A stretch of DNA of 64,000 bases from Owenweeksia hongkongensis DSM 17368 (GTDB taxonomy: Bacteria > Bacteroidota > Bacteroidia > Flavobacteriales > Schleiferiaceae). The position numbers were made by a program, and so were the translations under genes. Positions 1-64,000 of this stretch are shown in pieces; positions within the stretch are counted from its first letter, which is position 1; every line of letters starts with the position of its first letter. The notes beneath the pieces were generated by a model, which was given only the letters and a program-made list of their open reading frames with translations, was not told the DNA's origin and made no database searches. Location of the stretch: positions 2,170,001-2,234,000 of the forward strand of contig NC_016599.1 of assembly GCF_000236705.1 (NCBI RefSeq). Direction: 5' to 3'.

Positions 1-671
1 AACACATAATCACCTTTTTCAAATTTTGACTTTGGTATATGAATGTAACCACCCTCTACCAGGAATTTCAATTTTTCAGTCCCCCACTGGCCACCAATGT
101 TAAAGAGAAGCATATAAGGGTGTGACTGATTAGGATTAAAATCCTCAACTCCGTAATGGTGATATCCATCTTTATCTATAACTGATATCGGATTATAACT
201 AGGTGAACCTGTGTTTAAATATCCGTCTTTGGCGGGGAAGTTGACGGCAGGCCCCAAGCGAACAAACAATTGCTTTTCGGGAAGTATGCTAAACTCAGGA
301 AGAACAGCAAAATACATTAAATTTTGTTCATATCCCATGTGTATCCAATCAAGAGTGTAGTCTGGAGCATTTTCATACCCTTTCATACTAAAGTCCCCAT
401 CAATAAACAAATCGAAATAGGTGTATTGAACTCCCATTTGCAAACTCAAATCCATCCAATCAAATAAATCTATCGAAAAACGAAGAGCCATGCCACGGGT
501 ATAGGCAGGAGTAGGGAACTTTCCTTCATCAGTTTCTAATTTGCTCCCATCGTCATTAAAGTACTTTATTAGAGAATAACCTGCCGAAACCACAGGGCTT
601 ACACTTACTTTTTGAGCATTGCCATAAGTTGCTAATAACAGGCAAAGGAGAGTTGTTCTAATTGCTTTCAT
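1..671 (-). CDS. Outer-membrane beta-barrel protein, partial (C-terminus outside window)
   Basis: An uninterrupted minus-strand frame opens with ATG at 671 and reaches the window edge, giving about 223 residues. It begins with a signal peptide (MKAIRTTLLCLLLATYGNAQ). The rest alternates polar and hydrophobic residues with many aromatics, as in a small outer-membrane barrel. It lies 22 bp downstream of the PQQ-propeller lipoprotein gene on the same strand, so it is probably the fourth gene of an operon of exported proteins. No specific family is recognisable and the function is unknown. The frame was read directly from the complement; the start is well supported because the signal peptide follows it immediately. 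Confidence 0.75.
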   Translation of the reverse strand, partial: MKAIRTTLLCLLLATYGNAQKVSVSPVVSAGYSLIKYFNDDGSKLETDEGKFPTPAYTRGMALRFSIDLFDWMDLSLQMGVQYTYFDLFIDGDFSMKGYENAPDYTLDWIHMGYEQNLMYFAVLPEFSILPEKQLFVRLGPAVNFPAKDGYLNTGSPSYNPISVIDKDGYHHYGVEDFNPNQSHPYMLLFNIGGQWGTEKLKFLVEGGYIHIPKSKFEKGDYV

Positions 672-693
672 TTTGTTAGTTACTTGGGTTAAA

Positions 694-1944
694 TTATTCC
701 GGGAGTTTAAAACACATCATAAAGTATTCATCGTGTACATAGATATAGCCCAGCTCTTCATTGATGGCCACACCATTTTGAAACGCAGCACTTGTGTATT
801 TCCTATCGCCATCATGGGGCGAATCCTCTTCCCATACAATCTGGCCATTGGCGGTACGAACGGCAAACAATTTTCCATCGCCCTCCGCTGTGTAAAACAC
901 CATACCATTATAAAACTGCATGTGCGAAGGGCTATGACCTGCCTCAAAAGTATGCCATAGCAAATCACCCGTATATTTATCAAAAGCATAAATAGCATCA
1001 TTGTCCGGCTTCACTATCAAACGGTTTCCATCAATAATTAAATTAGAAAGCATTAAGTGATGCCCTGATCCGGGGAAGCCCTTTTGCCAGATAAACTCGC
1101 GCTTTACTAAATCTATACAGTGCAGATTGCGGTTTCCAAGTACGTACACCCTGTTATCTTCAATCACGGGAGGAAGAACATTGGAATTACCCGTTGGCTC
1201 AATGTCTTCCATTACAAACTCCACCTTCTTTTTAGAAAGATTGTAACCATACAGGTCAATCTGTCCATCCTGGTTAGATCCAAACTTCCAGCTACGGTTT
1301 TGAATAACCAATATGCTATCATTGGAAGGGCTCATCCATAAGGTGGGGCCGTGTATAAATGGTGAATAACCATCTATTGAATCTGCATACAATGTAAAAA
1401 TAGTATCCCACCTCACGTTATTGAACGGAGATCTAACCAAATAAACTTTTGACGCAGGCCAAGATGTTGAAGTATGCTTGTGATAAATATATCCATCTAC
1501 CTCTGTAATACCTGGGTGCCCATTTTTATTGGGAACTAAATATTGCCAACTGAGATTCCCCGTTTCGAAATCAATCACATTAGTCTCATAATTATTATTC
1601 ACCGCATACTTATCTTCATAAATTAATTGATGGTTATTATAAGGAATGGAAGGAGTTCCTCCGAAGTCATTCCAACTCCATTTTTTTTCACCGCTCTTCC
1701 CATCCAGTCTCCAAATTGAGAAGCCATTCATAGAAGGTGCTGAGTTACAAATCAGGTCGCCCTTATACATTAGAGGTTGTCTTCCTTGCGATTGTCTTTC
1801 ATCAGGTGCCATGGGTACTTTCCATACCATTTGCAGTAACGAAGTGTCTTTACCATTAGTCCCGGGTGGAGTTGGAGAGAGTGGCTCAGGCTTTTTGCAA
1901 GCCCAAGCCATAATTAGCATAGATAAATAGAATACCATTTTCAT
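694..1944 (-). CDS. PQQ-like beta-propeller lipoprotein
   Basis: Predicted lipoprotein of 416 aa. The N-terminus is hydrophobic and ends in a lipobox-like MAWAC, so Cys16 would be lipidated. The mature part has recurring propeller-type segments in which a Gly/Asp turn precedes a Trp, such as IYAFDKYTGDLLWHTFE and LFAVRTANGQIVWEEDS, characteristic of PQQ-like/BamB-like repeats. Such domains usually act as protein-binding scaffolds; no enzymatic residues are evident. The start lies 2 bp from the stop of the secreted hydrolase, implying co-transcription. Known: PQQ-like propellers are widespread in Bacteroidota lipoproteins. Inferred: it works at the cell surface or periplasmic face with its operon neighbours. 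The substrate or partner is unknown. Confidence 0.8.
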   Translation of the reverse strand: MKMVFYLSMLIMAWACKKPEPLSPTPPGTNGKDTSLLQMVWKVPMAPDERQSQGRQPLMYKGDLICNSAPSMNGFSIWRLDGKSGEKKWSWNDFGGTPSIPYNNHQLIYEDKYAVNNNYETNVIDFETGNLSWQYLVPNKNGHPGITEVDGYIYHKHTSTSWPASKVYLVRSPFNNVRWDTIFTLYADSIDGYSPFIHGPTLWMSPSNDSILVIQNRSWKFGSNQDGQIDLYGYNLSKKKVEFVMEDIEPTGNSNVLPPVIEDNRVYVLGNRNLHCIDLVKREFIWQKGFPGSGHHLMLSNLIIDGNRLIVKPDNDAIYAFDKYTGDLLWHTFEAGHSPSHMQFYNGMVFYTAEGDGKLFAVRTANGQIVWEEDSPHDGDRKYTSAAFQNGVAINEELGYIYVHDEYFMMCFKLPE

Positions 1945-1946
1945 AT

Positions 1947-3605
1947 CTATCTCGGTTTGGTGATAAAGAAATTAGAATAGTCATTATAATCAAACAACCT
2001 ATTCAACTTCTCCCGTGTTTCACTACTATTTCTCAATTGCTGATGGTTTGTGTTTTCCAGTTTATAATCGTCATCACTCAAAGCCGGGTTTACTGTAGCC
2101 CCAGGTAGGTTTTTGGCGCTTTCGGCCAATACTATACCATCGCTGGGCTTATGGGTTACTACGGTTTCTATATTTGGATAACGCAAACAAATCCTTTTTA
2201 TACCTCCCGGCAAGTAGGTCACACCCGGAGGGCACTCAGCCGCAGTGGCCACCCAATTTATCGAAACCCCATTCCCTCCATTAAGCTCCTCACATTCACA
2301 AATATAGCCATTCTGCTGAACGTTTGTTTTATAGGCACCAATTATGGCTTTCCACTGCTTATTGGTGTTTTTTAAGAAATCATAACCTACATGATAGTCA
2401 CCCATCACCTTCAAATACCGTGTTCGTTTACTTGTGTGAATATTTAGCTGTATGATAGTAGAAACAGGGTTAAAAAAGTAGTGCCACATGTTAGCAATCT
2501 TATCAATTTGGTTTTGTTGCCATTCAGCATGACCTTTATATATTAAATACTTGGTATAGTAATTTATCCTCATGTCATTAGCATCATCAACGTGTTGTTG
2601 ATCTGGATCTGCCTGAAACGCATTATAAGTATAAACACCCTTACGCAAAGACCCCATTTGTCTCCAAAATACAGGCTCTTCTTCTTCTCCATAAAAAGCA
2701 ACCATCGGAATATTCGGTGCATAGCTATTAAGCGTATTTAGCAAATAATTTGAACCAGAATAATTTTCATTATGCGCCATATAATCGGTAGTGATATTGG
2801 GTGTTACACTTGCTGCAACAACGGACAGTACGGAATCACCTGTTACAAAATCACAAAATGCAGTTTTAGCATCCAAAATATCATCATCAATATTTAGTAG
2901 TCTGACCAGTTTCGCATAAAATGCATTAGATCCGTATATAGCTTCGGAAAGAGGCCCAGCAAGTAAATCATCACACATTTCATTAGCCATATCCCCTATC
3001 ATACCCTGCCCCCCCATACTTGCTGGTAATCCATTGGTCAATATCTCAGCACCCTGGTGGGCCGAACCAAAGGTTACCAAGCCACCAAATTGCGGGTTTT
3101 TGCCAGACGTATTTCTCATGTAGTAATCTGTAGCTCTAAGAGCCAAACCTCCCTGACTATGACCAATAGCAATATTATTCTCACGATTTGGCGGGCTAAA
3201 CGCCAGATTTTGTATTACCATGTCGTCATATATATCCCCACCAGCGGCTGCAAGTCCAGCAGCCTCTGTATATCCAGGGCCGTTTGGCTCTCCAAACTTT
3301 ACCACCTCAGCCTTTCGGGCAGCATAAAGCGGATCCTCATTGGTAACCCCATCTGTTTCGTCATGTACATCTTGCCAAGCATTCTGGTCACCGCCCAAGC
3401 CTGGCATAAGGAATATTACCCGGTCGCTATCTGAAGCTGTTTTATAAAAGTGCACCACATTATTCAATGCTTTAGGCGCAATATCCATTATCGTATCTCC
3501 AAGGGTTACCATTACCGTATCGCCCGGATCACATTGTGCGTTTGTTTTTATCGTTCCTGTCAGCACGCATACAGCTGCTATTAGTAATAATTTCAGGTTT
3601 TTCAT
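1947..3605 (-). CDS. Secreted alpha/beta-hydrolase (lipase/esterase-like)
   Basis: 552 aa with a signal peptide (residues 1-24, ending TNAQ). The hydrolase core shows FLMPGLGG near 65-72 (oxyanion-hole type HG/PG loop) and the nucleophile elbow GHSQGG at 148-153 with Ser150. A later KYLIYKGHAEWQQN segment may follow the acid/His region, but I cannot assign the whole triad. The last ~150 residues include a Cys-containing segment (ICECEELNGG) and end in ITKPR, without a clear T9SS domain. The gene sits 3 bp after the T9SS protein gene and 2 bp before the lipoprotein gene, so all are likely one transcript. A lipase or esterase is probable from the GxSxG motif; the substrate is unknown. Confidence 0.8.
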   Translation of the reverse strand: MKNLKLLLIAAVCVLTGTIKTNAQCDPGDTVMVTLGDTIMDIAPKALNNVVHFYKTASDSDRVIFLMPGLGGDQNAWQDVHDETDGVTNEDPLYAARKAEVVKFGEPNGPGYTEAAGLAAAGGDIYDDMVIQNLAFSPPNRENNIAIGHSQGGLALRATDYYMRNTSGKNPQFGGLVTFGSAHQGAEILTNGLPASMGGQGMIGDMANEMCDDLLAGPLSEAIYGSNAFYAKLVRLLNIDDDILDAKTAFCDFVTGDSVLSVVAASVTPNITTDYMAHNENYSGSNYLLNTLNSYAPNIPMVAFYGEEEEPVFWRQMGSLRKGVYTYNAFQADPDQQHVDDANDMRINYYTKYLIYKGHAEWQQNQIDKIANMWHYFFNPVSTIIQLNIHTSKRTRYLKVMGDYHVGYDFLKNTNKQWKAIIGAYKTNVQQNGYICECEELNGGNGVSINWVATAAECPPGVTYLPGGIKRICLRYPNIETVVTHKPSDGIVLAESAKNLPGATVNPALSDDDYKLENTNHQQLRNSSETREKLNRLFDYNDYSNFFITKPR

Positions 3606-3608
3606 AGC

Positions 3609-4691
3609 TTAGTTTTTAATAAGGTTTTTGGTAAACTGGTTACCATCGGGCATAATAAAGCGGGCTATATAAAGCCCTGCGGTCAACGCATTGACATCCA
3701 CGTACATCACCGATGCTGGGTTTATAGAAGTGTTAATGTATTCTGTACCATACTGATCCAGTATAATAAAGTTGATGTCGCTGTTTTCGAACTCGGTGCC
3801 GCTATAAGTCATTTCAAGCACGCTACTCACGGGATTGGGGAACATTGCAAAATCATCCTCTAAGTTAATCTCCTGCTCAGTTATTATAGCCTCATCATAA
3901 AATAATTGATAGCCACTGTAAGATTCAGTTCTGACTTCTACCAAGCACTTTCCCTTTCTCGAAAGTCTTCGTACTTTAGATTTTGAAAGCCCCAGCCTCA
4001 AATATCCTTGAGTGGTTGTCACAAAAGACTCCAAACTATAATAGGGTTCGTCAACTACATTATCAAAATTCTGATAAACACGCAGGTTTTCTATAGGATC
4101 AATGAATATTTGGTGTGACCCATCACTAGTACTTATAGTGTAGCTTTGGTTGGAATAACTCACCTCATATCCTCCATTTTGTAGCTCTTCGATTGGCAAA
4201 TCTTCAAATAGCGGAAAGGGAAGCATGGGCGAAAGGCCATCCTCTATGATAGCGTCCATCAAGGTATCTTCATTGGCAAGATAAAACTCTGAATGGGGTA
4301 GATCCGATATTAGGTTTCCCTCGAGTGAATAAACTTTTGCCCCAAGATTATCAATAATGATATGCCCCATGGGCTTCTCCCAACTTTCAATAGGGCTAAG
4401 ACTATCAATGTCAATCCTTTCAGTTTTCAGCCAAGTTGGACTTATTGCTTTTTCATGTGTTCGGATTTCATGCCGTGGCTCCATGTCTATCCAGTCCCAT
4501 TCTGTCATATCTTTATGAGAGGTGGAGTCTGGCAATAAGTAGTATACATCTTCCTGAACTGTATACTTTTCATAAAAAAGATTCTCTAGGGATGATTGTG
4601 CCATTGCCACTTCCGTTTGCAACACTGCGAAAACTAATAGCATCCACGATACTGCACACCTCTGTTGTAGTATATAAACTAATTTTTCCAT
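3609..4691 (-). CDS. Secreted protein with type IX secretion C-terminal domain
   Basis: 360 aa. The N-terminus carries a signal peptide ending near VAMAQS (~residue 33). The C-terminal ~80 residues have the T9SS type A sorting pattern: FPNPVSSVLEM at the start, a GLYIARF strand, and a Lys-rich end (TKNLIKN). The middle part has no family I recognise. It is the first gene of a closely packed exported-protein cluster and is divergent from the XRE regulator, with 238 bp of intergenic DNA between them. T9SS cargo is carried across the outer membrane and released or anchored to A-LPS. What it does outside the cell is not evident. Confidence 0.85.
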   Translation of the reverse strand: MEKLVYILQQRCAVSWMLLVFAVLQTEVAMAQSSLENLFYEKYTVQEDVYYLLPDSTSHKDMTEWDWIDMEPRHEIRTHEKAISPTWLKTERIDIDSLSPIESWEKPMGHIIIDNLGAKVYSLEGNLISDLPHSEFYLANEDTLMDAIIEDGLSPMLPFPLFEDLPIEELQNGGYEVSYSNQSYTISTSDGSHQIFIDPIENLRVYQNFDNVVDEPYYSLESFVTTTQGYLRLGLSKSKVRRLSRKGKCLVEVRTESYSGYQLFYDEAIITEQEINLEDDFAMFPNPVSSVLEMTYSGTEFENSDINFIILDQYGTEYINTSINPASVMYVDVNALTAGLYIARFIMPDGNQFTKNLIKN

Positions 4692-4929
4692 AAAGCTTGG
4701 TTTTTTGAAATGTTAAACAATTTTTCTGTAGGTATTCATTACGTTATGTAAGTGAATAGATAAAGGTAAATAGCTACCAAGCTTTTGCTTATTCGAAATC
4801 TGAATAATCTCAATGTGTGAATAGCCTAAAAATGAAGCTCACCAAAACTAGCGATTCATCATACCTAGTTATAGTTACCTATTTTTCAAGGAGAAGACAT
4901 ACTTTTATGTACCTCATGCAACTAACGTT
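4692..4929. promoter_or_regulatory. Divergent intergenic region between the exported-protein operon and the XRE gene
   Basis: AT-rich 238-bp spacer with promoters expected in both directions. A minus-strand TAnnTTTG match (TAGTTTTG, 4843-4850) is present but lies ~150 bp from the operon start, so its role is uncertain. No strong inverted repeat that would mark an operator was noticed by eye. Confidence 0.35.
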
Positions 4930-5136
4930 ATGGTGAGAACTGGAAAAATCAAAGCTTTGAGAGAACAGAATGAAATGACGCAGGAAGTACTAGCTGATTT
5001 TTTGAATGTTTCTCAACCTACTTATGCCCGCATGGAAAGCGGTCGGCAAAAGCTTAGGGTTGAACAATTGTTTCTTTTAGCCCATGTTTTTAGAGTTAAG
5101 CCTATTGAGCTTATTGATCTATCCAATGTCCTCTGA
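4930..5136 (+). CDS. XRE-family helix-turn-helix DNA-binding protein
   Basis: 68 aa, essentially a single Cro/C1-type HTH. Residues 8-60 show the usual pattern: KALREQNEMTQEVLADFLN, then VSQPTYARMESG as the recognition-helix region. There is no additional dimerisation or sensor domain. It is divergent from the exported-protein operon starting at 4691 and convergent with the 249-aa secreted protein that ends 34 bp away. Single-domain XRE proteins often repress their own and adjacent promoters. Regulation of the divergent operon is an inference from position only. Confidence 0.85.
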   Translation: MVRTGKIKALREQNEMTQEVLADFLNVSQPTYARMESGRQKLRVEQLFLLAHVFRVKPIELIDLSNVL

Positions 5137-5170
5137 TTGAAAAAATAAACTGAGCGCTTCATTAATATTT

Positions 5171-5920
5171 TCACAAACCCATAAACGTATACAAGATTTT
5201 ATCCTGAACTAACTCCTCTTGCGTAGAAGTTGGTTTGTAAAAATAGATCACCTTGAAGTCATACTCTTCCCAGGTCTGCTTGATTTTAGGTGCCGTTACC
5301 TCATGGTCATTAGTCATCACAGCGTAAGGGCTAGTTTCTCCCCTAAAAATCATTATTACACGGAAATCCTTGTCTTCTTTTAAGGTTTTGTTTTCCTCGC
5401 GATAAACGTGAACTACTAGCTCTTCAAACTTCTTTTCTTCAAACTTATAGGTCTCGAATAACTCCTTAAAACCTGCGGCTTGCTCGTTGCGGTTTTTCAA
5501 GGCAAGAAGCTCAGAAATTCTTTCTTCGGGTACACTTCCGTCCACAAACTTTGTTTTAAACAGATAGCCTTCAACAATTGCCCTAAAGCGGTCATTGCCA
5601 CGAAAGGCCTCTACCTTCACACCTTCTTTTATTTTTATCTCTGCCAACGTGCTTCCTATTTTCACATTTTCTTTGGTAAAGAAATCAGCCCCGGAAATGA
5701 TGTACTTATCATCCACCACATTTTTTGGGTCTACATACACTTCCTTACGGATTTTATACCAGCCATCTTCTGGTGCAAATGAAAATACCTTTTCATCAGC
5801 CTCAAGGCTAAAAAGTGCTTCGCCACTTGGCTTTGAAAGAACCTTGGCTGTTTCTTCAATTATTTGTGATTTGGCCGTAAATGCCAATCCTAGTAAAGCA
5901 AGTGCAATTAGTTTTTTCAT
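5171..5920 (-). CDS. Secreted protein of unknown function
   Basis: 249 aa with a signal peptide (MKKLIALALLGLAFTAKSQ). Residues ~20-75 (VLSKPSGEALFSLEADEKVFSFAPEDGWYKIRKE read in pieces) resemble the short beta-strand pattern of bacterial SH3-type domains, which is only a weak similarity. The remainder is rich in Glu and Lys with no motif I can name. It follows the LuxE-like gene by 6 bp on the same strand and is probably co-transcribed with it. No function is proposed. Confidence 0.7.
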   Translation of the reverse strand: MKKLIALALLGLAFTAKSQIIEETAKVLSKPSGEALFSLEADEKVFSFAPEDGWYKIRKEVYVDPKNVVDDKYIISGADFFTKENVKIGSTLAEIKIKEGVKVEAFRGNDRFRAIVEGYLFKTKFVDGSVPEERISELLALKNRNEQAAGFKELFETYKFEEKKFEELVVHVYREENKTLKEDKDFRVIMIFRGETSPYAVMTNDHEVTAPKIKQTWEEYDFKVIYFYKPTSTQEELVQDKILYTFMGL

Positions 5921-5926
5921 AAATTT

Positions 5927-6919
5927 TCAAATTACCATTAGGTTACAGCCCCGAATATCGGAATTATCAAAACGCCCCATTACCTCAAAACTGTCATCTT
6001 CATAAATTCTTCCCAAATCCTGAGTTTCAATAAAAGCGCAGCTGTCAATATTAGCCAAATCTATCACATTGATTCCACCCGTTTTCCCTTTTCTAGTTGC
6101 ACTAAAAGGGTCATCTGTTTGTCGAGTAATTATTTTCATCCATGGTGGACAGTTAAATCTTCCCTCACCTTTGGAATATCCTTGAGACAAAAGCTCCGTC
6201 ATTCCATATTCCGAATGAATATTTTTTACACCAAAGCCTTGCTTCAAAATAGCGTGTAAATCCGTTCGAATCATTTCCTTTCGCCTTCCTTTCATCCCTC
6301 CGGTTTCCATAACTGTAAGATCATCAAATGAAATTTGGTAACGTTCAACAAAATCCAAAAGTCCAAAACTCACCCCAAGCAAAAGTGTCTTTTTACCCTC
6401 GCCTTTCTTCTTTTGCAAAACAGCATAAAGCTCATCCCATTGATTGAGATAAAAATTACTATCCGCATCTTCTGATTGCTGAATCAGTGCCTCCGCCATA
6501 TAGATCAAAGAAGAACCTTGGCGCTCTAAATAGGAAGGCAATAGTGCCAAAATGCACCAATCTTTAGCATTTCCATAAAATTGCCCAAAAGCAGTATTGA
6601 AACTATTTTCATAAACAGAAAGATCGGCAATAGCATGTTTACTGGTAGTTCCATCACCAGTACCCGAACTGCTGAAAGAAATAGCAGAATCAAAGACACC
6701 CGTTTTTATCTGATGAGTTTTAAAAAAAGAAATCGGCAAAAAAGGAATTTCCGACACACGATCAATCTGGAATGCATGTAACTTTAAATACGATAAATAC
6801 TCTTTGTACACCGTATTATTCTCAGCCTGAAAGCGAAACAACTCTAATGCTAATTGCTCAAACTCCTCCTCTGTCTGTATACCGAAAACCCTATCTTTGA
6901 AATATTGCTTGTTAACCAA
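5927..6919 (-). CDS. LuxE-like acyl-protein synthetase / phenylacetate-CoA ligase-like enzyme
   Basis: 330 aa. The adenylation-type nucleotide loop SFSSSGTGDGTTSKH lies at about 81-95, followed by EYGMTELLSQGY, the GxTE-type motif of the ANL superfamily, and a C-terminal GRFDNSDIRGCNLMVI. The length and the SSGT loop fit the LuxE (acyl-protein synthetase) family, which activates fatty acids as acyl-AMP or transfers acyl groups. It has no signal peptide and should be cytoplasmic. LuxC/D reductase partners are absent from the window, so luminescence is not implied. LuxE-like genes without lux operons are common in Flavobacteriia; their substrate is not known to me. Confidence 0.8.
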   Translation of the reverse strand: MVNKQYFKDRVFGIQTEEEFEQLALELFRFQAENNTVYKEYLSYLKLHAFQIDRVSEIPFLPISFFKTHQIKTGVFDSAISFSSSGTGDGTTSKHAIADLSVYENSFNTAFGQFYGNAKDWCILALLPSYLERQGSSLIYMAEALIQQSEDADSNFYLNQWDELYAVLQKKKGEGKKTLLLGVSFGLLDFVERYQISFDDLTVMETGGMKGRRKEMIRTDLHAILKQGFGVKNIHSEYGMTELLSQGYSKGEGRFNCPPWMKIITRQTDDPFSATRKGKTGGINVIDLANIDSCAFIETQDLGRIYEDDSFEVMGRFDNSDIRGCNLMVI

Positions 6920-6951
6920 CGTTTGATGCTATAGCTGCGTTTATATAATCG

Positions 6952-7473
6952 ATGAAAATACAGTTTCCAAAAATACTACTCTGCGCTCTTTTTCTTACCC
7001 TCACTTACGTGGGATGCAAAAAAGACAAAGCATTTCCAGACACCCCTAACCTTAAATGGGATGATTATGAAATTATGCCGGAAAACGGCCCCATCGATGA
7101 AATTGTGCTAAACCTAGCGTTCACAGATGGTGACGGAGATATTGGTTCCGGAAGTCAAAATGCTTACGACACTTGCAATTCACAATCTTACGACTTATTT
7201 ATTCGCTACTTTGAAAAAGTAGGTGGCAGCTACCAAGAAGTATTTCCGGTAGACACTACCAGTTGTTTATACTTCCACCAAAGGTTTCCAGACATCACCC
7301 CTGAAGGGCAAAATAAGATATTGGAAGGTAATATTTACGCTCCCTTTATCTTTTTAGGATTTCCTTCAAATGCCAATGTAGACACCATAAAGTTTGAGGT
7401 AGTTCTAAAAGATAGAGCGGGAAATAAGAGTAATGTAGCTACTTCGCCAGGAATATTTATTCCTCCACTATAA
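6952..7473 (+). CDS. Hypothetical lipoprotein
   Basis: 173 aa. The hydrophobic N-terminus ends in TYVGC, so Cys22 is a likely lipidation site followed by KKDK. The mature region includes FTDGDGDIGSGSQN, an acidic Asp/Gly loop that may bind Ca2+, and ends in an Ig-like strand pattern (VVLKDRAGNKSNVATSPG). It is divergent from the LuxE-like gene and convergent with the Na/Pi transporter, overlapping it by 17 bp at the 3' ends. Function unknown. Confidence 0.75.
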   Translation: MKIQFPKILLCALFLTLTYVGCKKDKAFPDTPNLKWDDYEIMPENGPIDEIVLNLAFTDGDGDIGSGSQNAYDTCNSQSYDLFIRYFEKVGGSYQEVFPVDTTSCLYFHQRFPDITPEGQNKILEGNIYAPFIFLGFPSNANVDTIKFEVVLKDRAGNKSNVATSPGIFIPPL

Positions 7474-9181
7474 GTTCGTTGTCTTTTTTCAAAGATTCAG
7501 TCACCCCAAGAACGTGGTCACCAATTCGCTCAAGCTCCGAAATCAAATCACTATAGTAAACACCACTTCTTACCTGGAATTTTCCTGATTCCACTTTCTT
7601 AATATACTCTTTACGCAGGCGCTTGTATGTTTCATCAATTTCGTTTTCCAACTCTTCGGCCTTCGCAAAATCAATATCTCTCTCGTAAGCCTCTAAGTTT
7701 TCCACCATCAGGTCCAAAGACTTCTTTACCAAAGCGGCAATCTCAGCCACTCTGTCACGCATCTCTTGGGTAAAGTATGCCTTCTTCTTTTTCCGCATAG
7801 TAAGGTTTCTGCTTATCTCTAAATAAATATCGCCTATGCGTTCAAGGTAGTTCGCAATATTCAACATACTCCTTACCTGATGTCCACCATTGCTACTCAA
7901 TTCACCTTTGGCTGCTTTACTCAGATAACTTGAAATTTCCAGCTCCATCCTATCGGTAATGTCCTCATACTTTTCCAACTGATCGGTATAATACCTAAGC
8001 TTTTTCTCATCCATTTCGGTAACGAGCCTTGGCACATATTTAAAGGCCCGCCTTACGATATCCGCAAATTTCACCACCTCCTTCCGCGCTTCCAAAATAG
8101 AAAGCTCAGGCGTTTCCATCATTCCACTGCCTATATAATCGAGGCTAAATACTTCGTCATCCTCACTGCGGCTAGGTACCATTTTGATTACTACTTTGGC
8201 TATAAAGCCAACAAAACCTACCAGTATTAATAGGTTTAAAATATTAAATGAGGTATGAAATAAAGCGAGCGCGGCAGGAATACCTGTTGCCGTTTTCATG
8301 GGATCTGCTCCAAAAATATCAACAGAGGCTCCGGCTATCAGATTTACAAAAAAGGGAAAAACGGCCAGCATCCAAAGTACGCCAAACACGTTGAACACAA
8401 AGTGTGCCCGAGCTGCTCGTTTAGCATGCACATTTCCTATAAGTGCCGCTAAATTGGCGGTAATGGTGGTTCCAATGTTCTCACCCAAAATAATAGCTGC
8501 GGCCAATGGAAAGGAAATCCATCCCTCATTACACATTACCAGAGTAAGAGCCATGGCCGCACTAGACGACTGTACCACAATGGTGAGCACAGTACCAATA
8601 GCTACAAAAAGTAGTACTATAAAAAACTGTTTTATGTATGGCTGACCAGCGTAGTCAACATTCTTTACAAAGCTCAGCAACTCTTCATTTTGGAGACCGC
8701 CTACTGCTTCTTTCATGAAATTAAGACCCAGAAACAAAATGGCAAAACCAAGCAGCACTTCGCCCCAAAGCTTAAGCTTTTCACGAGAGCTAAACATCAT
8801 GGGGAAACCAATAGCAATAATCGGTAAACACATGCTGGCAATGCTAAACTTACCCAAGCCCAGCTGTGAAATAAGCCAACCTGTGACCGTGGTTCCCACA
8901 TTAGCTCCCATTATTACTCCAATAGATTGGATGAGAGAAAGCAGTCCTGCATTTACAAAGCTTACCACCATAACTGTAGTGGCTGATGAAGATTGCACCA
9001 TGGTGGTGATTAGCACACCAGTAAGCACGCCTAACAGACGATTGGAGGTCATCGCTTCCAGAATCTCCCTAAGCTTATTGCCTGCTACTTTTTGAATAGA
9101 ATCACTCATCACCTTCATTCCAAAAATGAAGAGGCCTAGAGCTCCAATGAGCGATAAAAAGTCAAAAATCCCGAATGCCAT
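7457..9181 (-). CDS. Na+/phosphate cotransporter family protein with PhoU-like tail
   Basis: About 574 aa from the ATG at 9181; a GTG two codons upstream (9187) is also possible. The membrane half carries the duplicated NptA/SLC34 signature QSSSATT (VQSSSATTVMVVSF) and VQSSSAAMALTLV in inverted-repeat topology. The C-terminal ~200 residues are helical and charged (YLERIGDIYLEISRN and ISELERIGDHVLGV), the PhoU-like pattern. The family couples Na+ gradients to phosphate uptake, or export in some bacteria. A likely promoter lies at 9242-9273. Flavobacterial homologues share this architecture. The direction of transport is not predictable here. Confidence 0.9.
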   Translation of the reverse strand: MAFGIFDFLSLIGALGLFIFGMKVMSDSIQKVAGNKLREILEAMTSNRLLGVLTGVLITTMVQSSSATTVMVVSFVNAGLLSLIQSIGVIMGANVGTTVTGWLISQLGLGKFSIASMCLPIIAIGFPMMFSSREKLKLWGEVLLGFAILFLGLNFMKEAVGGLQNEELLSFVKNVDYAGQPYIKQFFIVLLFVAIGTVLTIVVQSSSAAMALTLVMCNEGWISFPLAAAIILGENIGTTITANLAALIGNVHAKRAARAHFVFNVFGVLWMLAVFPFFVNLIAGASVDIFGADPMKTATGIPAALALFHTSFNILNLLILVGFVGFIAKVVIKMVPSRSEDDEVFSLDYIGSGMMETPELSILEARKEVVKFADIVRRAFKYVPRLVTEMDEKKLRYYTDQLEKYEDITDRMELEISSYLSKAAKGELSSNGGHQVRSMLNIANYLERIGDIYLEISRNLTMRKKKKAYFTQEMRDRVAEIAALVKKSLDLMVENLEAYERDIDFAKAEELENEIDETYKRLRKEYIKKVESGKFQVRSGVYYSDLISELERIGDHVLGVTESLKKDNELIVEE

Positions 9182-9241
9182 AGTCACTATATTTATTCAA
9201 CCCTTAAGGTTAACCTACGATGCTCAATTCATTAGCGGCTG

Positions 9242-9273
9242 CAAAAGTAAACGCTTTGCTGGAATAGCAACAA
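9242..9273 (-). promoter_or_regulatory. Bacteroidota-type promoter for the Na/Pi cotransporter
   Basis: Minus-strand -7 box TACTTTTG (complement of 9242-9249) with a TTG at 9271-9273, 21 nt upstream. This matches the Bacteroidota sigma-ABfr pattern of TTG, about 20 nt, TAnnTTTG. The predicted transcript start is about 50 nt before the start codon. Confidence 0.5.
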
Positions 9274-9339
9274 GCATTAAAGACCAAGTGCTTAGCATAC
9301 ATTATGAGCGTAAGTACATTATCAAATTGACATATCATT

Positions 9340-10128
9340 CTACTGAATGGTATCCAAAATAGAGCTGTGGCTATATGTGCCAAAATATCCTAATTGAATA
9401 TCACCTTTTAAGTTAGTGGTTGGATTTCCAGGGGCGATTCCAGGAGGGCCTGTTTGACTAACTATTGATGCCAGGGTAACAAAATATTCATACACGTCAG
9501 CATCTATACTTTGAAGCTCCACTTCTACTACATCACCTTGCCCAATTTCATATCCAAAAAGTGGTAGATTCAGATACGTACCCTGATTAAATTTATCACT
9601 AAAAACAGTAATATCTCCTTCAGGCTGACCATTAACACGCACTACAATTTGATAATAATTGATTGTATCCGGTGGATCTTGAAAGGCAACATTGATACTA
9701 TATGAAGCATCTGAAAAATCATTTGGAGGGAAGTACTCAAAAGTAATGGAATCAAGCAAGACAGTTGGTGGCATATAACTTTCTGCCTGTGTAATTTGTC
9801 CTTGCACGTCTGTTTTTATGCTGTAGGTTCTGTTCACCATCGATTTTACTCCCATCACTAAATACCGACCGTTTCCCATTGGGCTAGCCTGCATTATGTT
9901 TCCATCTCCATCAGTGAATTCAATATCTGCGCCATCCACTACAGGATTTGGATCATTGCTAAAATAATCCGCTGTTTGGCTAATGGAAATCCACAAACTA
10001 TCCTCCCCTGCTGGAAGATTTGCTTCTAAAACCATTTGTGGGTCGGAACTGTTGAGATCCACATCTATAACCTTTTCGCAAGAAGCCAATATGAGTGCCA
10101 CGGCAGAAAGTATTAAAAACCTTTTCAT
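9340..10128 (-). CDS. DUF4249 domain lipoprotein
   Basis: 262 aa. The signal peptide ends in a clear lipobox, LASC (Cys17), followed by EKVIDVDLN, the characteristic start of DUF4249 proteins. The body contains the usual pattern (MVLEANLPAGEDSLWISIS, then DGDGNIMQ and a QAESYMPP stretch). DUF4249 genes generally follow a CarboxypepD_reg-TonB receptor, as here, where the start is 6 bp after the receptor stop. The protein is presumed to be an outer-membrane lipoprotein accessory to that receptor. The ligand is unknown. Confidence 0.88.
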   Translation of the reverse strand: MKRFLILSAVALILASCEKVIDVDLNSSDPQMVLEANLPAGEDSLWISISQTADYFSNDPNPVVDGADIEFTDGDGNIMQASPMGNGRYLVMGVKSMVNRTYSIKTDVQGQITQAESYMPPTVLLDSITFEYFPPNDFSDASYSINVAFQDPPDTINYYQIVVRVNGQPEGDITVFSDKFNQGTYLNLPLFGYEIGQGDVVEVELQSIDADVYEYFVTLASIVSQTGPPGIAPGNPTTNLKGDIQLGYFGTYSHSSILDTIQ

Positions 10129-10134
10129 AATATC

Positions 10135-12456
10135 TTAAAATCTAAAATTGTAACTGATTGATGGGATCGCTTTAAAAAGAGCAAACTGTACAGCTTCTGT
10201 CTGTCCAGTATCTTCATTTTCTTCAAAATTTATGATATACGGATTTTCTCTTCCGTAGGCATTGTACACTGAGAAATTCCAGCTACTTTCAAATTTTTCT
10301 GTTTTCTTAACGGTCCAGGTTAAGCCTAAGTCCATGCGATGATAATTGGGAAATCGATAACCATTTCTCTCGGTGTAATATGGTACCTGCCTACCAGCTG
10401 ACTCGTATTTTCCTGAAGGAAAGGTAACTGCATCTCCTGTATAAAACACAAAATTGGCAGAAGCTGTCCACTTTGGGTGAAAAGCATAAATTGCAGTAAC
10501 CGATAGATCATGAATACGATCTTGTCGAGATGGAAATATCTTGCCATCATCAATGTCATCAAATTCTCTAAGCGATCGTGATAGTGTGTAGCTGAGCCAG
10601 CCCGTGAATTTTCCTTGGGTTTTTTTCAATAAAAGTTCTAAACCATATGCCTTTCCACTTCCGTAAACAAGCTCTGTCTCCACGCTACTATTAAAAACTA
10701 AGTCTGCTCCAGTACGGTAATCAATTAAGTTTTGCATCTCTTTATAGTACACTTCAGCTGAAAACTCAAACATATTATCTTTAAAATTTCTAAAATACCC
10801 AGCGGCCACTTGATCTGCAATCTGTGGCTTCACATTGTTACTACTTGGTACCCACCTATCCGTTGGGGAGCCTGATGTAGAATTAGAAAGCAAGTGCATA
10901 TACTGATAATTTCGATTATAAGCCACCTTGAGTGAGCTCTTCTCGTTCAAAAGGTATTTAGCGGAAGCGCGGGGTTCCAGCCCATTGTAAAACTGTATCG
11001 ACTCCCAGTTCCCATAGGCTTGTGTAGAAGTTACTACCCCATCATCATCAATTTCGTAAGCCTCTCCGGCTCCCATGTAATCAAATAAGCTGTATCGCAA
11101 ACCATATGTAAAACTCCACCTAAGTCCCACCTTTTGCTCATTCTGTACATAAAGTGCGCCTTCCACTGCATACTGCTCATCAATATCTTCAGCTGCAAAA
11201 CTGCTTTCAGATCCAGTACTTATTTTACCCGGCACAAAATTGTGACGAATCACATTAGCGCCAAATTTGATAGTGTTATTTGAATTTAAAAAATAAGAGA
11301 AGTCCTGCTTCAGATTCCAGTCCTTAATTCCAGATTCAAGGGTAAACTTTTCTTCGTCTGCACCAATATCAAAAGCATAGTCGTAGTCGCTATAAATGAG
11401 TGACGTATTTCCAAAAAGGCGATCATTAAAAATATGATTCCAGCGCAAAGTTCCTGTAGCATTTCCCCAGCTAAAGCCAAACTCATCATCAAAGCCAAAG
11501 TTATCTCTACCAAAATATCCGCTCACATAGATTCTATCCCTATCCGTAATTTGATAATTAGCTTTAAGGTTTAGATCATAAAAGTAAAGTGTAGTATTTT
11601 TCAAATCCTCATTACTGGATAACTTCAAAAACAAATCGGCATAAGTGCGTCTCCCACTAACAATAAATGACCCTTTATCTTTTACTATTGGAGCTTCAAG
11701 CGTAAGCTTAGAAGAAATAAGTCCAATGCCTCCAGAAGCACCAAACCTTTTGGCGTTACCATCCTTCATAATTACGTCCATCACCGAGGATGCTCGACCA
11801 CCATATTCTGCTGGCATTCCTCCTTTATAAAGGGTTACATCCTTTATCGCATCAGAATTAAAAACCGAAAAGAATCCCAAAAGATGTGAGGCATTGTAAA
11901 CGGGGGCTTCATCGAGCAGTATCAAGTTTTGATCTAGACCTCCACCCCTTACCGAAAACCCACTCCCACCTTCACCAGAAGTTTTTACTCCAGGAAGTAA
12001 TTGCACCATTTTTATGATGTCTTTTTCACCAAAAAGAACGGGCACCGTTTCTACATCTTTAGGAGAAATTTTGGCAACGCTCATCTCCGTTTTAGTCACG
12101 TTAGCATTAGCTGCCTCCGCACTTACAACTACCTCCTCCAAGCTTTCTGTTTCTTCCCTTAACTCTATATCCAGACTCACATCTTTATCCAAAACCACTT
12201 CCTTTATCACCGATTGATAACCTATGTATTGGATACTAATTTGATAAGTTCCTTTTGCAAGTGTAAGAGAGTAAAAACCATACGTATTGGTTGTAGCGCC
12301 TTTTCCAGAAACTCCTTCAACCACCACAGCAGCACCAATAAGGTCCTCACCATTTGCGGCATCTTTTACCCGCCCTTTTAGGGTGTAGTTTTGCGCATAA
12401 GCATATTGAGTCATTGTGGCCAAACACAATAACATCAAACATAATTTTTTAGTCAT
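10135..12456 (-). CDS. TonB-dependent receptor with carboxypeptidase-regulatory-like N-terminal domain
   Basis: 773 aa from ATG 12456. An upstream ATG (12480) would add eight residues ahead of MTKKLCLMLLCLATM, a proper signal peptide, so the later start is preferred. A CarboxypepD_reg-like domain (~22-105) is followed by the plug (VQLLPGVKTSGEGGSGF, SVRGGGLDQNLILLDEAPVY, and YKGGMPAEYGGRASS) and a 22-strand-type barrel ending in aromatic SYNFRF. Such receptors import ligands across the outer membrane using TonB/ExbBD energy. Pairing with DUF4249 rather than SusD argues against a classical glycan SusCD system. The substrate is unknown. Confidence 0.93.
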   Translation of the reverse strand: MTKKLCLMLLCLATMTQYAYAQNYTLKGRVKDAANGEDLIGAAVVVEGVSGKGATTNTYGFYSLTLAKGTYQISIQYIGYQSVIKEVVLDKDVSLDIELREETESLEEVVVSAEAANANVTKTEMSVAKISPKDVETVPVLFGEKDIIKMVQLLPGVKTSGEGGSGFSVRGGGLDQNLILLDEAPVYNASHLLGFFSVFNSDAIKDVTLYKGGMPAEYGGRASSVMDVIMKDGNAKRFGASGGIGLISSKLTLEAPIVKDKGSFIVSGRRTYADLFLKLSSNEDLKNTTLYFYDLNLKANYQITDRDRIYVSGYFGRDNFGFDDEFGFSWGNATGTLRWNHIFNDRLFGNTSLIYSDYDYAFDIGADEEKFTLESGIKDWNLKQDFSYFLNSNNTIKFGANVIRHNFVPGKISTGSESSFAAEDIDEQYAVEGALYVQNEQKVGLRWSFTYGLRYSLFDYMGAGEAYEIDDDGVVTSTQAYGNWESIQFYNGLEPRASAKYLLNEKSSLKVAYNRNYQYMHLLSNSTSGSPTDRWVPSSNNVKPQIADQVAAGYFRNFKDNMFEFSAEVYYKEMQNLIDYRTGADLVFNSSVETELVYGSGKAYGLELLLKKTQGKFTGWLSYTLSRSLREFDDIDDGKIFPSRQDRIHDLSVTAIYAFHPKWTASANFVFYTGDAVTFPSGKYESAGRQVPYYTERNGYRFPNYHRMDLGLTWTVKKTEKFESSWNFSVYNAYGRENPYIINFEENEDTGQTEAVQFALFKAIPSISYNFRF

Positions 12457-12508
12457 CTTTTGAACATTTATATAATCCATTGCGGGATTGCACAGAATAT
12501 AGGGTTGG

Positions 12509-12516
12509 CAAACTTA
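12509..12516 (-). promoter_or_regulatory. Candidate -7 box for the TonB receptor operon
   Basis: TAAGTTTG on the minus strand (complement of CAAACTTA), a full TAnnTTTG match about 50 nt upstream of the preferred start codon. No convincing -33 TTG was found at the right spacing. Confidence 0.4.
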
Positions 12517-12567
12517 TAACGAAGTGCCTTATAAACAGTTAACGAAAGTTAAAATTTAATTTTCGGC

Positions 12568-12604
12568 ACAAAAAAACCCCGATACTCGTGGAGTAACGGG
12601 GTTT
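12568..12604 (-). terminator. Rho-independent terminator of the rplM-rpsI-rpsB-tsf operon
   Basis: On the minus strand, AAACCCCG pairs with CGGGGTTT, extended by TACTC/GAGTA around a 3-nt loop. Seven consecutive T follow. It begins 20 bp after the tsf stop codon. Confidence 0.9.
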
Positions 12605-12624
12605 ATGTCAAATTGTTTTGAAGC

Positions 12625-13449
12625 TTATACTCCTAAACCAACTCTTTTAAAGTCAGTAACGGTCAAGCCCTTCTTTACAGAATCCAAATACTTGGTGATG
12701 CTCAACTTTCCGTCACGGATATAATCTTGCTCAAGTAGAGTACTTTCCTTGAAGAATTTGTTCAAACGACCTTCAGCAATTTTATCAAGCATTGCTTCTG
12801 GCTTACCTTCTTGGCGAGCTAGATCTTTTCCTACTTCTAGTTCTCTATCAATAATTTCTTGAGAAACACCATCGCGGCTTAATGATACTGGGTTCATTGC
12901 TGCAGCTTGCATAGCTACGTTTCTTCCAGCTTCTTCTGCTTCTTCGTTCATTCCTACTATTGCAGCAAGCTTGTTACCAGCGTGAATATAAGTAGCTACA
13001 AAAGCAGCTTCCAATACTTCGTATCCACCAATTTCTAGCTTTTCTCCAATCACACCTGTTTGCTCAGTAAGTTTATCTTCGATAGTCATACCATCGATAG
13101 ATTCTTTCAAAAGAGCCTCAGTGTTGGCCGCTTTAGTTTCTAAAGCTTTGTCAAGAATTTTTTGGGTAAGAGCGATAAAGCTATCATTCTTTGCCACAAA
13201 ATCAGTTTCGCAGTTAAGGCTTACAACAGCACCAAAGCTATTGTCAGCGGTAGCACCTGCAAGCACACAACCTTCAGTAGCTTCGCGATCTGCACGCTTT
13301 GCCGCTACTTTTTGTCCTTGCTTTCTAAGCACATCTACTGCTTTGTCAAAATCACCTTCTGCCTCTTGAAGTGCTTTCTTGCAGTCCATCATTCCGGCTC
13401 CGGTTTGTTTTCTTAGTTTATTTACGTCTGCTGCTGTGATATTAGCCAT
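12625..13449 (-). CDS. tsf: Translation elongation factor Ts
   Basis: 274 aa. It starts with the EF-Ts UBA-like domain (ITAADVNKLRKQTGAGMMDCKKAL), where TGAGMMDCK is the EF-Tu-contact signature, and continues with LNCETDFVAKNDSF. EF-Ts promotes GDP/GTP exchange on EF-Tu. The length is typical for Bacteroidota. It follows rpsB by 104 bp, a spacer with a hairpin that may tune read-through, and is closed by a strong terminator. No unusual features. Confidence 0.98.
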   Translation of the reverse strand: MANITAADVNKLRKQTGAGMMDCKKALQEAEGDFDKAVDVLRKQGQKVAAKRADREATEGCVLAGATADNSFGAVVSLNCETDFVAKNDSFIALTQKILDKALETKAANTEALLKESIDGMTIEDKLTEQTGVIGEKLEIGGYEVLEAAFVATYIHAGNKLAAIVGMNEEAEEAGRNVAMQAAAMNPVSLSRDGVSQEIIDRELEVGKDLARQEGKPEAMLDKIAEGRLNKFFKESTLLEQDYIRDGKLSITKYLDSVKKGLTVTDFKRVGLGV

Positions 13450-13483
13450 GGCTGTAAATTTATCGTTTGTGTTTGTAAATTAA

Positions 13484-13515
13484 AGAAGGGATAAAAATCA
13501 CTTTTCATCCCTTCT
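13484..13515 (-). terminator. Hairpin between rpsB and tsf (attenuator-like)
   Basis: AGAAGGGAT pairs with ATCCCTTCT across a 14-nt loop. On the minus strand it is followed by TTAATTT. It could be a weak terminator or processing site that lowers tsf relative to rpsB. Effect inferred from structure only. Confidence 0.5.
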
Positions 13516-13553
13516 CCTGTATCAACCTATTGTGAAATAATATTTAAGATCGC

Positions 13554-14336
13554 TTAATCTTCAGAAGTACCTTCTTCAGCTACTTCTGCAGTTTCTTTTT
13601 TATTAGCGGCTTTCTTCAACTTGTCTTTTGAAGCTTTTTCTTTATCCGCTTTTCTTTCTGCCAATCCACCTTTGATAGCTTCAGTAACTCTTCTTACAAG
13701 CACATCAATTGAGCGGGTAGCATCATCATTACCAGGGATAGCAAAATCTACCGCATGTGGGTTTGAGTTTGTATCAACGATAGCGAAAGTAGGTATTCCT
13801 AAGTTTTTGGCTTCAGCAACAGCAATGTGTTCTTTGTTGATATCAACGATGAACAAAGCAGCTGGAAGACGGGTCATATCAGCAATAGAACCTAATTGTC
13901 TTTCCAATTTTTCGCGCTGGCGATCTACTTGTAGTCTCTCTTTTTTAGAAAGGGTAAGGAAAGTTCCATCCTCTTTCATTTTATCGATTGACTGCATTTT
14001 CTTGATAGCCTTACGGATCGTAACAAAGTTTGTAAGCATTCCACCAGGCCAGCGCTCAGTAATGTAAGGCATGTTCACATCATTTGCATTGTTTGCAATA
14101 ATGTCTTTTGCCTGCTTTTTTGTAGCCACATACATAATCTTACGGCCACTTGCAGCAATCTTAGCCATAGCTTCACAAGCTTGCTCTAATTTTGCTTCAG
14201 TTTTGTAAAGATCGATGATGTGAATACCATTGCGCTCCATAAAAATATAAGGAGCCATGCTTGGATTCCACTTGCGGGTAAGGTGTCCAAAGTGAACACC
14301 TGCATCCAGCATTTCTTTGATATTGTTGTCTGCCAT
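13554..14336 (-). CDS. rpsB: Ribosomal protein S2
   Basis: 260 aa. The uS2 signatures are clear: [17 protein letters not shown] near the N-terminus and [19 protein letters not shown] later. It binds the 30S subunit near the 16S 3' domain. The C-terminal ~35 residues are a Lys/Glu/Ala tail beyond the core fold, as in many Bacteroidota. It is part of rplM-rpsI-rpsB-tsf. The 107-bp gap after rpsI does not contain an obvious new promoter. Confidence 0.98.
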
Positions 14337-14443
14337 TTTAATTGTGTTTACGTTCTCTAACTCAATCCGAGGGTGGTCATTCTTAAACCAAGCTTAAGGA
14401 AGTGTGCCCCACGAATTTGGATACTAAACGATTTATAAAAATA

Positions 14444-14830
14444 TTAACGCTTGCTAAATTGAAATTTCTTACGCGCTTTCTTCTGACCAAATTTCTTACG
14501 TTCCACCATGCGTGGGTCACGAGTCATTAGGCCATCAGGTTTAAGCATTGCTTTGAAATCAGGGTTGATTTCTACCAGTGCTCTAGAGATACCCAAACGG
14601 ATAGCCTCTGCCTGACCTGTAATACCGCCACCTTCTACATTTACAGTTACATCGTACTGACCTTTAGTTTCAGTAAGATCGAATGCCTGCTCCAATTTGT
14701 AGTGAAGTGTAGCCGTATCAAAGTAATCTTTGAAGTTTTTCTTGTTGATAGTGATTTCTCCACTACCTTCCTTCAAGAAAACGCGAGCGATAGAAGTTTT
14801 TCTTCTACCAATGGTGTGAGTTACTGCCAT
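14444..14830 (-). CDS. rpsI: Ribosomal protein S9
   Basis: 128 aa. It begins TIGRRKTSIARVFL and ends KKARKKFQFSKR, the conserved C-terminal tail of uS9 that reaches toward the P-site tRNA anticodon; the usual end is ...QFSKR. It starts 5 bp after the rplM stop. Function and position are standard for Bacteroidota. Confidence 0.98.
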   Translation of the reverse strand: MAVTHTIGRRKTSIARVFLKEGSGEITINKKNFKDYFDTATLHYKLEQAFDLTETKGQYDVTVNVEGGGITGQAEAIRLGISRALVEINPDFKAMLKPDGLMTRDPRMVERKKFGQKKARKKFQFSKR

Positions 14831-14835
14831 CTTAT

Positions 14836-15294
14836 TTATTTGATAATAGTGTTAAGATCGATAGTGGTAGGCTGCTGAGCTTCTTGATTGTGCTGAGCAG
14901 TTTCATACACTTTTAGATTGCGGAACAAATCGCGACCAAGCTTATTTTTTGGAAGCATACCACGAACGGCATTTTCCACAATTTTGTTTGGCTGCTTTTT
15001 TAGCAACTCCTGAGGAGTGCTAAAACGTTGTCCACCTGGATAACCAGTGTGACGAACGTATTCTTTTTCCTGCACCTTGTTTCCACTAAGCGCTACCTTG
15101 CCTGCGTTGATAATGATAACATTATCACCACAATCAGCATGAGGCGTAAAATTCGCTTTGTTTTTACCTCTAAGAATATAAGCAACTTTTGAAGCCAATC
15201 TTCCTAGAACTTCCCCTTCTGCATCAACCAACACCCATTTCTTATCAACGGTTTGTTTGTTTGCAGATACAGTTTTATAACTTATTGTATTCAC
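14836..15294 (-). CDS. rplM: Ribosomal protein L13 (GTG start)
   Basis: 152 aa of uL13: WVLVDAEGEVLGRLASKVA near the N-terminus, then YVRHTGYPGGQRF and VRGMLPKNKLGRDLFRNLKVY. The only start consistent with the Bacteroidota N-terminus (NTISYKTVSANKQT) is GTG at 15294, since no in-frame ATG lies nearby. It is the first gene of the ribosomal/translation operon and has a ~52-nt predicted leader. uL13 is an early-assembly 50S protein and a known autoregulator in several bacteria. Confidence 0.97.
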   Translation of the reverse strand: MNTISYKTVSANKQTVDKKWVLVDAEGEVLGRLASKVAYILRGKNKANFTPHADCGDNVIIINAGKVALSGNKVQEKEYVRHTGYPGGQRFSTPQELLKKQPNKIVENAVRGMLPKNKLGRDLFRNLKVYETAQHNQEAQQPTTIDLNTIIK

Positions 15295-15331
15295 AACTGT
15301 TTTATTTTTAACCTGTTACGATCGTTTTATC

Positions 15332-15349
15332 TCCCCCTCTAAAAAGGGG
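15332..15349 (-). ncRNA. Candidate rplM leader hairpin
   Basis: On the minus strand CCCCTTTTTAGAGGGG forms a short stem-loop located at or just after the predicted transcript start of the rplM operon. Ribosomal-protein leaders often contain a binding site for the encoded protein. This one is small and no known Rfam model could be checked. Confidence 0.3.
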
Positions 15350-15352
15350 CTG

Positions 15353-15385
15353 CAAACTTACAACTAAAATTCACAATTGACCAAA
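15353..15385 (-). promoter_or_regulatory. Promoter of rplM-rpsI-rpsB-tsf
   Basis: Minus-strand TTTG (15382-15385), 21 nt, TAAGTTTG (15353-15360). This matches both boxes of the Bacteroidota consensus at near-ideal spacing. The second CAAACTTA at 15382-15389 gives an overlapping alternative -7 box. Confidence 0.65.
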
Positions 15386-15577
15386 CTTATTTAACTTAAA
15401 ATGTTGATAACTAAGCTGAGTCGCTGGCAAGCTTATTGCAAACGTCTTACGGAGTGATGTTTTTTTTTGCAATACTAACAAAGTCATTAAACCCTAGCAA
15501 CAGTGTAACGTCATACCTGCAAAAAAGTCATTTAATTGAAAATCACTAATTTTGCGCTCCCTTTAAAATTCCTATTT

Positions 15578-17641
15578 ATGAAAAAGTGTCTCGTATTACT
15601 TGCTGTTATTGTATTTGGATTGAATGTAAACGCTCAGCAGGTAAAACATCACTGTGGTACAGATGAATACGTTGCAGAAGTCATCGATCAAAATCCAGAA
15701 TTAGAAAGTGTTTTTGAACAAAGAAGGCAAGAGTTTTTTCAACTAGCCGATCAAAATGCAGAGCTTTCCCGCAAAAAAACACAAGCCGTTGTAACCATAC
15801 CTGTAGTCTTTCATATACTATATGACTCACCAGAAGACAATATATCCAAGGCTCAAATCCTTGACGGATTACGAATTCTAAATGAAGATTTCAACCTTCA
15901 AAATCCTGATGCATCTAATATTAGAGCCATTTTTCAATCGCGTCAAGCAGATGCGGAAATAGAGTTTGTTCTTGCTAAAATTGATGATAACGGTAATTGT
16001 ACCGATGGAATCAATCGTATTTCAACACCACTATCTGTAGATGCCAACCCAAGAGACCGAGTAAAAACTATTGTGCAATGGGATCCTGATAAATATCTAA
16101 ATATTTGGGTGGTTCAAAGCATTGTGAGCAGCAGCAGTACTACGGGTATAATTTTGGGGTTTGCTAACTTCCCTTGGATGCCTGCATCAACCGATGGGAT
16201 CGTAATTCGCAATGATGCACTTGGAGTAATAGGAACCGCAGCATATGACGGCAGAACTCTTACACATGAAGTGGGGCACTATCTTGGCTTACTCCACACC
16301 TTCCAAAGTGGATGTAATCAAGGAGATGGAATATCTGACACTCCCCCTGTAGCATCCGCTAGTTATGGTTGCAACCTTAATAAAAATAGTTGCAACAACG
16401 ATTCACCTGACTATCCGGATATGATTGAGAATTTTATGGATTATTCAGATGGAGTTTGCCAAAATACTTTTACGTCTCTTCAAAAAAATGCAATGCGCTC
16501 TACGCTGTCCTCATCACAGTATAGATCTCAATTAGTTTCTGCCAGCAATATGCTTGCTACGGGTGTTATAAACCCTCCCGCCTGCTTAACAACAACCGAA
16601 TTTGAAATTGATAATTCGGTAATTTGCCCTGGTGACACCGTTCAATTTTTCGACCAAACGGAAGATGGAGACCCTGATACCTATGCATGGTCTTTCCCTG
16701 GAGGTGTACCTAATACCTCAACAGACCCAAACCCTATAATATATTACCCCACAGCCGGTGCTTATGATGTAACACTTACCACAGCCAATGCAGCAGGTAC
16801 TTCTACCTCTGCCAAGGTTCAAGTTGTTTCTGTAAAACCTCAATTTTCTAACCTAGCTCAATGGAGCGAAAATTTTGAAGCCGCTTCTTTAAGTAAGCCT
16901 GAGGTTTCTATCATTTCGGGAATTGATTCTACCACTTATAGACTTACTAATAAAGCTGGAAATAATAGCTCGCAATCACTTTTTCTCAACAATTTTCAAG
17001 CTGAGACTAATCAGGATATAGACGAATTTATTTCCCCAAGTATCCAGACCATTTTTGGTCAAAACCTTACACTAAGCTTTGACTATGCTTACACCAAAAA
17101 GGTTACACTGAATAATGACCTATTCATAATTTACGTATCTACAGATTGCGGAAATACTTGGGGCACCTTAAGAATAATTGGAGCGGCACAGCTTGCCACG
17201 GCAGCAAATAACAGTACTAGCGGCTTTGTTCCTTCAAGTTCAGAGTGGGATAATTTTTCAATATCACTTGACAAGTATGAGAGCGAAGGTCCCATCCTAA
17301 TTAAATTTGCTTTTAGATCGGGTGGTGGAAATAATTTCTATCTGGATAACATAAACGTAACTGCCAGCAACATCAGTCTAGCTGAAGTACCACTTAATCA
17401 AAGTCTTTCTGTATTTCCTAACCCTACAAATGGAAACTTTAGCGTAAGCCTTAGTCAGCAGCCACAATCTGATCTCAACCTCGTGATCTATGATTTATAT
17501 GGTAAGCAGGTAAGTGACTATACTATTGATAAAAACACTTCTTTATTTAATATCGAAAACCTTAATTTGGCCTCTGGAATTTATGTGTTGTCCTTTACTG
17601 ATGGAGAGGACACTTACAGTCAAAAGCTCATTATTGAATGA
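15578..17641 (+). CDS. Secreted M43-family zinc metalloprotease with PKD and T9SS domains
   Basis: 687 aa from ATG 15578; upstream TTG extensions would precede the signal peptide MKKCLVLLAVIVFGLNVNAQ. The catalytic motif HEVGHYLGLLH lies at 230-240 (two His, the Glu base and the third His ligand of metzincins), and the Met-turn-like ENFMDYSDG near 285 identifies a cytophagalysin/pappalysin-type M43 enzyme. A PKD-like domain (~350-405, YAWSFPGGVPNTSTDPNP) and a beta-sandwich follow. The C-terminus has FPNPTNGNFSVSL ... GIYVLSF ... KLIIE, the T9SS sorting domain. The stop overlaps the next start (ATGA). Secreted protease; the substrate is unknown. Confidence 0.93.
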   Translation: MKKCLVLLAVIVFGLNVNAQQVKHHCGTDEYVAEVIDQNPELESVFEQRRQEFFQLADQNAELSRKKTQAVVTIPVVFHILYDSPEDNISKAQILDGLRILNEDFNLQNPDASNIRAIFQSRQADAEIEFVLAKIDDNGNCTDGINRISTPLSVDANPRDRVKTIVQWDPDKYLNIWVVQSIVSSSSTTGIILGFANFPWMPASTDGIVIRNDALGVIGTAAYDGRTLTHEVGHYLGLLHTFQSGCNQGDGISDTPPVASASYGCNLNKNSCNNDSPDYPDMIENFMDYSDGVCQNTFTSLQKNAMRSTLSSSQYRSQLVSASNMLATGVINPPACLTTTEFEIDNSVICPGDTVQFFDQTEDGDPDTYAWSFPGGVPNTSTDPNPIIYYPTAGAYDVTLTTANAAGTSTSAKVQVVSVKPQFSNLAQWSENFEAASLSKPEVSIISGIDSTTYRLTNKAGNNSSQSLFLNNFQAETNQDIDEFISPSIQTIFGQNLTLSFDYAYTKKVTLNNDLFIIYVSTDCGNTWGTLRIIGAAQLATAANNSTSGFVPSSSEWDNFSISLDKYESEGPILIKFAFRSGGGNNFYLDNINVTASNISLAEVPLNQSLSVFPNPTNGNFSVSLSQQPQSDLNLVIYDLYGKQVSDYTIDKNTSLFNIENLNLASGIYVLSFTDGEDTYSQKLIIE

Positions 17642-18336
17642 AAAAAATACTAACCGCACTTATTTTGAGTACTAGCCTTTTGGCTTTTGCTCAAAATGAA
17701 GGAACTCTTCGACTATACCTCACCCCTCCAGCTGAAGCTGTAACCATTGACGGTGAGTTGATGGAGTTTGGAAACTCAGCTAAATTAAAACCTGGAAAGT
17801 ACTTTGTACAAGCTTGGTGTCCCAATAAGGCCGTTTTAGATACCGTTATAGAAATCAAAGCAGGTGAAATCTTAAGCTTCTTTTATCGATTTGAGAATAA
17901 CGAAAATTACATTAGTTATTTAGAAGAAACGAAAGCTTACGTAAAGAAGCGAAACGTACATGTAGCATTGCCCGTAACGGCAACCGCCATAAGTGCCGGG
18001 GCTCTCATTTTCACTTACTTCAAAGGAAAGCAGCTAAACGATGAAGCTGATGCCAAATACCTAGAATACAAATATGCCGGTGTAGATATTGCGGAAAAAG
18101 AAGCCGAGTTCAATCAGGCACAAGACAAGTATCGAAATTATTACTACGCACAATTTGTAGAGTATGCTGCACTAGCTGTTAGTAGTTATTTTTTATATAA
18201 AGGAATTCAATGGCTAAAGCAAAATCCAAAGCCTGAACTGGAAAAAGATAAAAATCCTTTCAAAGTAGACCAAGTTGGTTTTATGCCAAACAGATACGGT
18301 GGTTACGGAGTGGGACTAACTATAGCACTAGACTGA
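17638..18336 (+). CDS. PEGA-like domain membrane-associated protein
   Basis: 232 aa with a signal peptide (MKKILTALILSTSLLAFAQ). Residues ~20-75 show a PEGA-like beta pattern: VTIDGELMEFGNSAKLKPG then YFVQAWCPNKAVLDTVIEI. Two hydrophobic segments (~107-125 and ~168-188) flank a helical Glu/Lys/Tyr-rich region likely to be a coiled coil. It overlaps the protease stop by 4 bp and the following lipoprotein start by 1 bp, so all three should be translationally coupled. No enzymatic motif. It may anchor or process the neighbouring protease, which is inference only. Confidence 0.72.
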   Translation: MKKILTALILSTSLLAFAQNEGTLRLYLTPPAEAVTIDGELMEFGNSAKLKPGKYFVQAWCPNKAVLDTVIEIKAGEILSFFYRFENNENYISYLEETKAYVKKRNVHVALPVTATAISAGALIFTYFKGKQLNDEADAKYLEYKYAGVDIAEKEAEFNQAQDKYRNYYYAQFVEYAALAVSSYFLYKGIQWLKQNPKPELEKDKNPFKVDQVGFMPNRYGGYGVGLTIALD

Positions 18337-18800
18337 TGCAAAAGATACTATACATACTTATCACTGGACTTTGCCTATCGGCTTGCCTTAAAAAAGACAT
18401 TCTGGATGATGACTTAAGTGGAACAAATTTTAAACAAAGTGAATTTTACACAAGTGGTGAATTTGTAAACAGGCTGGACATGACCGTGGACAGTACAAGA
18501 CTTGATGTAATTACCAACGGTCTTGGTGATACCTTATGCAAAACACTCTTTACCGGCCGCTTGGATGAAGCTTTTATTCAAAGTTTAGAAGAAAACTGGG
18601 ATGGAGAGATTCAAGTAGTTCAAGTAGAAGACACCGATTTCACGAGTAACCCCAGAAGATCATTCAGCCTGCGTGGAGCTCCAGCAGAGTGTGATGCAGA
18701 ATCTTCAACTGCAGAGATAGAGATCTTGCTTGTAGACCCAAATACCGGAAGAGTAACCGTTAGACAAAATAAGATACTTACTCTGCCTATAGTACGCTAA
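18336..18800 (+). CDS. Small hypothetical lipoprotein
   Basis: 154 aa. Lipobox LSAC puts the lipidated Cys at 17, followed by LKKDILDDD. The rest is a short beta-rich domain without a recognised family. Its ATG shares a base with the previous stop (TGATG), which implies coupled translation with the PEGA-like protein and the protease. Its 3' end overlaps polA by 4 bp on the opposite strand. Probably a periplasm-facing lipoprotein accessory to the cassette; function unknown. Confidence 0.7.
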   Translation: MQKILYILITGLCLSACLKKDILDDDLSGTNFKQSEFYTSGEFVNRLDMTVDSTRLDVITNGLGDTLCKTLFTGRLDEAFIQSLEENWDGEIQVVQVEDTDFTSNPRRSFSLRGAPAECDAESSTAEIEILLVDPNTGRVTVRQNKILTLPIVR

Positions 18801-21580
18801 TGCGCCTCAAGCCAGTTTTTACCATGCCCAAATTCTACCGTTAGCGGCACCTTCAGGTCTACCGCATTTTCCATTGCAGATTTAATGATTGGCTTTAAAG
18901 TTTCGATCTCACCAGCTGGTGCGTCAAAAACCAATTCATCATGCACCTGAAGCACCATTTTGGTATCAAATGGTTTTAGGTCGTCATATATTTTAATCAT
19001 GGCTAGCTTAATGATATCAGCAGCCGTACCTTGAATAGGCGCATTCACAGCATTTCTCTCTGCATGGCTTCGTACCACCGCATTTCTAGAATTAATGTCC
19101 TTTAGATACCTTCTCCTTCCCAGCAATGTTTCCACAAAACCATTTTTACGAGCAAACTCCTTTTGGCTTTCTATATAATCCTGAATTCCCGGATAGGTTT
19201 GAAAATATGATTTGATAATATCACCTGCCTCACCACGACTCAGTGTGGTTTGCTGGCTAAGGCCAAAAGCGCTCACCCCATAGATAATCCCGAAATTTAC
19301 AGTTTTAGCATTGCTCCTCTGCTCACGGGTTACCTCATCCAGGTTTACACCAAAAACTTTGGCAGCCGTAGCTGTATGAATATCTTCTTCATTCAAAAAG
19401 GCATCCATCATATTTTTATCACCACTTAGCTCGGCAATCAGTCGCAATTCTATTTGAGAATAATCTGCAGCCAACATCAAGTGATTTTCATCGCGGGGGA
19501 TAAAAGCTTTTCTAACTTCTCTTCCACGCTCAGTTCTGATTGGAATGTTTTGAAGGTTCGGATTTACCGAACTCAAACGACCTGTAGCAGCTACGGCCTG
19601 ATTATATGAAGTGTGTATCCTTTTCGTTTTCGAATTCACCATTTCTGGCAAAGCATCCACATAGGTAGATTTCAATTTTACCATCTGGCGATAATCCAAA
19701 ATAGCTTCAGCAATACGATGTTCCTTGGCCAAATCGCTCAATATATCTTCAGAAGTAGCATACTGTCCGCTCTTTGTTTTCTTGGGTTTTTCAAGCAATT
19801 TTAGCTTACCAAAAAGTATTTCGCCAAGCTGTTTTGGCGAGGCTATATTAAACTCTTCACCTGCTAGCTCAATTATTTCTTTGCTGAGCTCAGCAATGTC
19901 TTCCTCAAGTTTTTTTGAAAGCTTTGAAAGTGCTTCAGTATCTAAATTCACGCCTTGTAGCTCCATATCCGAAAGCACTGGCACCAATGGCAACTCTATT
20001 TCATCAAATACTTTAGTGGCGTTTCCTTCTTTAAGCTTAGGCTCAAATATTTGCTTCAGGCGAAATGTAATATCCGCATCCTCGCCAGCATATTCCTTTA
20101 CCAATTTTGGGTCTACATCACGCATGTTGCCCTGCTTCTTCCCCTTCTTTCCGATAAGGGTCTCAATGCTCACCGGCTTATAATGCAAATAAGTTTCGGC
20201 CAACACATCCATATTGTGACGCATATCCGCATTTATAAGATAATGAGCCAGCATGGTGTCAAAGAGCCTTCCTCTTACCTCTACCCCAAAATTCTTTAGA
20301 ATAGAAATATCATACTTCAAATTTTGACCAATAATCTCAACATCTTCTCTTTCAAAAAAAGGCTTGAACTCAGCCATAATTTCAGTTCCTTGCCCTTCAG
20401 GAACGGCCACATAATAGGCGATGCCAGGAGTGTAGCTAAATGCCACTCCTACCAAATCAGCTTCTGCTGTTTCCAGTGAAGTCGTTTCTGTATCAAAACA
20501 AACCGAAGGCTGTTTCATCAAGTTTTCAAGCAGCATTTTTCGCTCACGCGGATGCTCCACCAATTGGTATAAATGATCCGAATTTTCAATCGTTTGATAT
20601 TCACCGGAAGGCGCTGCTTCTACCATCTCCTCTACCGCTCCAAACAAATCCGTTTGTCCATCGGGAGCTGCTGAAGGTGCTGCCGCTGCCTTTGGAACTA
20701 CTTCACCCGTCACCCTTTTTAATAAAGTTCTAAACTCAAGTTCTTGAAAAATCTCGCTGATTTTCTCGGTATCGGGATCCTCTTTAATATAAACCTCAGC
20801 ATCAAACTGAATAGGCACATCACAAATAATACGCGCCAGCATTTTTGACATTATTCCTTGCTCTGCATTATCGCGGATTTTCTCACCGAGTTTCCCTTTG
20901 ATTTCATCAGCATGCTCCAGCATATTTTCCATGCTGCCATATTGCTTCAAAAGTTTAGAAGCCGTTTTTGGTCCCACCCCAGGGAATCCAGGAATATTAT
21001 CAGCCGAATCACCCATCATGCCCAAGTAATCCACGACCTGGTCTACATCATCAATATCAAATTTCGCTTTGATTTCTTCCACTCCCCATATCTCGGCACC
21101 ATTGCCTGCACGAGCTGGGCGATACATTTTTATATTCTCAGAAACCAACTGCCCAAAATCTTTATCAGGTGTCATCATGAACACTTCAAAACCCTCTTTC
21201 TCCGCTTGCTTGGCCAAAGTTCCAATCACATCATCCGCTTCAAATCCTTCTACACCCAAAAAAGGAATGCGAAAAGCTTCCATCAACTTTTGGATATAAG
21301 GCACTGCCAATTTTATCCCTTCGGGTGTTTCATCACGCTGGGCTTTATAGGCTTCAAACTTTTCATGCCTAAAGGTTGGCCCGGGATAATCATAAATTAC
21401 CGCAATGTGGCTCGGTTTCTGCTTTTCAAGCACCTCAAGAAGTGTGGTGATGAAACCAAAAATAGCCGAAGTATCCAGTCCTTTTGAGGTAACTCTAGGA
21501 TTGCTTATAAAAGCAAAATAGGCTCTGAATATTAAGGCATAGGCATCTAGCAGGAATAGTTTCTTGGGGTTTTCGGACAT
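18797..21580 (-). CDS. polA: DNA polymerase I
   Basis: 927 aa with all three domains. The N-terminal 5' nuclease has FLLDAYALIFRAYFAF, DYPGPTFRHEKFEAYKAQRD and GFEADDVIGTLA. The 3'-5' exonuclease keeps its DxE motif (CFDTETTSLE), so proofreading appears intact. The polymerase domain has LAADYSQIELRLIAELSGD (motif A), NAKTVNFGIIYGVSAFGL (motif B) and VLQVHDELVFDAP (motif C). It fills gaps and replaces RNA primers. It is convergent with the small lipoprotein gene and divergent from the phosphoesterase. Length is typical. Confidence 0.98.
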   Translation of the reverse strand: MSENPKKLFLLDAYALIFRAYFAFISNPRVTSKGLDTSAIFGFITTLLEVLEKQKPSHIAVIYDYPGPTFRHEKFEAYKAQRDETPEGIKLAVPYIQKLMEAFRIPFLGVEGFEADDVIGTLAKQAEKEGFEVFMMTPDKDFGQLVSENIKMYRPARAGNGAEIWGVEEIKAKFDIDDVDQVVDYLGMMGDSADNIPGFPGVGPKTASKLLKQYGSMENMLEHADEIKGKLGEKIRDNAEQGIMSKMLARIICDVPIQFDAEVYIKEDPDTEKISEIFQELEFRTLLKRVTGEVVPKAAAAPSAAPDGQTDLFGAVEEMVEAAPSGEYQTIENSDHLYQLVEHPRERKMLLENLMKQPSVCFDTETTSLETAEADLVGVAFSYTPGIAYYVAVPEGQGTEIMAEFKPFFEREDVEIIGQNLKYDISILKNFGVEVRGRLFDTMLAHYLINADMRHNMDVLAETYLHYKPVSIETLIGKKGKKQGNMRDVDPKLVKEYAGEDADITFRLKQIFEPKLKEGNATKVFDEIELPLVPVLSDMELQGVNLDTEALSKLSKKLEEDIAELSKEIIELAGEEFNIASPKQLGEILFGKLKLLEKPKKTKSGQYATSEDILSDLAKEHRIAEAILDYRQMVKLKSTYVDALPEMVNSKTKRIHTSYNQAVAATGRLSSVNPNLQNIPIRTERGREVRKAFIPRDENHLMLAADYSQIELRLIAELSGDKNMMDAFLNEEDIHTATAAKVFGVNLDEVTREQRSNAKTVNFGIIYGVSAFGLSQQTTLSRGEAGDIIKSYFQTYPGIQDYIESQKEFARKNGFVETLLGRRRYLKDINSRNAVVRSHAERNAVNAPIQGTAADIIKLAMIKIYDDLKPFDTKMVLQVHDELVFDAPAGEIETLKPIIKSAMENAVDLKVPLTVEFGHGKNWLEAH

Positions 21581-21699
21581 TTGAATCTAAATTTCCGTAA
21601 AAATAAGGTTTATCATCAGAGACAGCCTTCCCTATTAAAAAGGATATTTGCTGACCCACTTCACACATTGATTATTAGAATTTTGCATTTACATTTTTC

Positions 21700-22935
21700 A
21701 TGAATTCAATCACATTATTCATCCGCATCGCCATCTTTTTGGCGGTTCTGGTCCTTATTGATCTTTACGCCTATCAGGCTTTCAAAACTACTTTTAGAGC
21801 AAGCTCCTTTTTCAGAATGGCCTACTGGATATTTTCGGTGGCCGTAATGATAGGTGTGGTTTATGCCTTCTTAACGTTTAGCCGCGACACCCCACCTCAA
21901 ACCAGCTTTTCATTTTTGATGGCTCTCATGATTTTATCCATCGTGCCCAAGCTCATTATACTTACAGTAATGCTTAGCGAAGATATTTGGAGAGTAGGTG
22001 AAGGAACTTTAAAATTATTTGCAAAAGAGAAGCCTGACGAGTTTCTTCCCGATAGAAGAAAATTTGTAAGCCAAACGGCACTGGTGCTTTCGGCCATTCC
22101 TTTTATCGGAATTATTCACGGAGTGCTTATTGGTCGATATCGCTATCGCGTGATCAACAAGACTTTGACATTTGATGACTTACCCGAAGAGTTTGATGGA
22201 CTCACTATCACTCAGATTTCAGACGTGCACTCTGGGAGTTTTGACAATCCTGAAAAAATACAGTACGGTATTGATCTTATCAATGAGCAGCAATCAGATC
22301 TTATCCTCTTTACCGGTGATTTGGTAAACAATAGAGCTGAAGAAATGGAACCATGGATAGATGTTTTTTCTCAACTAAAAGCACCCATGGGTAAGTACTC
22401 CATTTTGGGCAACCATGATTATGGCGATTATGTAAACTGGCCTTCTGATGCTGTCAAACAAGAAAACATGGAGAAGCTTTACCAAGTGCATGAGCGCATA
22501 GGTTTTGGGCTTTTACGTAATGAAAACGTACAGCTTAAAAAAGGAAACTCCACCATTGACTTGGTGGGGGTAGAAAACTGGGGAAACGGCTTCGTGCAAC
22601 ACGGTGATTTGAAAAAGGCTGTTTCAGGATTGGCGCATGACTCCTTCAAAATACTGATGTCTCATGATCCTTCTCATTTTGACTATGAAGTGAAAAATTT
22701 CGCTCAAAAAATCCATCTCACCCTAAGCGGGCATACCCACGGAATGCAGTTTGGCATTGAAATTCCAGGGTTTATAAAGTGGAGCCCTGTAAAATATCGC
22801 TACCCGAAATGGGCTGGTTTATACGAGGATTTAGGACGCTATCTTTATGTGAATCGTGGCTTTGGTTTTCTAGCTTTCCCGGGAAGAGTGGGAATATGGC
22901 CGGAGATAACGGTGCTTACGCTAAAGAAAGGATAA
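21700..22935 (+). CDS. Membrane-anchored metallophosphoesterase
   Basis: 411 aa. Four hydrophobic segments (~7-27, 38-60, 70-92, 122-145) precede a calcineurin-like phosphoesterase domain with all metal motifs: TQISDVHSG, LFTGDLVNN, SILGNHDYGD, LMSHDPSHFD and LSGHTHGMQFG. The layout resembles the YaeI/YkoQ group, some of which act on lipid-linked or UDP-diacylglucosamine substrates; the substrate here is not predictable. It is transcribed alone, closed by a terminator, and the IS element sits just beyond that terminator. Confidence 0.9.
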   Translation: MNSITLFIRIAIFLAVLVLIDLYAYQAFKTTFRASSFFRMAYWIFSVAVMIGVVYAFLTFSRDTPPQTSFSFLMALMILSIVPKLIILTVMLSEDIWRVGEGTLKLFAKEKPDEFLPDRRKFVSQTALVLSAIPFIGIIHGVLIGRYRYRVINKTLTFDDLPEEFDGLTITQISDVHSGSFDNPEKIQYGIDLINEQQSDLILFTGDLVNNRAEEMEPWIDVFSQLKAPMGKYSILGNHDYGDYVNWPSDAVKQENMEKLYQVHERIGFGLLRNENVQLKKGNSTIDLVGVENWGNGFVQHGDLKKAVSGLAHDSFKILMSHDPSHFDYEVKNFAQKIHLTLSGHTHGMQFGIEIPGFIKWSPVKYRYPKWAGLYEDLGRYLYVNRGFGFLAFPGRVGIWPEITVLTLKKG

Positions 22936-22940
22936 AAAAA

Positions 22941-22970
22941 ATGCCCATCCAGTCTGGATGGACATTTTTT
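22941..22970 (+). terminator. Terminator after the metallophosphoesterase gene
   Basis: CCATCCA/TGGATGG stem with a 3-nt loop and flanking TG/CA pairs, followed by six T. It lies 6 bp past the stop codon and 10 bp before the IS left end. Confidence 0.88.
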
Positions 22971-22980
22971 AATTTGCTTC

Positions 22981-23005
22981 TGTCACGTCCTGAAATAGCG
23001 TTACA
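22981..23005 (+). repeat. IS left inverted repeat
   Basis: 25 bp starting TGTCACGTCCT, pairing with the right end at 19 of 25 positions. The first base follows the TTC target repeat. Confidence 0.85.
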
Positions 23006-23020
23006 CAAATTTGTAACCTT

Positions 23021-23446
23021 ATGAAAGACAATGGCTACGTAAAGCGTACACAAAAAGATTACAGCTTAAACTTCAAGCTGCAAGTTGTCCAAGAAATAGA
23101 ACGGGGCGAGTTAAGTCAGCATGGAGCAGTCCGAAAATATGGCATTCAGGCTCGCAGTACTGTGCTGAGTTGGTTAAGAAAGTATGGTAACTTTGATTGG
23201 GAAAATCAAACTCCAATACAAATGCCCAAAACTCCAGAACAAAAACTGATGGAACTAGAGCAAAAAGTTCGGCTATTAGAAAAGCAGAAAAAGCAGCTGG
23301 AACATCAAATAGAACGAGCCGACAAAAAGGCGATCATCTTTGATATGATGATAGATATAGCCGAGAAAGAGTACAATATTCCAATCAGAAAAAACTCCTT
23401 ACCCGAACAGTCAACCAATACAAAGAACACTACCAAGAAAGCCTAA
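23021..23446 (+). CDS. IS3-family transposase OrfA (HTH, leucine zipper)
   Basis: 141 aa. The N-terminal HTH (QKDYSLNFKLQVVQEIERGE, then GAVRKYGIQARSTVLSWLRK) binds the inverted repeats. The C-terminal half is a heptad-rich coiled coil (MELEQKVRLLEKQKKQLEHQ), the leucine zipper that drives OrfA/OrfAB oligomerisation. The final ~17 residues are read only when no frameshift occurs. Its stop codon lies in the loop of a small hairpin (23440-23451) nested in the frameshift-stimulating structure. Confidence 0.92.
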   Translation: MKDNGYVKRTQKDYSLNFKLQVVQEIERGELSQHGAVRKYGIQARSTVLSWLRKYGNFDWENQTPIQMPKTPEQKLMELEQKVRLLEKQKKQLEHQIERADKKAIIFDMMIDIAEKEYNIPIRKNSLPEQSTNTKNTTKKA

Positions 23447-23471
23447 CGGCTACCTGTAGATTGTTCGGGTA
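23389..23471 (+). other. Programmed -1 frameshift signal (slippery heptamer plus stem)
   Basis: A AAA AAC at 23389-23395 is in the orfA frame and allows a -1 slip into the orfB frame, which is open from 23395 onward. Four nucleotides downstream, 23400-23412 (TACCCGAACAGTC) pairs with 23459-23471 (GATTGTTCGGGTA), 13 pairs including one G-U. A hairpin AGCC/GGCT containing the orfA stop lies inside the loop. Slip site, short spacer and strong stem are the classical IS3 stimulators of OrfAB synthesis. Confidence 0.85.
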
Positions 23472-24312
23472 TAGCCGTCAAGTTTATTATCGCGCCATTA
23501 AAGCCGAAGAAGCCAAAAAGCAACGTGCGCAAAAAGTAGTATCACTCGTGCAGGAAAAGCGCATGTCCATGCCTCGGCTAGGCACACGTAAACTTTACCA
23601 CTTGCTACAGCCAGAGCTGCAAGCACTGGGCGTGGGTCGCGATAAATTGTTCCACATTCTAAAAGCAAATCACATGTTAATACAACCCAAGAAATCATAC
23701 CATATTACCACCAACTCACACCATAGGTTCCGCAAACACAAAAACGTGATTGCAGACTTACCCATTACCCGGCCAGAGCAGCTTTGGGTGGCCGATATAA
23801 CTTATGTGGGTACCCGAGAAAACCCCATGTACCTGGCTCTAGTTACCGATGCCTACTCAAAAAAGATAGTAGGCTACAATGTATCAAACAGTTTGAGTGT
23901 GGATGGTGCGCTATCTGCCTTAAAGCAAGCTATCAAAAATCGAAAATACCCTAGCCAACCTCTGATCCATCACTCAGACAGAGGCCTACAATATTGTAGC
24001 ACCGATTACCAAAAACAACTGGCTAAAGCCAAAATAACCTGTAGCATGACAGAGTCTTATGACCCATATGCCAACGCCATAGCGGAACGTATAAACGGTA
24101 TTTTAAAGCAAGAATTTATTGAAGTAGTAAAGGCCGATAAACTAGACATCATGAAGCCTTTGGTGGAAGACAGTGTAAGCATTTATAATAAACAAAGGCC
24201 ACACCTCTCCTGCCAAATGAACACTCCAGAACAAATGCATAAACAAGATCAGGTCAAAATAAAATCCTATAAAAAACAAAACCTTGGTGAAGCTAGCTTC
24301 ACCAAGGTTTAA
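23395..24312 (+). CDS. IS3-family transposase OrfB, made as OrfAB fusion
   Basis: The catalytic half is read from the frameshift site. The transframe segment (LLTRTVNQYKEHYQESLTAT, then CRLFGYSRQVYY) is seamless, so no separate initiation is needed; a TTG at 23461 would be the only internal start. An HTH_21-like region is followed by the rve integrase core with the DDE triad: ADITYVGT, HHSDRGLQY and the Glu in AERINGILKQEF. This enzyme cuts and joins the IS ends. The last codons form one arm of a perfect palindrome. All catalytic residues are present. Confidence 0.9.
   Translation, partial: LLTRTVNQYKEHYQESLTATCRLFGYSRQVYYRAIKAEEAKKQRAQKVVSLVQEKRMSMPRLGTRKLYHLLQPELQALGVGRDKLFHILKANHMLIQPKKSYHITTNSHHRFRKHKNVIADLPITRPEQLWVADITYVGTRENPMYLALVTDAYSKKIVGYNVSNSLSVDGALSALKQAIKNRKYPSQPLIHHSDRGLQYCSTDYQKQLAKAKITCSMTESYDPYANAIAERINGILKQEFIEVVKADKLDIMKPLVEDSVSIYNKQRPHLSCQMNTPEQMHKQDQVKIKSYKKQNLGEASFTKV
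24279..24310. repeat. 32-bp perfect palindrome at the end of orfB
   Basis: The two 16-bp arms (AAACCTTGGTGAAGCT and its exact complement) meet without a loop and overlap the last codons and the first base of the stop of orfB. As RNA it would form a long hairpin; no long T-run follows. Possible roles are a transcription stop protecting the element, or a hairpin limiting read-through from outside. Confidence 0.8.
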
Positions 24313-24339
24313 TTACTATGTTTAATCTATATAAAAACC

Positions 24340-24364
24340 TGTATCGGTTATTTAGGACGGGACA
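24340..24364 (-). repeat. IS right inverted repeat
   Basis: 25 bp whose complement begins TGTCCCGTCCT. It is followed by the second copy of the TTC target repeat and lies 13 bp from the stop codon of the convergent secreted-protein gene. Confidence 0.85.
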
Positions 24365-24377
24365 TTCGTCAAATTTA

Positions 24378-24860
24378 TTACTCAGCATTGTTCGCTTCTT
24401 CGCGTGCTTTTAGCGCCTTTTTAATTGCTCGATTTTTCTTCACCTTGTTGTTCTCATCCGCGCAATAATCCAAAAATATTTCTCTCGCATTGTCACTTAT
24501 CTGTTGAGGATCAGCTCCAGGTTCACCATCTAATGCTACCTTCACCAGCGAAGCCATATAAACGTTTTGCAGGGCAATTTGCCCTTTGCAATAATCCATA
24601 AATTCAGAGCCTATACTAAAAGTATAATCTGGTGTTCCTTCCATCCAATCCATCATAAAAGCAGTGCAGGTCAACCTATTCAGCTCATTGTCCACTACAT
24701 TTTGATTCAAAATGTAATTAGCACATTCTTGCACCTCAGCTTCATGATTCTTGTAGTCTTCCTTGGTTTCAAATCCCATATCTGGAAGAGCCTCAAAATC
24801 TTGCGAATACCCGGTAAACGCAATCAATACAAGCATTAAAACGCCAATTGTCTTTTTCAT
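24378..24860 (-). CDS. Small secreted protein of unknown function
   Basis: 160 aa from ATG 24860 (MKKTIGVLMLVLIAFTGYSQ, a signal peptide). An ATG four codons earlier (24872) would overlap the tdh stop and is less likely. The mature protein is mostly helical with Cys at a few positions (VQECANYILNQNVV, YCKGQIALQNVY, YCADENNKVKKN) and ends Lys/Ala/Glu-rich. No family recognised. It begins 4 bp after tdh and may share its transcript. The IS element inserted 13 bp past its stop, so its terminator may have been displaced. Confidence 0.7.
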   Translation of the reverse strand: MKKTIGVLMLVLIAFTGYSQDFEALPDMGFETKEDYKNHEAEVQECANYILNQNVVDNELNRLTCTAFMMDWMEGTPDYTFSIGSEFMDYCKGQIALQNVYMASLVKVALDGEPGADPQQISDNAREIFLDYCADENNKVKKNRAIKKALKAREEANNAE

Positions 24861-24864
24861 AATA

Positions 24865-25800
24865 TTATACATTTTTCAACATATCTTCTACCATAGCGTC
24901 CAAGCTGAAATCGTTTTTCCAACCCCAATCCTGACGTGCTACCTGGTCATCAATTTCCTGAGGCCATCCTAATGCGATATCATTTCGGCTATCTACATTG
25001 TAAGTGATTTCAAAATCAGGAATATGCTTTTTAATGGCTTCCGCTAACTGCTTTGGCGTAAAGCTAAAAGCTGCCAAATTATAGCTGGTGCGAATTTTCA
25101 CATCTTCAGCTGGCGCTTCCATAATGCCGATAGTTGCTTTAATCGCATCAGGCATGTACATCATTGGCAAGGCAGTATCTTCTGCAAGGTAGCATTCGTA
25201 CTTGCCTTCCTTTTTTGCCTTATGGAAAATATCTACAGCATAATCTGTAGTCCCTCCACCTGGCTCAGTTTTATAAGATATCAATCCAGGGTAGCGAATA
25301 CTCCGCACGTCCACCCCGTATTTTTTACAGTAGTAATCACACCAAAGCTCACCGCTAAGTTTACTTATTCCATATACAGTTCCCGGATCCATTACCGTGT
25401 GCTGAGGAGTATCTACTTTTGGAGTAGTTGGCCCAAATGCAGCAATAGAGCTTGGCCAATACAGCTTATTGAACTGCTTTTCGCGAAGCATTTCAAGCGT
25501 ATGAAAAAGACTCACCATATTAAGGTCCCAGCCCTTCATAGGCATTTTTTCGGCTGTAGCCGAAAGCATGGCTACCAAGTGATAAATCTGAGTAATTCCG
25601 TGCTTTGCCACCACTTCCTCCAAACGGTCACGATCCATAGCATTCACTATCTCAAAAGGACCAGACTCCAAAATGTGCTTTGCTGGTTCTTTAATATCTG
25701 AAGCCACTACATTTTCGTTGCCATAGGATTGGCGAAGTGTTTCTATAAGGTCAGTACCTATTTGGCCCGAAGAGCCAAGTACCAATATCTTTTCTTGCAT
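24865..25800 (-). CDS. tdh: L-threonine 3-dehydrogenase, short-chain (NAD-epimerase-like) type
   Basis: 311 aa from ATG 25800, which follows an AAAAAGAG ribosome-binding sequence; an upstream ATG (25857) would add 19 residues ahead of the Rossmann motif and is rejected. The core shows ILVLGSSGQIGTDL (GxxGxxG), the Ser in WPSSIAAFGP and the YGISK dyad at 143-147, with the characteristic TVYGISKLSGELWCDYYC. This enzyme oxidises L-threonine to 2-amino-3-ketobutyrate with NAD+, which KBL then cleaves to glycine and acetyl-CoA. The family is typical of Flavobacteriia. A decayed copy of the 5' end occurs at ~27605-27750. Confidence 0.9.
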   Translation of the reverse strand: MQEKILVLGSSGQIGTDLIETLRQSYGNENVVASDIKEPAKHILESGPFEIVNAMDRDRLEEVVAKHGITQIYHLVAMLSATAEKMPMKGWDLNMVSLFHTLEMLREKQFNKLYWPSSIAAFGPTTPKVDTPQHTVMDPGTVYGISKLSGELWCDYYCKKYGVDVRSIRYPGLISYKTEPGGGTTDYAVDIFHKAKKEGKYECYLAEDTALPMMYMPDAIKATIGIMEAPAEDVKIRTSYNLAAFSFTPKQLAEAIKKHIPDFEITYNVDSRNDIALGWPQEIDDQVARQDWGWKNDFSLDAMVEDMLKNV

Positions 25801-25819
25801 CTCTTTTTGAATAAGGGCG

Positions 25820-25827
25820 CAAAGATA
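25820..25827 (-). promoter_or_regulatory. Candidate -7 box for tdh
   Basis: TATCTTTG on the minus strand, a full TAnnTTTG match 20 nt upstream of the start codon. No clear -33 box. A stem (ATGCCGAC/GCCGGCAT, 7 of 8 pairs) lies just upstream. Both the box and the stem are kept in the decayed copy at 27710-27747. Confidence 0.45.
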
Positions 25828-25955
25828 AAAATGCCGACCCAAGTATTGAGCCGGCATTCTAGATTATCTATTAAAACTTAAACAACCGTTTACAACATTT
25901 TCAAAAACCAACTACTACAAGTAGACTCACAAACTTCATTAACTGAATTACCCTC

Positions 25956-25963
25956 TATATTTG
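25956..25963 (+). promoter_or_regulatory. Candidate -7 box for the Nramp-like gene
   Basis: TATATTTG, a full TAnnTTTG match, ends only 5 nt before the start codon, so a transcript from it would begin at or next to the ATG (leaderless). No -33 TTG seen. Confidence 0.4.
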
Positions 25964-25968
25964 GGCCT

Positions 25969-27249
25969 ATGAAACAAAAGCTTGCCCATTTTTTAAAATC
26001 TCTTGGCCCCGGCCTACTCTTTGCCAGCACATGTATTGGCGTAAGTCATTTGGTGCAAAGCACCCGAGCCGGAGCACTTTATGGTTTTGGACTTCTATGG
26101 GCTGTGATGGCTGCCAACCTTTTTAAGTACCCCTTTTTTGAATATGCTTCTCGCTATGCAAATGCTACAGGCACCAGCATTATAGATGGCTACCTTCGCT
26201 TGGGCAAATGGATGCTTTGGTTATACGCCATTGTTACGCTATCTACCATGTTCTTTGTTACAGCTGCAGTGGGCGCTGTTACTGCTGGTTTTTTTGATAA
26301 TCTATTTGGTATTTCTTCCTCGCTGGGGCCTGGTGCCGTTCAATACCTCCTACCCATTTTGTTTGTAGTATGCATTCTCATTCTATATGTTGGTCAATAC
26401 AAAATTCTTGATTCACTGATCAAAATTGTTGGAGCAGTACTTCTCCTTTCCACCGTGGTCGCATTTGTTCTTACTCTTATCAAAGGACCTGTTTCTTCTC
26501 AGCATCAATTTTTCGAACCATCTATACTCGACCCATCAAGTGCCGGGTTTGCCTTTGCTATTGCCCTTATGGGGTGGATGCCGACTGCTTTGGATATTTC
26601 TTCATGGACAAGCCTTTGGACCTTAGAACGCATCAAGCAAACCAACTTTAAACCTTCATTACGAGAAACCCTACGCGAGTTTAATTTTGGCTACATAGTA
26701 TCCGCCATCCTCGCCCCCTGTTTTCTGCTGTTGGGTGCATACCTATTATACGGTACTGGCTACAGCATGCCCGGCAACTCAGCTGCTTTTGCTAATGGTA
26801 TTATTGAGCTCTTTACTCAAACCATGGGCGACTGGAGTTATTTACTCATTGCAGCTTCTGGTTTTTCTATAATGTTTGGAACCTGCATAGCAGTTTTTGA
26901 CGGTTATGCACGCACCACAGAAAGAGTGGCTACCCTGCTTTTGCAAGGTGATACGGCAAATAAAAGTACAGCCTCCAAAACGGGTTCTTATCACCTTAGT
27001 CTTTTGTTTGTAGGAGTTGGCGCTTACATAATTATCTACTTTTTTGGTACCTCATTAAAGGACCTTGTGGACTTAGCCACCACCATCTCATTTATAGTAG
27101 CTCCTATTATCGCACTTGTCAACTTCAGGCTTGTGACTGGGAAATATATTGACAAGGACCAGCAGCCCTCTGCTCTCATGCGATGGTTGAGCTATATTGG
27201 AATAATCTTTCTTCTTTTCTTCACCATCATTTACATCGTCTATTACTGA
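25969..27249 (+). CDS. Nramp-superfamily transporter lacking the usual metal-binding motifs
   Basis: 426 aa with about 11 membrane segments and the Nramp opening GPGLLFAS...AGALYGFGLLWAV. In canonical Nramp, TM1 carries DPGN and TM6 carries MPH. Here the matching positions read CIGVSHLVQSTRAG and ALMGWMPTALDISSW, so neither motif is intact. Similar variants are frequent in Bacteroidota and Nramp-related proteins of this sort can carry other ions. The substrate is therefore open. It is divergent from tdh and is followed by the decayed trhO fragment. Confidence 0.85.
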   Translation: MKQKLAHFLKSLGPGLLFASTCIGVSHLVQSTRAGALYGFGLLWAVMAANLFKYPFFEYASRYANATGTSIIDGYLRLGKWMLWLYAIVTLSTMFFVTAAVGAVTAGFFDNLFGISSSLGPGAVQYLLPILFVVCILILYVGQYKILDSLIKIVGAVLLLSTVVAFVLTLIKGPVSSQHQFFEPSILDPSSAGFAFAIALMGWMPTALDISSWTSLWTLERIKQTNFKPSLRETLREFNFGYIVSAILAPCFLLLGAYLLYGTGYSMPGNSAAFANGIIELFTQTMGDWSYLLIAASGFSIMFGTCIAVFDGYARTTERVATLLLQGDTANKSTASKTGSYHLSLLFVGVGAYIIIYFFGTSLKDLVDLATTISFIVAPIIALVNFRLVTGKYIDKDQQPSALMRWLSYIGIIFLLFFTIIYIVYY

Positions 27250-27277
27250 CTTTTGTCCTAACTCCCTTCGAGTGAGC

Positions 27278-27400
27278 TTTTGCAAACTTGCGCGTTTTAA
27301 AATTGATGGAAAATAGGCCCCAACCCAAGAACAAAAGGTATGATTAATAAGTACGGTCGCGAAGAATTAATTGAATGACTGTAAGAGGAACCTTTTAATG
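27278..27400 (+). pseudogene. Decayed copy of the trhO upstream region and 5' end
   Basis: By eye ~80% of the bases match the region around the start of trhO (32821-32950), including GCTTTTG, TTTAAAATTGATG and the coding stretch ATGATTAATAAGTACGGTCG, which translates as MINKYGRE like residues 10-17 of TrhO. In the copy the frame meets stops after ELIE, the TAnnTTTG box is destroyed (CAAACTTG) and the start region is scrambled. Same orientation as trhO. Clearly non-functional. Confidence 0.75.
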
Positions 27401-27604
27401 AGGAGCTGTCTGAGCTGCTGAAAACCCCAAAAGGTTAGGTACGTAAAAAATACTTCGGTACTGTACGTGTAACATCCATTGCGAAAAAACCATTAAAACC
27501 AACAGCTCTTTCAGCCGAGCGGAATCAGAGGCATCTATACCTTCAAAAGGGTTGGCCCCTAGCGCATGTTCTTTCCCGGTTCTTTTATATCAGAACCCGC
27601 TACG
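27401..27604. other. Unassigned sequence between two gene fossils
   Basis: About 200 bp with no supported gene. On the plus strand a frame continuing from the trhO-like start shows an in-frame stop and some coding-like composition (EELSELLKTPKG before a stop). I see no match to other parts of the window. It may be remnant coding sequence from a lost gene. Confidence 0.4.
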
Positions 27605-27750
27605 CTTGTTACCATATGACTGGCGAAGTGTTTTTATAAGGTCATACCTATTTGGCCCGAGGAGCCACGTACCAATATCCTTTCCTGAATCTCTTTTTAA
27701 ATAAGGGCACAAAGATAAAATGCCGACCCAAGCATTGAGTCGACATTTCT
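27605..27750 (-). pseudogene. Decayed copy of the tdh 5' end and promoter
   Basis: It matches 25720-25860 at close to 90% by eye (for example TGGCGAAGTGTTT and CCTATTTGGCCCGA). The copy has lost the start codon (CAT became AAT on the plus strand) and has a 1-bp deletion (GTCAGTACC became GTCATACC). Only the first ~60 codons are present. The -7 box (27710-27717) and the upstream stem survive. The stem, read on the minus strand, runs into TTTTATC and could now terminate the fibre-protein operon that ends at 27804. Confidence 0.8.
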
Positions 27751-27803
27751 TTTATTCAAATAAAATTATGGTTTTGCGGCCTAAAGTATCAAGCAACTAT
27801 TCT

Positions 27804-28535
27804 TTATAGTGCTTCCACAGTTATATATCCATATTCTGCATCTATTGTAGCCGTGGTTACACCTCCTACACTAATTATTCTTAAATCTACAGTAGTAGTA
27901 ACGGTAGGTGTTATATATGCTACAGCAGTTGGTTGTGATGAGATATTATCAGGGTCATTAACTGCGTAAAAGAAACCTCTATTTCCAATATTAACTCCTG
28001 CCGTAATGTTGTACCAAGAATAGACCACATAATCCATATTTGCAACATGTACCGCATTTAAAGCAGCTGTTAATTTATAGGTAACACCAGCGGTAAGCGT
28101 TACAGTACCGCCACCAGCACTAAAGCCAGCTGTACCTACATTGCCAGCAGAAGCTAATATCGTAAGGTTATCAATATTATTATTTACTTGTACATTCTCA
28201 TCTGCATTCATCCTGGCGTGCAAAAACTCTGGTGTTGGTGCTACTGGACATAAATTTACCCAGTTTGTAACATCCGCATCAGGAGTGGCATCTGTGTTTG
28301 TGCCAGTTAGATTTTTGTAAAAAGTACCGTTGTAAATAACAATATAGTCCGATGTGTAATAAGTGCCTCCATTCGTTTGAGATTTCCAGGTAGTGGAAAA
28401 AGCGGAATCTTTATAATTTCCGTTTACTTCTAGTTTTTCCGTTGGAGAGCTGGTGCCCACCCCCACGTTTCCTGTTTGGGCGTTGGCCATAAATCCCAAC
28501 AGAGCAAATACGACAATTGTGAGTTTGGTTTTCAT
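27804..28535 (-). CDS. Secreted GTSSP-motif protein, paralogue 4 (possible jelly-roll head)
   Basis: 243 aa with a signal peptide (MKTKLTIVVFALLGFMANAQ), then TGNVGVGTSSPTEKLEVNGN, the stalk-like motif shared by the four consecutive genes. A unique insert (YYTSDYIVIYNGTFYKNLTG) with Trp/Tyr resembles carbohydrate-binding insertions but is not assignable. The C-terminal half (TVTLTAGVTYKLTAALNAVH ... YGYITVEAL) has the strand rhythm of C1q/TNF-like domains, with weak support. It is the last gene of the six-gene operon. No T9SS domain; export beyond the periplasm is unexplained. Confidence 0.75.
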   Translation of the reverse strand: MKTKLTIVVFALLGFMANAQTGNVGVGTSSPTEKLEVNGNYKDSAFSTTWKSQTNGGTYYTSDYIVIYNGTFYKNLTGTNTDATPDADVTNWVNLCPVAPTPEFLHARMNADENVQVNNNIDNLTILASAGNVGTAGFSAGGGTVTLTAGVTYKLTAALNAVHVANMDYVVYSWYNITAGVNIGNRGFFYAVNDPDNISSQPTAVAYITPTVTTTVDLRIISVGGVTTATIDAEYGYITVEAL

Positions 28536-28564
28536 TTTTTTCGAATTTTAAGTTGGTTAGGTGA

Positions 28565-29161
28565 TCAAAGCCTTTCGATACTTACGAAATTGTTGACATA
28601 ACCTGAACCAATTATTAGAGTGGCCCTGTAAGCATACCGATTTGTCTCATCTGTAAAAAGAATGGTTTGAATATTGCCGTGATGAGTGAAGTTTGCTGAA
28701 GATTGCCAGCGGTAAAACGTGCCACCTGCAAAACTGTCGGATCTACGCGTATAACCTGTCACAGTACTGGACGCGCCACCCACCGATAGCGCTCCCCCGT
28801 GATAATTGTTAATGCTGGCACCGCTCAGCGTGGCGGTACTGTCCATCCGTATCATTAAGGAACGGTTTCCGCTGGTGGACACCTGAACGCTTATGTTTCC
28901 GAGTGAAACGGGTACTCCAGCATTTACAAAACCTGAAGCTTTGGTAATACCTTCTTGTTTTACCAATTGGCCGGTAGCGGTATCTAAGGCCACATTCATG
29001 GTATTGCTGGTTTTGAGGGGCACATTGCCTATGCGGACATCCCCATTTACATCAAGCTTGGCTTGCGGTGAACTGGTACCTACCCCCACGTTTCCTGTTT
29101 GGGCTGTAGCTATATATCCTGTTAAAGGAAAAATAAGGGTAAGAAAGAATAGTTTTTTCAT
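28565..29161 (-). CDS. Secreted GTSSP-motif protein, paralogue 3
   Basis: 198 aa with a signal peptide ending IATAQ, then TGNVGVGTSSPQAKLDVNGD, VRIGNVPLKTSNTMNVALDT and ATGQLVKQEG. The 'linker then head' layout matches its neighbours. The head differs: GGALSVGGASSTVTGY and WQSSANFTHHGNIQTILF, ending FVSIERL, a fibre-tip-like small beta domain. It lies 29 bp upstream of paralogue 4. Probably a surface fibre or adhesin subunit; this is inference from repeat structure and export signal. Confidence 0.75.
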   Translation of the reverse strand: MKKLFFLTLIFPLTGYIATAQTGNVGVGTSSPQAKLDVNGDVRIGNVPLKTSNTMNVALDTATGQLVKQEGITKASGFVNAGVPVSLGNISVQVSTSGNRSLMIRMDSTATLSGASINNYHGGALSVGGASSTVTGYTRRSDSFAGGTFYRWQSSANFTHHGNIQTILFTDETNRYAYRATLIIGSGYVNNFVSIERL

Positions 29162-29197
29162 AAGGGAAAGGTGAAGTTAAAAGTTTTGAGATGTGCC

Positions 29198-29851
29198 CTA
29201 AGGTAGCTCCACAATACTCATATTATTGAAGCGGCTTTCATTTATTAAAGATTGAGTGGAGCCTATAGTATGAAACATCCGAAACTCCACTGTGTCGCCT
29301 TGCGACAAGGGTCTTAATACCATCAGGCTTCCAGTAGGCTTACTTTGGCTGGTTCCCCCATTCGAATCATAGTTTGCGCTTGTTGCAATCTCAACATTGT
29401 TTACGAAAACAGAAACATTGACTTCGTCACTATTGGCATTGTTGGAACTTAACATTGTGCCGACTGATAGTTGATACAAACCTGTACGTGGCGCTGTGAA
29501 AATTCCAGTGCTGGCATCGTAAGCAGAGGGCAGGGTATTCACCACCGTAGATGACCAAACGATGAGTGTACTTGTATTAGTGGGAATAGAATTATTAACT
29601 GTCTGGGCAGCAATACGTACCAAAGTATCCGATTCAGGTCTGGTGGACTGTAACGCAAATGTATTAGTAGCAGTGTCCAAAACAACCTTCATGGAGGAGG
29701 TTGTCACTGTTTTCATCGAATCCACCCGCAAGTCGCCCTGTACGTGGAGTTTGGCTTGTGGTGAAGAAGTTCCAATACCCACATTTCCTGATTGAGCGCT
29801 GACTATATAACTCGCTAAGACTAATATGGCCATAATGATTTTTGTTTTCAT
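29198..29851 (-). CDS. Secreted GTSSP-motif protein with C1q/TNF-like head, paralogue 2
   Basis: 217 aa. A signal peptide (ending IVSAQ) is followed by SGNVGIGTSSPQAKLHVQGD and LRVDSMKTVTTSSMKVVLDT. Residues ~110-217 fit a C1q/TNF-type jelly roll: STGIFTAPRTGLYQLSVG (FxxPxxGxYxxS), VSVFVNNVEIATSANY, LRPLSQGDTVEFRMF and the closing FNNMSIVELP. It is close to paralogue 1 throughout the head. C1q-like folds form trimers; a trimeric surface fibre is an inference. Confidence 0.8.
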   Translation of the reverse strand: MKTKIIMAILVLASYIVSAQSGNVGIGTSSPQAKLHVQGDLRVDSMKTVTTSSMKVVLDTATNTFALQSTRPESDTLVRIAAQTVNNSIPTNTSTLIVWSSTVVNTLPSAYDASTGIFTAPRTGLYQLSVGTMLSSNNANSDEVNVSVFVNNVEIATSANYDSNGGTSQSKPTGSLMVLRPLSQGDTVEFRMFHTIGSTQSLINESRFNNMSIVELP

Positions 29852-29979
29852 GTCAATTAAATTTGTTTAGAGTCTGTTTTTAGTATTAAAAGCTACTGCG
29901 TTTTAGCTTCTGTAAGATTGGTATTGATTTAAAATTAAATACTGATTTTCAATAATATACCAAATGATAATATTCAAAC
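29852..29979. other. AT-rich spacer inside the fibre-protein operon
   Basis: 128 bp between paralogues 1 and 2. It contains a weak hairpin (AAGCTA/TAGCTT with an 8-nt loop near 29889-29911) followed by T-rich sequence on the minus strand, which might cause partial termination. No full TAnnTTTG box was seen. Confidence 0.35.
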
Positions 29980-30630
29980 CTATGGGAGTTCTTCAATACT
30001 CAGAAAGTTCCATACCGAATTATAAAGTGTTTGGGTAGAGCCAACCCCTTGAAATGCCCATACTGAAACAGTTTCTCCAGCATTTAATTCAACCATGGTG
30101 GAAAGGCTGCCCGCAGGTTTGTAAATGCTCCCACCTCCACTTGAATCAAAATTTCCAGCTGCGGCAAAATCAGCACCGTTCTTTCTTACTATTACAGTAT
30201 GCTGTGCATTATTCCCCGTGTTGGGATTAAAAGTGAGATTGGTCGAAATGCGGTAGAAACCCTTGTGGGGGGCTGTAAAAATACCTGTCGAAGCGTCCCA
30301 GGCAGATGGCACCGTATTGATATCTGTACCTGACCAAACAATGCGTGTAGCTGTAAGATGCGGAACTGAGTTTCCACCTGTTTTCGCATAAATTCTAACT
30401 AAGGTATCCCGGTTAGATCGTATGAGCTGTATTGCCACCTTCTTTGATGCAGAATCCAAAACCAAATTATACTTAGAATAATCTATCGCTTTGAGTGAAT
30501 CTACACGTAAGCTACCTTCAACGTGTAGCTTGGCCTGTGGTGCAGTGGTGCCCACTCCAACATTTCCTGATTGGGCTACTGTAATGAAACTTGCTGCTAT
30601 CAGTACTGCTGTAAATAAATACTTTTTCAT
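29980..30630 (-). CDS. Secreted GTSSP-motif protein with C1q/TNF-like head, paralogue 1
   Basis: 216 aa. Signal peptide (MKKYLFTAVLIAASFITVAQ), then SGNVGVGTTAPQAKLHVEGS and LRVDSLKAIDYSKYNLVLDS. The head (~105-216) carries the C1q/TNF signatures STGIFTAPHKGFYRISTN, HTVIVRKNGADFAAAGNF, VELNAGETVSVWAFQ and NFLSIEELP. It follows the 61-aa gene by 9 bp. The match to paralogue 2 suggests tandem duplication followed by head divergence in paralogues 3 and 4. Confidence 0.8.
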   Translation of the reverse strand: MKKYLFTAVLIAASFITVAQSGNVGVGTTAPQAKLHVEGSLRVDSLKAIDYSKYNLVLDSASKKVAIQLIRSNRDTLVRIYAKTGGNSVPHLTATRIVWSGTDINTVPSAWDASTGIFTAPHKGFYRISTNLTFNPNTGNNAQHTVIVRKNGADFAAAGNFDSSGGGSIYKPAGSLSTMVELNAGETVSVWAFQGVGSTQTLYNSVWNFLSIEELP

Positions 30631-30639
30631 AATTATACT

Positions 30640-30825
30640 TTAATCAATTTTCTTCTTTGCGTCATAATACTTTTTACCACCAAATGCTGCTCCAGCTGCT
30701 AACAGCAAACTTATCCCTCCATCTAATGGAGCAGGTGAAGTAGGGTTTCCAGGCTGGGCATTAAGCAATAAAGTAGACCCGATGAATACGAGAGCCACCA
30801 AAGCAATTGTGTTTATATTTTTCAT
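30640..30825 (-). CDS. 61-aa exported peptide with PLDGG-hydrophobic-KK tail (PID-CTERM-like)
   Basis: 61 aa: signal peptide ending LLLNAQ, a short linker PGNPTSPA, then PLDGGISLLLAAGAAFGGKK and a Lys-rich end. The tripartite tail (short motif, hydrophobic helix, basic cluster) resembles the PID-CTERM sorting signals described in Bacteroidota, in which the motif is usually PxDGG-like. It starts inside the stop of the T9SS protein gene (ATGA), so the two are coupled. Almost nothing besides the sorting region remains after signal cleavage. The function of such minimal proteins is unclear. Confidence 0.7.
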   Translation of the reverse strand: MKNINTIALVALVFIGSTLLLNAQPGNPTSPAPLDGGISLLLAAGAAFGGKKYYDAKKKID

Positions 30826-32396
30826 GGTACTAATATTTTTGTAGAAGATGATTTCAGATTATCGTCAGTAAATTGTAGTAGGTATACTCCACTTGCCAAG
30901 CGAGGACTAAGCACGGTTTGGTCACTCTCCATACGTTTGGTGGCAAAGCATTTTCCTCCCAATCCATATAATTTTAAGGTTCCGTTGTCCATGCCTATTT
31001 TTCTAATTCCTATTTGTCCTTCAGCATTTACCCAACCCACTATTTCTGGAAGTGTCTGCTCTGCATTCAAGGCTACTCCTTGCTGATTTAAGTGAAGTAC
31101 AAAGCGTTTGTCATTGTCATTCATATCCACCTTCACCGTCATGTCCTGCTTTCGCAAATCAATGCGCTTGCCTCCTGCCAGGTCTTCGAGCTCCACCTTC
31201 CAAGCCGGGTCAAGTTGATTGTCATCTAAGCTAAAAGTGTGAAGGGTTTGCGCTTGTTGTGTTTTTACGGTAACCGGTATGCTGTACCCAGCCACAGGCA
31301 GATGGTTTATGCTCAGCTCCAATCCTTGGTACTCCATATACATGGTTGGCACATCTCGGGTTGATTTTATCTTATAGGCATCATATCCATTATCCATACC
31401 TATAGTGGCATCTGGTCCAAAGAAAACCACCATTCTATCATAGGTGGAATCATTGGTATTGGTAACACTTAGGTTTAATAAATCGTAAGGTCTTGAACTC
31501 ATAAAAGCAGTGGCCGTAGAATCTGGCTCACGCACGGTATTATCAAGAGTAAAAGTACCATCCGCATCTACTTTTATCCAAAAACCTTGAAATGGCTGTA
31601 TATGTGAAGCTCCGCTTGCTGTAGCGTTAGTGTTGTATACTGTTACTCCGCTAGATGTAAGAGCTTCGTACTGGCCATTTACATTATCCCACACATGGAT
31701 AGCTTCGTAAGTCGGAAAACTTCCTAAAGCAAAAAGCTTATCCACACTTACATTACTAGGATAAGGGTTTGGGATGAAGTTCCATCCCTGGGCGTTTGCA
31801 TTACCTGTTTGACCAATGTCATAGGTGTTTTTTACAGCAAACGCTTGATTACCATTTGAAGGCGTACCTCCTATCCTGATAGTTTGCGTAAAGTCATGCA
31901 CCCCATTTTGGTCACCAAACACTGTGTATGAGCGAGAGCCAGTAGTGGTGGGGGCTGCTTCAGTCCAGCCGATAGCTTCACCGGCACCAGCGTCTGTGGC
32001 ATCCCAATAGTACATATTGCGTCTACCTGCCACACCTCCATCATTGGCACTGGTTATAAAACTTATACCATCTGTGTTAAGATTTTGAACTTGATTGGTA
32101 AACGGAATCCCCAATTGACGCCAGCCTGTGGTCATATCGGTCAGATACATTTCCATATCTAACTGTCCTATATTACCCACATTATTCACTTGAAGCAGTT
32201 GAGCATAGCCTGTGGCATCGGCATTTAGATAGATAGTGCCATTAGAAGTAATGGAGCCTTCTACCGTGAGAATGCCTCCAGGTTCTACCCATAAAGTATC
32301 TCCTGAGTCTACAAATAAATCTTGTGAAAAAGCACTACCAGAAACTACCAATAGGCAAGGTAGCAACCAAGATTTGGAGAATAAAGATTGATTCAT
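30822..32396 (-). CDS. Secreted T9SS surface protein, first gene of the fibre operon
   Basis: 524 aa with a signal peptide ending GSAFSQ. The N-terminus repeats short beta motifs (VEPGGILTVEGSITSNGTIY), typical of beta-helix/autotransporter-like stalks, followed by large beta-rich segments with NFIPNPYPSNVSVDKLFAL and SHIQPFQGFWIKVDADGTFT, a pattern seen in many Bacteroidota T9SS proteins. The last ~75 residues form a type A sorting domain (LYGLGGKCFATKRM, SGVYLLQFTDD, TKILVP). A full promoter lies ~130 nt upstream of the start codon. Probably the outer-surface carrier of the locus. Confidence 0.85.
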   Translation of the reverse strand: MNQSLFSKSWLLPCLLVVSGSAFSQDLFVDSGDTLWVEPGGILTVEGSITSNGTIYLNADATGYAQLLQVNNVGNIGQLDMEMYLTDMTTGWRQLGIPFTNQVQNLNTDGISFITSANDGGVAGRRNMYYWDATDAGAGEAIGWTEAAPTTTGSRSYTVFGDQNGVHDFTQTIRIGGTPSNGNQAFAVKNTYDIGQTGNANAQGWNFIPNPYPSNVSVDKLFALGSFPTYEAIHVWDNVNGQYEALTSSGVTVYNTNATASGASHIQPFQGFWIKVDADGTFTLDNTVREPDSTATAFMSSRPYDLLNLSVTNTNDSTYDRMVVFFGPDATIGMDNGYDAYKIKSTRDVPTMYMEYQGLELSINHLPVAGYSIPVTVKTQQAQTLHTFSLDDNQLDPAWKVELEDLAGGKRIDLRKQDMTVKVDMNDNDKRFVLHLNQQGVALNAEQTLPEIVGWVNAEGQIGIRKIGMDNGTLKLYGLGGKCFATKRMESDQTVLSPRLASGVYLLQFTDDNLKSSSTKILVP

Positions 32397-32534
32397 AATA
32401 ATAGTAATTGAGCAGTTAATTATGCGTCATACTCACTACCATTATAACATCCCCTACCCACACAAAAGCGGATTGGAAAGTGAATCAATAAGGTTGGAGT
32501 TTCAATGACGGTAGAACAATTTTTTTCTACAAAG

Positions 32535-32566
32535 CAAATATATGCAACCTACTCAAAAAAATCAAA
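32535..32566 (-). promoter_or_regulatory. Promoter of the six-gene fibre operon
   Basis: Minus-strand TTTG (32563-32566), 20 nt, TATATTTG (32535-32542). Both boxes fit the Bacteroidota consensus at ideal spacing. The predicted untranslated leader is about 130 nt. Confidence 0.65.
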
Positions 32567-32802
32567 CATAAAACACACACAACCAGATAGATACAGCCAT
32601 TATTTGCAATTCAAGTCCATCTTTATTTTTTAAGCACCAATTTATAAGCTCATAAATATCAAGTGTTTAAAATATTCCAAAATCAACAGAAAATCACACC
32701 TTGTAAACCTTTATTTTAGTTAAAAATTTACTTTCTAAAGCGAGAAAATAAGGTAGCGAGCTTGTATGGAATTGTTATCTCATTCAATCCTGATATTTAT
32801 CA

Positions 32803-32835
32803 TTGTGCTCATAGCCCCAAGCTTTTGTAAATTTG
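32803..32835 (+). promoter_or_regulatory. Promoter of trhO
   Basis: TTG (32803-32805), 22 nt, TAAATTTG (32828-32835). The -7 box is a full match and lies 23 nt before the ATG. The decayed copy at 27278 has lost this box. Confidence 0.55.
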
Positions 32836-32858
32836 CAGCGCTTTAAAATTGATGCAGA

Positions 32859-33905
32859 ATGGATCCCAACGCAGGAAAAAAAGGAATGATCAATAAGTAT
32901 GGTCGCGAACAGCTTATCAAAAAGCTCGAGGCCGAAACTTTTAAAAGGAAGACGGTTTCCTTTTACAAGTATGTTATTCTTGCAAATCCGCAGGATATGC
33001 GCGACACACTTTACCGTGAGTGGCAAGAGTTGGATTGCAACGGACGAATTTATGTAGCTCGCGAAGGCATTAATGCCCAGATGAATGTACCCGAGCACAA
33101 CTGGGAGGCCTTTGTAGAAAAGGTGTATTCTCATCCCGAACTTAAAGATGTTCCCTTCAAAATTGCGGTAGAAGATGATGGCAAATCATTCCTGAAGCTT
33201 ACGGTAAAAGTTCGTGAAAAGATAGTGGCCGATGGCCTTAATGAAAATGATTGGGATGTGACCAATGTAGGCCGACACCTAAATGCAGAGGAGTGGAACG
33301 AAGCTTTGGATAACGAAGGAACTGTAGTGGTGGATATTCGCAATCACTATGAAAGTGAGATTGGTCATTTTGAAAACGCCTTGCTGCCAGAAGCCGAAAC
33401 CTTTAGAGACGAGCTCCCCGAGGTATTGAACTTATTAAAAGGGAAAGAAGACAAAAAAGTGCTTTTGTATTGTACGGGAGGTATTCGTTGTGAAAAAACA
33501 AGTGCCTACCTTAAACACCATGGTTTTCAAGATGTAAATCAATTACATGGTGGCATCATTGACTACGCTCGTCAAATAAAGACTAAAGAGCTCCCCAACC
33601 GCTTTCGCGGAAAAAACTTTGTATTTGATGACCGCCTTGGTGAAGGTATTTCTGAAGAAGTGGTTTCACACTGCCATCAATGTGGAAAGCCTTGCGATAA
33701 GCATGTAAATTGTGCTAACAAGGAGTGCAATCTTCTATTTATACAGTGTGATGAATGTGCTGAAAAGCACGAAGGAACCTGCACACCAAAATGTCAGGAA
33801 ATAATTCATTTACCAGAGGAAGAGCAAAAAAAACTACGTCAAGGCAAAAAGCAAAAGAAGATATTTCATAGTCATAAAAAGGTGAATCTCAAGGGAGAAG
33901 AATAA
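32859..33905 (+). CDS. trhO: tRNA uridine 5-oxyacetic-type hydroxylase / rhodanese-related sulfurtransferase
   Basis: 348 aa of the TrhO (YceA) family. An acylphosphatase-like N-terminal domain (~33-130, [15 protein letters not shown]) is followed by a rhodanese domain with the active-site loop [11 protein letters not shown] (Cys205, with Cys211). The C-terminal tail has a Cys-rich cluster ([20 protein letters not shown], then [16 protein letters not shown]), likely to bind zinc. TrhO hydroxylates U34 of certain tRNAs in an O2-dependent, TrhP-independent route. Complete; a partial decayed copy lies at 27278-27400. Confidence 0.93.
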
Positions 33906-33986
33906 TATTCTTAAAATATGTAGGCCTTTTCATGCAACGGGTTGAAATGTTATGCGTCCATAACTATATAAACAAAACCCTTAAAC

Positions 33987-35678
33987 ATGAAAAAATCAGC
34001 TACACTTCTCTCAATTGGTGGAATACTTTTTTCCACATTTTCTTACTCTCAATTAGCGGTAGATTCTATAGAGATCAACACCTTAAAAGCCCGTGTATAT
34101 TCAGATGGTGGCATTGAAGAAATGCAAACCTTTGATGACACTACATACAATACCCTGCTATATGCTGATGGACTTTGGCTGGCAAGCTATGACACGTCCA
34201 CTAATACGCTACATCAATCTGCTCAAACCTATCGCCAGGATGGATTGGACTTTGTGCCTGGGCCCGTTTCAAATGACCCAAATGCTACCACCAAATGGGA
34301 CAAAGTATATCGGGTAAACCTTCAAACACTTACCGATTTCAAAAATGGTAATACCGGTGGTATCCCTCAAGAAATAGCAGACTGGCCTGCGCATGGCGAC
34401 ACCACCATGGGTGAAGCTTACTATCTAGCCCCTTTTGTGGATGTAAACAATGATGGGCATTATGTTCCAGCGGATGGCGATTATCCACAGATAAGAGGTG
34501 ATGAAGCCATTTACACTATTTTCAATGACGCCAACGGCAGAACTACCCCTGCCGGAGTTGGTCTTGGTGTAGAAGTACACTCAATGCTTTATGGGTATAG
34601 AACCGGTGGTATTGAAGACAGTGTTCTGTTTCGCGAATACCGCATTATCAATCGTTCTAATAGATCTTACTCTGGTGCTTATATGGGTATTTTTGCTGAC
34701 TTTGACTTGGGCAATTCGAGAGACGATTTGAATGGCACCAATATTTGGGCAAATAGTGTTTTCTCTTATAACGGAGACTCAGATGATGAAGGCCCAGCGG
34801 GATTTGGTTTAAACTTAGCAACATGTGGTATGCGAATGTTACAAGGCCCACCAGCTCCTTTTGGTGATGGTAAGGATAATGACAAAGATGGTTGTAGAGA
34901 TGGTGTGAGAAACGCCAGTGGTGTATGCGTACCGGAAAACTTAGCAACAGGTGTTCGCGAGCAAATACTTTTAAGTGGCTCCATGCATTATTACAACATG
35001 CCTGGTAACCAAGGTAACCCAGATACTCCTTTGGACTATCACCAATATCTGCAGAGCAAGTGGAAAAATGGAAATGATTTAATCATTGAAAATCCTTCTG
35101 GCTTTTTAGATAATAACAATGGTGATGGTTATGTAGCAAATAATGTAGGGCCTACCACACTGTTTTCCTTTCCAGGTGACACTTATGACACCACTGGCAA
35201 CTCCTTACCTAGTAGTGCAACCAATTGGTTTGCCTCTCCCAATAGCAGCAATGATGTAAAATCGCTCGCCATTGCCGGACCATTTAACCTGAACCAAGGT
35301 GAAGAATTTACAGTAGCAACAGCATATGTATGGGCTCGCAATGCGAATGTTGACCATGGTTATGGGAAAATAAATGAACTACTAGAAAACCTAGGAAACA
35401 ACTATAACAATCAGCCAGTGCGTACCGTAGGCATAAATGCTTACAAGGCAAATCAAAACTATCAACTAAGCTTTAATACCGCTTCTGCGGAATGGGCTAT
35501 TATTAATGATGAGGATAAAAACCTAAGTTTTGAACTGTATACCACCACTGGCCAACTGATGACCAAATTTGATGTAGATTCAGATTCAAAACGTACTATC
35601 CCAACCCAAGGATTTGCAAAAGGCGTTTATCTTTTGGTGGAAACTAAAACAGGTGAGGCGCATAAGATTACGAAATAG
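33987..35678 (+). CDS. Secreted T9SS protein of a Bacteroidota-specific family
   Basis: 563 aa with a signal peptide ending STFSYSQ. The central part contains family-like motifs: YLAPFVDVNNDGHYVPADGD then YPQIRGDEAIYTIFND, and FREYRIINRSNRSYSGAYMG with Asp/Asn-rich loops (DGKDNDKDGCRDG) that look Ca2+-binding. The C-terminus resembles a T9SS sorting domain (FELYTTTGQLMTKFD, GVYLLVETKTG, HKITK). Proteins of this layout are common in marine Bacteroidota and lack a known activity. It is transcribed alone and closed by a terminator. Confidence 0.85.
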   Translation: MKKSATLLSIGGILFSTFSYSQLAVDSIEINTLKARVYSDGGIEEMQTFDDTTYNTLLYADGLWLASYDTSTNTLHQSAQTYRQDGLDFVPGPVSNDPNATTKWDKVYRVNLQTLTDFKNGNTGGIPQEIADWPAHGDTTMGEAYYLAPFVDVNNDGHYVPADGDYPQIRGDEAIYTIFNDANGRTTPAGVGLGVEVHSMLYGYRTGGIEDSVLFREYRIINRSNRSYSGAYMGIFADFDLGNSRDDLNGTNIWANSVFSYNGDSDDEGPAGFGLNLATCGMRMLQGPPAPFGDGKDNDKDGCRDGVRNASGVCVPENLATGVREQILLSGSMHYYNMPGNQGNPDTPLDYHQYLQSKWKNGNDLIIENPSGFLDNNNGDGYVANNVGPTTLFSFPGDTYDTTGNSLPSSATNWFASPNSSNDVKSLAIAGPFNLNQGEEFTVATAYVWARNANVDHGYGKINELLENLGNNYNNQPVRTVGINAYKANQNYQLSFNTASAEWAIINDEDKNLSFELYTTTGQLMTKFDVDSDSKRTIPTQGFAKGVYLLVETKTGEAHKITK

Positions 35679-35706
35679 TAGATTGATTGTAGAAAAATGG
35701 GAATAC

Positions 35707-35744
35707 GAACCGCTTCGAATTAGTTTTGGAGCGGTTCTTTTTTT
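35707..35744 (+). terminator. Terminator after the 563-aa T9SS gene
   Basis: GAACCGCT (35707-35714) pairs with AGCGGTTC (35730-35737) across a 15-nt loop and is followed by seven T. Confidence 0.85.
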
Positions 35745-35880
35745 CAATAACTTTTTAAGTTTTCTAGACTTGAAGGTTTATGGTGCAGGACTTTTTCATT
35801 CTCTTCAAAACCCTGATGATTATCATTTACTCATGGGTTTTAGAATTGTTAAATTTGGGGCATCATAAATCAGAATAAAT

Positions 35881-37038
35881 ATGCCCTTTTATCATAAACA
35901 GGGAAATATCCCGCATAAGCGACATACTACTTTCAAAAAACCTGATGGTGGCCTTTACTACGAAGAGCTATTCGGAACGGTAGGTTTTGACGGTATGTCA
36001 TCACTTTTGTACCACGTACATCGCCCTACACAGGTGAAAAAAATCATTGGTCAAAAAGACGTTTCTCCAAAAGTAGTGGTGAGTAAAAATATCACCAGCC
36101 GCATGCTACAAGGCTGGAATGTAAAGCCCGTTGATGATTACCTTGAATCACGTGTTGCCGTTTTGGTAAACAATGACCTTGAAATTTCATTGGCCGCTCC
36201 GCGCAAATCACAAACCGAGTATTTCTACAAAAATGCCGATGCTGATGAAATGATTTTTGTGCACAAAGGCACAGGAACTTTACGCACCTTTTTAGGAAAC
36301 ATAAAATTCGGTTATGGTGATTATTTGGTGATTCCTCGTGGTATGATTTACCAATTTGAGTTTGACACTGAAGACAACCGCCTGTTTATTGTGGATTCAT
36401 TTTCTCCACTTTACACACCTAAGCGTTACCGCAACTGGTTTGGTCAAATGCTTGAGCACTCTCCATTTTGTGAGCGCGATCTTCGCAGACCTGAAAACCT
36501 GGAAACACATGATGAGAAAGGCGATTTTGTGATGAAAATCAAAAAAGAAGGAACCCTTCACGAATTGGTTTATGCCACACACCCTTTTGACGTTGTAGGT
36601 TGGGATGGTTACAATTTCCCGTATGCATTTAATATTAAAGATTTTGAACCGATAACTGGTAGAGTACACCAGCCACCACCCGTGCATCAAACTTTTGAAG
36701 CAGCCGGTTTTGTGGTTTGCTCATTCTGTCCACGTTTATATGATTATCACCCAGAAGCAATTCCTGCACCTTACAACCATAGCAACATTGACAGTGATGA
36801 AGTGCTGTATTATGTAGATGGTGATTTTATGAGCCGTAATCACGTTGACAAGGGCTTTATCAGCCTACACCCTGCCGGGATACCTCACGGGCCGCACCCT
36901 GGAGCTATGGAACGTTCTATTGGCCAAACGGTAACGGAAGAGCTGGCTGTGATGGTAGATACTTTTAAGCCACTAAGACTTACTCAAGCAGCTTTGGATC
37001 TTGATGATGGTGAATACTGGAACAGTTGGGTAGAATAA
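35881..37038 (+). CDS. hmgA: Homogentisate 1,2-dioxygenase
   Basis: 385 aa. The cupin-type Fe(II) site is in the second half: AAGFVVCSFCPRLYDYHPEA then NHSNIDSDEVLYYVDGDFM (Glu ligand region), and HPAGIPHGPHPGAMERSIG with the His ligands. It opens the aromatic ring of homogentisate to maleylacetoacetate. Its substrate is made by HPPD, encoded at 41341, so both central steps of tyrosine breakdown are here though not adjacent. Length matches the shorter Bacteroidota form. A terminator follows. Confidence 0.92.
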   Translation: MPFYHKQGNIPHKRHTTFKKPDGGLYYEELFGTVGFDGMSSLLYHVHRPTQVKKIIGQKDVSPKVVVSKNITSRMLQGWNVKPVDDYLESRVAVLVNNDLEISLAAPRKSQTEYFYKNADADEMIFVHKGTGTLRTFLGNIKFGYGDYLVIPRGMIYQFEFDTEDNRLFIVDSFSPLYTPKRYRNWFGQMLEHSPFCERDLRRPENLETHDEKGDFVMKIKKEGTLHELVYATHPFDVVGWDGYNFPYAFNIKDFEPITGRVHQPPPVHQTFEAAGFVVCSFCPRLYDYHPEAIPAPYNHSNIDSDEVLYYVDGDFMSRNHVDKGFISLHPAGIPHGPHPGAMERSIGQTVTEELAVMVDTFKPLRLTQAALDLDDGEYWNSWVE

Positions 37039-37061
37039 TCCACACTGAAACATAAAAATGT

Positions 37062-37089
37062 AAAAGGAGCTTTCGGGCTCCTTTTTTTT
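37062..37089 (+). terminator. Terminator after hmgA
   Basis: AAGGAGC pairs with GCTCCTT around a 6-nt loop and is followed by a run of T to 37089. Confidence 0.85.
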
Positions 37090-37099
37090 GGCTTTGGTA

Positions 37100-37220
37100 A
37101 AGTTTTGACCACGGAGAACTCCGAGCACCCATAATATTAACCACTGAGTACAGTGGGTTTCACAGAGTTTTATTTGCGACCCGCTCCGAAGCATTTCGGG
37201 TGCTTTGCCTGAAATCAATA
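37100..37220. repeat. Interspersed intergenic repeat, inverted copy
   Basis: Read on the minus strand it holds CCGAAATGCTTCGGAGCGGG, then CGCAAA, AAAACTCTGTGAAACCC and CTCCGTGGT. The same blocks in the opposite orientation occur at 42760-42960. Noncoding, with internal short inverted repeats. Confidence 0.65.
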
Positions 37221-37235
37221 GCTAAATTGATTTCA

Positions 37236-37268
37236 CAAAAAAAGGGACACCTTTCGGCATCCCTTTTC
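37236..37268 (-). terminator. Terminator after the acyltransferase gene
   Basis: On the minus strand AAAAGGGA/TCCCTTTT with a GCC/GGT extension and GAAA loop runs into seven T. Confidence 0.85.
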
Positions 37269-37291
37269 TTAAAACTATATAATAATTGATC

Positions 37292-38572
37292 TTATCCCTC
37301 TTTTGCAGGATTGATCATTTCTTGCTTATAATAACCTTCACTAAGGCGTTGACCCATTTTCTTAAAGGCCTCAATAGTCAATTCAATATCCTCTTCGTTG
37401 TGCATTGCAGTAGGAATAAGGCGTAGCAAAATCATTCCCTTAGGAATAACCGGATATACTACGATTGAACAGAAAATACCGAAGTTCTCACGAAGATCCA
37501 TCACCATTTGAGTAGCTTCTTCTACAGAACCCTTCATGTATACAGGAGTAACGCAGCTATTGGTTACACCAATATCAAAACCTGCATCAGTAAGATGCTT
37601 TTGTAGTGAACTAGCGTTCTCCCATAGCTTTTGCTTAAGCTCAGGCTTGGTCTTCAATAGCTCAAGACGCTTAAGGTTACCCACCACTAATGGCATAGGC
37701 AACGATTTAGCAAAAATCTGTGAACGCATATTGTACTGTAGGTACTGAATGATGTCTTTATCACCAGCAAGGAAAGCTCCTACACTAGCCATAGACTTTG
37801 CGAAAGTTGCAAAGTAAATATCGATATCATCCTGCACACCCTGCTCTTCTCCAGCTCCAGCACCGGTTTTACCCAAAGTACCGAATCCGTGAGCATCATC
37901 CACCATAAGGCGGAAATTGTATTTCTCTTTAAGAGCTACTACTTCTTTAAGTAGACCTTGATCTCCACGCATACCAAATACACCTTCAGTAATTACAAGG
38001 ATACCTCCACCTGTACCGTCTACCAATTTGGTAGCGCGCTGAAGGTTTTTCTCAAGGCTGTCCATATCATTGTGAGCATACACAAGGCGCTTACCTAAGT
38101 GCATACGTACACCATCAACAATACATGCATGGCTTTCTGAATCATATACTACCACATCGTTTCTGTCAAGTACAGAATCAATGGCAGACATAATTCCCTG
38201 GTAACCGAAGTTTACCAATACTGCCTTCTCTTTACCTACAAATTCGGCAAGTTCATTCTCCAGTTGGTCATGATAATCTGTGTTTCCAGACATCATTCTA
38301 GAACCCATTGGATAAGCTAACCCCCAGTCAGCAGATGCTTCAGCATCAGCCTTGCGAATTTCAGGATGCTCTGCCAATCCAAGGTAATTGTTGATACTCC
38401 AGCAGATAACCTCTTTTCCGTGAAACTTCATGCGGTTAGAAATTCTACCCTCAAGCTTTGGGAAAATGTAATATCCCTCTGCTGCGTCTGCATATTGGCC
38501 TAATGGCCCTTTGTTGGTTACGATCTTTGAAAAAAGATCAACTGTTCCCACTTTTTGGTCTGTTGCTTCCAT
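37292..38572 (-). CDS. Alpha-oxoamine synthase (serine palmitoyltransferase-like; candidate cysteate acyltransferase)
   Basis: 426 aa, fold type I PLP enzyme. Key positions: SHAC at 147-150 (His stacking on PLP), DDAHGFG at 225-231 (Asp225 and His228), and Schiff-base Lys259 in FATFAKSMASVGAF. The KSMASVG context resembles serine palmitoyltransferase more than KBL or BioF. In Bacteroidota this group includes enzymes that condense acyl-CoA with serine (sphingolipids) or cysteate (sulfonolipids). The upstream gene is a cysteine-synthase-like enzyme, so cysteate is the more attractive amino-acid substrate. That assignment is inference. Confidence 0.8.
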   Translation of the reverse strand: MEATDQKVGTVDLFSKIVTNKGPLGQYADAAEGYYIFPKLEGRISNRMKFHGKEVICWSINNYLGLAEHPEIRKADAEASADWGLAYPMGSRMMSGNTDYHDQLENELAEFVGKEKAVLVNFGYQGIMSAIDSVLDRNDVVVYDSESHACIVDGVRMHLGKRLVYAHNDMDSLEKNLQRATKLVDGTGGGILVITEGVFGMRGDQGLLKEVVALKEKYNFRLMVDDAHGFGTLGKTGAGAGEEQGVQDDIDIYFATFAKSMASVGAFLAGDKDIIQYLQYNMRSQIFAKSLPMPLVVGNLKRLELLKTKPELKQKLWENASSLQKHLTDAGFDIGVTNSCVTPVYMKGSVEEATQMVMDLRENFGIFCSIVVYPVIPKGMILLRLIPTAMHNEEDIELTIEAFKKMGQRLSEGYYKQEMINPAKEG

Positions 38573-38635
38573 ACCCTAATCTATACTTAATATTGTTTGC
38601 GGAAATCGTGTTTCCTAAAACTCCGTTTTGAGAGA

Positions 38636-38668
38636 GGTGCTAAAAATGTAATGTAAACATTTAGCGCC
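38636..38668 (-). other. Intergenic hairpin between the two PLP-enzyme genes
   Basis: GGTGCTAAAAATGT pairs with ACATTTAGCGCC with one bulged A and a 7-nt loop. No T-run follows, so it looks more like an mRNA stability or processing element than a terminator. Confidence 0.45.
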
Positions 38669-38675
38669 TTAGTTA

Positions 38676-39713
38676 TTACAGCTGCAAGCCGCTTTTTTCA
38701 ACCGTTTTTGGTTCATAATCAACGCGATTGAGAAAATTATTTTCACTCATCCATTGATTACTATATAATTTACTCAGATATCCTGCTCCATGATCTGGCA
38801 GTACAACTACCACTACAGAGTCAGGTGTAAATTCATCTTTCATATGATAAAGAGCCTCTACAGCTGCTCCACCAGAAGGCCCAGGCATGATAGATTCCGT
38901 TTTTGCCAATTCACGAGCACGCAGCAAACTTGGCTTATCATCTACCTGATAAAATTTGTCAATATTTTCAAAAAGCACGGAACTCGGGATGATGCTTTTT
39001 CCAACACCTTCCAATTTGTACGGCTTTATTTCATTTTCATCTAACACACCATCAGTGTGATACTTCGTTAATACAGATCCATAAGCATCTACACCCAATA
39101 CTCGGATATCCGCATTTTGCTCCTTTAGAAACTTAGAAGTACCAGATATGGTACCACCAGAACCAACACAAGCTACATAGTGTGTAATCTTTCCTTCGGT
39201 TTGTTTCCAAATTTCAGGACCGGTAAGTGCATAATGAGCCTCAACATTACTATCGTTGTAATATTGATTGATGTATACTGAATTTGGAGTTTCTGCGTGA
39301 AGCGTTTTTGCACGCTCATAGTATGACTCCGGGTGATCGGCATGAGCCTCTTTAGGGCAAATAACCACTTGGGCTCCATAAGCCTCCATCAAAGCTTTCT
39401 TTTCAAAAGAAATTTTGGTGGTGGTAAAAAGAACACATTTGTATCCTTTAAGTGCAGCAACCATAGCTAAGCTACGGCCAGTATTGCCACTTGTTGATTC
39501 TATTACTGTACCTCCGGGCGAAAGCTGGCCATTCCTTTCCGCTTTTTCAATAGCATATAAAGCGATGCGGTCTTTGGCAGAATGTCCGGGGTTGAATGAC
39601 TCTAACTTAGCGTATACATTAGTGTTCAAGTCTTTGGATGCCTGCTGAAGGCGAATTAGCGGTGTATCGCCAATAGTTTCCAAAATACTCTCCTTTGCTC
39701 CTTTCAATCTCAT
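38676..39713 (-). CDS. Cysteine-synthase/CBS-like PLP enzyme (candidate cysteate synthase)
   Basis: 345 aa from ATG 39713, where the family N-terminus begins (AKESILETIGDTPLIRL); an upstream ATG (39773) adds 20 residues of doubtful value, although the predicted transcript start allows it. PLP Lys47 lies in NPGHSAKDRIA, phosphate-binding STSGNTG at ~73-79, and GSGGTISG and MPGPSGGAAVEAL further on. The O-acetylserine or O-phosphoserine acceptor cannot be told by eye. It lies 103 bp upstream of the SPT-like gene on the same strand. Together they match the logic of capnine biosynthesis, in which a cysteine-synthase-like enzyme makes cysteate. It could instead be ordinary cysteine synthase. Confidence 0.75.
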   Translation of the reverse strand: MRLKGAKESILETIGDTPLIRLQQASKDLNTNVYAKLESFNPGHSAKDRIALYAIEKAERNGQLSPGGTVIESTSGNTGRSLAMVAALKGYKCVLFTTTKISFEKKALMEAYGAQVVICPKEAHADHPESYYERAKTLHAETPNSVYINQYYNDSNVEAHYALTGPEIWKQTEGKITHYVACVGSGGTISGTSKFLKEQNADIRVLGVDAYGSVLTKYHTDGVLDENEIKPYKLEGVGKSIIPSSVLFENIDKFYQVDDKPSLLRARELAKTESIMPGPSGGAAVEALYHMKDEFTPDSVVVVVLPDHGAGYLSKLYSNQWMSENNFLNRVDYEPKTVEKSGLQL

Positions 39714-39795
39714 AAAATCAATTTCAGCGGCTCGTTTTTTAAAAGGCCTTAGAAGAAGACATGACAACCCCAACCAACCTTTTTTAATGAAGGCG

Positions 39796-39803
39796 CAAAT
39801 ATA
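39796..39803 (-). promoter_or_regulatory. Candidate -7 box for the two PLP-enzyme genes
   Basis: TATATTTG on the minus strand, a full TAnnTTTG match. The predicted transcript begins near 39789, ahead of both possible starts of the cysteine-synthase-like gene. No -33 TTG seen. Confidence 0.4.
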
Positions 39804-39840
39804 ATGATATGAAGGAATAAGAGCGCGTGGGACACATATT

Positions 39841-41226
39841 TTAGTTTTTTATCATTTTGAGCGTGAATGAGTTTCCACGTTTGTCCGCTACCAGCAAGCT
39901 ATACACGCCTGACACTAAATGATTTGTTTCCATGCGAAATGGGTAAGTAAGCTCCTTTTTCTCCACCACAGCACCCGATATATCCGTCACAAAAACGTCA
40001 ATTATAGCCTGATCGTCAAGTCCTTTTATAAAAATAACATCATTTGCCGGGTTGGGGTATAAACTCAATTGCCCCTGATTTGGAGCATCAGTATCAAAAA
40101 TAGTGAGTGGGCTGAAGTTGCCGAGACTGTCGAGGTGGAGGTAGTAGGTATCGTAACCTCCATTCATAGTGTCCTCTATTTCCCCTATAATTATTGCTCC
40201 ACCATCATCCGTAGCCACGCTATTTACCACCCAAATATCCCGGTTAAAAAAACGTGTGATGGTCTTTTTCAACTGTAATTTTTCATCCACAAACATTATC
40301 TTAAGGCAGGGAATATCCTCTAAGTATAAACTATCCCACCTATATGGCAACAGCAACTCACCTGACTTTAACACACATCCTTCCTTGTAATAAGTATACA
40401 TGTCATACCCATAAAGCTTAGTAAAAGCTGCACTATCAATCGAATTACCTGCACTATCGGTTTTATGTATATAAACCCCAATCTCTACTGGAAGTGATTG
40501 AGCCATAACCCATCCTGTAACATAAAAATGTCCATCTGGATGCGGCAAAACCTTATGTACGAAAGAGGTTCCGTAACCTGCAATTGTATCCAACTCCAAG
40601 GTAACACCGTCCAGTCGCATTCTAGTCTCCCCCCTAATCAACAACAAATCTCCACCATCTATCTCTAGCGCAGCCTCCAAAATGTACGTCCCATTTAGAA
40701 AAATAGTATCTTTTATAAGATTTCCACTCAGGTCGTATTTACCCACATAAAAATCCCTTCGCCTCCACACGTCACCACCATATAGATATAGTAGAGAATC
40801 ACCAACCACCAACAAATCATGAGGGAGCACAGTAGTTGGCGGCAAGGCCTTACGAGAGCTCACATTTAGAGCTGTGTCCATAAATAGCAATTCGCTTTCA
40901 TAAGGTTGGCCAGACTCCGTTTTAGCCATTAGCACAATAAAAAGAGAATCGCCAATAGGATCACTTATTGACAACACCCGCTTCCCAGGGGCCACCGATG
41001 AAAGAAACAAAGTATCCCGGTATGACATTGATTTATCTCCGCGTACAATAAAACTTTCCGCATTTCCACTACCATCTCTATACTGTAGTGAAATAAAAAC
41101 ACTATTCCCTACCATTTTCAAATCGAATAAGGCGAGGGATTCGTTCTGGTGGAAAATGTATTCGGTTTGAGCCAAAACCATTGAACTGAGCAAGGCAAAA
41201 AAGGTAAGTAGTGTTAGTTTTTTCAT
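39841..41226 (-). CDS. Secreted T9SS protein with propeller-like body
   Basis: 461 aa with a signal peptide ending SSMVLAQ. The middle has recurring Asp/Gly strand motifs (DSLFIVLMAKTESGQPY, DSLLYLYGGDVW, DGGAIIIGEIEDT) resembling a delta-60/propeller-type repeat protein. The C-terminus is a T9SS type A domain: LSLYPNPANDVIFIKGL, SGVYSLLVADKRG, LKMIKN. Divergent from hpd. No enzymatic residues seen; function unknown. Confidence 0.85.
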   Translation of the reverse strand: MKKLTLLTFFALLSSMVLAQTEYIFHQNESLALFDLKMVGNSVFISLQYRDGSGNAESFIVRGDKSMSYRDTLFLSSVAPGKRVLSISDPIGDSLFIVLMAKTESGQPYESELLFMDTALNVSSRKALPPTTVLPHDLLVVGDSLLYLYGGDVWRRRDFYVGKYDLSGNLIKDTIFLNGTYILEAALEIDGGDLLLIRGETRMRLDGVTLELDTIAGYGTSFVHKVLPHPDGHFYVTGWVMAQSLPVEIGVYIHKTDSAGNSIDSAAFTKLYGYDMYTYYKEGCVLKSGELLLPYRWDSLYLEDIPCLKIMFVDEKLQLKKTITRFFNRDIWVVNSVATDDGGAIIIGEIEDTMNGGYDTYYLHLDSLGNFSPLTIFDTDAPNQGQLSLYPNPANDVIFIKGLDDQAIIDVFVTDISGAVVEKKELTYPFRMETNHLVSGVYSLLVADKRGNSFTLKMIKN

Positions 41227-41313
41227 TTGGGAGTTTTGGTGAGTCAGATTAGTCTTTCAAAGAAAGGAAATTATTTATACCCAATCCAAACTTCCGCCCT
41301 ATACCACATTTCT

Positions 41314-41321
41314 TACCTTTG
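41314..41321 (+). promoter_or_regulatory. Candidate -7 box for hpd
   Basis: TACCTTTG, a full TAnnTTTG match 19 nt before the ATG. No -33 TTG at fitting distance. Confidence 0.45.
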
Positions 41322-41340
41322 CCAAAAAGCAATAATAGAT

Positions 41341-42486
41341 ATGGAGACAACATACGATAACAGTTCATTGAAGTTGAAGAAGGAATTCCCTGAGGCTGAA
41401 GACTTTTTACCTCTAAACGGAACCGACTATGTAGAGCTTTATGTAGCCAACGCCAAGCAAGCGGCTCACTTTTACCAAGCGGCTTTTGGTTTTCAGCCAC
41501 TAGCTTATTCAGGTCTAGAAACCGGAGTAAAAGATCGCAGCAGCTACGTATTAGTACAGGATAAAATTCGCATCGTACTTACATCGCCTCTTACTAAAGG
41601 TGGCCCTATTAATGAACACATCGACAAGCATGGTGATGGAATTAAAAATGTTGCCCTTTGGGTAGATGATGCTGCAAAAAGTTATGAGGAAACTACCAAG
41701 CGTGGTGCTGAGTCTACTTTTGCTCCCAAAACCATTGAAGATGAAAATGGAAAAGCTGTTCTTTCGGCTATCCGCACCTATGGTGAAACCAATCACATTT
41801 TTGTAGAGCGCAGCGCTTATGACGGCCCTTTCCTTCCTGGATACACTACTTGGAATCCTGAATACAAGCCAGCAAGTGTAGGCCTTAAATACATTGACCA
41901 CATGGTAGGTAATGTAGGTTGGAATGAAATGAATAAGTGGGTAGAGTTTTATGCCAAAGTAATGGGCTTTGCACAGCTTATTTCTTTTGATGATAAAGAT
42001 ATTTCTACCGACTACACTGCTCTAATGAGTAAGGTAATGACCAATGGCAATGGCCGTATTAAGTTTCCAATCAACGAGCCAGCTGAGGGTAAAAAGAAAT
42101 CTCAAATTGAGGAGTACATTGACTTTTACAATGGCGCAGGTGTGCAGCACGTAGCTTTGGCTACTGACAATATCATCGAAACCGTAACTCAAATGACTGA
42201 GCGTGGTGTTGAGTTTTTGCGTGTACCAGATGTATACTACGCAGATGTGTTAGACCGTGTGGGTAAAATTGATGAAGACCTGGAGCCTCTTAAGAAATTA
42301 GGTATTCTGATTGACAGAGATGATGAAGGTTACCTTCTTCAAATCTTCACCAAACCAGTGGGCGACCGTCCAACACTTTTCTTCGAAATCATTCAAAGAA
42401 AAGGAGCTACTTCTTTTGGAAAAGGAAACTTTAAAGCGCTTTTTGAAGCTATCGAAAGAGAGCAAGAGTCAAGAGGTACTTTGTAA
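41341..42486 (+). CDS. hpd: 4-Hydroxyphenylpyruvate dioxygenase
   Basis: 381 aa from ATG 41341; the reading frame extends upstream into noncoding sequence, and the family N-terminus starts at METTYDN. Both vicinal-oxygen-chelate domains are present. The Fe(II) ligands are the His in YIDHMVGNV, the His in GVQHVALATDNI and the Glu in PTLFFEIIQRKG. The C-terminal FGKGNFKALFEAIEREQESR is typical. It converts 4-hydroxyphenylpyruvate to homogentisate, the substrate of HmgA (35881). Followed by a terminator. Confidence 0.96.
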   Translation: METTYDNSSLKLKKEFPEAEDFLPLNGTDYVELYVANAKQAAHFYQAAFGFQPLAYSGLETGVKDRSSYVLVQDKIRIVLTSPLTKGGPINEHIDKHGDGIKNVALWVDDAAKSYEETTKRGAESTFAPKTIEDENGKAVLSAIRTYGETNHIFVERSAYDGPFLPGYTTWNPEYKPASVGLKYIDHMVGNVGWNEMNKWVEFYAKVMGFAQLISFDDKDISTDYTALMSKVMTNGNGRIKFPINEPAEGKKKSQIEEYIDFYNGAGVQHVALATDNIIETVTQMTERGVEFLRVPDVYYADVLDRVGKIDEDLEPLKKLGILIDRDDEGYLLQIFTKPVGDRPTLFFEIIQRKGATSFGKGNFKALFEAIEREQESRGTL

Positions 42487-42543
42487 TTTAGTTAACTAGT
42501 GTATTGGTTGATTTGTTAACTGGTACACATATTAATATTTAAG

Positions 42544-42575
42544 AGCAGGATTCAGAAATGGGTCCTGCTTTTTTT
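42544..42575 (+). terminator. Terminator after hpd
   Basis: AGCAGGA (42544-42550) pairs with TCCTGCT (42563-42569) across a 12-nt loop, followed by T to 42575. Confidence 0.85.
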
Positions 42576-42589
42576 GTTGAAAAAACTGG

Positions 42590-42970
42590 AACACTGATTA
42601 CACAGATTGTGTGGGTAATCGCGGAAAAGTTTTACGCAATAATTTCACGCAAAGCCGCAAAGAAAAAACTGGAACGCTGATGGCACGGATTGTTTGGATG
42701 ACTAAGGATTAACTCTGCTAAATCTACTTGCTATATTTTCACGTATAAACGCAAAGAAACTGACGCAAAAAACTCTGTGAAACCCTGTGCTCTCCGTGGT
42801 AAAAACAAACCACCAATTTCATCAATTTCACGGATTATCTCTGGGCTCATCCGCGTCATCTACGCGCTACGTTTTCATGCAAATCTCCGAAATGCTTCGG
42901 AGCGGGCCGCAAAGAAAGGCACGCAAAGAAAACTCTGTGAAGCTCTGTAAACTCTGTGGTAAAAATTGAA
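42590..42970. repeat. Cluster of interspersed intergenic repeats
   Basis: A noncoding patchwork of recurring phrases: AACTGGAAC(A/G)CTGAT twice, ACGCAAAG and CGCAAAGAAA several times, ACTCTGTGAA(A/G)C twice, CTCTGTGGTAAAAA and CTCCGTGGTAAAAA. The block CCGAAATGCTTCGGAGCGGG recurs inverted at 37180-37200. No reading frame in it looks coding. Confidence 0.7.
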
Positions 42971-43015
42971 AACTCAAAACCAATCAACTATTTAACAAAT
43001 TAACTAGTTCCTCAC

Positions 43016-43693
43016 TCAACTAGCGGCCTTCCTTTTATCAATAAAAATATATAGCCCAAGTGCCAGAATACTTATACCTCCAAGAATCATAAATCCAATT
43101 TTCACACGCTCGGTATCTTCTCCCATCCAGGCCAATATAATAGTAAGCGGAGTAATCCCAAGCATGGTAGCTCCAATAAATCTCCAGAAGCTCATATTTA
43201 CCAAACCTCCCACAAAGCTTACGGCATCATTGCTCAAAAAAGGAGAAAGCCGAAACACAGTCACCGTCCAAAATCCATATTTCTCCAAAAATGTCTCCAT
43301 CTTTTCCCGACTGTCATGACCTATAATTTTATCAATGGTGTAAGTTCCCAAAGCATGACCTAAAAAGTATGCAAACACCGAAGCTAGAAATACGCCCAGC
43401 AAACAAAGTCCTCCACCGAGCCATGGGCCATACATCATTATACTCAGTGACATCACCAAAACTGAGGGGATAAAAAACAAGAACAGCTGAAACAGAAACG
43501 CTCCTAGTAAAATCAAATATCCAATTTCACGATAAGGCTCCAGAAACTTCTTCACCTCTTTTACTTCACCTGTACTAAAAGCATCATAAGCCTTGTTTGC
43601 CCATTGCTGAAACTCATTGTTGAAAAAATAAAATCCAACAGCAACTAAAATAATTGTGATGGACGCAATGGCGGGAATACTTGGTTTCTTCAT
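43016..43693 (-). CDS. TVP38/TMEM64 (VTT/DedA-superfamily) membrane protein
   Basis: 225 aa with about five membrane segments. The VTT-type core is recognisable: the GLCLLGVFLASVFAYFLGHA segment, then YGFWTVTVFRLSPFLSNDAV and SFVGGLVNMSFWRFIGAT. DedA/TVP38 proteins are implicated in lipid scrambling or flipping and membrane homeostasis; this member's substrate is unknown. It is transcribed alone, convergent with hpd across the repeat cluster. Confidence 0.85.
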   Translation of the reverse strand: MKKPSIPAIASITIILVAVGFYFFNNEFQQWANKAYDAFSTGEVKEVKKFLEPYREIGYLILLGAFLFQLFLFFIPSVLVMSLSIMMYGPWLGGGLCLLGVFLASVFAYFLGHALGTYTIDKIIGHDSREKMETFLEKYGFWTVTVFRLSPFLSNDAVSFVGGLVNMSFWRFIGATMLGITPLTIILAWMGEDTERVKIGFMILGGISILALGLYIFIDKRKAAS

Positions 43694-43766
43694 TTATAAA
43701 ATATCTATTTCAACAACCCTCTATTTTTCGATTTTGTTCTTTTACGCATTCGACTTTGCCCCAAAG

Positions 43767-43774
43767 TAGTTTTG
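43767..43774 (+). promoter_or_regulatory. Candidate -7 box for the DUF5686 gene
   Basis: TAGTTTTG, a full TAnnTTTG match about 77 nt before the preferred start. No convincing -33 box. Confidence 0.35.
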
Positions 43775-43850
43775 GATTTATCTTTCCTCCCTAGCAACCT
43801 TTGTCTATCAAATGGGTGTCTATACAATAGTGCCCAAACTAAATGAATTG

Positions 43851-46313
43851 ATGAAAAAATATTTATTCACCTTCCTCACTCTCCTATTTGCAACTTTTAG
43901 CTATTCCCAAGTCCGCACCCTTACCGGAAAGGTGATTGATGCTTCCACTAAAAAAGCGATGCCATTTGTAAATGTAACAGTTAACAATACGCAAGTTGGC
44001 ACTGCGACCGACATTGACGGAAACTACAACCTTACATTAAACCCTGGCCCTCACACCATCAATTTTTCATTTATAGGATACCAAAAGCAAAGCGAACAAA
44101 TCACGGCAACACAATCAAAGCTAAACATTGCAATGGTGGAAACAAGTGAGCAACTTGAAGAGGCAGCTGTATTTCCGGGTGAAAACCCTGCGCATAGAAT
44201 TATCAAAAATGCTGTAGCTCATAAAGACGAAAACGCTCCCGAAAACCTTCCTTCTTTTACCTACAAAACCTACAGCAAATTTGTGGTCACCCTCGATGAA
44301 GACAGTTTGGCTACCGACACAGCAATGACTAATACGCTGGATTCAGCTTTGACAAGAGGCGACTCTTTAGATCTTGACATTATCCAAATGATGGAAAAAC
44401 AACACCTGTTTTTTATGGAAACGGTAACCGAACGTAGCTACCTTCCACCTTCACGTGACAACGAAACGGTGCTTGCCAACCGGAGTTCAGGTTTTAAAAA
44501 TCCTTTGTTTTCTTTACTCATCACACAGCTGCAATCCTTCTCTTTTTACAGTGATTATATTTCCATTGCTGGCCAAGATTTCTTAAACCCTATTACCAAA
44601 GGAAGCACTAAGCGCTACTTTTTTATAATTGAAGACACTACCTATAACTCGCCTACCGACACAGTCTATGTAATTTCTTATCGACCAAAACCCAATTACG
44701 GATTCCAACCTTTGAAAGGTGTGGTATACATCAACTCTTCCGACTGGGCCATACAAAGTGTAATTGCCGAGCCTTATGAAAATGACGGCACTCGCATCGC
44801 CATTGAGCAACGCTATAAACCCTACGCTCCACACATTTGGTTTCCTGATCAGCTTAGCGCAGAAATCAGTTTTGGAACTATTTCTTTAAATAATTTTAAA
44901 CCTGTAGCTCGCGCCAGAACCTACCTAAAGGATATAAAGGTGGGAGCTGACATTAAGAAAAAGGATGTCTCCCGCGCTCAGGTAAGCATTGATGAATTGG
45001 CCGTAACAAATGCTGACATGATTTTGAACCAGTATCGTGTGGATAGTATTTCCAGCCAAGAGCAAAGCACCTATACTTTTATGGATTCGCTTAGTGAAGC
45101 CGAAAATCTGGATAAGCGACTAAAGATATTAACCACCCTAGCCACGGGGAAAGTTCCCATCTATTTCATCGACTTAGACATTGATAAAATCCTTAGTTAC
45201 AACACCTACGAAGGATTTCGCTTAGGGATTGGAGCTCACACCAATAGTCGATTCTCGAGGTGGTTTAAAATAGGTGGATATGTAGGTTATGGTTTTAAAG
45301 ATGAAGTAACCAAATATGGCTGGGACAGTGAAATCATACTTCACAAGCATAGCAATCTAAAGCTTTTGGGTGGCTATCAATTTGACATTTTTGAAAGTGG
45401 CGGAGTAAATTTTATTGCAGAGCCTACCCTTGGCTTTTTTGCAGATAATTACCGTAGGCTTTTCATTCCGCAGTGGGATGAAACCTCTCGCTACTTCGCG
45501 GGCTTCACTTTTGACCCACTGCCAAATGTACATCTTAAGCTATTGACACAACGCGAAAATCGCTACATGGTGGGTGATTATTGGTATGACGAATCTAATG
45601 ATGGGAACTTCGTAAATGGTTTCAATTATTTTGAAGTGGTGGCTGCCGCTCAATATGTACCATCTCAAAAATATGTAGAGGGCCCTGACTTTGGTAAACT
45701 AATTTTTGAAACAGGCTACCCTGTAATTGATTTACAATATACTCGTGGTATCTCAGGAGTTTGGGATTCCGAATTTGATTATGATAAAATAGACCTAAAA
45801 CTAATTCACCGTATAAAAAAGATTGCGCTTGGCGTAACCAGTTTTGAGCTTCAGGGGGGAACCGTATTGCAAGATGTACCTTATTCAAAACTTTACACTG
45901 CCACCGCAAACCAGATAAACAGCGATGACTTTTGGAAACGATCTTTTATGCTGGCCGATCGCCACAGCTTTGAAACCATGCGCTTTAACGAGTTTATGTC
46001 CGACACCTATGTTCACTTTATGTTTCGCCAGGATTTTAAATCACTTCTATTTAGACGAAAAGAATTTTCACCACACATAGAATTGGTGGCACGTGCCATG
46101 TGGGGGGATCTTCGAAGCCCTGATTTACATAAAAACATTTCTACCAAAACTCCTGACAAAGGCTACTATGAAGCGGGTTTAGAGTTTAATAAACTTATCA
46201 GTCAAAACCTTGTGGCCATAGGAATTGGAACTTATTATAGATTAGGCCCAGAGAGCCTTCCGAGCTTTGAAGAAAATTTTGCTTTCAAAATCACTTCCAA
46301 ATACTCCTTTTAA
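43851..46313 (+). CDS. DUF5686 outer-membrane protein with carboxypeptidase-regulatory-like domain
   Basis: 820 aa from ATG 43851, which begins the signal peptide MKKYLFTFLTLLFATFSYSQ; a further 13 upstream residues in frame are not needed. A CarboxypepD_reg domain (~23-100: LTGKVIDASTKKAMPFVNVT, then DGNYNLTLNPG) precedes the DUF5686 body, which ends in a beta-barrel-like region (many aromatic strands, final KITSKYSF). This family is Bacteroidota-specific and outer-membrane associated; its role is not established. It is 89 bp upstream of the RND exporter and may be co-transcribed. Confidence 0.88.
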   Translation: MKKYLFTFLTLLFATFSYSQVRTLTGKVIDASTKKAMPFVNVTVNNTQVGTATDIDGNYNLTLNPGPHTINFSFIGYQKQSEQITATQSKLNIAMVETSEQLEEAAVFPGENPAHRIIKNAVAHKDENAPENLPSFTYKTYSKFVVTLDEDSLATDTAMTNTLDSALTRGDSLDLDIIQMMEKQHLFFMETVTERSYLPPSRDNETVLANRSSGFKNPLFSLLITQLQSFSFYSDYISIAGQDFLNPITKGSTKRYFFIIEDTTYNSPTDTVYVISYRPKPNYGFQPLKGVVYINSSDWAIQSVIAEPYENDGTRIAIEQRYKPYAPHIWFPDQLSAEISFGTISLNNFKPVARARTYLKDIKVGADIKKKDVSRAQVSIDELAVTNADMILNQYRVDSISSQEQSTYTFMDSLSEAENLDKRLKILTTLATGKVPIYFIDLDIDKILSYNTYEGFRLGIGAHTNSRFSRWFKIGGYVGYGFKDEVTKYGWDSEIILHKHSNLKLLGGYQFDIFESGGVNFIAEPTLGFFADNYRRLFIPQWDETSRYFAGFTFDPLPNVHLKLLTQRENRYMVGDYWYDESNDGNFVNGFNYFEVVAAAQYVPSQKYVEGPDFGKLIFETGYPVIDLQYTRGISGVWDSEFDYDKIDLKLIHRIKKIALGVTSFELQGGTVLQDVPYSKLYTATANQINSDDFWKRSFMLADRHSFETMRFNEFMSDTYVHFMFRQDFKSLLFRRKEFSPHIELVARAMWGDLRSPDLHKNISTKTPDKGYYEAGLEFNKLISQNLVAIGIGTYYRLGPESLPSFEENFAFKITSKYSF

Positions 46314-46402
46314 AATCATTTAATTGAAGGAGGTTTAAGGTCTTAGATATAATTGTCGTTATTTTGCCGACCGAAATTCACAGGGTTCATTAGGCAGAGA
46401 AT

Positions 46403-48778
46403 ATGTTTACATTCATAGCGCGATTAATACTGAGAAACCGAATCACCATGCTGAGCATAGTGATTCTTTCTACCGCTTTTATGCTTTTTCAGGGGCGTAA
46501 AATAGAGATGAGTTACGAGTTTTCTCGCCTGCTCCCACTCACCGATTCTACACAGGTAACTTATCAAGAGTTTCAGGAGGAATTCAAACAATCGGGAAAT
46601 ACTGTAATTCTTGCCGCTGAAAACATTAATGTATTTGAGCCAGAAAGCTACAAGGATTGGATGCGTCTGGAGAAAAACCTCGATACCATTTCGGGGGTAA
46701 AAAACATCCTTTCTCCAATTAATGCGTACAATTTGGTGCGCAATGACAGCCTCAAAAAATTAGAACTTGTTTCCTTTGAAAAGAACTTTGACGCCAACAC
46801 CAGCGATAGTTTAGGTAAGCTTTACAATAGCCTTCCTTTTTACCGAGAACTACTTTACAGCAAAGATGAACGTGCCCCTTTGATGCTTGTGCAAATTGGG
46901 GACGATGTGCTTTACACCAAAAGCATTGTTCGCATTATCGAGTCTATCAAAAAAGTGGTTGCTACTTATGAAACCAATACGGGCCATAAAGTACACGCCA
47001 GCGGACTGCCCTATATACGTATGGCGAGTACCAAAAAAATCAGCAGTGAAATTGGTCTTACTGTGGGCCTATCCCTTTTTGTAACTACCCTTATTATGTT
47101 CCTTTTTATGAGGAGCATCAAAGCAACACTTATCACCATGACGGTGGTTATCCTTGGGGTAATCTGGTCTTTTGGTCTTATTGCAAGTTTTGGTCATCAA
47201 ATAAGTATGCTGAGCGCACTTATACCTTCTTTGATAATTGTGATTGGGGTGCCCAATTGTATTTTCCTCATCAACAAGTATCACTCCGAATACAAGGATC
47301 ACAAGAATAAAATAAAAGCAGTACAGCGCGTTATCCGCAAAATTGGTGCTGCTACCTTACTTACCAACACCACTACAGCACTTGGGTTTGCCGCTCTTAT
47401 TCTTACGGACAGTATTATCCTTAAAGAGTTTGGTTTAGTAGCCTCCATCAACATTCTTATTGTATTTGTGATTAGCATTATTGTAATTCCAATCTTTTAC
47501 AGCTACTCCAAAACACCTAAGAAACGTCATTACAACCACCTTGAAAAAAACTGGATAAACGGTTTTATAGGTTTTCTTTTAAACACTGTTTCGAAGCATC
47601 GCAAGATTGTTTATGTGGTGGTGATTGGCCTCGCTATCGTTGCAGGGTTTGGTACTACTTTGATAAAGACCACCGGAAACATTACCGAAGAATATAAGGA
47701 CAGCGACCCTCTCATTCTGGACCTTAAATTTTTGGAGAAGAACTTTGGAGGCACTGTACCGCTAGAAATTGTAATTGACACCAAAAAGCGCAATGGTGTT
47801 CAAAGCTTATCTTTTCTCAAAAAAGTAGATCAGCTTCAGGCCGAACTAGCCACTATGCCCGATTTGTCGAAATCACTTTCAATAGTGGACGGAATCAAGT
47901 TTGCCAAGCAAGCTTATTATAATGGTGATTCTTCATTTTATAGCCTACCCACCAGTCAGGAGAAGAACTTTATCCTCAGCTATATTCCAAAGCAGAAAGA
48001 AGGTCTTTCAATGCTAAATTCCTTGGTAGATAGCACTGGGCAAAGAGCGCGAATTAGCATTCAGGCAGCTGACCTTGACACCGAGGAAAGCGCAGTAATG
48101 ATGAAGCAAATCAAAGCCAAGGTGAATGAAATATTTGATCCCGAACGCTACGATGTAATCATCACTGGTGCATCTGTTATTTTTCTTCACGGCACTAGCT
48201 ACCTTATCAAAAACCTGATAGTAAGTCTTGCTTTGGCCATTAGTGTGATCGCCATAATTATGGCTCTACTTTTCCGCTCAGCGGCTATGGTTTTGGTTTC
48301 ATTGGTTCCTAACTTATTTCCGTTACTAATGACGGCTGGACTTATGGGTTATTTTGGAATACCATTAAAACCTTCAACTATCCTTGTATTCTCCATTGCC
48401 TTCGGAATTTCAGTAGATGACACCATTCACTTTTTAGCAAAATACAGGCAGGAACTCAGAGCCAATGGCTGGAATATTTCAAATGCCGTACTGGTTGCCA
48501 TTCGTGAAACTGGCGTAAGTATGTTCTACACATCTATTGTGCTATTCTTTGGCTTTAGCGTATTTCTCACATCCAGCTTTGGCGGCATTACAGCTTTAGG
48601 AATGCTCGTTTCCATCACTTTGATAATTGCAATGCTTAGCAACCTATTATTGCTTCCTACCTTGCTGCTGAGTTTGGAAAGAAGGGTAGCCAATAAAAAC
48701 TTTGATCATCCAATGATTACTCTTTACAACAATAATGAAGAGGAAGAGGAGGATGAAGACGAATCTGAAAATAACTAA
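46403..48778 (+). CDS. RND/MMPL-superfamily exporter with acidic C-terminal tail
   Basis: 791 aa. Two halves each have one membrane segment, a large periplasmic domain and a five-segment bundle. The halves can be aligned by LIPSLIIVIGVPNCIFLINK and SIAFGISVDDTIHFLAKYR, the latter containing the GxSVDDTIHF signature of Patched/MMPL-type RND proteins. The tail ends NNNEEEEEDEDESENN, a polyacidic stretch not typical for the family. Relatives export lipids, hopanoids or sterol-like compounds. The substrate here is unknown; it precedes rfbA by 21 bp. Confidence 0.88.
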   Translation: MFTFIARLILRNRITMLSIVILSTAFMLFQGRKIEMSYEFSRLLPLTDSTQVTYQEFQEEFKQSGNTVILAAENINVFEPESYKDWMRLEKNLDTISGVKNILSPINAYNLVRNDSLKKLELVSFEKNFDANTSDSLGKLYNSLPFYRELLYSKDERAPLMLVQIGDDVLYTKSIVRIIESIKKVVATYETNTGHKVHASGLPYIRMASTKKISSEIGLTVGLSLFVTTLIMFLFMRSIKATLITMTVVILGVIWSFGLIASFGHQISMLSALIPSLIIVIGVPNCIFLINKYHSEYKDHKNKIKAVQRVIRKIGAATLLTNTTTALGFAALILTDSIILKEFGLVASINILIVFVISIIVIPIFYSYSKTPKKRHYNHLEKNWINGFIGFLLNTVSKHRKIVYVVVIGLAIVAGFGTTLIKTTGNITEEYKDSDPLILDLKFLEKNFGGTVPLEIVIDTKKRNGVQSLSFLKKVDQLQAELATMPDLSKSLSIVDGIKFAKQAYYNGDSSFYSLPTSQEKNFILSYIPKQKEGLSMLNSLVDSTGQRARISIQAADLDTEESAVMMKQIKAKVNEIFDPERYDVIITGASVIFLHGTSYLIKNLIVSLALAISVIAIIMALLFRSAAMVLVSLVPNLFPLLMTAGLMGYFGIPLKPSTILVFSIAFGISVDDTIHFLAKYRQELRANGWNISNAVLVAIRETGVSMFYTSIVLFFGFSVFLTSSFGGITALGMLVSITLIIAMLSNLLLLPTLLLSLERRVANKNFDHPMITLYNNNEEEEEDEDESENN

Positions 48779-48799
48779 CACCAAAAACCCCCGTAAACC

Positions 48800-49663
48800 A
48801 TGAAAGGAATTATTCTAGCCGGTGGATCCGGAACACGACTACATCCTTTGACACTTGCCGTAAGCAAGCAGCTGATGCCCATCTATGACAAACCCATGAT
48901 TTACTATCCGCTAAGCACATTGATGCAAGCGGGAATAAGGGAAATCCTTATCATCAGCACACCACATGACATGCCGCTTTTCCAAAAACTTTTGGGTGAT
49001 GGTAGCCGCATCGGGTGCAAATTTGAATACACCATTCAGCATGAGCCAAACGGACTTGCACAAGCCTTTGTACTTGGTGAAGAATTCATTGGTAATGATA
49101 GTGTTGCTTTGGTTTTAGGAGACAACATTTTTTACGGTACAGAGATGGGCAATTTGCTAAAAGAAAGCAAAGACCCTAGTGGCGGAATTGTTTTCGCTTA
49201 CCAGGTTTCCGATCCCGAACGCTACGGTGTTGTTGATTTTGATGAAAATCTTAAGGCAATTTCTATTGAAGAAAAACCCGCAAAGCCTAAATCTCGCTAT
49301 GCCGTTCCAGGTCTTTATTTTTATGATAATGACGTGGTAGAAATTGCTAAAAACCTAAAGCCTTCGGCTCGTGGTGAATATGAAATTACTGATGTAAACA
49401 AAGAGTACTTAAAAAGAGGTACGCTTAAAGTGGGCATTTTGGATAGAGGTACTGCGTGGCTAGATACCGGTACATTCAACAGCCTTATGCAGGCTGGACA
49501 ATTTGTTCATGTGATAGAAGAACGTCAAGGTTTGAAAATTGGTTGCATCGAAGAAATCGCCTACCAGCAAGGTTTTATAAATGCTGATCAACTAAGAGAA
49601 ATTGCTAATCCATTGGTAAAAAGCGGATATGGTGAATATCTGATGCGCCTTTTGGAAGATTAA
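48800..49663 (+). CDS. rfbA: Glucose-1-phosphate thymidylyltransferase
   Basis: 287 aa. The nucleotidyltransferase signature [16 protein letters not shown] is at the N-terminus, followed by [20 protein letters not shown] and the catalytic/metal Asp region [10 protein letters not shown]. It forms dTDP-glucose from dTTP and glucose-1-phosphate, the first step toward dTDP-rhamnose and related sugars. rfbB, rfbC and rfbD are not in the window, so the rest of the pathway lies elsewhere. It is followed by the polyprenyl synthase with a 3-bp gap. Confidence 0.96.
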
Positions 49664-49666
49664 ATT

Positions 49667-50629
49667 ATGGAGAAAATCAACGGCTACACCGCACTGATAG
49701 AGCGCACCTTGGCTCGTCAGGATTTTAACGACAAGCCCATTGAACTTTACGAACCGATAAGTTACATCCTTTCACTGGGAGGAAAACGCTTGCGCCCAGC
49801 CCTTACTTTGGCAGCTTGCGAGCTTTTTGGAGGCGACCCTCAAGAGGCTTTGGTGCCAGCTCTTGGAATCGAGATTTTCCACAACTTTTCGCTTATCCAT
49901 GATGACATCATGGACAAAGCACCTTTGCGCAGAGGTAAGAAAACCGTTCACGAAAAATGGAATAGTGATGTAGCTATCCTTAGCGGTGATGCCATGCTGG
50001 TAAAAGCTTACCAATACATTGTTTCGGTGAAGCCGGAGATTTTACCATCCGTAATAAAAGTGTTTAACCAAACGGCTTTGGAGGTTTGTGAAGGTCAACA
50101 ATATGACCTCAACTTTGAAACTCAGGATGACGTTTTGGAAGACGATTACATTGAAATGATTCGTCTTAAAACTTCAGTGCTTTTGGGCTGTGCCCTGGAA
50201 ATAGGAGCTCTTATTGCCGGAGCAAGCGTAAAACAGGCAGATGCTATTTACAGTTTTGGCGAAAGCATCGGTATTGCTTTTCAAATTCAGGATGATATTT
50301 TGGACGCCTTTGGTGACCCCGAAAAATTTGGAAAAGCTACTGGTGGCGACATTCTTAATAATAAGAATACCATTTTGCGTATTAACGCAACACACAATAG
50401 CAGCCCTGAGCAGCTTGCTTCTCTGGAAGCTAACTATGCAAGTGATGCCGAAAAAGTGGAAACCGTGAAAGGTATTTTTAAAGATACCGGAGCTTTGGTT
50501 TACGCCCAATCACGTATGAATGAGTTTTACGATGAAGCCATTAAACATCTAAAAGATGCAAATGGTAGCACAGAAATAGAAACCGAACTTGCCACCTTTG
50601 CACAATGGCTGATCAAGCGCGACCTGTAA
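49667..50629 (+). CDS. Polyprenyl diphosphate synthase
   Basis: 320 aa, all-alpha isoprenyl synthase. First Asp-rich motif SLIHDDIMDKAPLRRG (FARM, DDxxD), second IAFQIQDDILDAFGD (SARM). GGKRLRPALTLAACE is the usual substrate site. It chain-elongates FPP/GGPP, probably for menaquinone or another lipid; the chain length cannot be predicted by eye. It follows rfbA with a 3-bp gap, and the next gene starts inside its 3' end. Confidence 0.92.
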   Translation: MEKINGYTALIERTLARQDFNDKPIELYEPISYILSLGGKRLRPALTLAACELFGGDPQEALVPALGIEIFHNFSLIHDDIMDKAPLRRGKKTVHEKWNSDVAILSGDAMLVKAYQYIVSVKPEILPSVIKVFNQTALEVCEGQQYDLNFETQDDVLEDDYIEMIRLKTSVLLGCALEIGALIAGASVKQADAIYSFGESIGIAFQIQDDILDAFGDPEKFGKATGGDILNNKNTILRINATHNSSPEQLASLEANYASDAEKVETVKGIFKDTGALVYAQSRMNEFYDEAIKHLKDANGSTEIETELATFAQWLIKRDL

Positions 50630-50946
50630 CCTGGAACCAGTTTCTGGAAAAAACCGGGGAACAGTATTCTTATAAAAGCCAGTTGATTGCCCAACTGGAA
50701 AAAGATCTTCGCATCATTTATTCTGAGCATGATGCTGAAACTATTTACAAAGAAACCCTGCAAATACTAAGCGAAAAAGTACACAGCAATCAGCTTGGTG
50801 AATTGCTTTACCGCATAGATTTGAACGAGCATGTAGCAAAAAACTGTATGGATCAAGAGTCACCCATTGACTGCATTACAGCCGCTATACTTTCGCGTGA
50901 AGCACAAAAGGTTTATTTCAGAATTCAATATTCACAAGACACATAA
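50605..50946 (+). CDS. Small protein of unknown function overlapping polyprenyl synthase
   Basis: 113 aa, charged and helical (KSQLIAQLEKDLRIIYSEHD, HSNQLGELLYRIDLNEHVAK), with two Cys (NCMDQESPIDCITA). It is cytoplasmic by appearance. Its ATG lies 25 bp inside the end of the preceding gene in another frame, a strong sign of translational coupling. No family recognised. It may be a partner or regulator of the synthase; this is only inferred. Confidence 0.7.
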   Translation: MADQARPVTWNQFLEKTGEQYSYKSQLIAQLEKDLRIIYSEHDAETIYKETLQILSEKVHSNQLGELLYRIDLNEHVAKNCMDQESPIDCITAAILSREAQKVYFRIQYSQDT

Positions 50947-50996
50947 GGCTCAACAATTTGGTGTAAGTTCAGGTTATAGAAAAAAACCTGAATAGA

Positions 50997-51896
50997 ATGA
51001 ATGCCATTGACCAAATAAAAGCAAGTGTATTAGATTATTGGGACAGCTTTTTACAGCACGTTCCAAAGCTCATTTTAGGACTTATCATTTTGGTGCTTGC
51101 CATAATGATATCGCGTTGGCTTTCTTCTCTTTTTCAAAACAGGCTAAGCAAACGCCTGGATGACCAGCTTCTAAGTTTATTCCTTACCAAAATATTAAGG
51201 ATGGCGCTTATCGTCCTATCGGTACTTTTGGCATTTAATGTAATGGGTTTCACTGGAATTGCAGCTGGTCTTTTGGCGGGTGCCGGAGTTGGAGCCTTAG
51301 TTATTGGTTTTGCTTTTCAAGACATTGGAGCCAATTTTATTGCTGGTGTTATTCTTGCCTTCAACCGTCCATTTAGCATTGGCGACACTATAGAAATTGC
51401 TGGAGTGATGGGTAAGGTGCTCAGCCTAAACCTTAGAACCACTCATGTAAAAACCTTTGATGGCAAAGACGTATTTATACCCAATAACACCATTGTAAAA
51501 GAGGAACTCGTTAATTATACTAAAGACGGGTTTATTCGCCTTTCGTTTATTGTGGGAATTGATTACGAAGACAGTGTAGAAAAGGCGGTAGAGACCATCA
51601 TTGCAGCCACCTTGGAGCATAAGCAGGTATTGCAGTATGAAGGCAAAAAGCCAATGGTGATCATTAAAGATTTGGGCGTAAGCACTGTAAATCTTGAAGT
51701 ACGATTTTGGGTAGAAACCTTTGACTACAAAGATGGCACTGGCGCCATTAGGAGCCACGTCATTGCCAGTGTTCTTAAAAACTTAACCAGCTCTGGAGTG
51801 GGGCTACCTGCCGATATTGTAGAATTGAAATATTATAAAGGCGAAGGGTTCCCTATTAAGCTAACCAACGCGCCAAACAAAGAGTCTAAAACATAA
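50997..51896 (+). CDS. MscS-family mechanosensitive ion channel
   Basis: 299 aa. Three N-terminal membrane segments are followed by the pore-lining TM3 (LAGAGVGALVIGFAFQDI, then NRPFSIGDTIEI), the MscS fingerprint, and the cytoplasmic beta domain with LRTTHVKTFDGKDVFIPNN. It opens under hypo-osmotic membrane tension. Its 3' end overlaps the convergent barrel-protein gene by 11 bp. The size is that of the minimal MscS class. Confidence 0.94.
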   Translation: MNAIDQIKASVLDYWDSFLQHVPKLILGLIILVLAIMISRWLSSLFQNRLSKRLDDQLLSLFLTKILRMALIVLSVLLAFNVMGFTGIAAGLLAGAGVGALVIGFAFQDIGANFIAGVILAFNRPFSIGDTIEIAGVMGKVLSLNLRTTHVKTFDGKDVFIPNNTIVKEELVNYTKDGFIRLSFIVGIDYEDSVEKAVETIIAATLEHKQVLQYEGKKPMVIIKDLGVSTVNLEVRFWVETFDYKDGTGAIRSHVIASVLKNLTSSGVGLPADIVELKYYKGEGFPIKLTNAPNKESKT

Positions 51897-52545
51897 AACC
51901 AATTACGGGAAACCAAGCAGTTCCGTAAGGTGAATCATAATCGTGAAGTACATTATACTTTAAGCCTAGCTGCACATAGCCGTTATTTCCAATCTTCTGG
52001 CTAATCCCGGCTTGTAACCAAAGCACCGAGGTCCATTGATTCTCTTCTTCATAATTATTTGCGCCATAATAATAGGGTACATCGTGATTCAATATTTCAT
52101 ATTGTACACCAGTATAAAAACCGTTGAACGGAAAGAAATTCACAAACGCATTGGGCCCGTGAATGGTGTTATCATAAGTAGCGCCTGACACATAATTCCC
52201 ACCACCTGCATAATATAAATTTGACCTAAAATACATATAGGTATAGCCACCACCAACTACCCACTTATCATTAAGCCTATAGCCCACACTTGGCGAAAGG
52301 TATAGAGAAGTATAACTTCCAAAGGTGGCACTCACACCACCACCTATGATCACATTATCCCAAAAATCACTTTTTGGCTCCTGCTGAGCAGCAAATGGTG
52401 TGGGCTTATTTGTTGATGGGTTTTCTCTATTTTCTGTTTGCTCTTGGCTATTTGTATCCTTCTCCGTTTTTTTAAAACGCTCCTGAACCTGCCCAAACAC
52501 TGGACTTGCCATAACAAACAATAGTAGAATAATTAACTTTTTCAT
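51886..52545 (-). CDS. Outer-membrane beta-barrel protein
   Basis: 219 aa from ATG 52545 (MKKLIILLLFVMASPVFGQ, signal peptide); a start three codons earlier is also possible. A Gln/Asn/Lys-rich linker (~20-50) precedes strands with alternating aromatics: GGGVSATFGSYTSLYLSPSV, KWVVGGGYTYMYFR and YVQLGLKYNVLHDY, ending VIGFMF. This is a small eight-stranded-type barrel with no recognised family. Convergent with mscS. Confidence 0.8.
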   Translation of the reverse strand: MKKLIILLLFVMASPVFGQVQERFKKTEKDTNSQEQTENRENPSTNKPTPFAAQQEPKSDFWDNVIIGGGVSATFGSYTSLYLSPSVGYRLNDKWVVGGGYTYMYFRSNLYYAGGGNYVSGATYDNTIHGPNAFVNFFPFNGFYTGVQYEILNHDVPYYYGANNYEEENQWTSVLWLQAGISQKIGNNGYVQLGLKYNVLHDYDSPYGTAWFPVIGFMF

Positions 52546-52570
52546 ACCTCTCATAACGCTTATTGTACCA

Positions 52571-52578
52571 CAAAGGTA
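52571..52578 (-). promoter_or_regulatory. Candidate -7 box for the barrel-protein gene
   Basis: TACCTTTG on the minus strand, a full TAnnTTTG match 25 nt upstream of the start. No -33 at good spacing. Confidence 0.4.
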
Positions 52579-52643
52579 TTAAAGCCACACTACAAAATTT
52601 TAACTCTCTTACACACAAACAACTCCTACTCTTTAGAAAGTAT

Positions 52644-52651
52644 TAATTTTG
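52644..52651 (+). promoter_or_regulatory. Candidate -7 box for sucA-sucB
   Basis: TAATTTTG, a full TAnnTTTG match 33 nt before the sucA start codon. No -33 TTG in range. Confidence 0.4.
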
Positions 52652-52684
52652 TCGGCAATTTCACGCTGTTGAATAAAAAATATC

Positions 52685-55447
52685 ATGGATAGATTTTCCT
52701 TTCTTGGAGGACTTCACTCTGCTTTCATTGACGATCTTTATCAAAAATATTTAAAGAGCCCGGACTCTATTGAGCCTAGCTGGCGTGCCTTTTTTCAAGG
52801 CTATGACTTTGCTCTTGAAGAATATGCTGATGAGCCAAATACCAACGGACATGCCTTGGATTATGCGCTCAATCATGCTGAGATAGTTGACGAAATAAAA
52901 AAGGAGTTTAAAGTACTGGAGCTTATCGAGGACTACCGTACTCGTGGACACCTCTTTACCGAAACCAACCCTGTAAGAGCACGTAGGCAGTATTCACCTA
53001 CCTTAGATCTTGCAAACTACGGTCTTACCGAAAAAGACCTGGACTTCCAGTTTCAGGCTGCTAAGGAGCTAGGCTTAAAATCCTCTGCTTCCTTACGCGA
53101 AATTGTTGATCACCTTAAACGCATTTACTGCCAAAGTATAGGTGTCGAGTATATGTATATCCGCAATCCGGAAAGGATAAAATGGATACAGGAAACCTTG
53201 AACAAGCACGACAATCAACCACAATTTAGTGCTGATGACAAAAAGCTCATTTTAAGCAGGCTCAATGAGGCTGTAGCTTTTGAGAATTTCCTAAACACCA
53301 AATTCGTTGGTCAAAAGCGTTTCTCAATTGAAGGAGCCGAATCATTGATTCCGGCTATGGACATTGGTATAAAAACCGCAGCTAAACTTGGCGTAAAAGA
53401 ATTTGTGGTGGGCATGGCTCACCGTGGCCGACTTAATGTGCTTTCCAATATTTTTGGAAAAACACAGCGTGACATTTTCAGCGAGTTTGAAGGAAAAGAA
53501 TTTGAGGAAGATGAGTTTGATGGTGACGTAAAATATCACTTGGGCTACTCTACTGAGAAAGAACTTGAAAATGGCAACAAAATAAAATTAAACCTTTCTC
53601 CAAACCCATCTCACCTGGAAGCGGTAGATGCTGTGGTAGAAGGTATTGCTCGTGCAAAGATAAACACCGATTATGATGGGGATGCAACCAAAGTGATGCC
53701 CATCCTTATTCATGGTGATGCGGCCATTGCTGCCCAAGGTATTTTGTACGAAGTAGTACAAATGGAGCGCCTGGATGGATACAGCACCGGAGGTACGGTT
53801 CACGTTGTGATAAACAACCAAGTTGGTTTTACCACCAACTATCTTGACGCCCGATCAAGCACTTACTGTACTGATATTGCCAAAGTAATTTTAGCACCGG
53901 TACTTCACGTAAATGGTGATGATGTAGAAGCTGTGATTCATGCTTTCCAATTTGCCATGGAATACCGCCAGCGTTACAGTCGCGACATTTTTATTGACCT
54001 ACTTTGCTACCGTAAATATGGCCACAACGAAGGTGACGAGCCTCGTTTTACCCAGCCATTACTTTATAAGAGTATAAGCAAGCACAAAAACCCGAAAGAA
54101 ATATATACCGCTAAGCTGGAAAAAGAAGGTGTACTTGACGAGGCATTTCTAGATGGTTTAGAAAAAGACTTTCGTCAAATGCTTGAAATGCGATTTGATG
54201 AGTCAAAGAAAATAGAGAAAAACACCATCACCCAGTTTATGGAAGATGAGTGGAAAGAATATCGCGTTTCCAAACCAGAAGATTTTCATGGAAGCATTGA
54301 TACTTCTTTTGACATTGATAAACTGAAGAGTATCACTAAAACGATTACCACTCTTCCTGAGGGTAAAAAATTCTTCAATAAAATAGCTCGACTACTGAAG
54401 CAGCGTGCTGAGATGGTAGAGAAGAAGAACGCGCTAGACTGGGGTATGGCTGAATTATTGGCCTATGGCTCGGTAATAAGCGATGGCTACAATGTTCGCC
54501 TTAGCGGTGAAGATGTAGAGCGAGGTACTTTTTCCCACCGTCATGCTGTAATCAAGGTAGAGGATTCGGAAGAAGAGTTCATCCTTCTTAACAATATCGA
54601 GGGTCGTGAAGGCCGATTTGCTGTATACAATTCACTATTAAGTGAGTATGGAGTTTTAGGTTTTGACTATGGTTATGCCATGGCTTCACCCGAAACTTTG
54701 GTGATCTGGGAAGCACAATTTGGAGATTTCTTCAACGGTGCACAGATTATTGTTGATCAATTCCTTTCTGCTGCCGAAGACAAGTGGAAAGTTCAAAACG
54801 GACTTGTTCTGCTTTTACCACACGGCTATGAAGGTCAAGGTGCTGAGCACTCCAGTGCCCGCCTTGAAAGATGGTTGCAGCAATGCGCGCAATACAATAT
54901 GCAGGTAGCAAACCCTACTACTCCAGCAAACTTCTTCCACATGATGAGAAGACAGATGACTCGTGAGTTCCGTAAGCCGCTTGTGGTAATGTCGCCAAAA
55001 AGTTTGCTTCGTCACCCTAAGGTGGTTTCAACGATTGAGGATTTGGCAGAAGGTAAATTCCATGAAATACTGGATGACCCGCGCATCGAAGATAAAAACA
55101 AAGTTACCCGCGTAGTTATCCTTAGCGGAAAGCTATATTACGATATAGATAAGGAGCGCGATGAGGAATTTCCCGAGCATACTGCCATCATTCGTTTGGA
55201 GCAGTTGTATCCATTGGCTGATGAGCAAATCAAAACTATGATTGGCAGTTACAAAAAAGCCGAGAAGATAATTTGGGCTCAGGAAGAACCTAAAAACATG
55301 GGTGGAGCATATTATATCAAAATGAATTTCCCTGTGGAGATTGACGAGATTATTGCCCCACCATCAAGTGCCAGTACTGCCGCAGGGTCGTCCAAAGCAC
55401 ACGCTGTACGTCAGCAAAAATTAATAAAAGATATACTTAACGCATAA
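52685..55447 (+). CDS. sucA: 2-Oxoglutarate dehydrogenase E1 component
   Basis: 920 aa. It opens with the E1 N-terminal segment ([20 protein letters not shown]) and contains the ThDP-binding region [20 protein letters not shown] and [10 protein letters not shown]. The active-site [11 protein letters not shown] and [14 protein letters not shown] motifs are present, as is the transketolase C-terminal half ([20 protein letters not shown]). It decarboxylates 2-oxoglutarate and transfers the succinyl group to E2, encoded 13 bp downstream. E3 is not in the window. Length typical. Confidence 0.97.
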
Positions 55448-55460
55448 AGTAAAAATAAAG

Positions 55461-56693
55461 ATGAGCGTAGAAATTAAAGTTCCATCACCTGGTGAATCCG
55501 TATCAGAAGTAGAAATCGCTTCGTGGTTAGTAGAAGATGGCGACTACGTAGAAAAAGACCAAGAAATTGTAGAGCTTGACTCTGACAAAGCTACCCTTGC
55601 CATGCCAGCTGAAGAATCTGGTATTATTTCTATATCTGTAGAAGAAGGCGAAGAAGTGGAAGTGGGCCAGGTAATTGGAACCATTGACACTAGTGCAGCC
55701 AAGCCAGAAGGAAGTGGTGATGACAGTAAAAAAGAGGACAAGCCAAAAGCAGATGCTCCAAAAGAGGAAGCTAAAGCTGAAAAAGCTCCTGCCAAAAAAG
55801 AAGAAACTTATGCTTCTGGTAGCGCTTCGCCCGCAGCTCGCAAAATTCTTGACGAAAAGGGAATTGACGCAAAAGCTGTGGAAGGTACTGGCCGTGATGG
55901 CCGAATTACCCGCGATGACGCTGTAAAAGCTGAAGCTTCTATGGGGACTTCTACTGGTGCCGCTCGTCCTTCTGATCGCAAAAAGATGAGCTCCTTGCGC
56001 AGAAAGCTTGCTAAGCGTTTGGTATCTGTAAAAAATGAAACGGCTATGCTTACCACTTTTAATGAAGTGGATATGAAGCCAATCTTTGATCTTAGATCAG
56101 AGTACAAAGAAGACTTTAAAGAGAAGCATGGTGTAGGCCTTGGTTTTATGTCATTCTTTACCCTTGCGGTAACACGTGCTTTGAAAGAATTTCCTCAGGT
56201 AAACTCAATGATTGATGGTGATGATTTGATCACTTTCGATTACGCAGATATTAGCATCGCGGTAAGTGGACCAAAAGGACTTATGGTTCCTGTGATTCGC
56301 AATGCCGAAAACCTAAGCTTTGCTGGTGTAGAAAAAGAAGTGAAGCGTTTGGCGATCCGTGTTCGTGAAGGTCAAATTACCGTTGATGAAATGACTGGTG
56401 GCACCTTTACCATTACCAATGGTGGTGTATTTGGCTCTATGCTTTCTACCCCTATTATCAACCCTCCACAGAGTGCTATCCTTGGAATGCACAATATCGT
56501 TGAGCGTCCGGTAGCTATTGATGGAAAAGTAGAAATTCGTCCGATTATGTATGTGGCTCTTTCTTATGACCACCGTGTAATTGATGGCCGTGAGTCTGTA
56601 GGTTTCCTTGTAGCTGTAAAAGAAGCTTTGGAAAACCCACAAGAACTTTTGATGGGTGGTGACAATGTGGTAAAAAAAGCCCTTGAGTTGTAG
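55461..56693 (+). CDS. sucB: Dihydrolipoyl succinyltransferase (E2 of 2-oxoglutarate dehydrogenase)
   Basis: 410 aa. The lipoyl domain has Lys43 in [14 protein letters not shown] Lys/Glu/Ala/Pro-rich linker (~85-120) is followed by the peripheral E1/E3-binding domain ([32 protein letters not shown]) and the CAT catalytic domain with [13 protein letters not shown] near the C-terminus (His and Asp of the active site). It transfers succinyl to CoA. Partner of the upstream sucA, and closed by a terminator. Confidence 0.97.
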
Positions 56694-56723
56694 AAACTAA
56701 GGTTTAAGTATATATTTTTAGAA

Positions 56724-56756
56724 AGCCTCGGTATCGAAAGATATTGGGGCTTTTTT
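56724..56756 (+). terminator. Terminator of sucA-sucB
   Basis: A 12-bp stem (AGCCTCGGTATC with GATATTGGGGCT, including G-U pairs) and a GAAA loop, followed by five to six T. Confidence 0.85.
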
Positions 56757-56788
56757 GTTTTCGGCAATGTCACCTCTTTACGAAAAAC

Positions 56789-56796
56789 TACTTTTG
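56789..56796 (+). promoter_or_regulatory. Candidate -7 box for tatD-ansA
   Basis: TACTTTTG, a full TAnnTTTG match 19 nt before the start codon and downstream of the sucB terminator. Confidence 0.45.
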
Positions 56797-56815
56797 CAAT
56801 CGCAAACAGTTTTCT

Positions 56816-57574
56816 ATGATAGATACCCACAGCCATATTTACCTTGATGAATTTAAAGAAGGTTTTGACGATATGCTGGCTCGCGCCAAAGAGCAAGGCA
56901 TTGATGAAATTTACCTTCCTAATATTGATGTAAAAAGTATTCATAACCTAAAAGAACTGGCGGCCAACTATCCGCAGTGCAAACCTATGATGGGGTTGCA
57001 CCCGGGTTCGGTAAAAGAAGATTATCAGGAACAACTGGCGGTAATGTTTGAGGAATTGGACAATGGGAAATACTATGCTGTTGGTGAAATAGGCATGGAT
57101 CTGTATTGGGACAAAACTTTCGTGGAAGAGCAGCGCAAGGCTTTTGCTATTCAAATTGAAAAAGCCAAAGAAATGGGCCTCCCCATCGTTATCCACTGCC
57201 GTGAGGCTTTTGATGAAGTTTTCGAAATTTTGGAAGCTTATCATGACGACAAACTCTTTGGCATCTTTCATTGCTTTACAGGAAACTTAGAACAAGCCCA
57301 TCGTGCGCTTTCGCTAAATATGAAATTAGGAATTGGTGGTGTAGTTACTTTCAAAAATGCCGGGCTCGACAAAGTGGTGGAAAAGCTGAATATCCATGAT
57401 TTGGTTTTAGAAACTGATGCTCCATATTTGGCACCCATGCCTCATCGCGGAAAGCGTAATGAACCAGCTTACACAGCTCTAGTGGCCCTTCGTGTGGCAA
57501 GCCTATTAAATATACCTTTGGCCGAAGTAGATAAGATTACTACCGCCAACGCTAAAGCGATTTTCGAAAAATGA
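56816..57574 (+). CDS. TatD-family metal-dependent hydrolase
   Basis: 252 aa from ATG 56816, where the family N-terminus MIDTHSHIYLDEF begins with the HxH metal motif (His5 and His7); the longer frame from 56744 runs through the terminator and is rejected. Further motifs: YAVGEIGMDLYWD (Glu ligand), LPIVIHCREAF (His), GIFHCFTGNLEQA (His) and VLETDAPYLAP (Asp). TatD proteins are deoxyribonuclease or exonuclease-type phosphohydrolases. It overlaps ansA by 4 bp. Confidence 0.92.
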   Translation: MIDTHSHIYLDEFKEGFDDMLARAKEQGIDEIYLPNIDVKSIHNLKELAANYPQCKPMMGLHPGSVKEDYQEQLAVMFEELDNGKYYAVGEIGMDLYWDKTFVEEQRKAFAIQIEKAKEMGLPIVIHCREAFDEVFEILEAYHDDKLFGIFHCFTGNLEQAHRALSLNMKLGIGGVVTFKNAGLDKVVEKLNIHDLVLETDAPYLAPMPHRGKRNEPAYTALVALRVASLLNIPLAEVDKITTANAKAIFEK

Positions 57575-58596
57575 CCAAATCCAAAATATTGATGCTGTAT
57601 ACCGGTGGCACCATCGGTATGATGACAGATCCCGAAACTGGCGGTCTCAAGCCTTTTGACTTTGAACATCTTTTGGAGCAAATCCCGGAAATACGCCTGC
57701 TCGATTGTGAAATAGAAACAGATAGCCTGGACAGACCAATCGATTCTTCAGACATGAAACCTGAGCATTGGTTAAGGTTGGCCAAACGTGTTTATGATGG
57801 CTACAATCAATATGATGGTTTTGTGATTCTTCACGGCTCGGATACCATGGCTTACTCTTCATCGGCACTTAGCTTTTTGATTGAAAATTTGGCAAAGCCC
57901 GTAGTTTTTACCGGGGCACAATTGCCAATAGGCATCAGTCGTTCGGATGCTCGCGAAAACCTTTTGACGGCTTTGGAAATAGCACTGGCTCGCAGAAAGG
58001 ATAACCTTGCCATGATTCCTGAAGTAGCCGTTTATTTTGAGTATGCCCTTTTCAGGGGAAACCGAATTCACAAAATGAGCACTGAAGATTTTGAGGCTTT
58101 TCAGTCGCTGAATTACCCAAAGCTAGCCGAAGCGGGAGTTCATATAAAGTATAATCACTCCTTTATTGAGCATCCTACCAAAGACAGCATCAAGCTTTAT
58201 GACCAGCTCGATCCCAATATTGGCGTACTCACAGTTTTCCCAGGAATGCAGGAAAGTTTTATAAAACCGGTCATTGAAAACCCGTCCATCAAAGGACTGC
58301 TGATTCGCACCTTTGGCTCTGGCAATGCTCCAACCGACCCATGGTTTTTAGAAACCGTACACGAGGCAATAGATCGTGGTGTAAAAGTGGTCAACATTTC
58401 ACAGTGTAGTGGTGGTGGAGTGATTCAAGGAAAATATGAAGCCAGTAGAGCGCTAAAGCAAATGGGCGTTATCAGTAGTGGAGATATGACCTTTGAAGCT
58501 GGGCTCACTAAAATGATGTTTTTGCTGGCCAATTTCCCTACCGAAGACTTTGCAGAGCTCTACCAAACAAATCTACGAGGAGAGCTTTCCAATTAG
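57571..58596 (+). CDS. ansA: Type I (cytoplasmic) L-asparaginase
   Basis: 341 aa. The two catalytic Thr motifs are present: YTGGTIGMMTDPETGG at the N-terminus and VILHGSDTMAYSSSALSF in the middle, followed by VFTGAQLPIGISRSDA. There is no signal peptide, consistent with the cytoplasmic type I enzyme. It hydrolyses L-asparagine to aspartate and ammonia. It starts inside the tatD stop (ATGA), so the two are co-translated. Confidence 0.95.
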   Translation: MTKSKILMLYTGGTIGMMTDPETGGLKPFDFEHLLEQIPEIRLLDCEIETDSLDRPIDSSDMKPEHWLRLAKRVYDGYNQYDGFVILHGSDTMAYSSSALSFLIENLAKPVVFTGAQLPIGISRSDARENLLTALEIALARRKDNLAMIPEVAVYFEYALFRGNRIHKMSTEDFEAFQSLNYPKLAEAGVHIKYNHSFIEHPTKDSIKLYDQLDPNIGVLTVFPGMQESFIKPVIENPSIKGLLIRTFGSGNAPTDPWFLETVHEAIDRGVKVVNISQCSGGGVIQGKYEASRALKQMGVISSGDMTFEAGLTKMMFLLANFPTEDFAELYQTNLRGELSN

Positions 58597-58607
58597 GTTG
58601 CGTTTTG

Positions 58608-58615
58608 TAATTTTG
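58608..58615 (+). promoter_or_regulatory. Candidate -7 box for tRNA-Ser
   Basis: TAATTTTG, a full TAnnTTTG match ending 13 nt before the tRNA 5' end. Confidence 0.45.
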
Positions 58616-58628
58616 CGCCCTTCCAAAA

Positions 58629-58715
58629 GGAGAGGTGTCCGAGTGGCTTAAGGAGCACGCTTGGAAAGCGTGTGTGCGGGCAACCGTACCGCGGGTTCGA
58701 ATCCCGCTCTCTCCG
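58629..58715 (+). tRNA. tRNA-Ser (anticodon GGA)
   Basis: An 87-nt cloverleaf: acceptor GGAGAGG/TCTCTCC (last pair G-U), anticodon stem CACGC/GCGTG around loop TTGGAAA with anticodon GGA at 58663-58665, a long class II variable arm and T arm GCGGG-TTCGAAT-CCCGC, discriminator G. CCA is not encoded (GCA follows). It is followed at once by a strong terminator. Confidence 0.97.
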
Positions 58716-58721
58716 CAAGAC

Positions 58722-58755
58722 AAAACCCCGTAGCACAATGTGCTACGGGGTTTTT
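58722..58755 (+). terminator. Terminator after tRNA-Ser
   Basis: A perfect CCCCGTAGCAC/GTGCTACGGGG stem with a 3-nt loop, extended by A/T pairs and ending in five T. Confidence 0.92.
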
Positions 58756-58835
58756 AGTTTTTTCATTGAGCTGAGCTTGCTCAAGTGAAAATCGAAAAAC
58801 TAAAAACCATAGTCTGCGCCAGCAGGCTTACTGGG

Positions 58836-58886
58836 TTTTGACTTGATAACATTCTCCCCTAGGGATCACGATCGGAGCGAGTAATC
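58836..58886 (+). repeat. Direct repeat, copy 1
   Basis: Begins TTTTGACTTGAT and ends with the 23-bp exact block whose start is GATCACGATCGGAGCGAG (58864-58886). It is matched by copy 2 about 230 bp downstream. Confidence 0.8.
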
Positions 58887-59078
58887 TCAAATCTCTGACC
58901 AAAAGTAACGCGGATGACGCGGGTTAGATTACGTAGCCACAGATTGCACTTATTTCACGGATTTTTCTGGAAAGCATAACTCAAAGCAATACACAGTCAA
59001 CCAAATCATAACATCGCACAAGCTAAAGGTGGGACAACAAAAAGCAAAAGGCTGCCACGGCTTAGAGCTTTTGACTTG
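58887..59078. other. Noncoding spacer between the direct repeats
   Basis: About 190 bp without a plausible gene. It includes ACGCGGATGACGCGGGTTAG and a CACAGATTGCAC-type phrase reminiscent of the 42590-42970 repeat vocabulary. Otherwise I see nothing in it. Confidence 0.5.
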
Positions 59079-59120
59079 ATCTCGGTCCCCCCACAGAGAT
59101 CACGATCGGAGCGAGTAATC
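59079..59120 (+). repeat. Direct repeat, copy 2
   Basis: Shares TTTTGACTTGAT at its start and the exact 23-bp block (59098-59120) with copy 1. The spacing inside the repeat differs by nine bases. Confidence 0.8.
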
Positions 59121-59140
59121 ATGCATTATCGATTTCAAAT

Positions 59141-59170
59141 AAAAAAGCCCGTGAGTTTCACGGGCTTTTT
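59141..59170. terminator. Bidirectional terminator beyond the GH106-type gene
   Basis: GCCCGTGA/TCACGGGC perfect stem with a 3-nt loop, flanked by A-run and T-run on both sides, so it can act on either strand. It lies 60 bp past the stop of the minus-strand hydrolase. Confidence 0.85.
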
Positions 59171-59229
59171 ACTTCTATCAGATAACCAAATATCCCTTGA
59201 AGATGAACCTCATCTTCCTAATACAAGTC

Positions 59230-62200
59230 TCATTCAGCAACTTTCAGTACTAGTCCTACAGGGCCAATCAATCCAGAAGTCAGCAACTCATCTTCGGCTT
59301 TATAAAAAGGAATTGCTGTATAAGTAATTTTATCCTCAATACCTGGCTGAGCATCCCCAATAAGGCGATTTACCCAAAGGTTAGTCACCTCAATTTTGAT
59401 TTCATTTTCTCCGGCTTTTAAACCTTCGGTGATATTTACCTTAAATGGTTTTTTCCAAACAATGCCTTGAGACTTGCCATTTACAAACACCTCAGCAATG
59501 TTCTTCACCTCACCCAAATCAAGCTCTATTTCACCTTTTTTAAGATCACCTTCAGTAACATTGACGGTATTGATATAGGCGGCAGTACCAGAGAAGTACT
59601 TGATTCCAGCATCTGTATTTTCAGTCCATGAGCTAAGCTCTTCAAAGGTTGCGCTGGCAGGCGCACCTCTCTCTGCCTGAAACTCTACATTCCATGGTCC
59701 ATTTACTGTTGCCAATACAGTCTCCTTAACTTCAGGAAGGGTGAATGATGCCTTATCAGTTGATGATGTAAACACTATAAAGATGGCATCATTTGGAACC
59801 AAATTAAGAGGCACCGTTGTCAAGCCATCTTTAGAGGTATAAGATACTTCGTTGATTTCTCCGGTTTGCGGATTCCATAGCTCAGGCTTTCTGCCACTCA
59901 CTCTAAAGGTAGCTTCGGTTGGGGTATTACCCTTTTCACAATTGCTAATCCAGTAGATTTCGGCACCATGGGTAGTTCTATGTACAAACCTCAAGTCTGC
60001 ATTTCCGGTATAAGCCATGTCTGGTTTTATACCCTGACTTTCCAAAGCAGAAGCAATGCTCGCATCAACCATTACATTTTTCAAACTTCCGCCCCACACT
60101 TCATTTATTAGTTTAGTCACCTCTTCCTGATCATCTGTCTGGCTCGGGCTGCCCACAGGTTTAGGGCCTACCACTACACCTCCTGCTTTCGCAAACTCAG
60201 CAATCTTTTTCATCACATCCAAAGACATGTATTTGCTGTTGGAATCCAGGGCCAGAATTCTATACTGCACACCTGATTTGGTGCTGTACGTACCATCACT
60301 GTAGCTCAACTCATTTCTGATAGCATCTGCATTAATAAAGTCAAAGCTGTAACCCTTTGGAACTGCTGGCAACTCTTCCGCGTAAAGCGAAGTAATATTG
60401 TTGTCCTGGCCATAGTAATACACTACATCCGCCACATTTTGACCTTGCTGAAGCATATAAGATCCCCGAGACAAATAGCTAATCCAAGGTTTGGCTTGCT
60501 CAGCCCAGGTTTCATGGCGAGTAAACCACTGACCAAATGGCCCAAGGCCTAGTCCCGGGATTTTGTCATCCGAAGGTTGGTGTACCGAAGTGTGTATTAC
60601 ATAACGGTTCAATCCGCTCGCCAACTCCATATCTGCCGTGGGCTTCAACTTTTCAGGATGAAAAGCAAAGCTGTTCATGATTGCGGTCATTGACTCTGCA
60701 GCCACATACTTTTGTCCATAAAGGTGAGAAGTAGACGATGACTCCCTGATATCCGCCTGATATCTCACTGCCGGACCTTCTTCTTCAGGACCACCGATAG
60801 CACCCGGAGTCCAGAATGCAGACATAGGGACATCAGCCTTACTTTTTATGGCCATACCGTCACCAACGTAGGCCCTACCAACTTCATGAGATTCTGTGTA
60901 GCGCCCCATTCCTCTTTTGTGCAACTCTTCGCCAAGCACATCGTAGTGATTTTCCTTAATCATTTCTCCGAGGGTTCTTCTAAAATCCCAAAGGAAACGA
61001 TCACTCGCCTCAGGGCTTTGAACCACCTCACCCACCAATGTAGGCATCCATGGAATAAGGCTATAGCCTCTTCTCTTTTCAAACTCTTCCGGCATTTTTT
61101 CTGTCCAGTTAAGCACTCCTGCTTCCCAGCTATCGGTAATGATAAAGTCTAAAGGACCACCGTCACCCATACCATTTTGGCTGGCATCTTTATATTGATC
61201 TAAGAAGTTGTTGATGTACGCGCGTACGGCATCAGCATCAAGCTTATCAACCTCCAAACCTGTAGCTTCAGGCGAGGCCGGGTGATTTTGACGACCAGTA
61301 AGTGAATATCCAAAGCGCAACACTTTCCACTTACCCGCTGGCACTTCCCAATTCAATTTTCCGTCAGCCTCCATTTTATCGGTAACATCTACCACAGTGC
61401 TGATATCTACCGCATCATCCGAAGCAGGTGTCCAGTCATTATAATATCCTTTGTAGGCACGCTGAACACCATAGCCAGCCTTTTCCTCAAAATCAGCAAT
61501 GCGCGCTGTTGTGTGCAAGTTTATCTCGGCCACTTCTACACCTTCCGGCTTTGGAGGATTCTGAGGTATTCCCATCATAACTGCAATTCTATTAGGCTTT
61601 GTCTCCTCTGTCATGAAGTTAAATCGATAGTACTTTGCCGTAAGTGGTTCATCAAATGTATACGTCACCTGCGGCATTTTTCCCAAGGGCAGGTTTTGCA
61701 CTTTTTTAAAATTCACACCATCATCACTCACTTCCAAAGTTCTAAAGTCCTCAGCAGGTATATCATTAAACTCAGGCACTTCACCCCCTCCGGCAACGGT
61801 TACCGAGCTAATAGTTGTTGGCTCATCAAAACCATATTGCACATAGACATACTCACCTACCTTTTTAGGTGGTAAAAAAGAAGTTGTCGCTAAATCGCCA
61901 TCTGTAAGCTGCGCCAGGTTGAAGTTGCCTCCGCTGCTTGTAATCTTCGGATTGTAATCCTTGATAGGCTTGTCATTATCACTCAGCTTATAAGCAATAA
62001 TCCTTACATCATTGTAGTACGTGCCAGGTTCAGGACCCGGACCGGCAATACCGATATGGTTTGCATACTTTACATTTTGAAAGACACCGGTAACAGATGG
62101 TGGTGCAGGCAAAACCCCAGAAAAATTCTTTCCACCCTCCACACCCGTAGAACTCCAAACCAGCTTTTTCATACCGTCTTTAGGCTCTACCCATGGGCCT

Positions 62201-62607
62201 CCGGTTTCACTCCATCCGGGAGAAGCCGCAATGGCCATCTCAAGACCCAGCGAATCCGCCAAATGTGTGGTGTAGGCAAAAGCCTTCTTCCATTCAGGAG
62301 TCATATAGGTAAGTCTCTTATCCACTATTTGTGGAGTGAACAACCCGGCATCAAAATTCTGGAACCCTCCAATACCCACTCGGTGCATCCATAGTAGGTC
62401 TTTTTTAATCCCCTCTTTGCTGATGTTTCCATTCATCCAATGCCACCATACTCGTGGCTTTGCTTCGTTTGGCGGAGTTTTAAAGCTCTCTCTCAATTCG
62501 CTAATGTCCGCATCTACAACTTTGCTCTGCTCCGAACTGGAACACTGCACTTGCGTGAGCATTACCATTAGCGCAGAACCTAATGCGGCTATACTTTGTC
62601 TTTTCAT
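59230..62607 (-). CDS. GH106-type glycoside hydrolase lipoprotein (alpha-L-rhamnosidase family)
   Basis: 1125 aa from ATG 62607, which begins MKRQSIAALGSALMVMLTQV and a plausible Cys22 lipidation site; the frame extends 15 residues upstream. The GH106 start is recognised by ARPRVWWHWMNGN-like KPRVWWHWMNGNISKEGIKK and GGFQNFDAGLF. Further on are SPGWSETGGPW, FIITDSWEAGVLNWTEKMPE and AESMTAIMNSFAFHPEKL, with a C-terminal beta-sandwich (EIELDLGEVKNIAEVFVNGK). The family removes alpha-L-rhamnose from plant or algal glycans. It is downstream of a TonB receptor. GH106 is a confident family call; rhamnose specificity is inferred. Confidence 0.85.
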   Translation of the reverse strand: MKRQSIAALGSALMVMLTQVQCSSSEQSKVVDADISELRESFKTPPNEAKPRVWWHWMNGNISKEGIKKDLLWMHRVGIGGFQNFDAGLFTPQIVDKRLTYMTPEWKKAFAYTTHLADSLGLEMAIAASPGWSETGGPWVEPKDGMKKLVWSSTGVEGGKNFSGVLPAPPSVTGVFQNVKYANHIGIAGPGPEPGTYYNDVRIIAYKLSDNDKPIKDYNPKITSSGGNFNLAQLTDGDLATTSFLPPKKVGEYVYVQYGFDEPTTISSVTVAGGGEVPEFNDIPAEDFRTLEVSDDGVNFKKVQNLPLGKMPQVTYTFDEPLTAKYYRFNFMTEETKPNRIAVMMGIPQNPPKPEGVEVAEINLHTTARIADFEEKAGYGVQRAYKGYYNDWTPASDDAVDISTVVDVTDKMEADGKLNWEVPAGKWKVLRFGYSLTGRQNHPASPEATGLEVDKLDADAVRAYINNFLDQYKDASQNGMGDGGPLDFIITDSWEAGVLNWTEKMPEEFEKRRGYSLIPWMPTLVGEVVQSPEASDRFLWDFRRTLGEMIKENHYDVLGEELHKRGMGRYTESHEVGRAYVGDGMAIKSKADVPMSAFWTPGAIGGPEEEGPAVRYQADIRESSSTSHLYGQKYVAAESMTAIMNSFAFHPEKLKPTADMELASGLNRYVIHTSVHQPSDDKIPGLGLGPFGQWFTRHETWAEQAKPWISYLSRGSYMLQQGQNVADVVYYYGQDNNITSLYAEELPAVPKGYSFDFINADAIRNELSYSDGTYSTKSGVQYRILALDSNSKYMSLDVMKKIAEFAKAGGVVVGPKPVGSPSQTDDQEEVTKLINEVWGGSLKNVMVDASIASALESQGIKPDMAYTGNADLRFVHRTTHGAEIYWISNCEKGNTPTEATFRVSGRKPELWNPQTGEINEVSYTSKDGLTTVPLNLVPNDAIFIVFTSSTDKASFTLPEVKETVLATVNGPWNVEFQAERGAPASATFEELSSWTENTDAGIKYFSGTAAYINTVNVTEGDLKKGEIELDLGEVKNIAEVFVNGKSQGIVWKKPFKVNITEGLKAGENEIKIEVTNLWVNRLIGDAQPGIEDKITYTAIPFYKAEDELLTSGLIGPVGLVLKVAE

Positions 62608-62710
62608 TCTTTCCTTATTTAATTCCTTAACCTTTGCTTCGTTCCTAATCATTTTTGCCTAAAGCAAAGGAGTCCACTCATGACGGGCTCCATTTGTTAA
62701 GCTACTATTC

Positions 62711-64000
62711 TTAAAACCTATATGTTACAGTCAGGTAATATGATCTTGGCTGAATGGTAACGATACCGAAAGTACTGTTAGGGTCAGCAGCCAGTACGTC
62801 AGGAGTAAACCCTTGGCGATCTAATGACGCAGGGAAGCCTCCTGGTGCTTGCCAGCTCATTACTCCGGTTCCATTCAAAAGATTCACTACATTAAATGTC
62901 AAATCCCATTTTTGAGAAGGAGTGTAAGTAGCTCCCAGGTCAAACTGATGGAACGAAGGAAGCTCAAATGTGTTAGCTACGTTAGCAGGTCTTGCTCCCA
63001 TAAATCTCCAGTTGGCAAACACATCAATGTTTTTGGTAATGGAGTAAGCCGGGCTAATGTTGAACATAAACTTAGGATTGTTGTCCGCAGCATTACCTGA
63101 GTAATCTTCTGTTACATCGTCATCCATTCCATCATTACCCAAAATCCAGATTTCCCACTTCTTAGCTGTAGCTTTCTGAGCGGTAAACACACCTCTTACA
63201 CTAAACTTCTTGATTTTATAGTTAAGCTCCAATTCAAGACCGAAAGTTTCAATTTCATTTAAAAGTATTGGCGTATTGTAGTTCAAACCTGCAGTATCCA
63301 ACCCTGTAGTAGAAGTAGGAACATTACTTAACAAGCTATAAAATGGTGTCGCTATAATATTCAGGTTCTTGAAAGTCGTTTTAAAACCAATCTCAGCCTG
63401 CTTCAAATCCTGTGCCTTTGGATCCAAAGTGCTTGCAGCAAATTTTGAATTAGCACTCAGATAATACAGCAAATCCGGTGACTTTTTACCATTAGAGAAG
63501 CGTCCATAAATGGCCATCTTCTCATTTAGCATATAATTCAAAGCAGCTGAATACGAGAAAGTTTTAACTGTGTGATTGTATTGCACACGATCGCCTTCGC
63601 TATAAGCGTAGTTGTCATAAAGGGTAGAAACATCCCCATCATCACCACCGGTTCCGTCATCCACTCCTGATGAAGCTAATAGGTTTGTACCATCTACCGA
63701 TACCACATCATATCTGGCTCCATAATCTAAGTGCAATCTTGAAGTAATTTCCCAGCTATGACCGAAAAACAAGGCAGCCTGGTTTTGAATCACATCAGAA
63801 CCTGTAAAACTTGCTCTTCCAGCACCTGCTACCCCGTTAGGATCAGTTACCTGCTTAACATTTCCTGAACCATCAGTAATAGTCACGTTAAGTGGGTGCG
63901 GTTGATTTTCAATAGTACTAAGAGCTACTGCTGCCAGGTTGGCTCTACTCTTTACGTTAGACTGGGCCACAAAACCTCCTAATGAGAAAGTCATTTTATC
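62711..64000 (-). CDS. TonB-dependent receptor, C-terminal part (continues past window edge)
   Basis: At least 429 residues of the barrel, open through the window edge. Barrel strands are evident (FSYSAALNYMLNEKMAIYGR, NIDVFANWRFMGARPANVAN, FHQFDLGATYTPSQKWDLTF) and the end is RSYYLTVTYRF, the terminal aromatic outer-membrane signature. It lies 103 bp upstream of the GH106-type gene on the same strand, suggesting glycan-linked uptake. No SusD partner appears on this side. The N-terminal plug lies outside the window. Confidence 0.88.
   Translation of the reverse strand, partial: DKMTFSLGGFVAQSNVKSRANLAAVALSTIENQPHPLNVTITDGSGNVKQVTDPNGVAGAGRASFTGSDVIQNQAALFFGHSWEITSRLHLDYGARYDVVSVDGTNLLASSGVDDGTGGDDGDVSTLYDNYAYSEGDRVQYNHTVKTFSYSAALNYMLNEKMAIYGRFSNGKKSPDLLYYLSANSKFAASTLDPKAQDLKQAEIGFKTTFKNLNIIATPFYSLLSNVPTSTTGLDTAGLNYNTPILLNEIETFGLELELNYKIKKFSVRGVFTAQKATAKKWEIWILGNDGMDDDVTEDYSGNAADNNPKFMFNISPAYSITKNIDVFANWRFMGARPANVANTFELPSFHQFDLGATYTPSQKWDLTFNVVNLLNGTGVMSWQAPGGFPASLDRQGFTPDVLAADPNSTFGIVTIQPRSYYLTVTYRF

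Follow-up and report, generated by a model that had tools for sequence, protein, structure and literature searches.

What could make one transcription unit of a protein with a T9SS sorting tail, a 61-aa peptide and four small secreted fibre-like proteins? Such a run of genes is found in Owenweeksia hongkongensis DSM 17368, whose genome is one contig of 4,000,057 bp, and was analysed here within a stretch of 64,000 nucleotides (positions 2,170,001 to 2,234,000 of NC_016599.1; hereafter the window). Positions without a locus name are those of the window, unless they are said to be of the genome.

Gene layout and genomic setting

All six open reading frames of the operon proposed in the earlier note are present at 27804-32396, arranged head to tail and tightly packed on the minus strand. 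The stop codon of the leader and the start codon of the gene for the 61-aa (PID-CTERM) peptide share 4 bp (ATGA), and the remaining intergenic gaps, in operon order, are 9, 128, 36 and 29 bp. The fibre proteins are named from P4, which adjoins the 61-aa peptide, through P3 and P2 to P1. The features are:

30822..32396, minus strand: leader, 524 aa, secreted, a module of about 480 aa plus a T9SS type A sorting tail
30640..30825, minus strand: PID-CTERM mini-protein, 61 aa, matching NF046080
29980..30630, minus strand: P4, 216 aa, secreted, fibre-like, GNVGVGT stalk and C1q-type head
29198..29851, minus strand: P3, 217 aa, secreted, fibre-like, GNVGIGT stalk and C1q head
28565..29161, minus strand: P2, 198 aa, secreted, fibre-like, base of P3/P4 over residues 1-70
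27804..28535, minus strand: P1, 243 aa, secreted, fibre-like, shared base over residues 1-42 and an extra segment at about 48-101
27717..27749, minus strand: terminator-like hairpin, a 15-pair stem followed by a T run, 3' of the last gene

Across the region, the number of terminator-like hairpins is at chance level, and a search against Rfam returned no match. G+C content is 41.9% for the operon and 40.9% for the window, giving no signal of foreign origin by base composition. Three decayed copies of neighbouring genes lie beside the operon. Two resemble trhO: 27275-27398 shares 76% identity with its start (32820-32944), and 27383-27490 is similar to an internal stretch of it. The third, 27566-27765, shares 83% identity with the epimerase gene over its 5' part (25673-25876). 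These decayed copies suggest a tandem duplication of epimerase-Nramp-trhO, with the operon now in the place of the second Nramp gene.

The leader, the PID-CTERM peptide and the exosortase

The leader had been described as a T9SS protein, and its tail passes the NCBIfam model for T9SS type A sorting (TIGR04183; 26.6 bits, cut-off 23), while PF18962 scores 15.6 bits, under the Pfam cut-off of 27. We take this tail family to imply passage of the outer membrane via the T9SS, by which the leader is predicted to be exported. Module alignment shows the protein to be almost wholly one module of about 480 aa, which is matched in 150 of 296 Bacteroidota genomes and, in relatives, stands at the C-terminus of proteins as long as about 2,000 aa. 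Orthologues in Phaeocystidibacter luteus (G010) and the MAG HF-Dia32 (G034) are 40-41% identical, and a contig scan with the three-member leader alignment returned only these two already known orthologues. A wider alignment of 13 leaders held no stretch of sufficient conservation for such a scan.

The sorting-type tail claimed for the 61-aa peptide was recognised by NF046080 (PID_CTERM) at 39.7 bits against a curated cut-off of 26, the sole match of this model in the host genome. In the peptide, the signal peptide is followed by about 14 residues that end in PAPLDGG, then by a hydrophobic helix and a basic tail. PID proteins in general are nearly always mini-proteins of this kind, in which signal peptide and tail enclose next to no cargo. 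The papers searched contain no experimentally shown substrate for the PID-CTERM and exosortase system, no mention of the term PID-CTERM, and no description of its pairing with a gene for the T9SS module.

This pairing is frequent. The leader module is encoded directly upstream of the PID gene, on the same strand, at 45 of 79 PID genes, compared with 2 of 541 control genes (the other genes within the same sampled stretches). The upstream position is occupied by the module in 16/26 cases within the same family, 9/11 in small-genome relatives and 20/42 in a phylum-wide sample; the leader itself served as query for two of the family loci (L055 and L056), and the remaining loci were retrieved through PID or exosortase hits. 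The two genes mostly lie less than 130 bp apart, and in several cases they overlap by a few bases. By these counts the leader-PID pair extends more widely than the six-gene operon, and the conserved core is this pair rather than the fibre array. One contig (L061, G044:C186:1-10868) carries three tandem pairs of a leader-type gene and a PID peptide gene, the peptides being near-identical.

The idea that PID proteins regularly stand behind leader-type genes in Flavobacteriaceae-type genomes mostly failed, as a PID-like follower, with a divergent tail, was found behind 2 of 38 leader-type genes at the sampled loci. Divergent PID-like tails are encoded by small open reading frames behind the leader-type genes at L196:60-4457 and L197:3828-7463 (PTVPINGKLIFLAIAGIIFAYYTFRKYRK; AAPIHFLIPLAIAAGVALGIRKLK), and PID-like proteins may thus be undercounted outside the family of the host.

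PID_CTERM matches were found in 49 of 296 Bacteroidota genomes, spanning 26 genera. All 49 encode a TIGR04128-type exosortase (XrtF itself or a relative, such as XrtX, falling under the TIGR04128 cut-off), compared with 41 of the 247 genomes without PID (Fisher 2e-31, kinship ignored). Within the family of the host, the exosortase is present in 32/33 PID genomes and 12/35 others. The exosortase gene lies directly downstream of the PID gene in 11 sampled cases from several groups and genera, including runs of leader, PID and exosortase genes. The host XrtF (144 bits; 3727844-3728389 of the genome) is encoded side by side with its TIGR04127 partner, 1.5 Mb from the operon. XrtF also occurs without a PID match in many genomes of the same order. 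The 41 exosortase genomes without a detected PID protein indicate that XrtF has other substrates there, and PID proteins cannot be its sole substrates. The consecutive accessions NF046080-NF046083 (PID_CTERM, XrtX, XrtX-associated and XrtY) suggest, by their numbering, that NCBI curators already see a link.

Taken together, these results make the 61-aa peptide a probable substrate of the XrtF family, tied to T9SS surface proteins, and its cleavage by XrtF is predicted. Biofilm is strongly reduced and zorbs are lost in F. johnsoniae when xrtF or its neighbour is deleted, and T9SS mutants likewise form much less biofilm and no zorbs (PMC10936215). XrtF substrates are predicted to be unlike PEP-CTERM, and the authors of that 2024 study left the exosortase substrates still to be studied (PMC10936215). 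Because these substrates were reported as unknown, the link between T9SS, PID and exosortase is the more valuable result of this analysis: it points to candidate XrtF substrates in many members of the Bacteroidota, with the prediction that these act together with T9SS surface proteins. More tentatively, and at somewhat short of even odds, PID-CTERM mini-proteins may belong to a surface-display route in Bacteroidota that couples exosortase processing to T9SS secretion, as dedicated exosortase substrates that are small partners of T9SS surface proteins; here this route would serve an array of mini mosaic fibres.

Four fibre proteins and their relatives

P1-P4 each have a signal peptide followed by GNVG[VI]GT..P..KL.V.G, in agreement with the signal peptide and GNVGVGT-type stalk first noticed in them. 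A DNA pattern for GNVG[IV]GT occurs four times in the whole 4.0-Mb genome, each time in the operon, and a reversed-pattern control gave 0 occurrences. P2, P3 and P4 are homologous over residues 1-70, that is, signal peptide and stalk; P2 aligns with P3/P4 (hhalign, 98.8%) over 1-70 only, and P1 (hhalign, 96.6%) over residues 1-42 only. Beyond the shared base only P3 and P4, which are 50% identical throughout, are related.

C1q/TNF-like heads, suggested for at least two of the proteins, are borne out for P3 (PF00386, 7e-9, 36.4 bits, gathering cut-off 23.7), whose head also matches cerebellin chains, and probably for its relative P4 (6.2e-5), which at 23.6 bits misses that cut-off by a tenth of a bit. 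The P1 and P2 heads gave no Pfam match and are unassigned. The AlphaFold model of P2 is a low-confidence beta sandwich (pLDDT 58.7), for which a fold search gave CBM56 and Ig-like domains as the best PDB matches at Z about 7, which is background level, with no C1q/TNF chains among the listed matches. The model of P1 has a pLDDT of 33, and the P1 segment 48-101 has weak PHROG matches (PHROG 6278, 4.9e-4). The closing IE.L motif probably represents no more than the final strand of the head. On none of the fibres was a recognised T9SS or PID tail found, or any other tail that would account for passage of the outer membrane. Pattern matches to P1, P2 and P3 in viral contigs yielded no confirmed relatives, and phage records gave just two weak matches. 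A 14-base DNA pattern for VGxGT was at chance level across the family and was discarded, and no literature was found on the GNVGIGT motif under that spelling.

The same gene order, sought in other Bacteroidota, recurs as leader, PID and fibre genes in three genomes (G010, G034 and G031) of two further genera, with different heads. In P. luteus and HF-Dia32, leader and PID genes are followed by that for a VG[IV]GT protein with an S74 chaperone domain, and in G031 by that for a VGIGT protein bearing another head. In G006, the gene behind the leader encodes a four-motif fibre whose end is a weak match to Fib_succ_major, and no PID gene was detected between the two. The majority of leader-PID pairs in relatives have no adjoining fibre gene. 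The stalk model matches in 19/68 family genomes, with many copies in some. At locus L173 (G021:C14:9000-23000), positions 2506-11382 encode a fibre array with neither a leader nor a PID gene: six proteins in succession, each bearing one to three VGxG-type stalk motifs. Directly upstream of the leader in HF-Dia32 are genes for a sensor histidine kinase with TPR repeats and a LuxR-type response regulator, with similar genes in P. luteus; these two-component loci (L055:3549-6211 and L056:5578-7270) hint at dedicated regulation.

Proposed function, alternatives and known systems

We favour, with a probability of roughly 60%, a two-layer surface-adhesion operon, in which a pair of T9SS protein and PID peptide processed by XrtF is joined to four mini-MAT-like fibres with swapped heads. 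All six proteins would be exported by Sec; the leader would then pass through the T9SS and be held at the cell surface. The 61-aa peptide would sit in the inner membrane, its short N-terminal part facing the periplasm, and would be cut at the PID motif by XrtF, encoded elsewhere in the genome; the released short stretch may be joined to a carrier or act as an accessory in the surface display of the leader. The four fibres would be built like small-scale mosaic adhesive trimers, carrying exchanged heads on one common stalk base. They presumably form trimers on this base and reach the surface, where they would bind different ligands that are probably glycans. As to the modular surface adhesin suggested earlier, modularity is visible in the alignments of P1-P4 as a constant base with changed heads, and the role as an adhesin is plausible, the design having precedent.

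The peptide could instead stay uncleaved as a single-pass membrane partner, a chaperone or assembly factor, of the T9SS leader, with the co-occurrence of XrtF reflecting shared lineages. This would fit PID proteins being nearly always mini-proteins with almost no cargo, the 41 exosortase genomes without a PID match and the distance of 1.5 Mb between the host XrtF and the operon. We nevertheless regard it as fairly unlikely, given that an exosortase is present in all 49 PID genomes of the phylum sample and across 26 genera, that PID and exosortase genes are direct neighbours in several genera, and that the tail of the peptide has the signature-helix-basic layout of known CTERM signals. Highly improbable is a third role for the peptide, as a secreted signal, in which XrtF would free a short proline-rich messenger (about QPGNPTSPAPLD) with the leader and fibres as its outputs: the window has no regulator next to the pair, the peptide part differs widely from group to group and no precedent was found, although only a short conserved stretch separates signal peptide from tail and the leader is immediately preceded by a two-component system in P. 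luteus and HF-Dia32.

The fibre genes, for their part, could be unrelated hitchhikers behind the leader-PID pair, phage-derived or spare tail-fibre-like genes that share no function with it. Signal peptides on all four fibres, an operon G+C like that of the window, the absence of phage genes seen adjoining the operon and the recurrence of the leader-PID-fibre order in three other genomes with other heads make this unlikely, even though the fibre heads and stalk match PHROG tail proteins, most leader-PID pairs have no fibre genes beside them and the decayed gene copies flanking the operon mark a rearranged site.

Each component of the favoured two-layer operon resembles a known system. The leader shares with T9SS type A cargo (TIGR04183) a C-terminal sorting tail over the NCBIfam cut-off, and differs in being a generic C-terminal module only, with no extra domain and with its Pfam tail score below cut-off. 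As in systems of PID-CTERM (NF046080) with XrtF (TIGR04128) or XrtX (NF046081), the peptide is over the model cut-off and the host genome encodes XrtF with its TIGR04127 partner; here, however, the exosortase gene lies outside the six-gene operon. Among the fibres, the likeness to C1q-domain proteins (PF00386) is seen in the P3 head and, at a borderline score, in the P4 head, those of P1 and P2 being unassigned.

The earlier note knew of no described system with this layout, yet a comparable design exists in the MAT fibres of Bdellovibrio bacteriovorus, which have a conserved end and exchanged tips, including TNF/C1q-like tips and S74 versions (PMC10769870). The stalks match solved MAT chains, namely 8ond (Bd2133) for P4 (7.2e-9) and P3 (3e-6) and 8ol4 for P1 (2.5e-5), with a weak best match for P2 (8on4, 0.009), and P1-P4 are therefore best read as miniature MAT-like fibres. 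They share with MAT fibres a signal peptide and the stalk (capping-loop) motif GxxGxGT..P..L.V, a constant base with exchanged tips (the similarity of P2 to P3/P4 ends at residue 70 and that of P1 at 42), TNF/C1q-like forms among the tips, and versions with S74 (in P. luteus and HF-Dia32) and without it. MAT fibres are about 1,000 aa long, compared with 198-243 aa for P1-P4, and their conserved beta-rich domain of about 130 aa after the signal peptide is absent from P1-P4, in which the stalk motif follows directly. Because of this shorter length and the missing N-terminal domain, we call P1-P4 MAT-like and not members of MAT. P1-P4 also differ in having a single stalk motif and in being encoded behind a T9SS/PID pair. 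We see in the array a modest new version of the mosaic-fibre principle; it suggests that the head swapping of predatory Bdellovibrio fibres is also present, in a very short form, in a marine member of the Bacteroidota.
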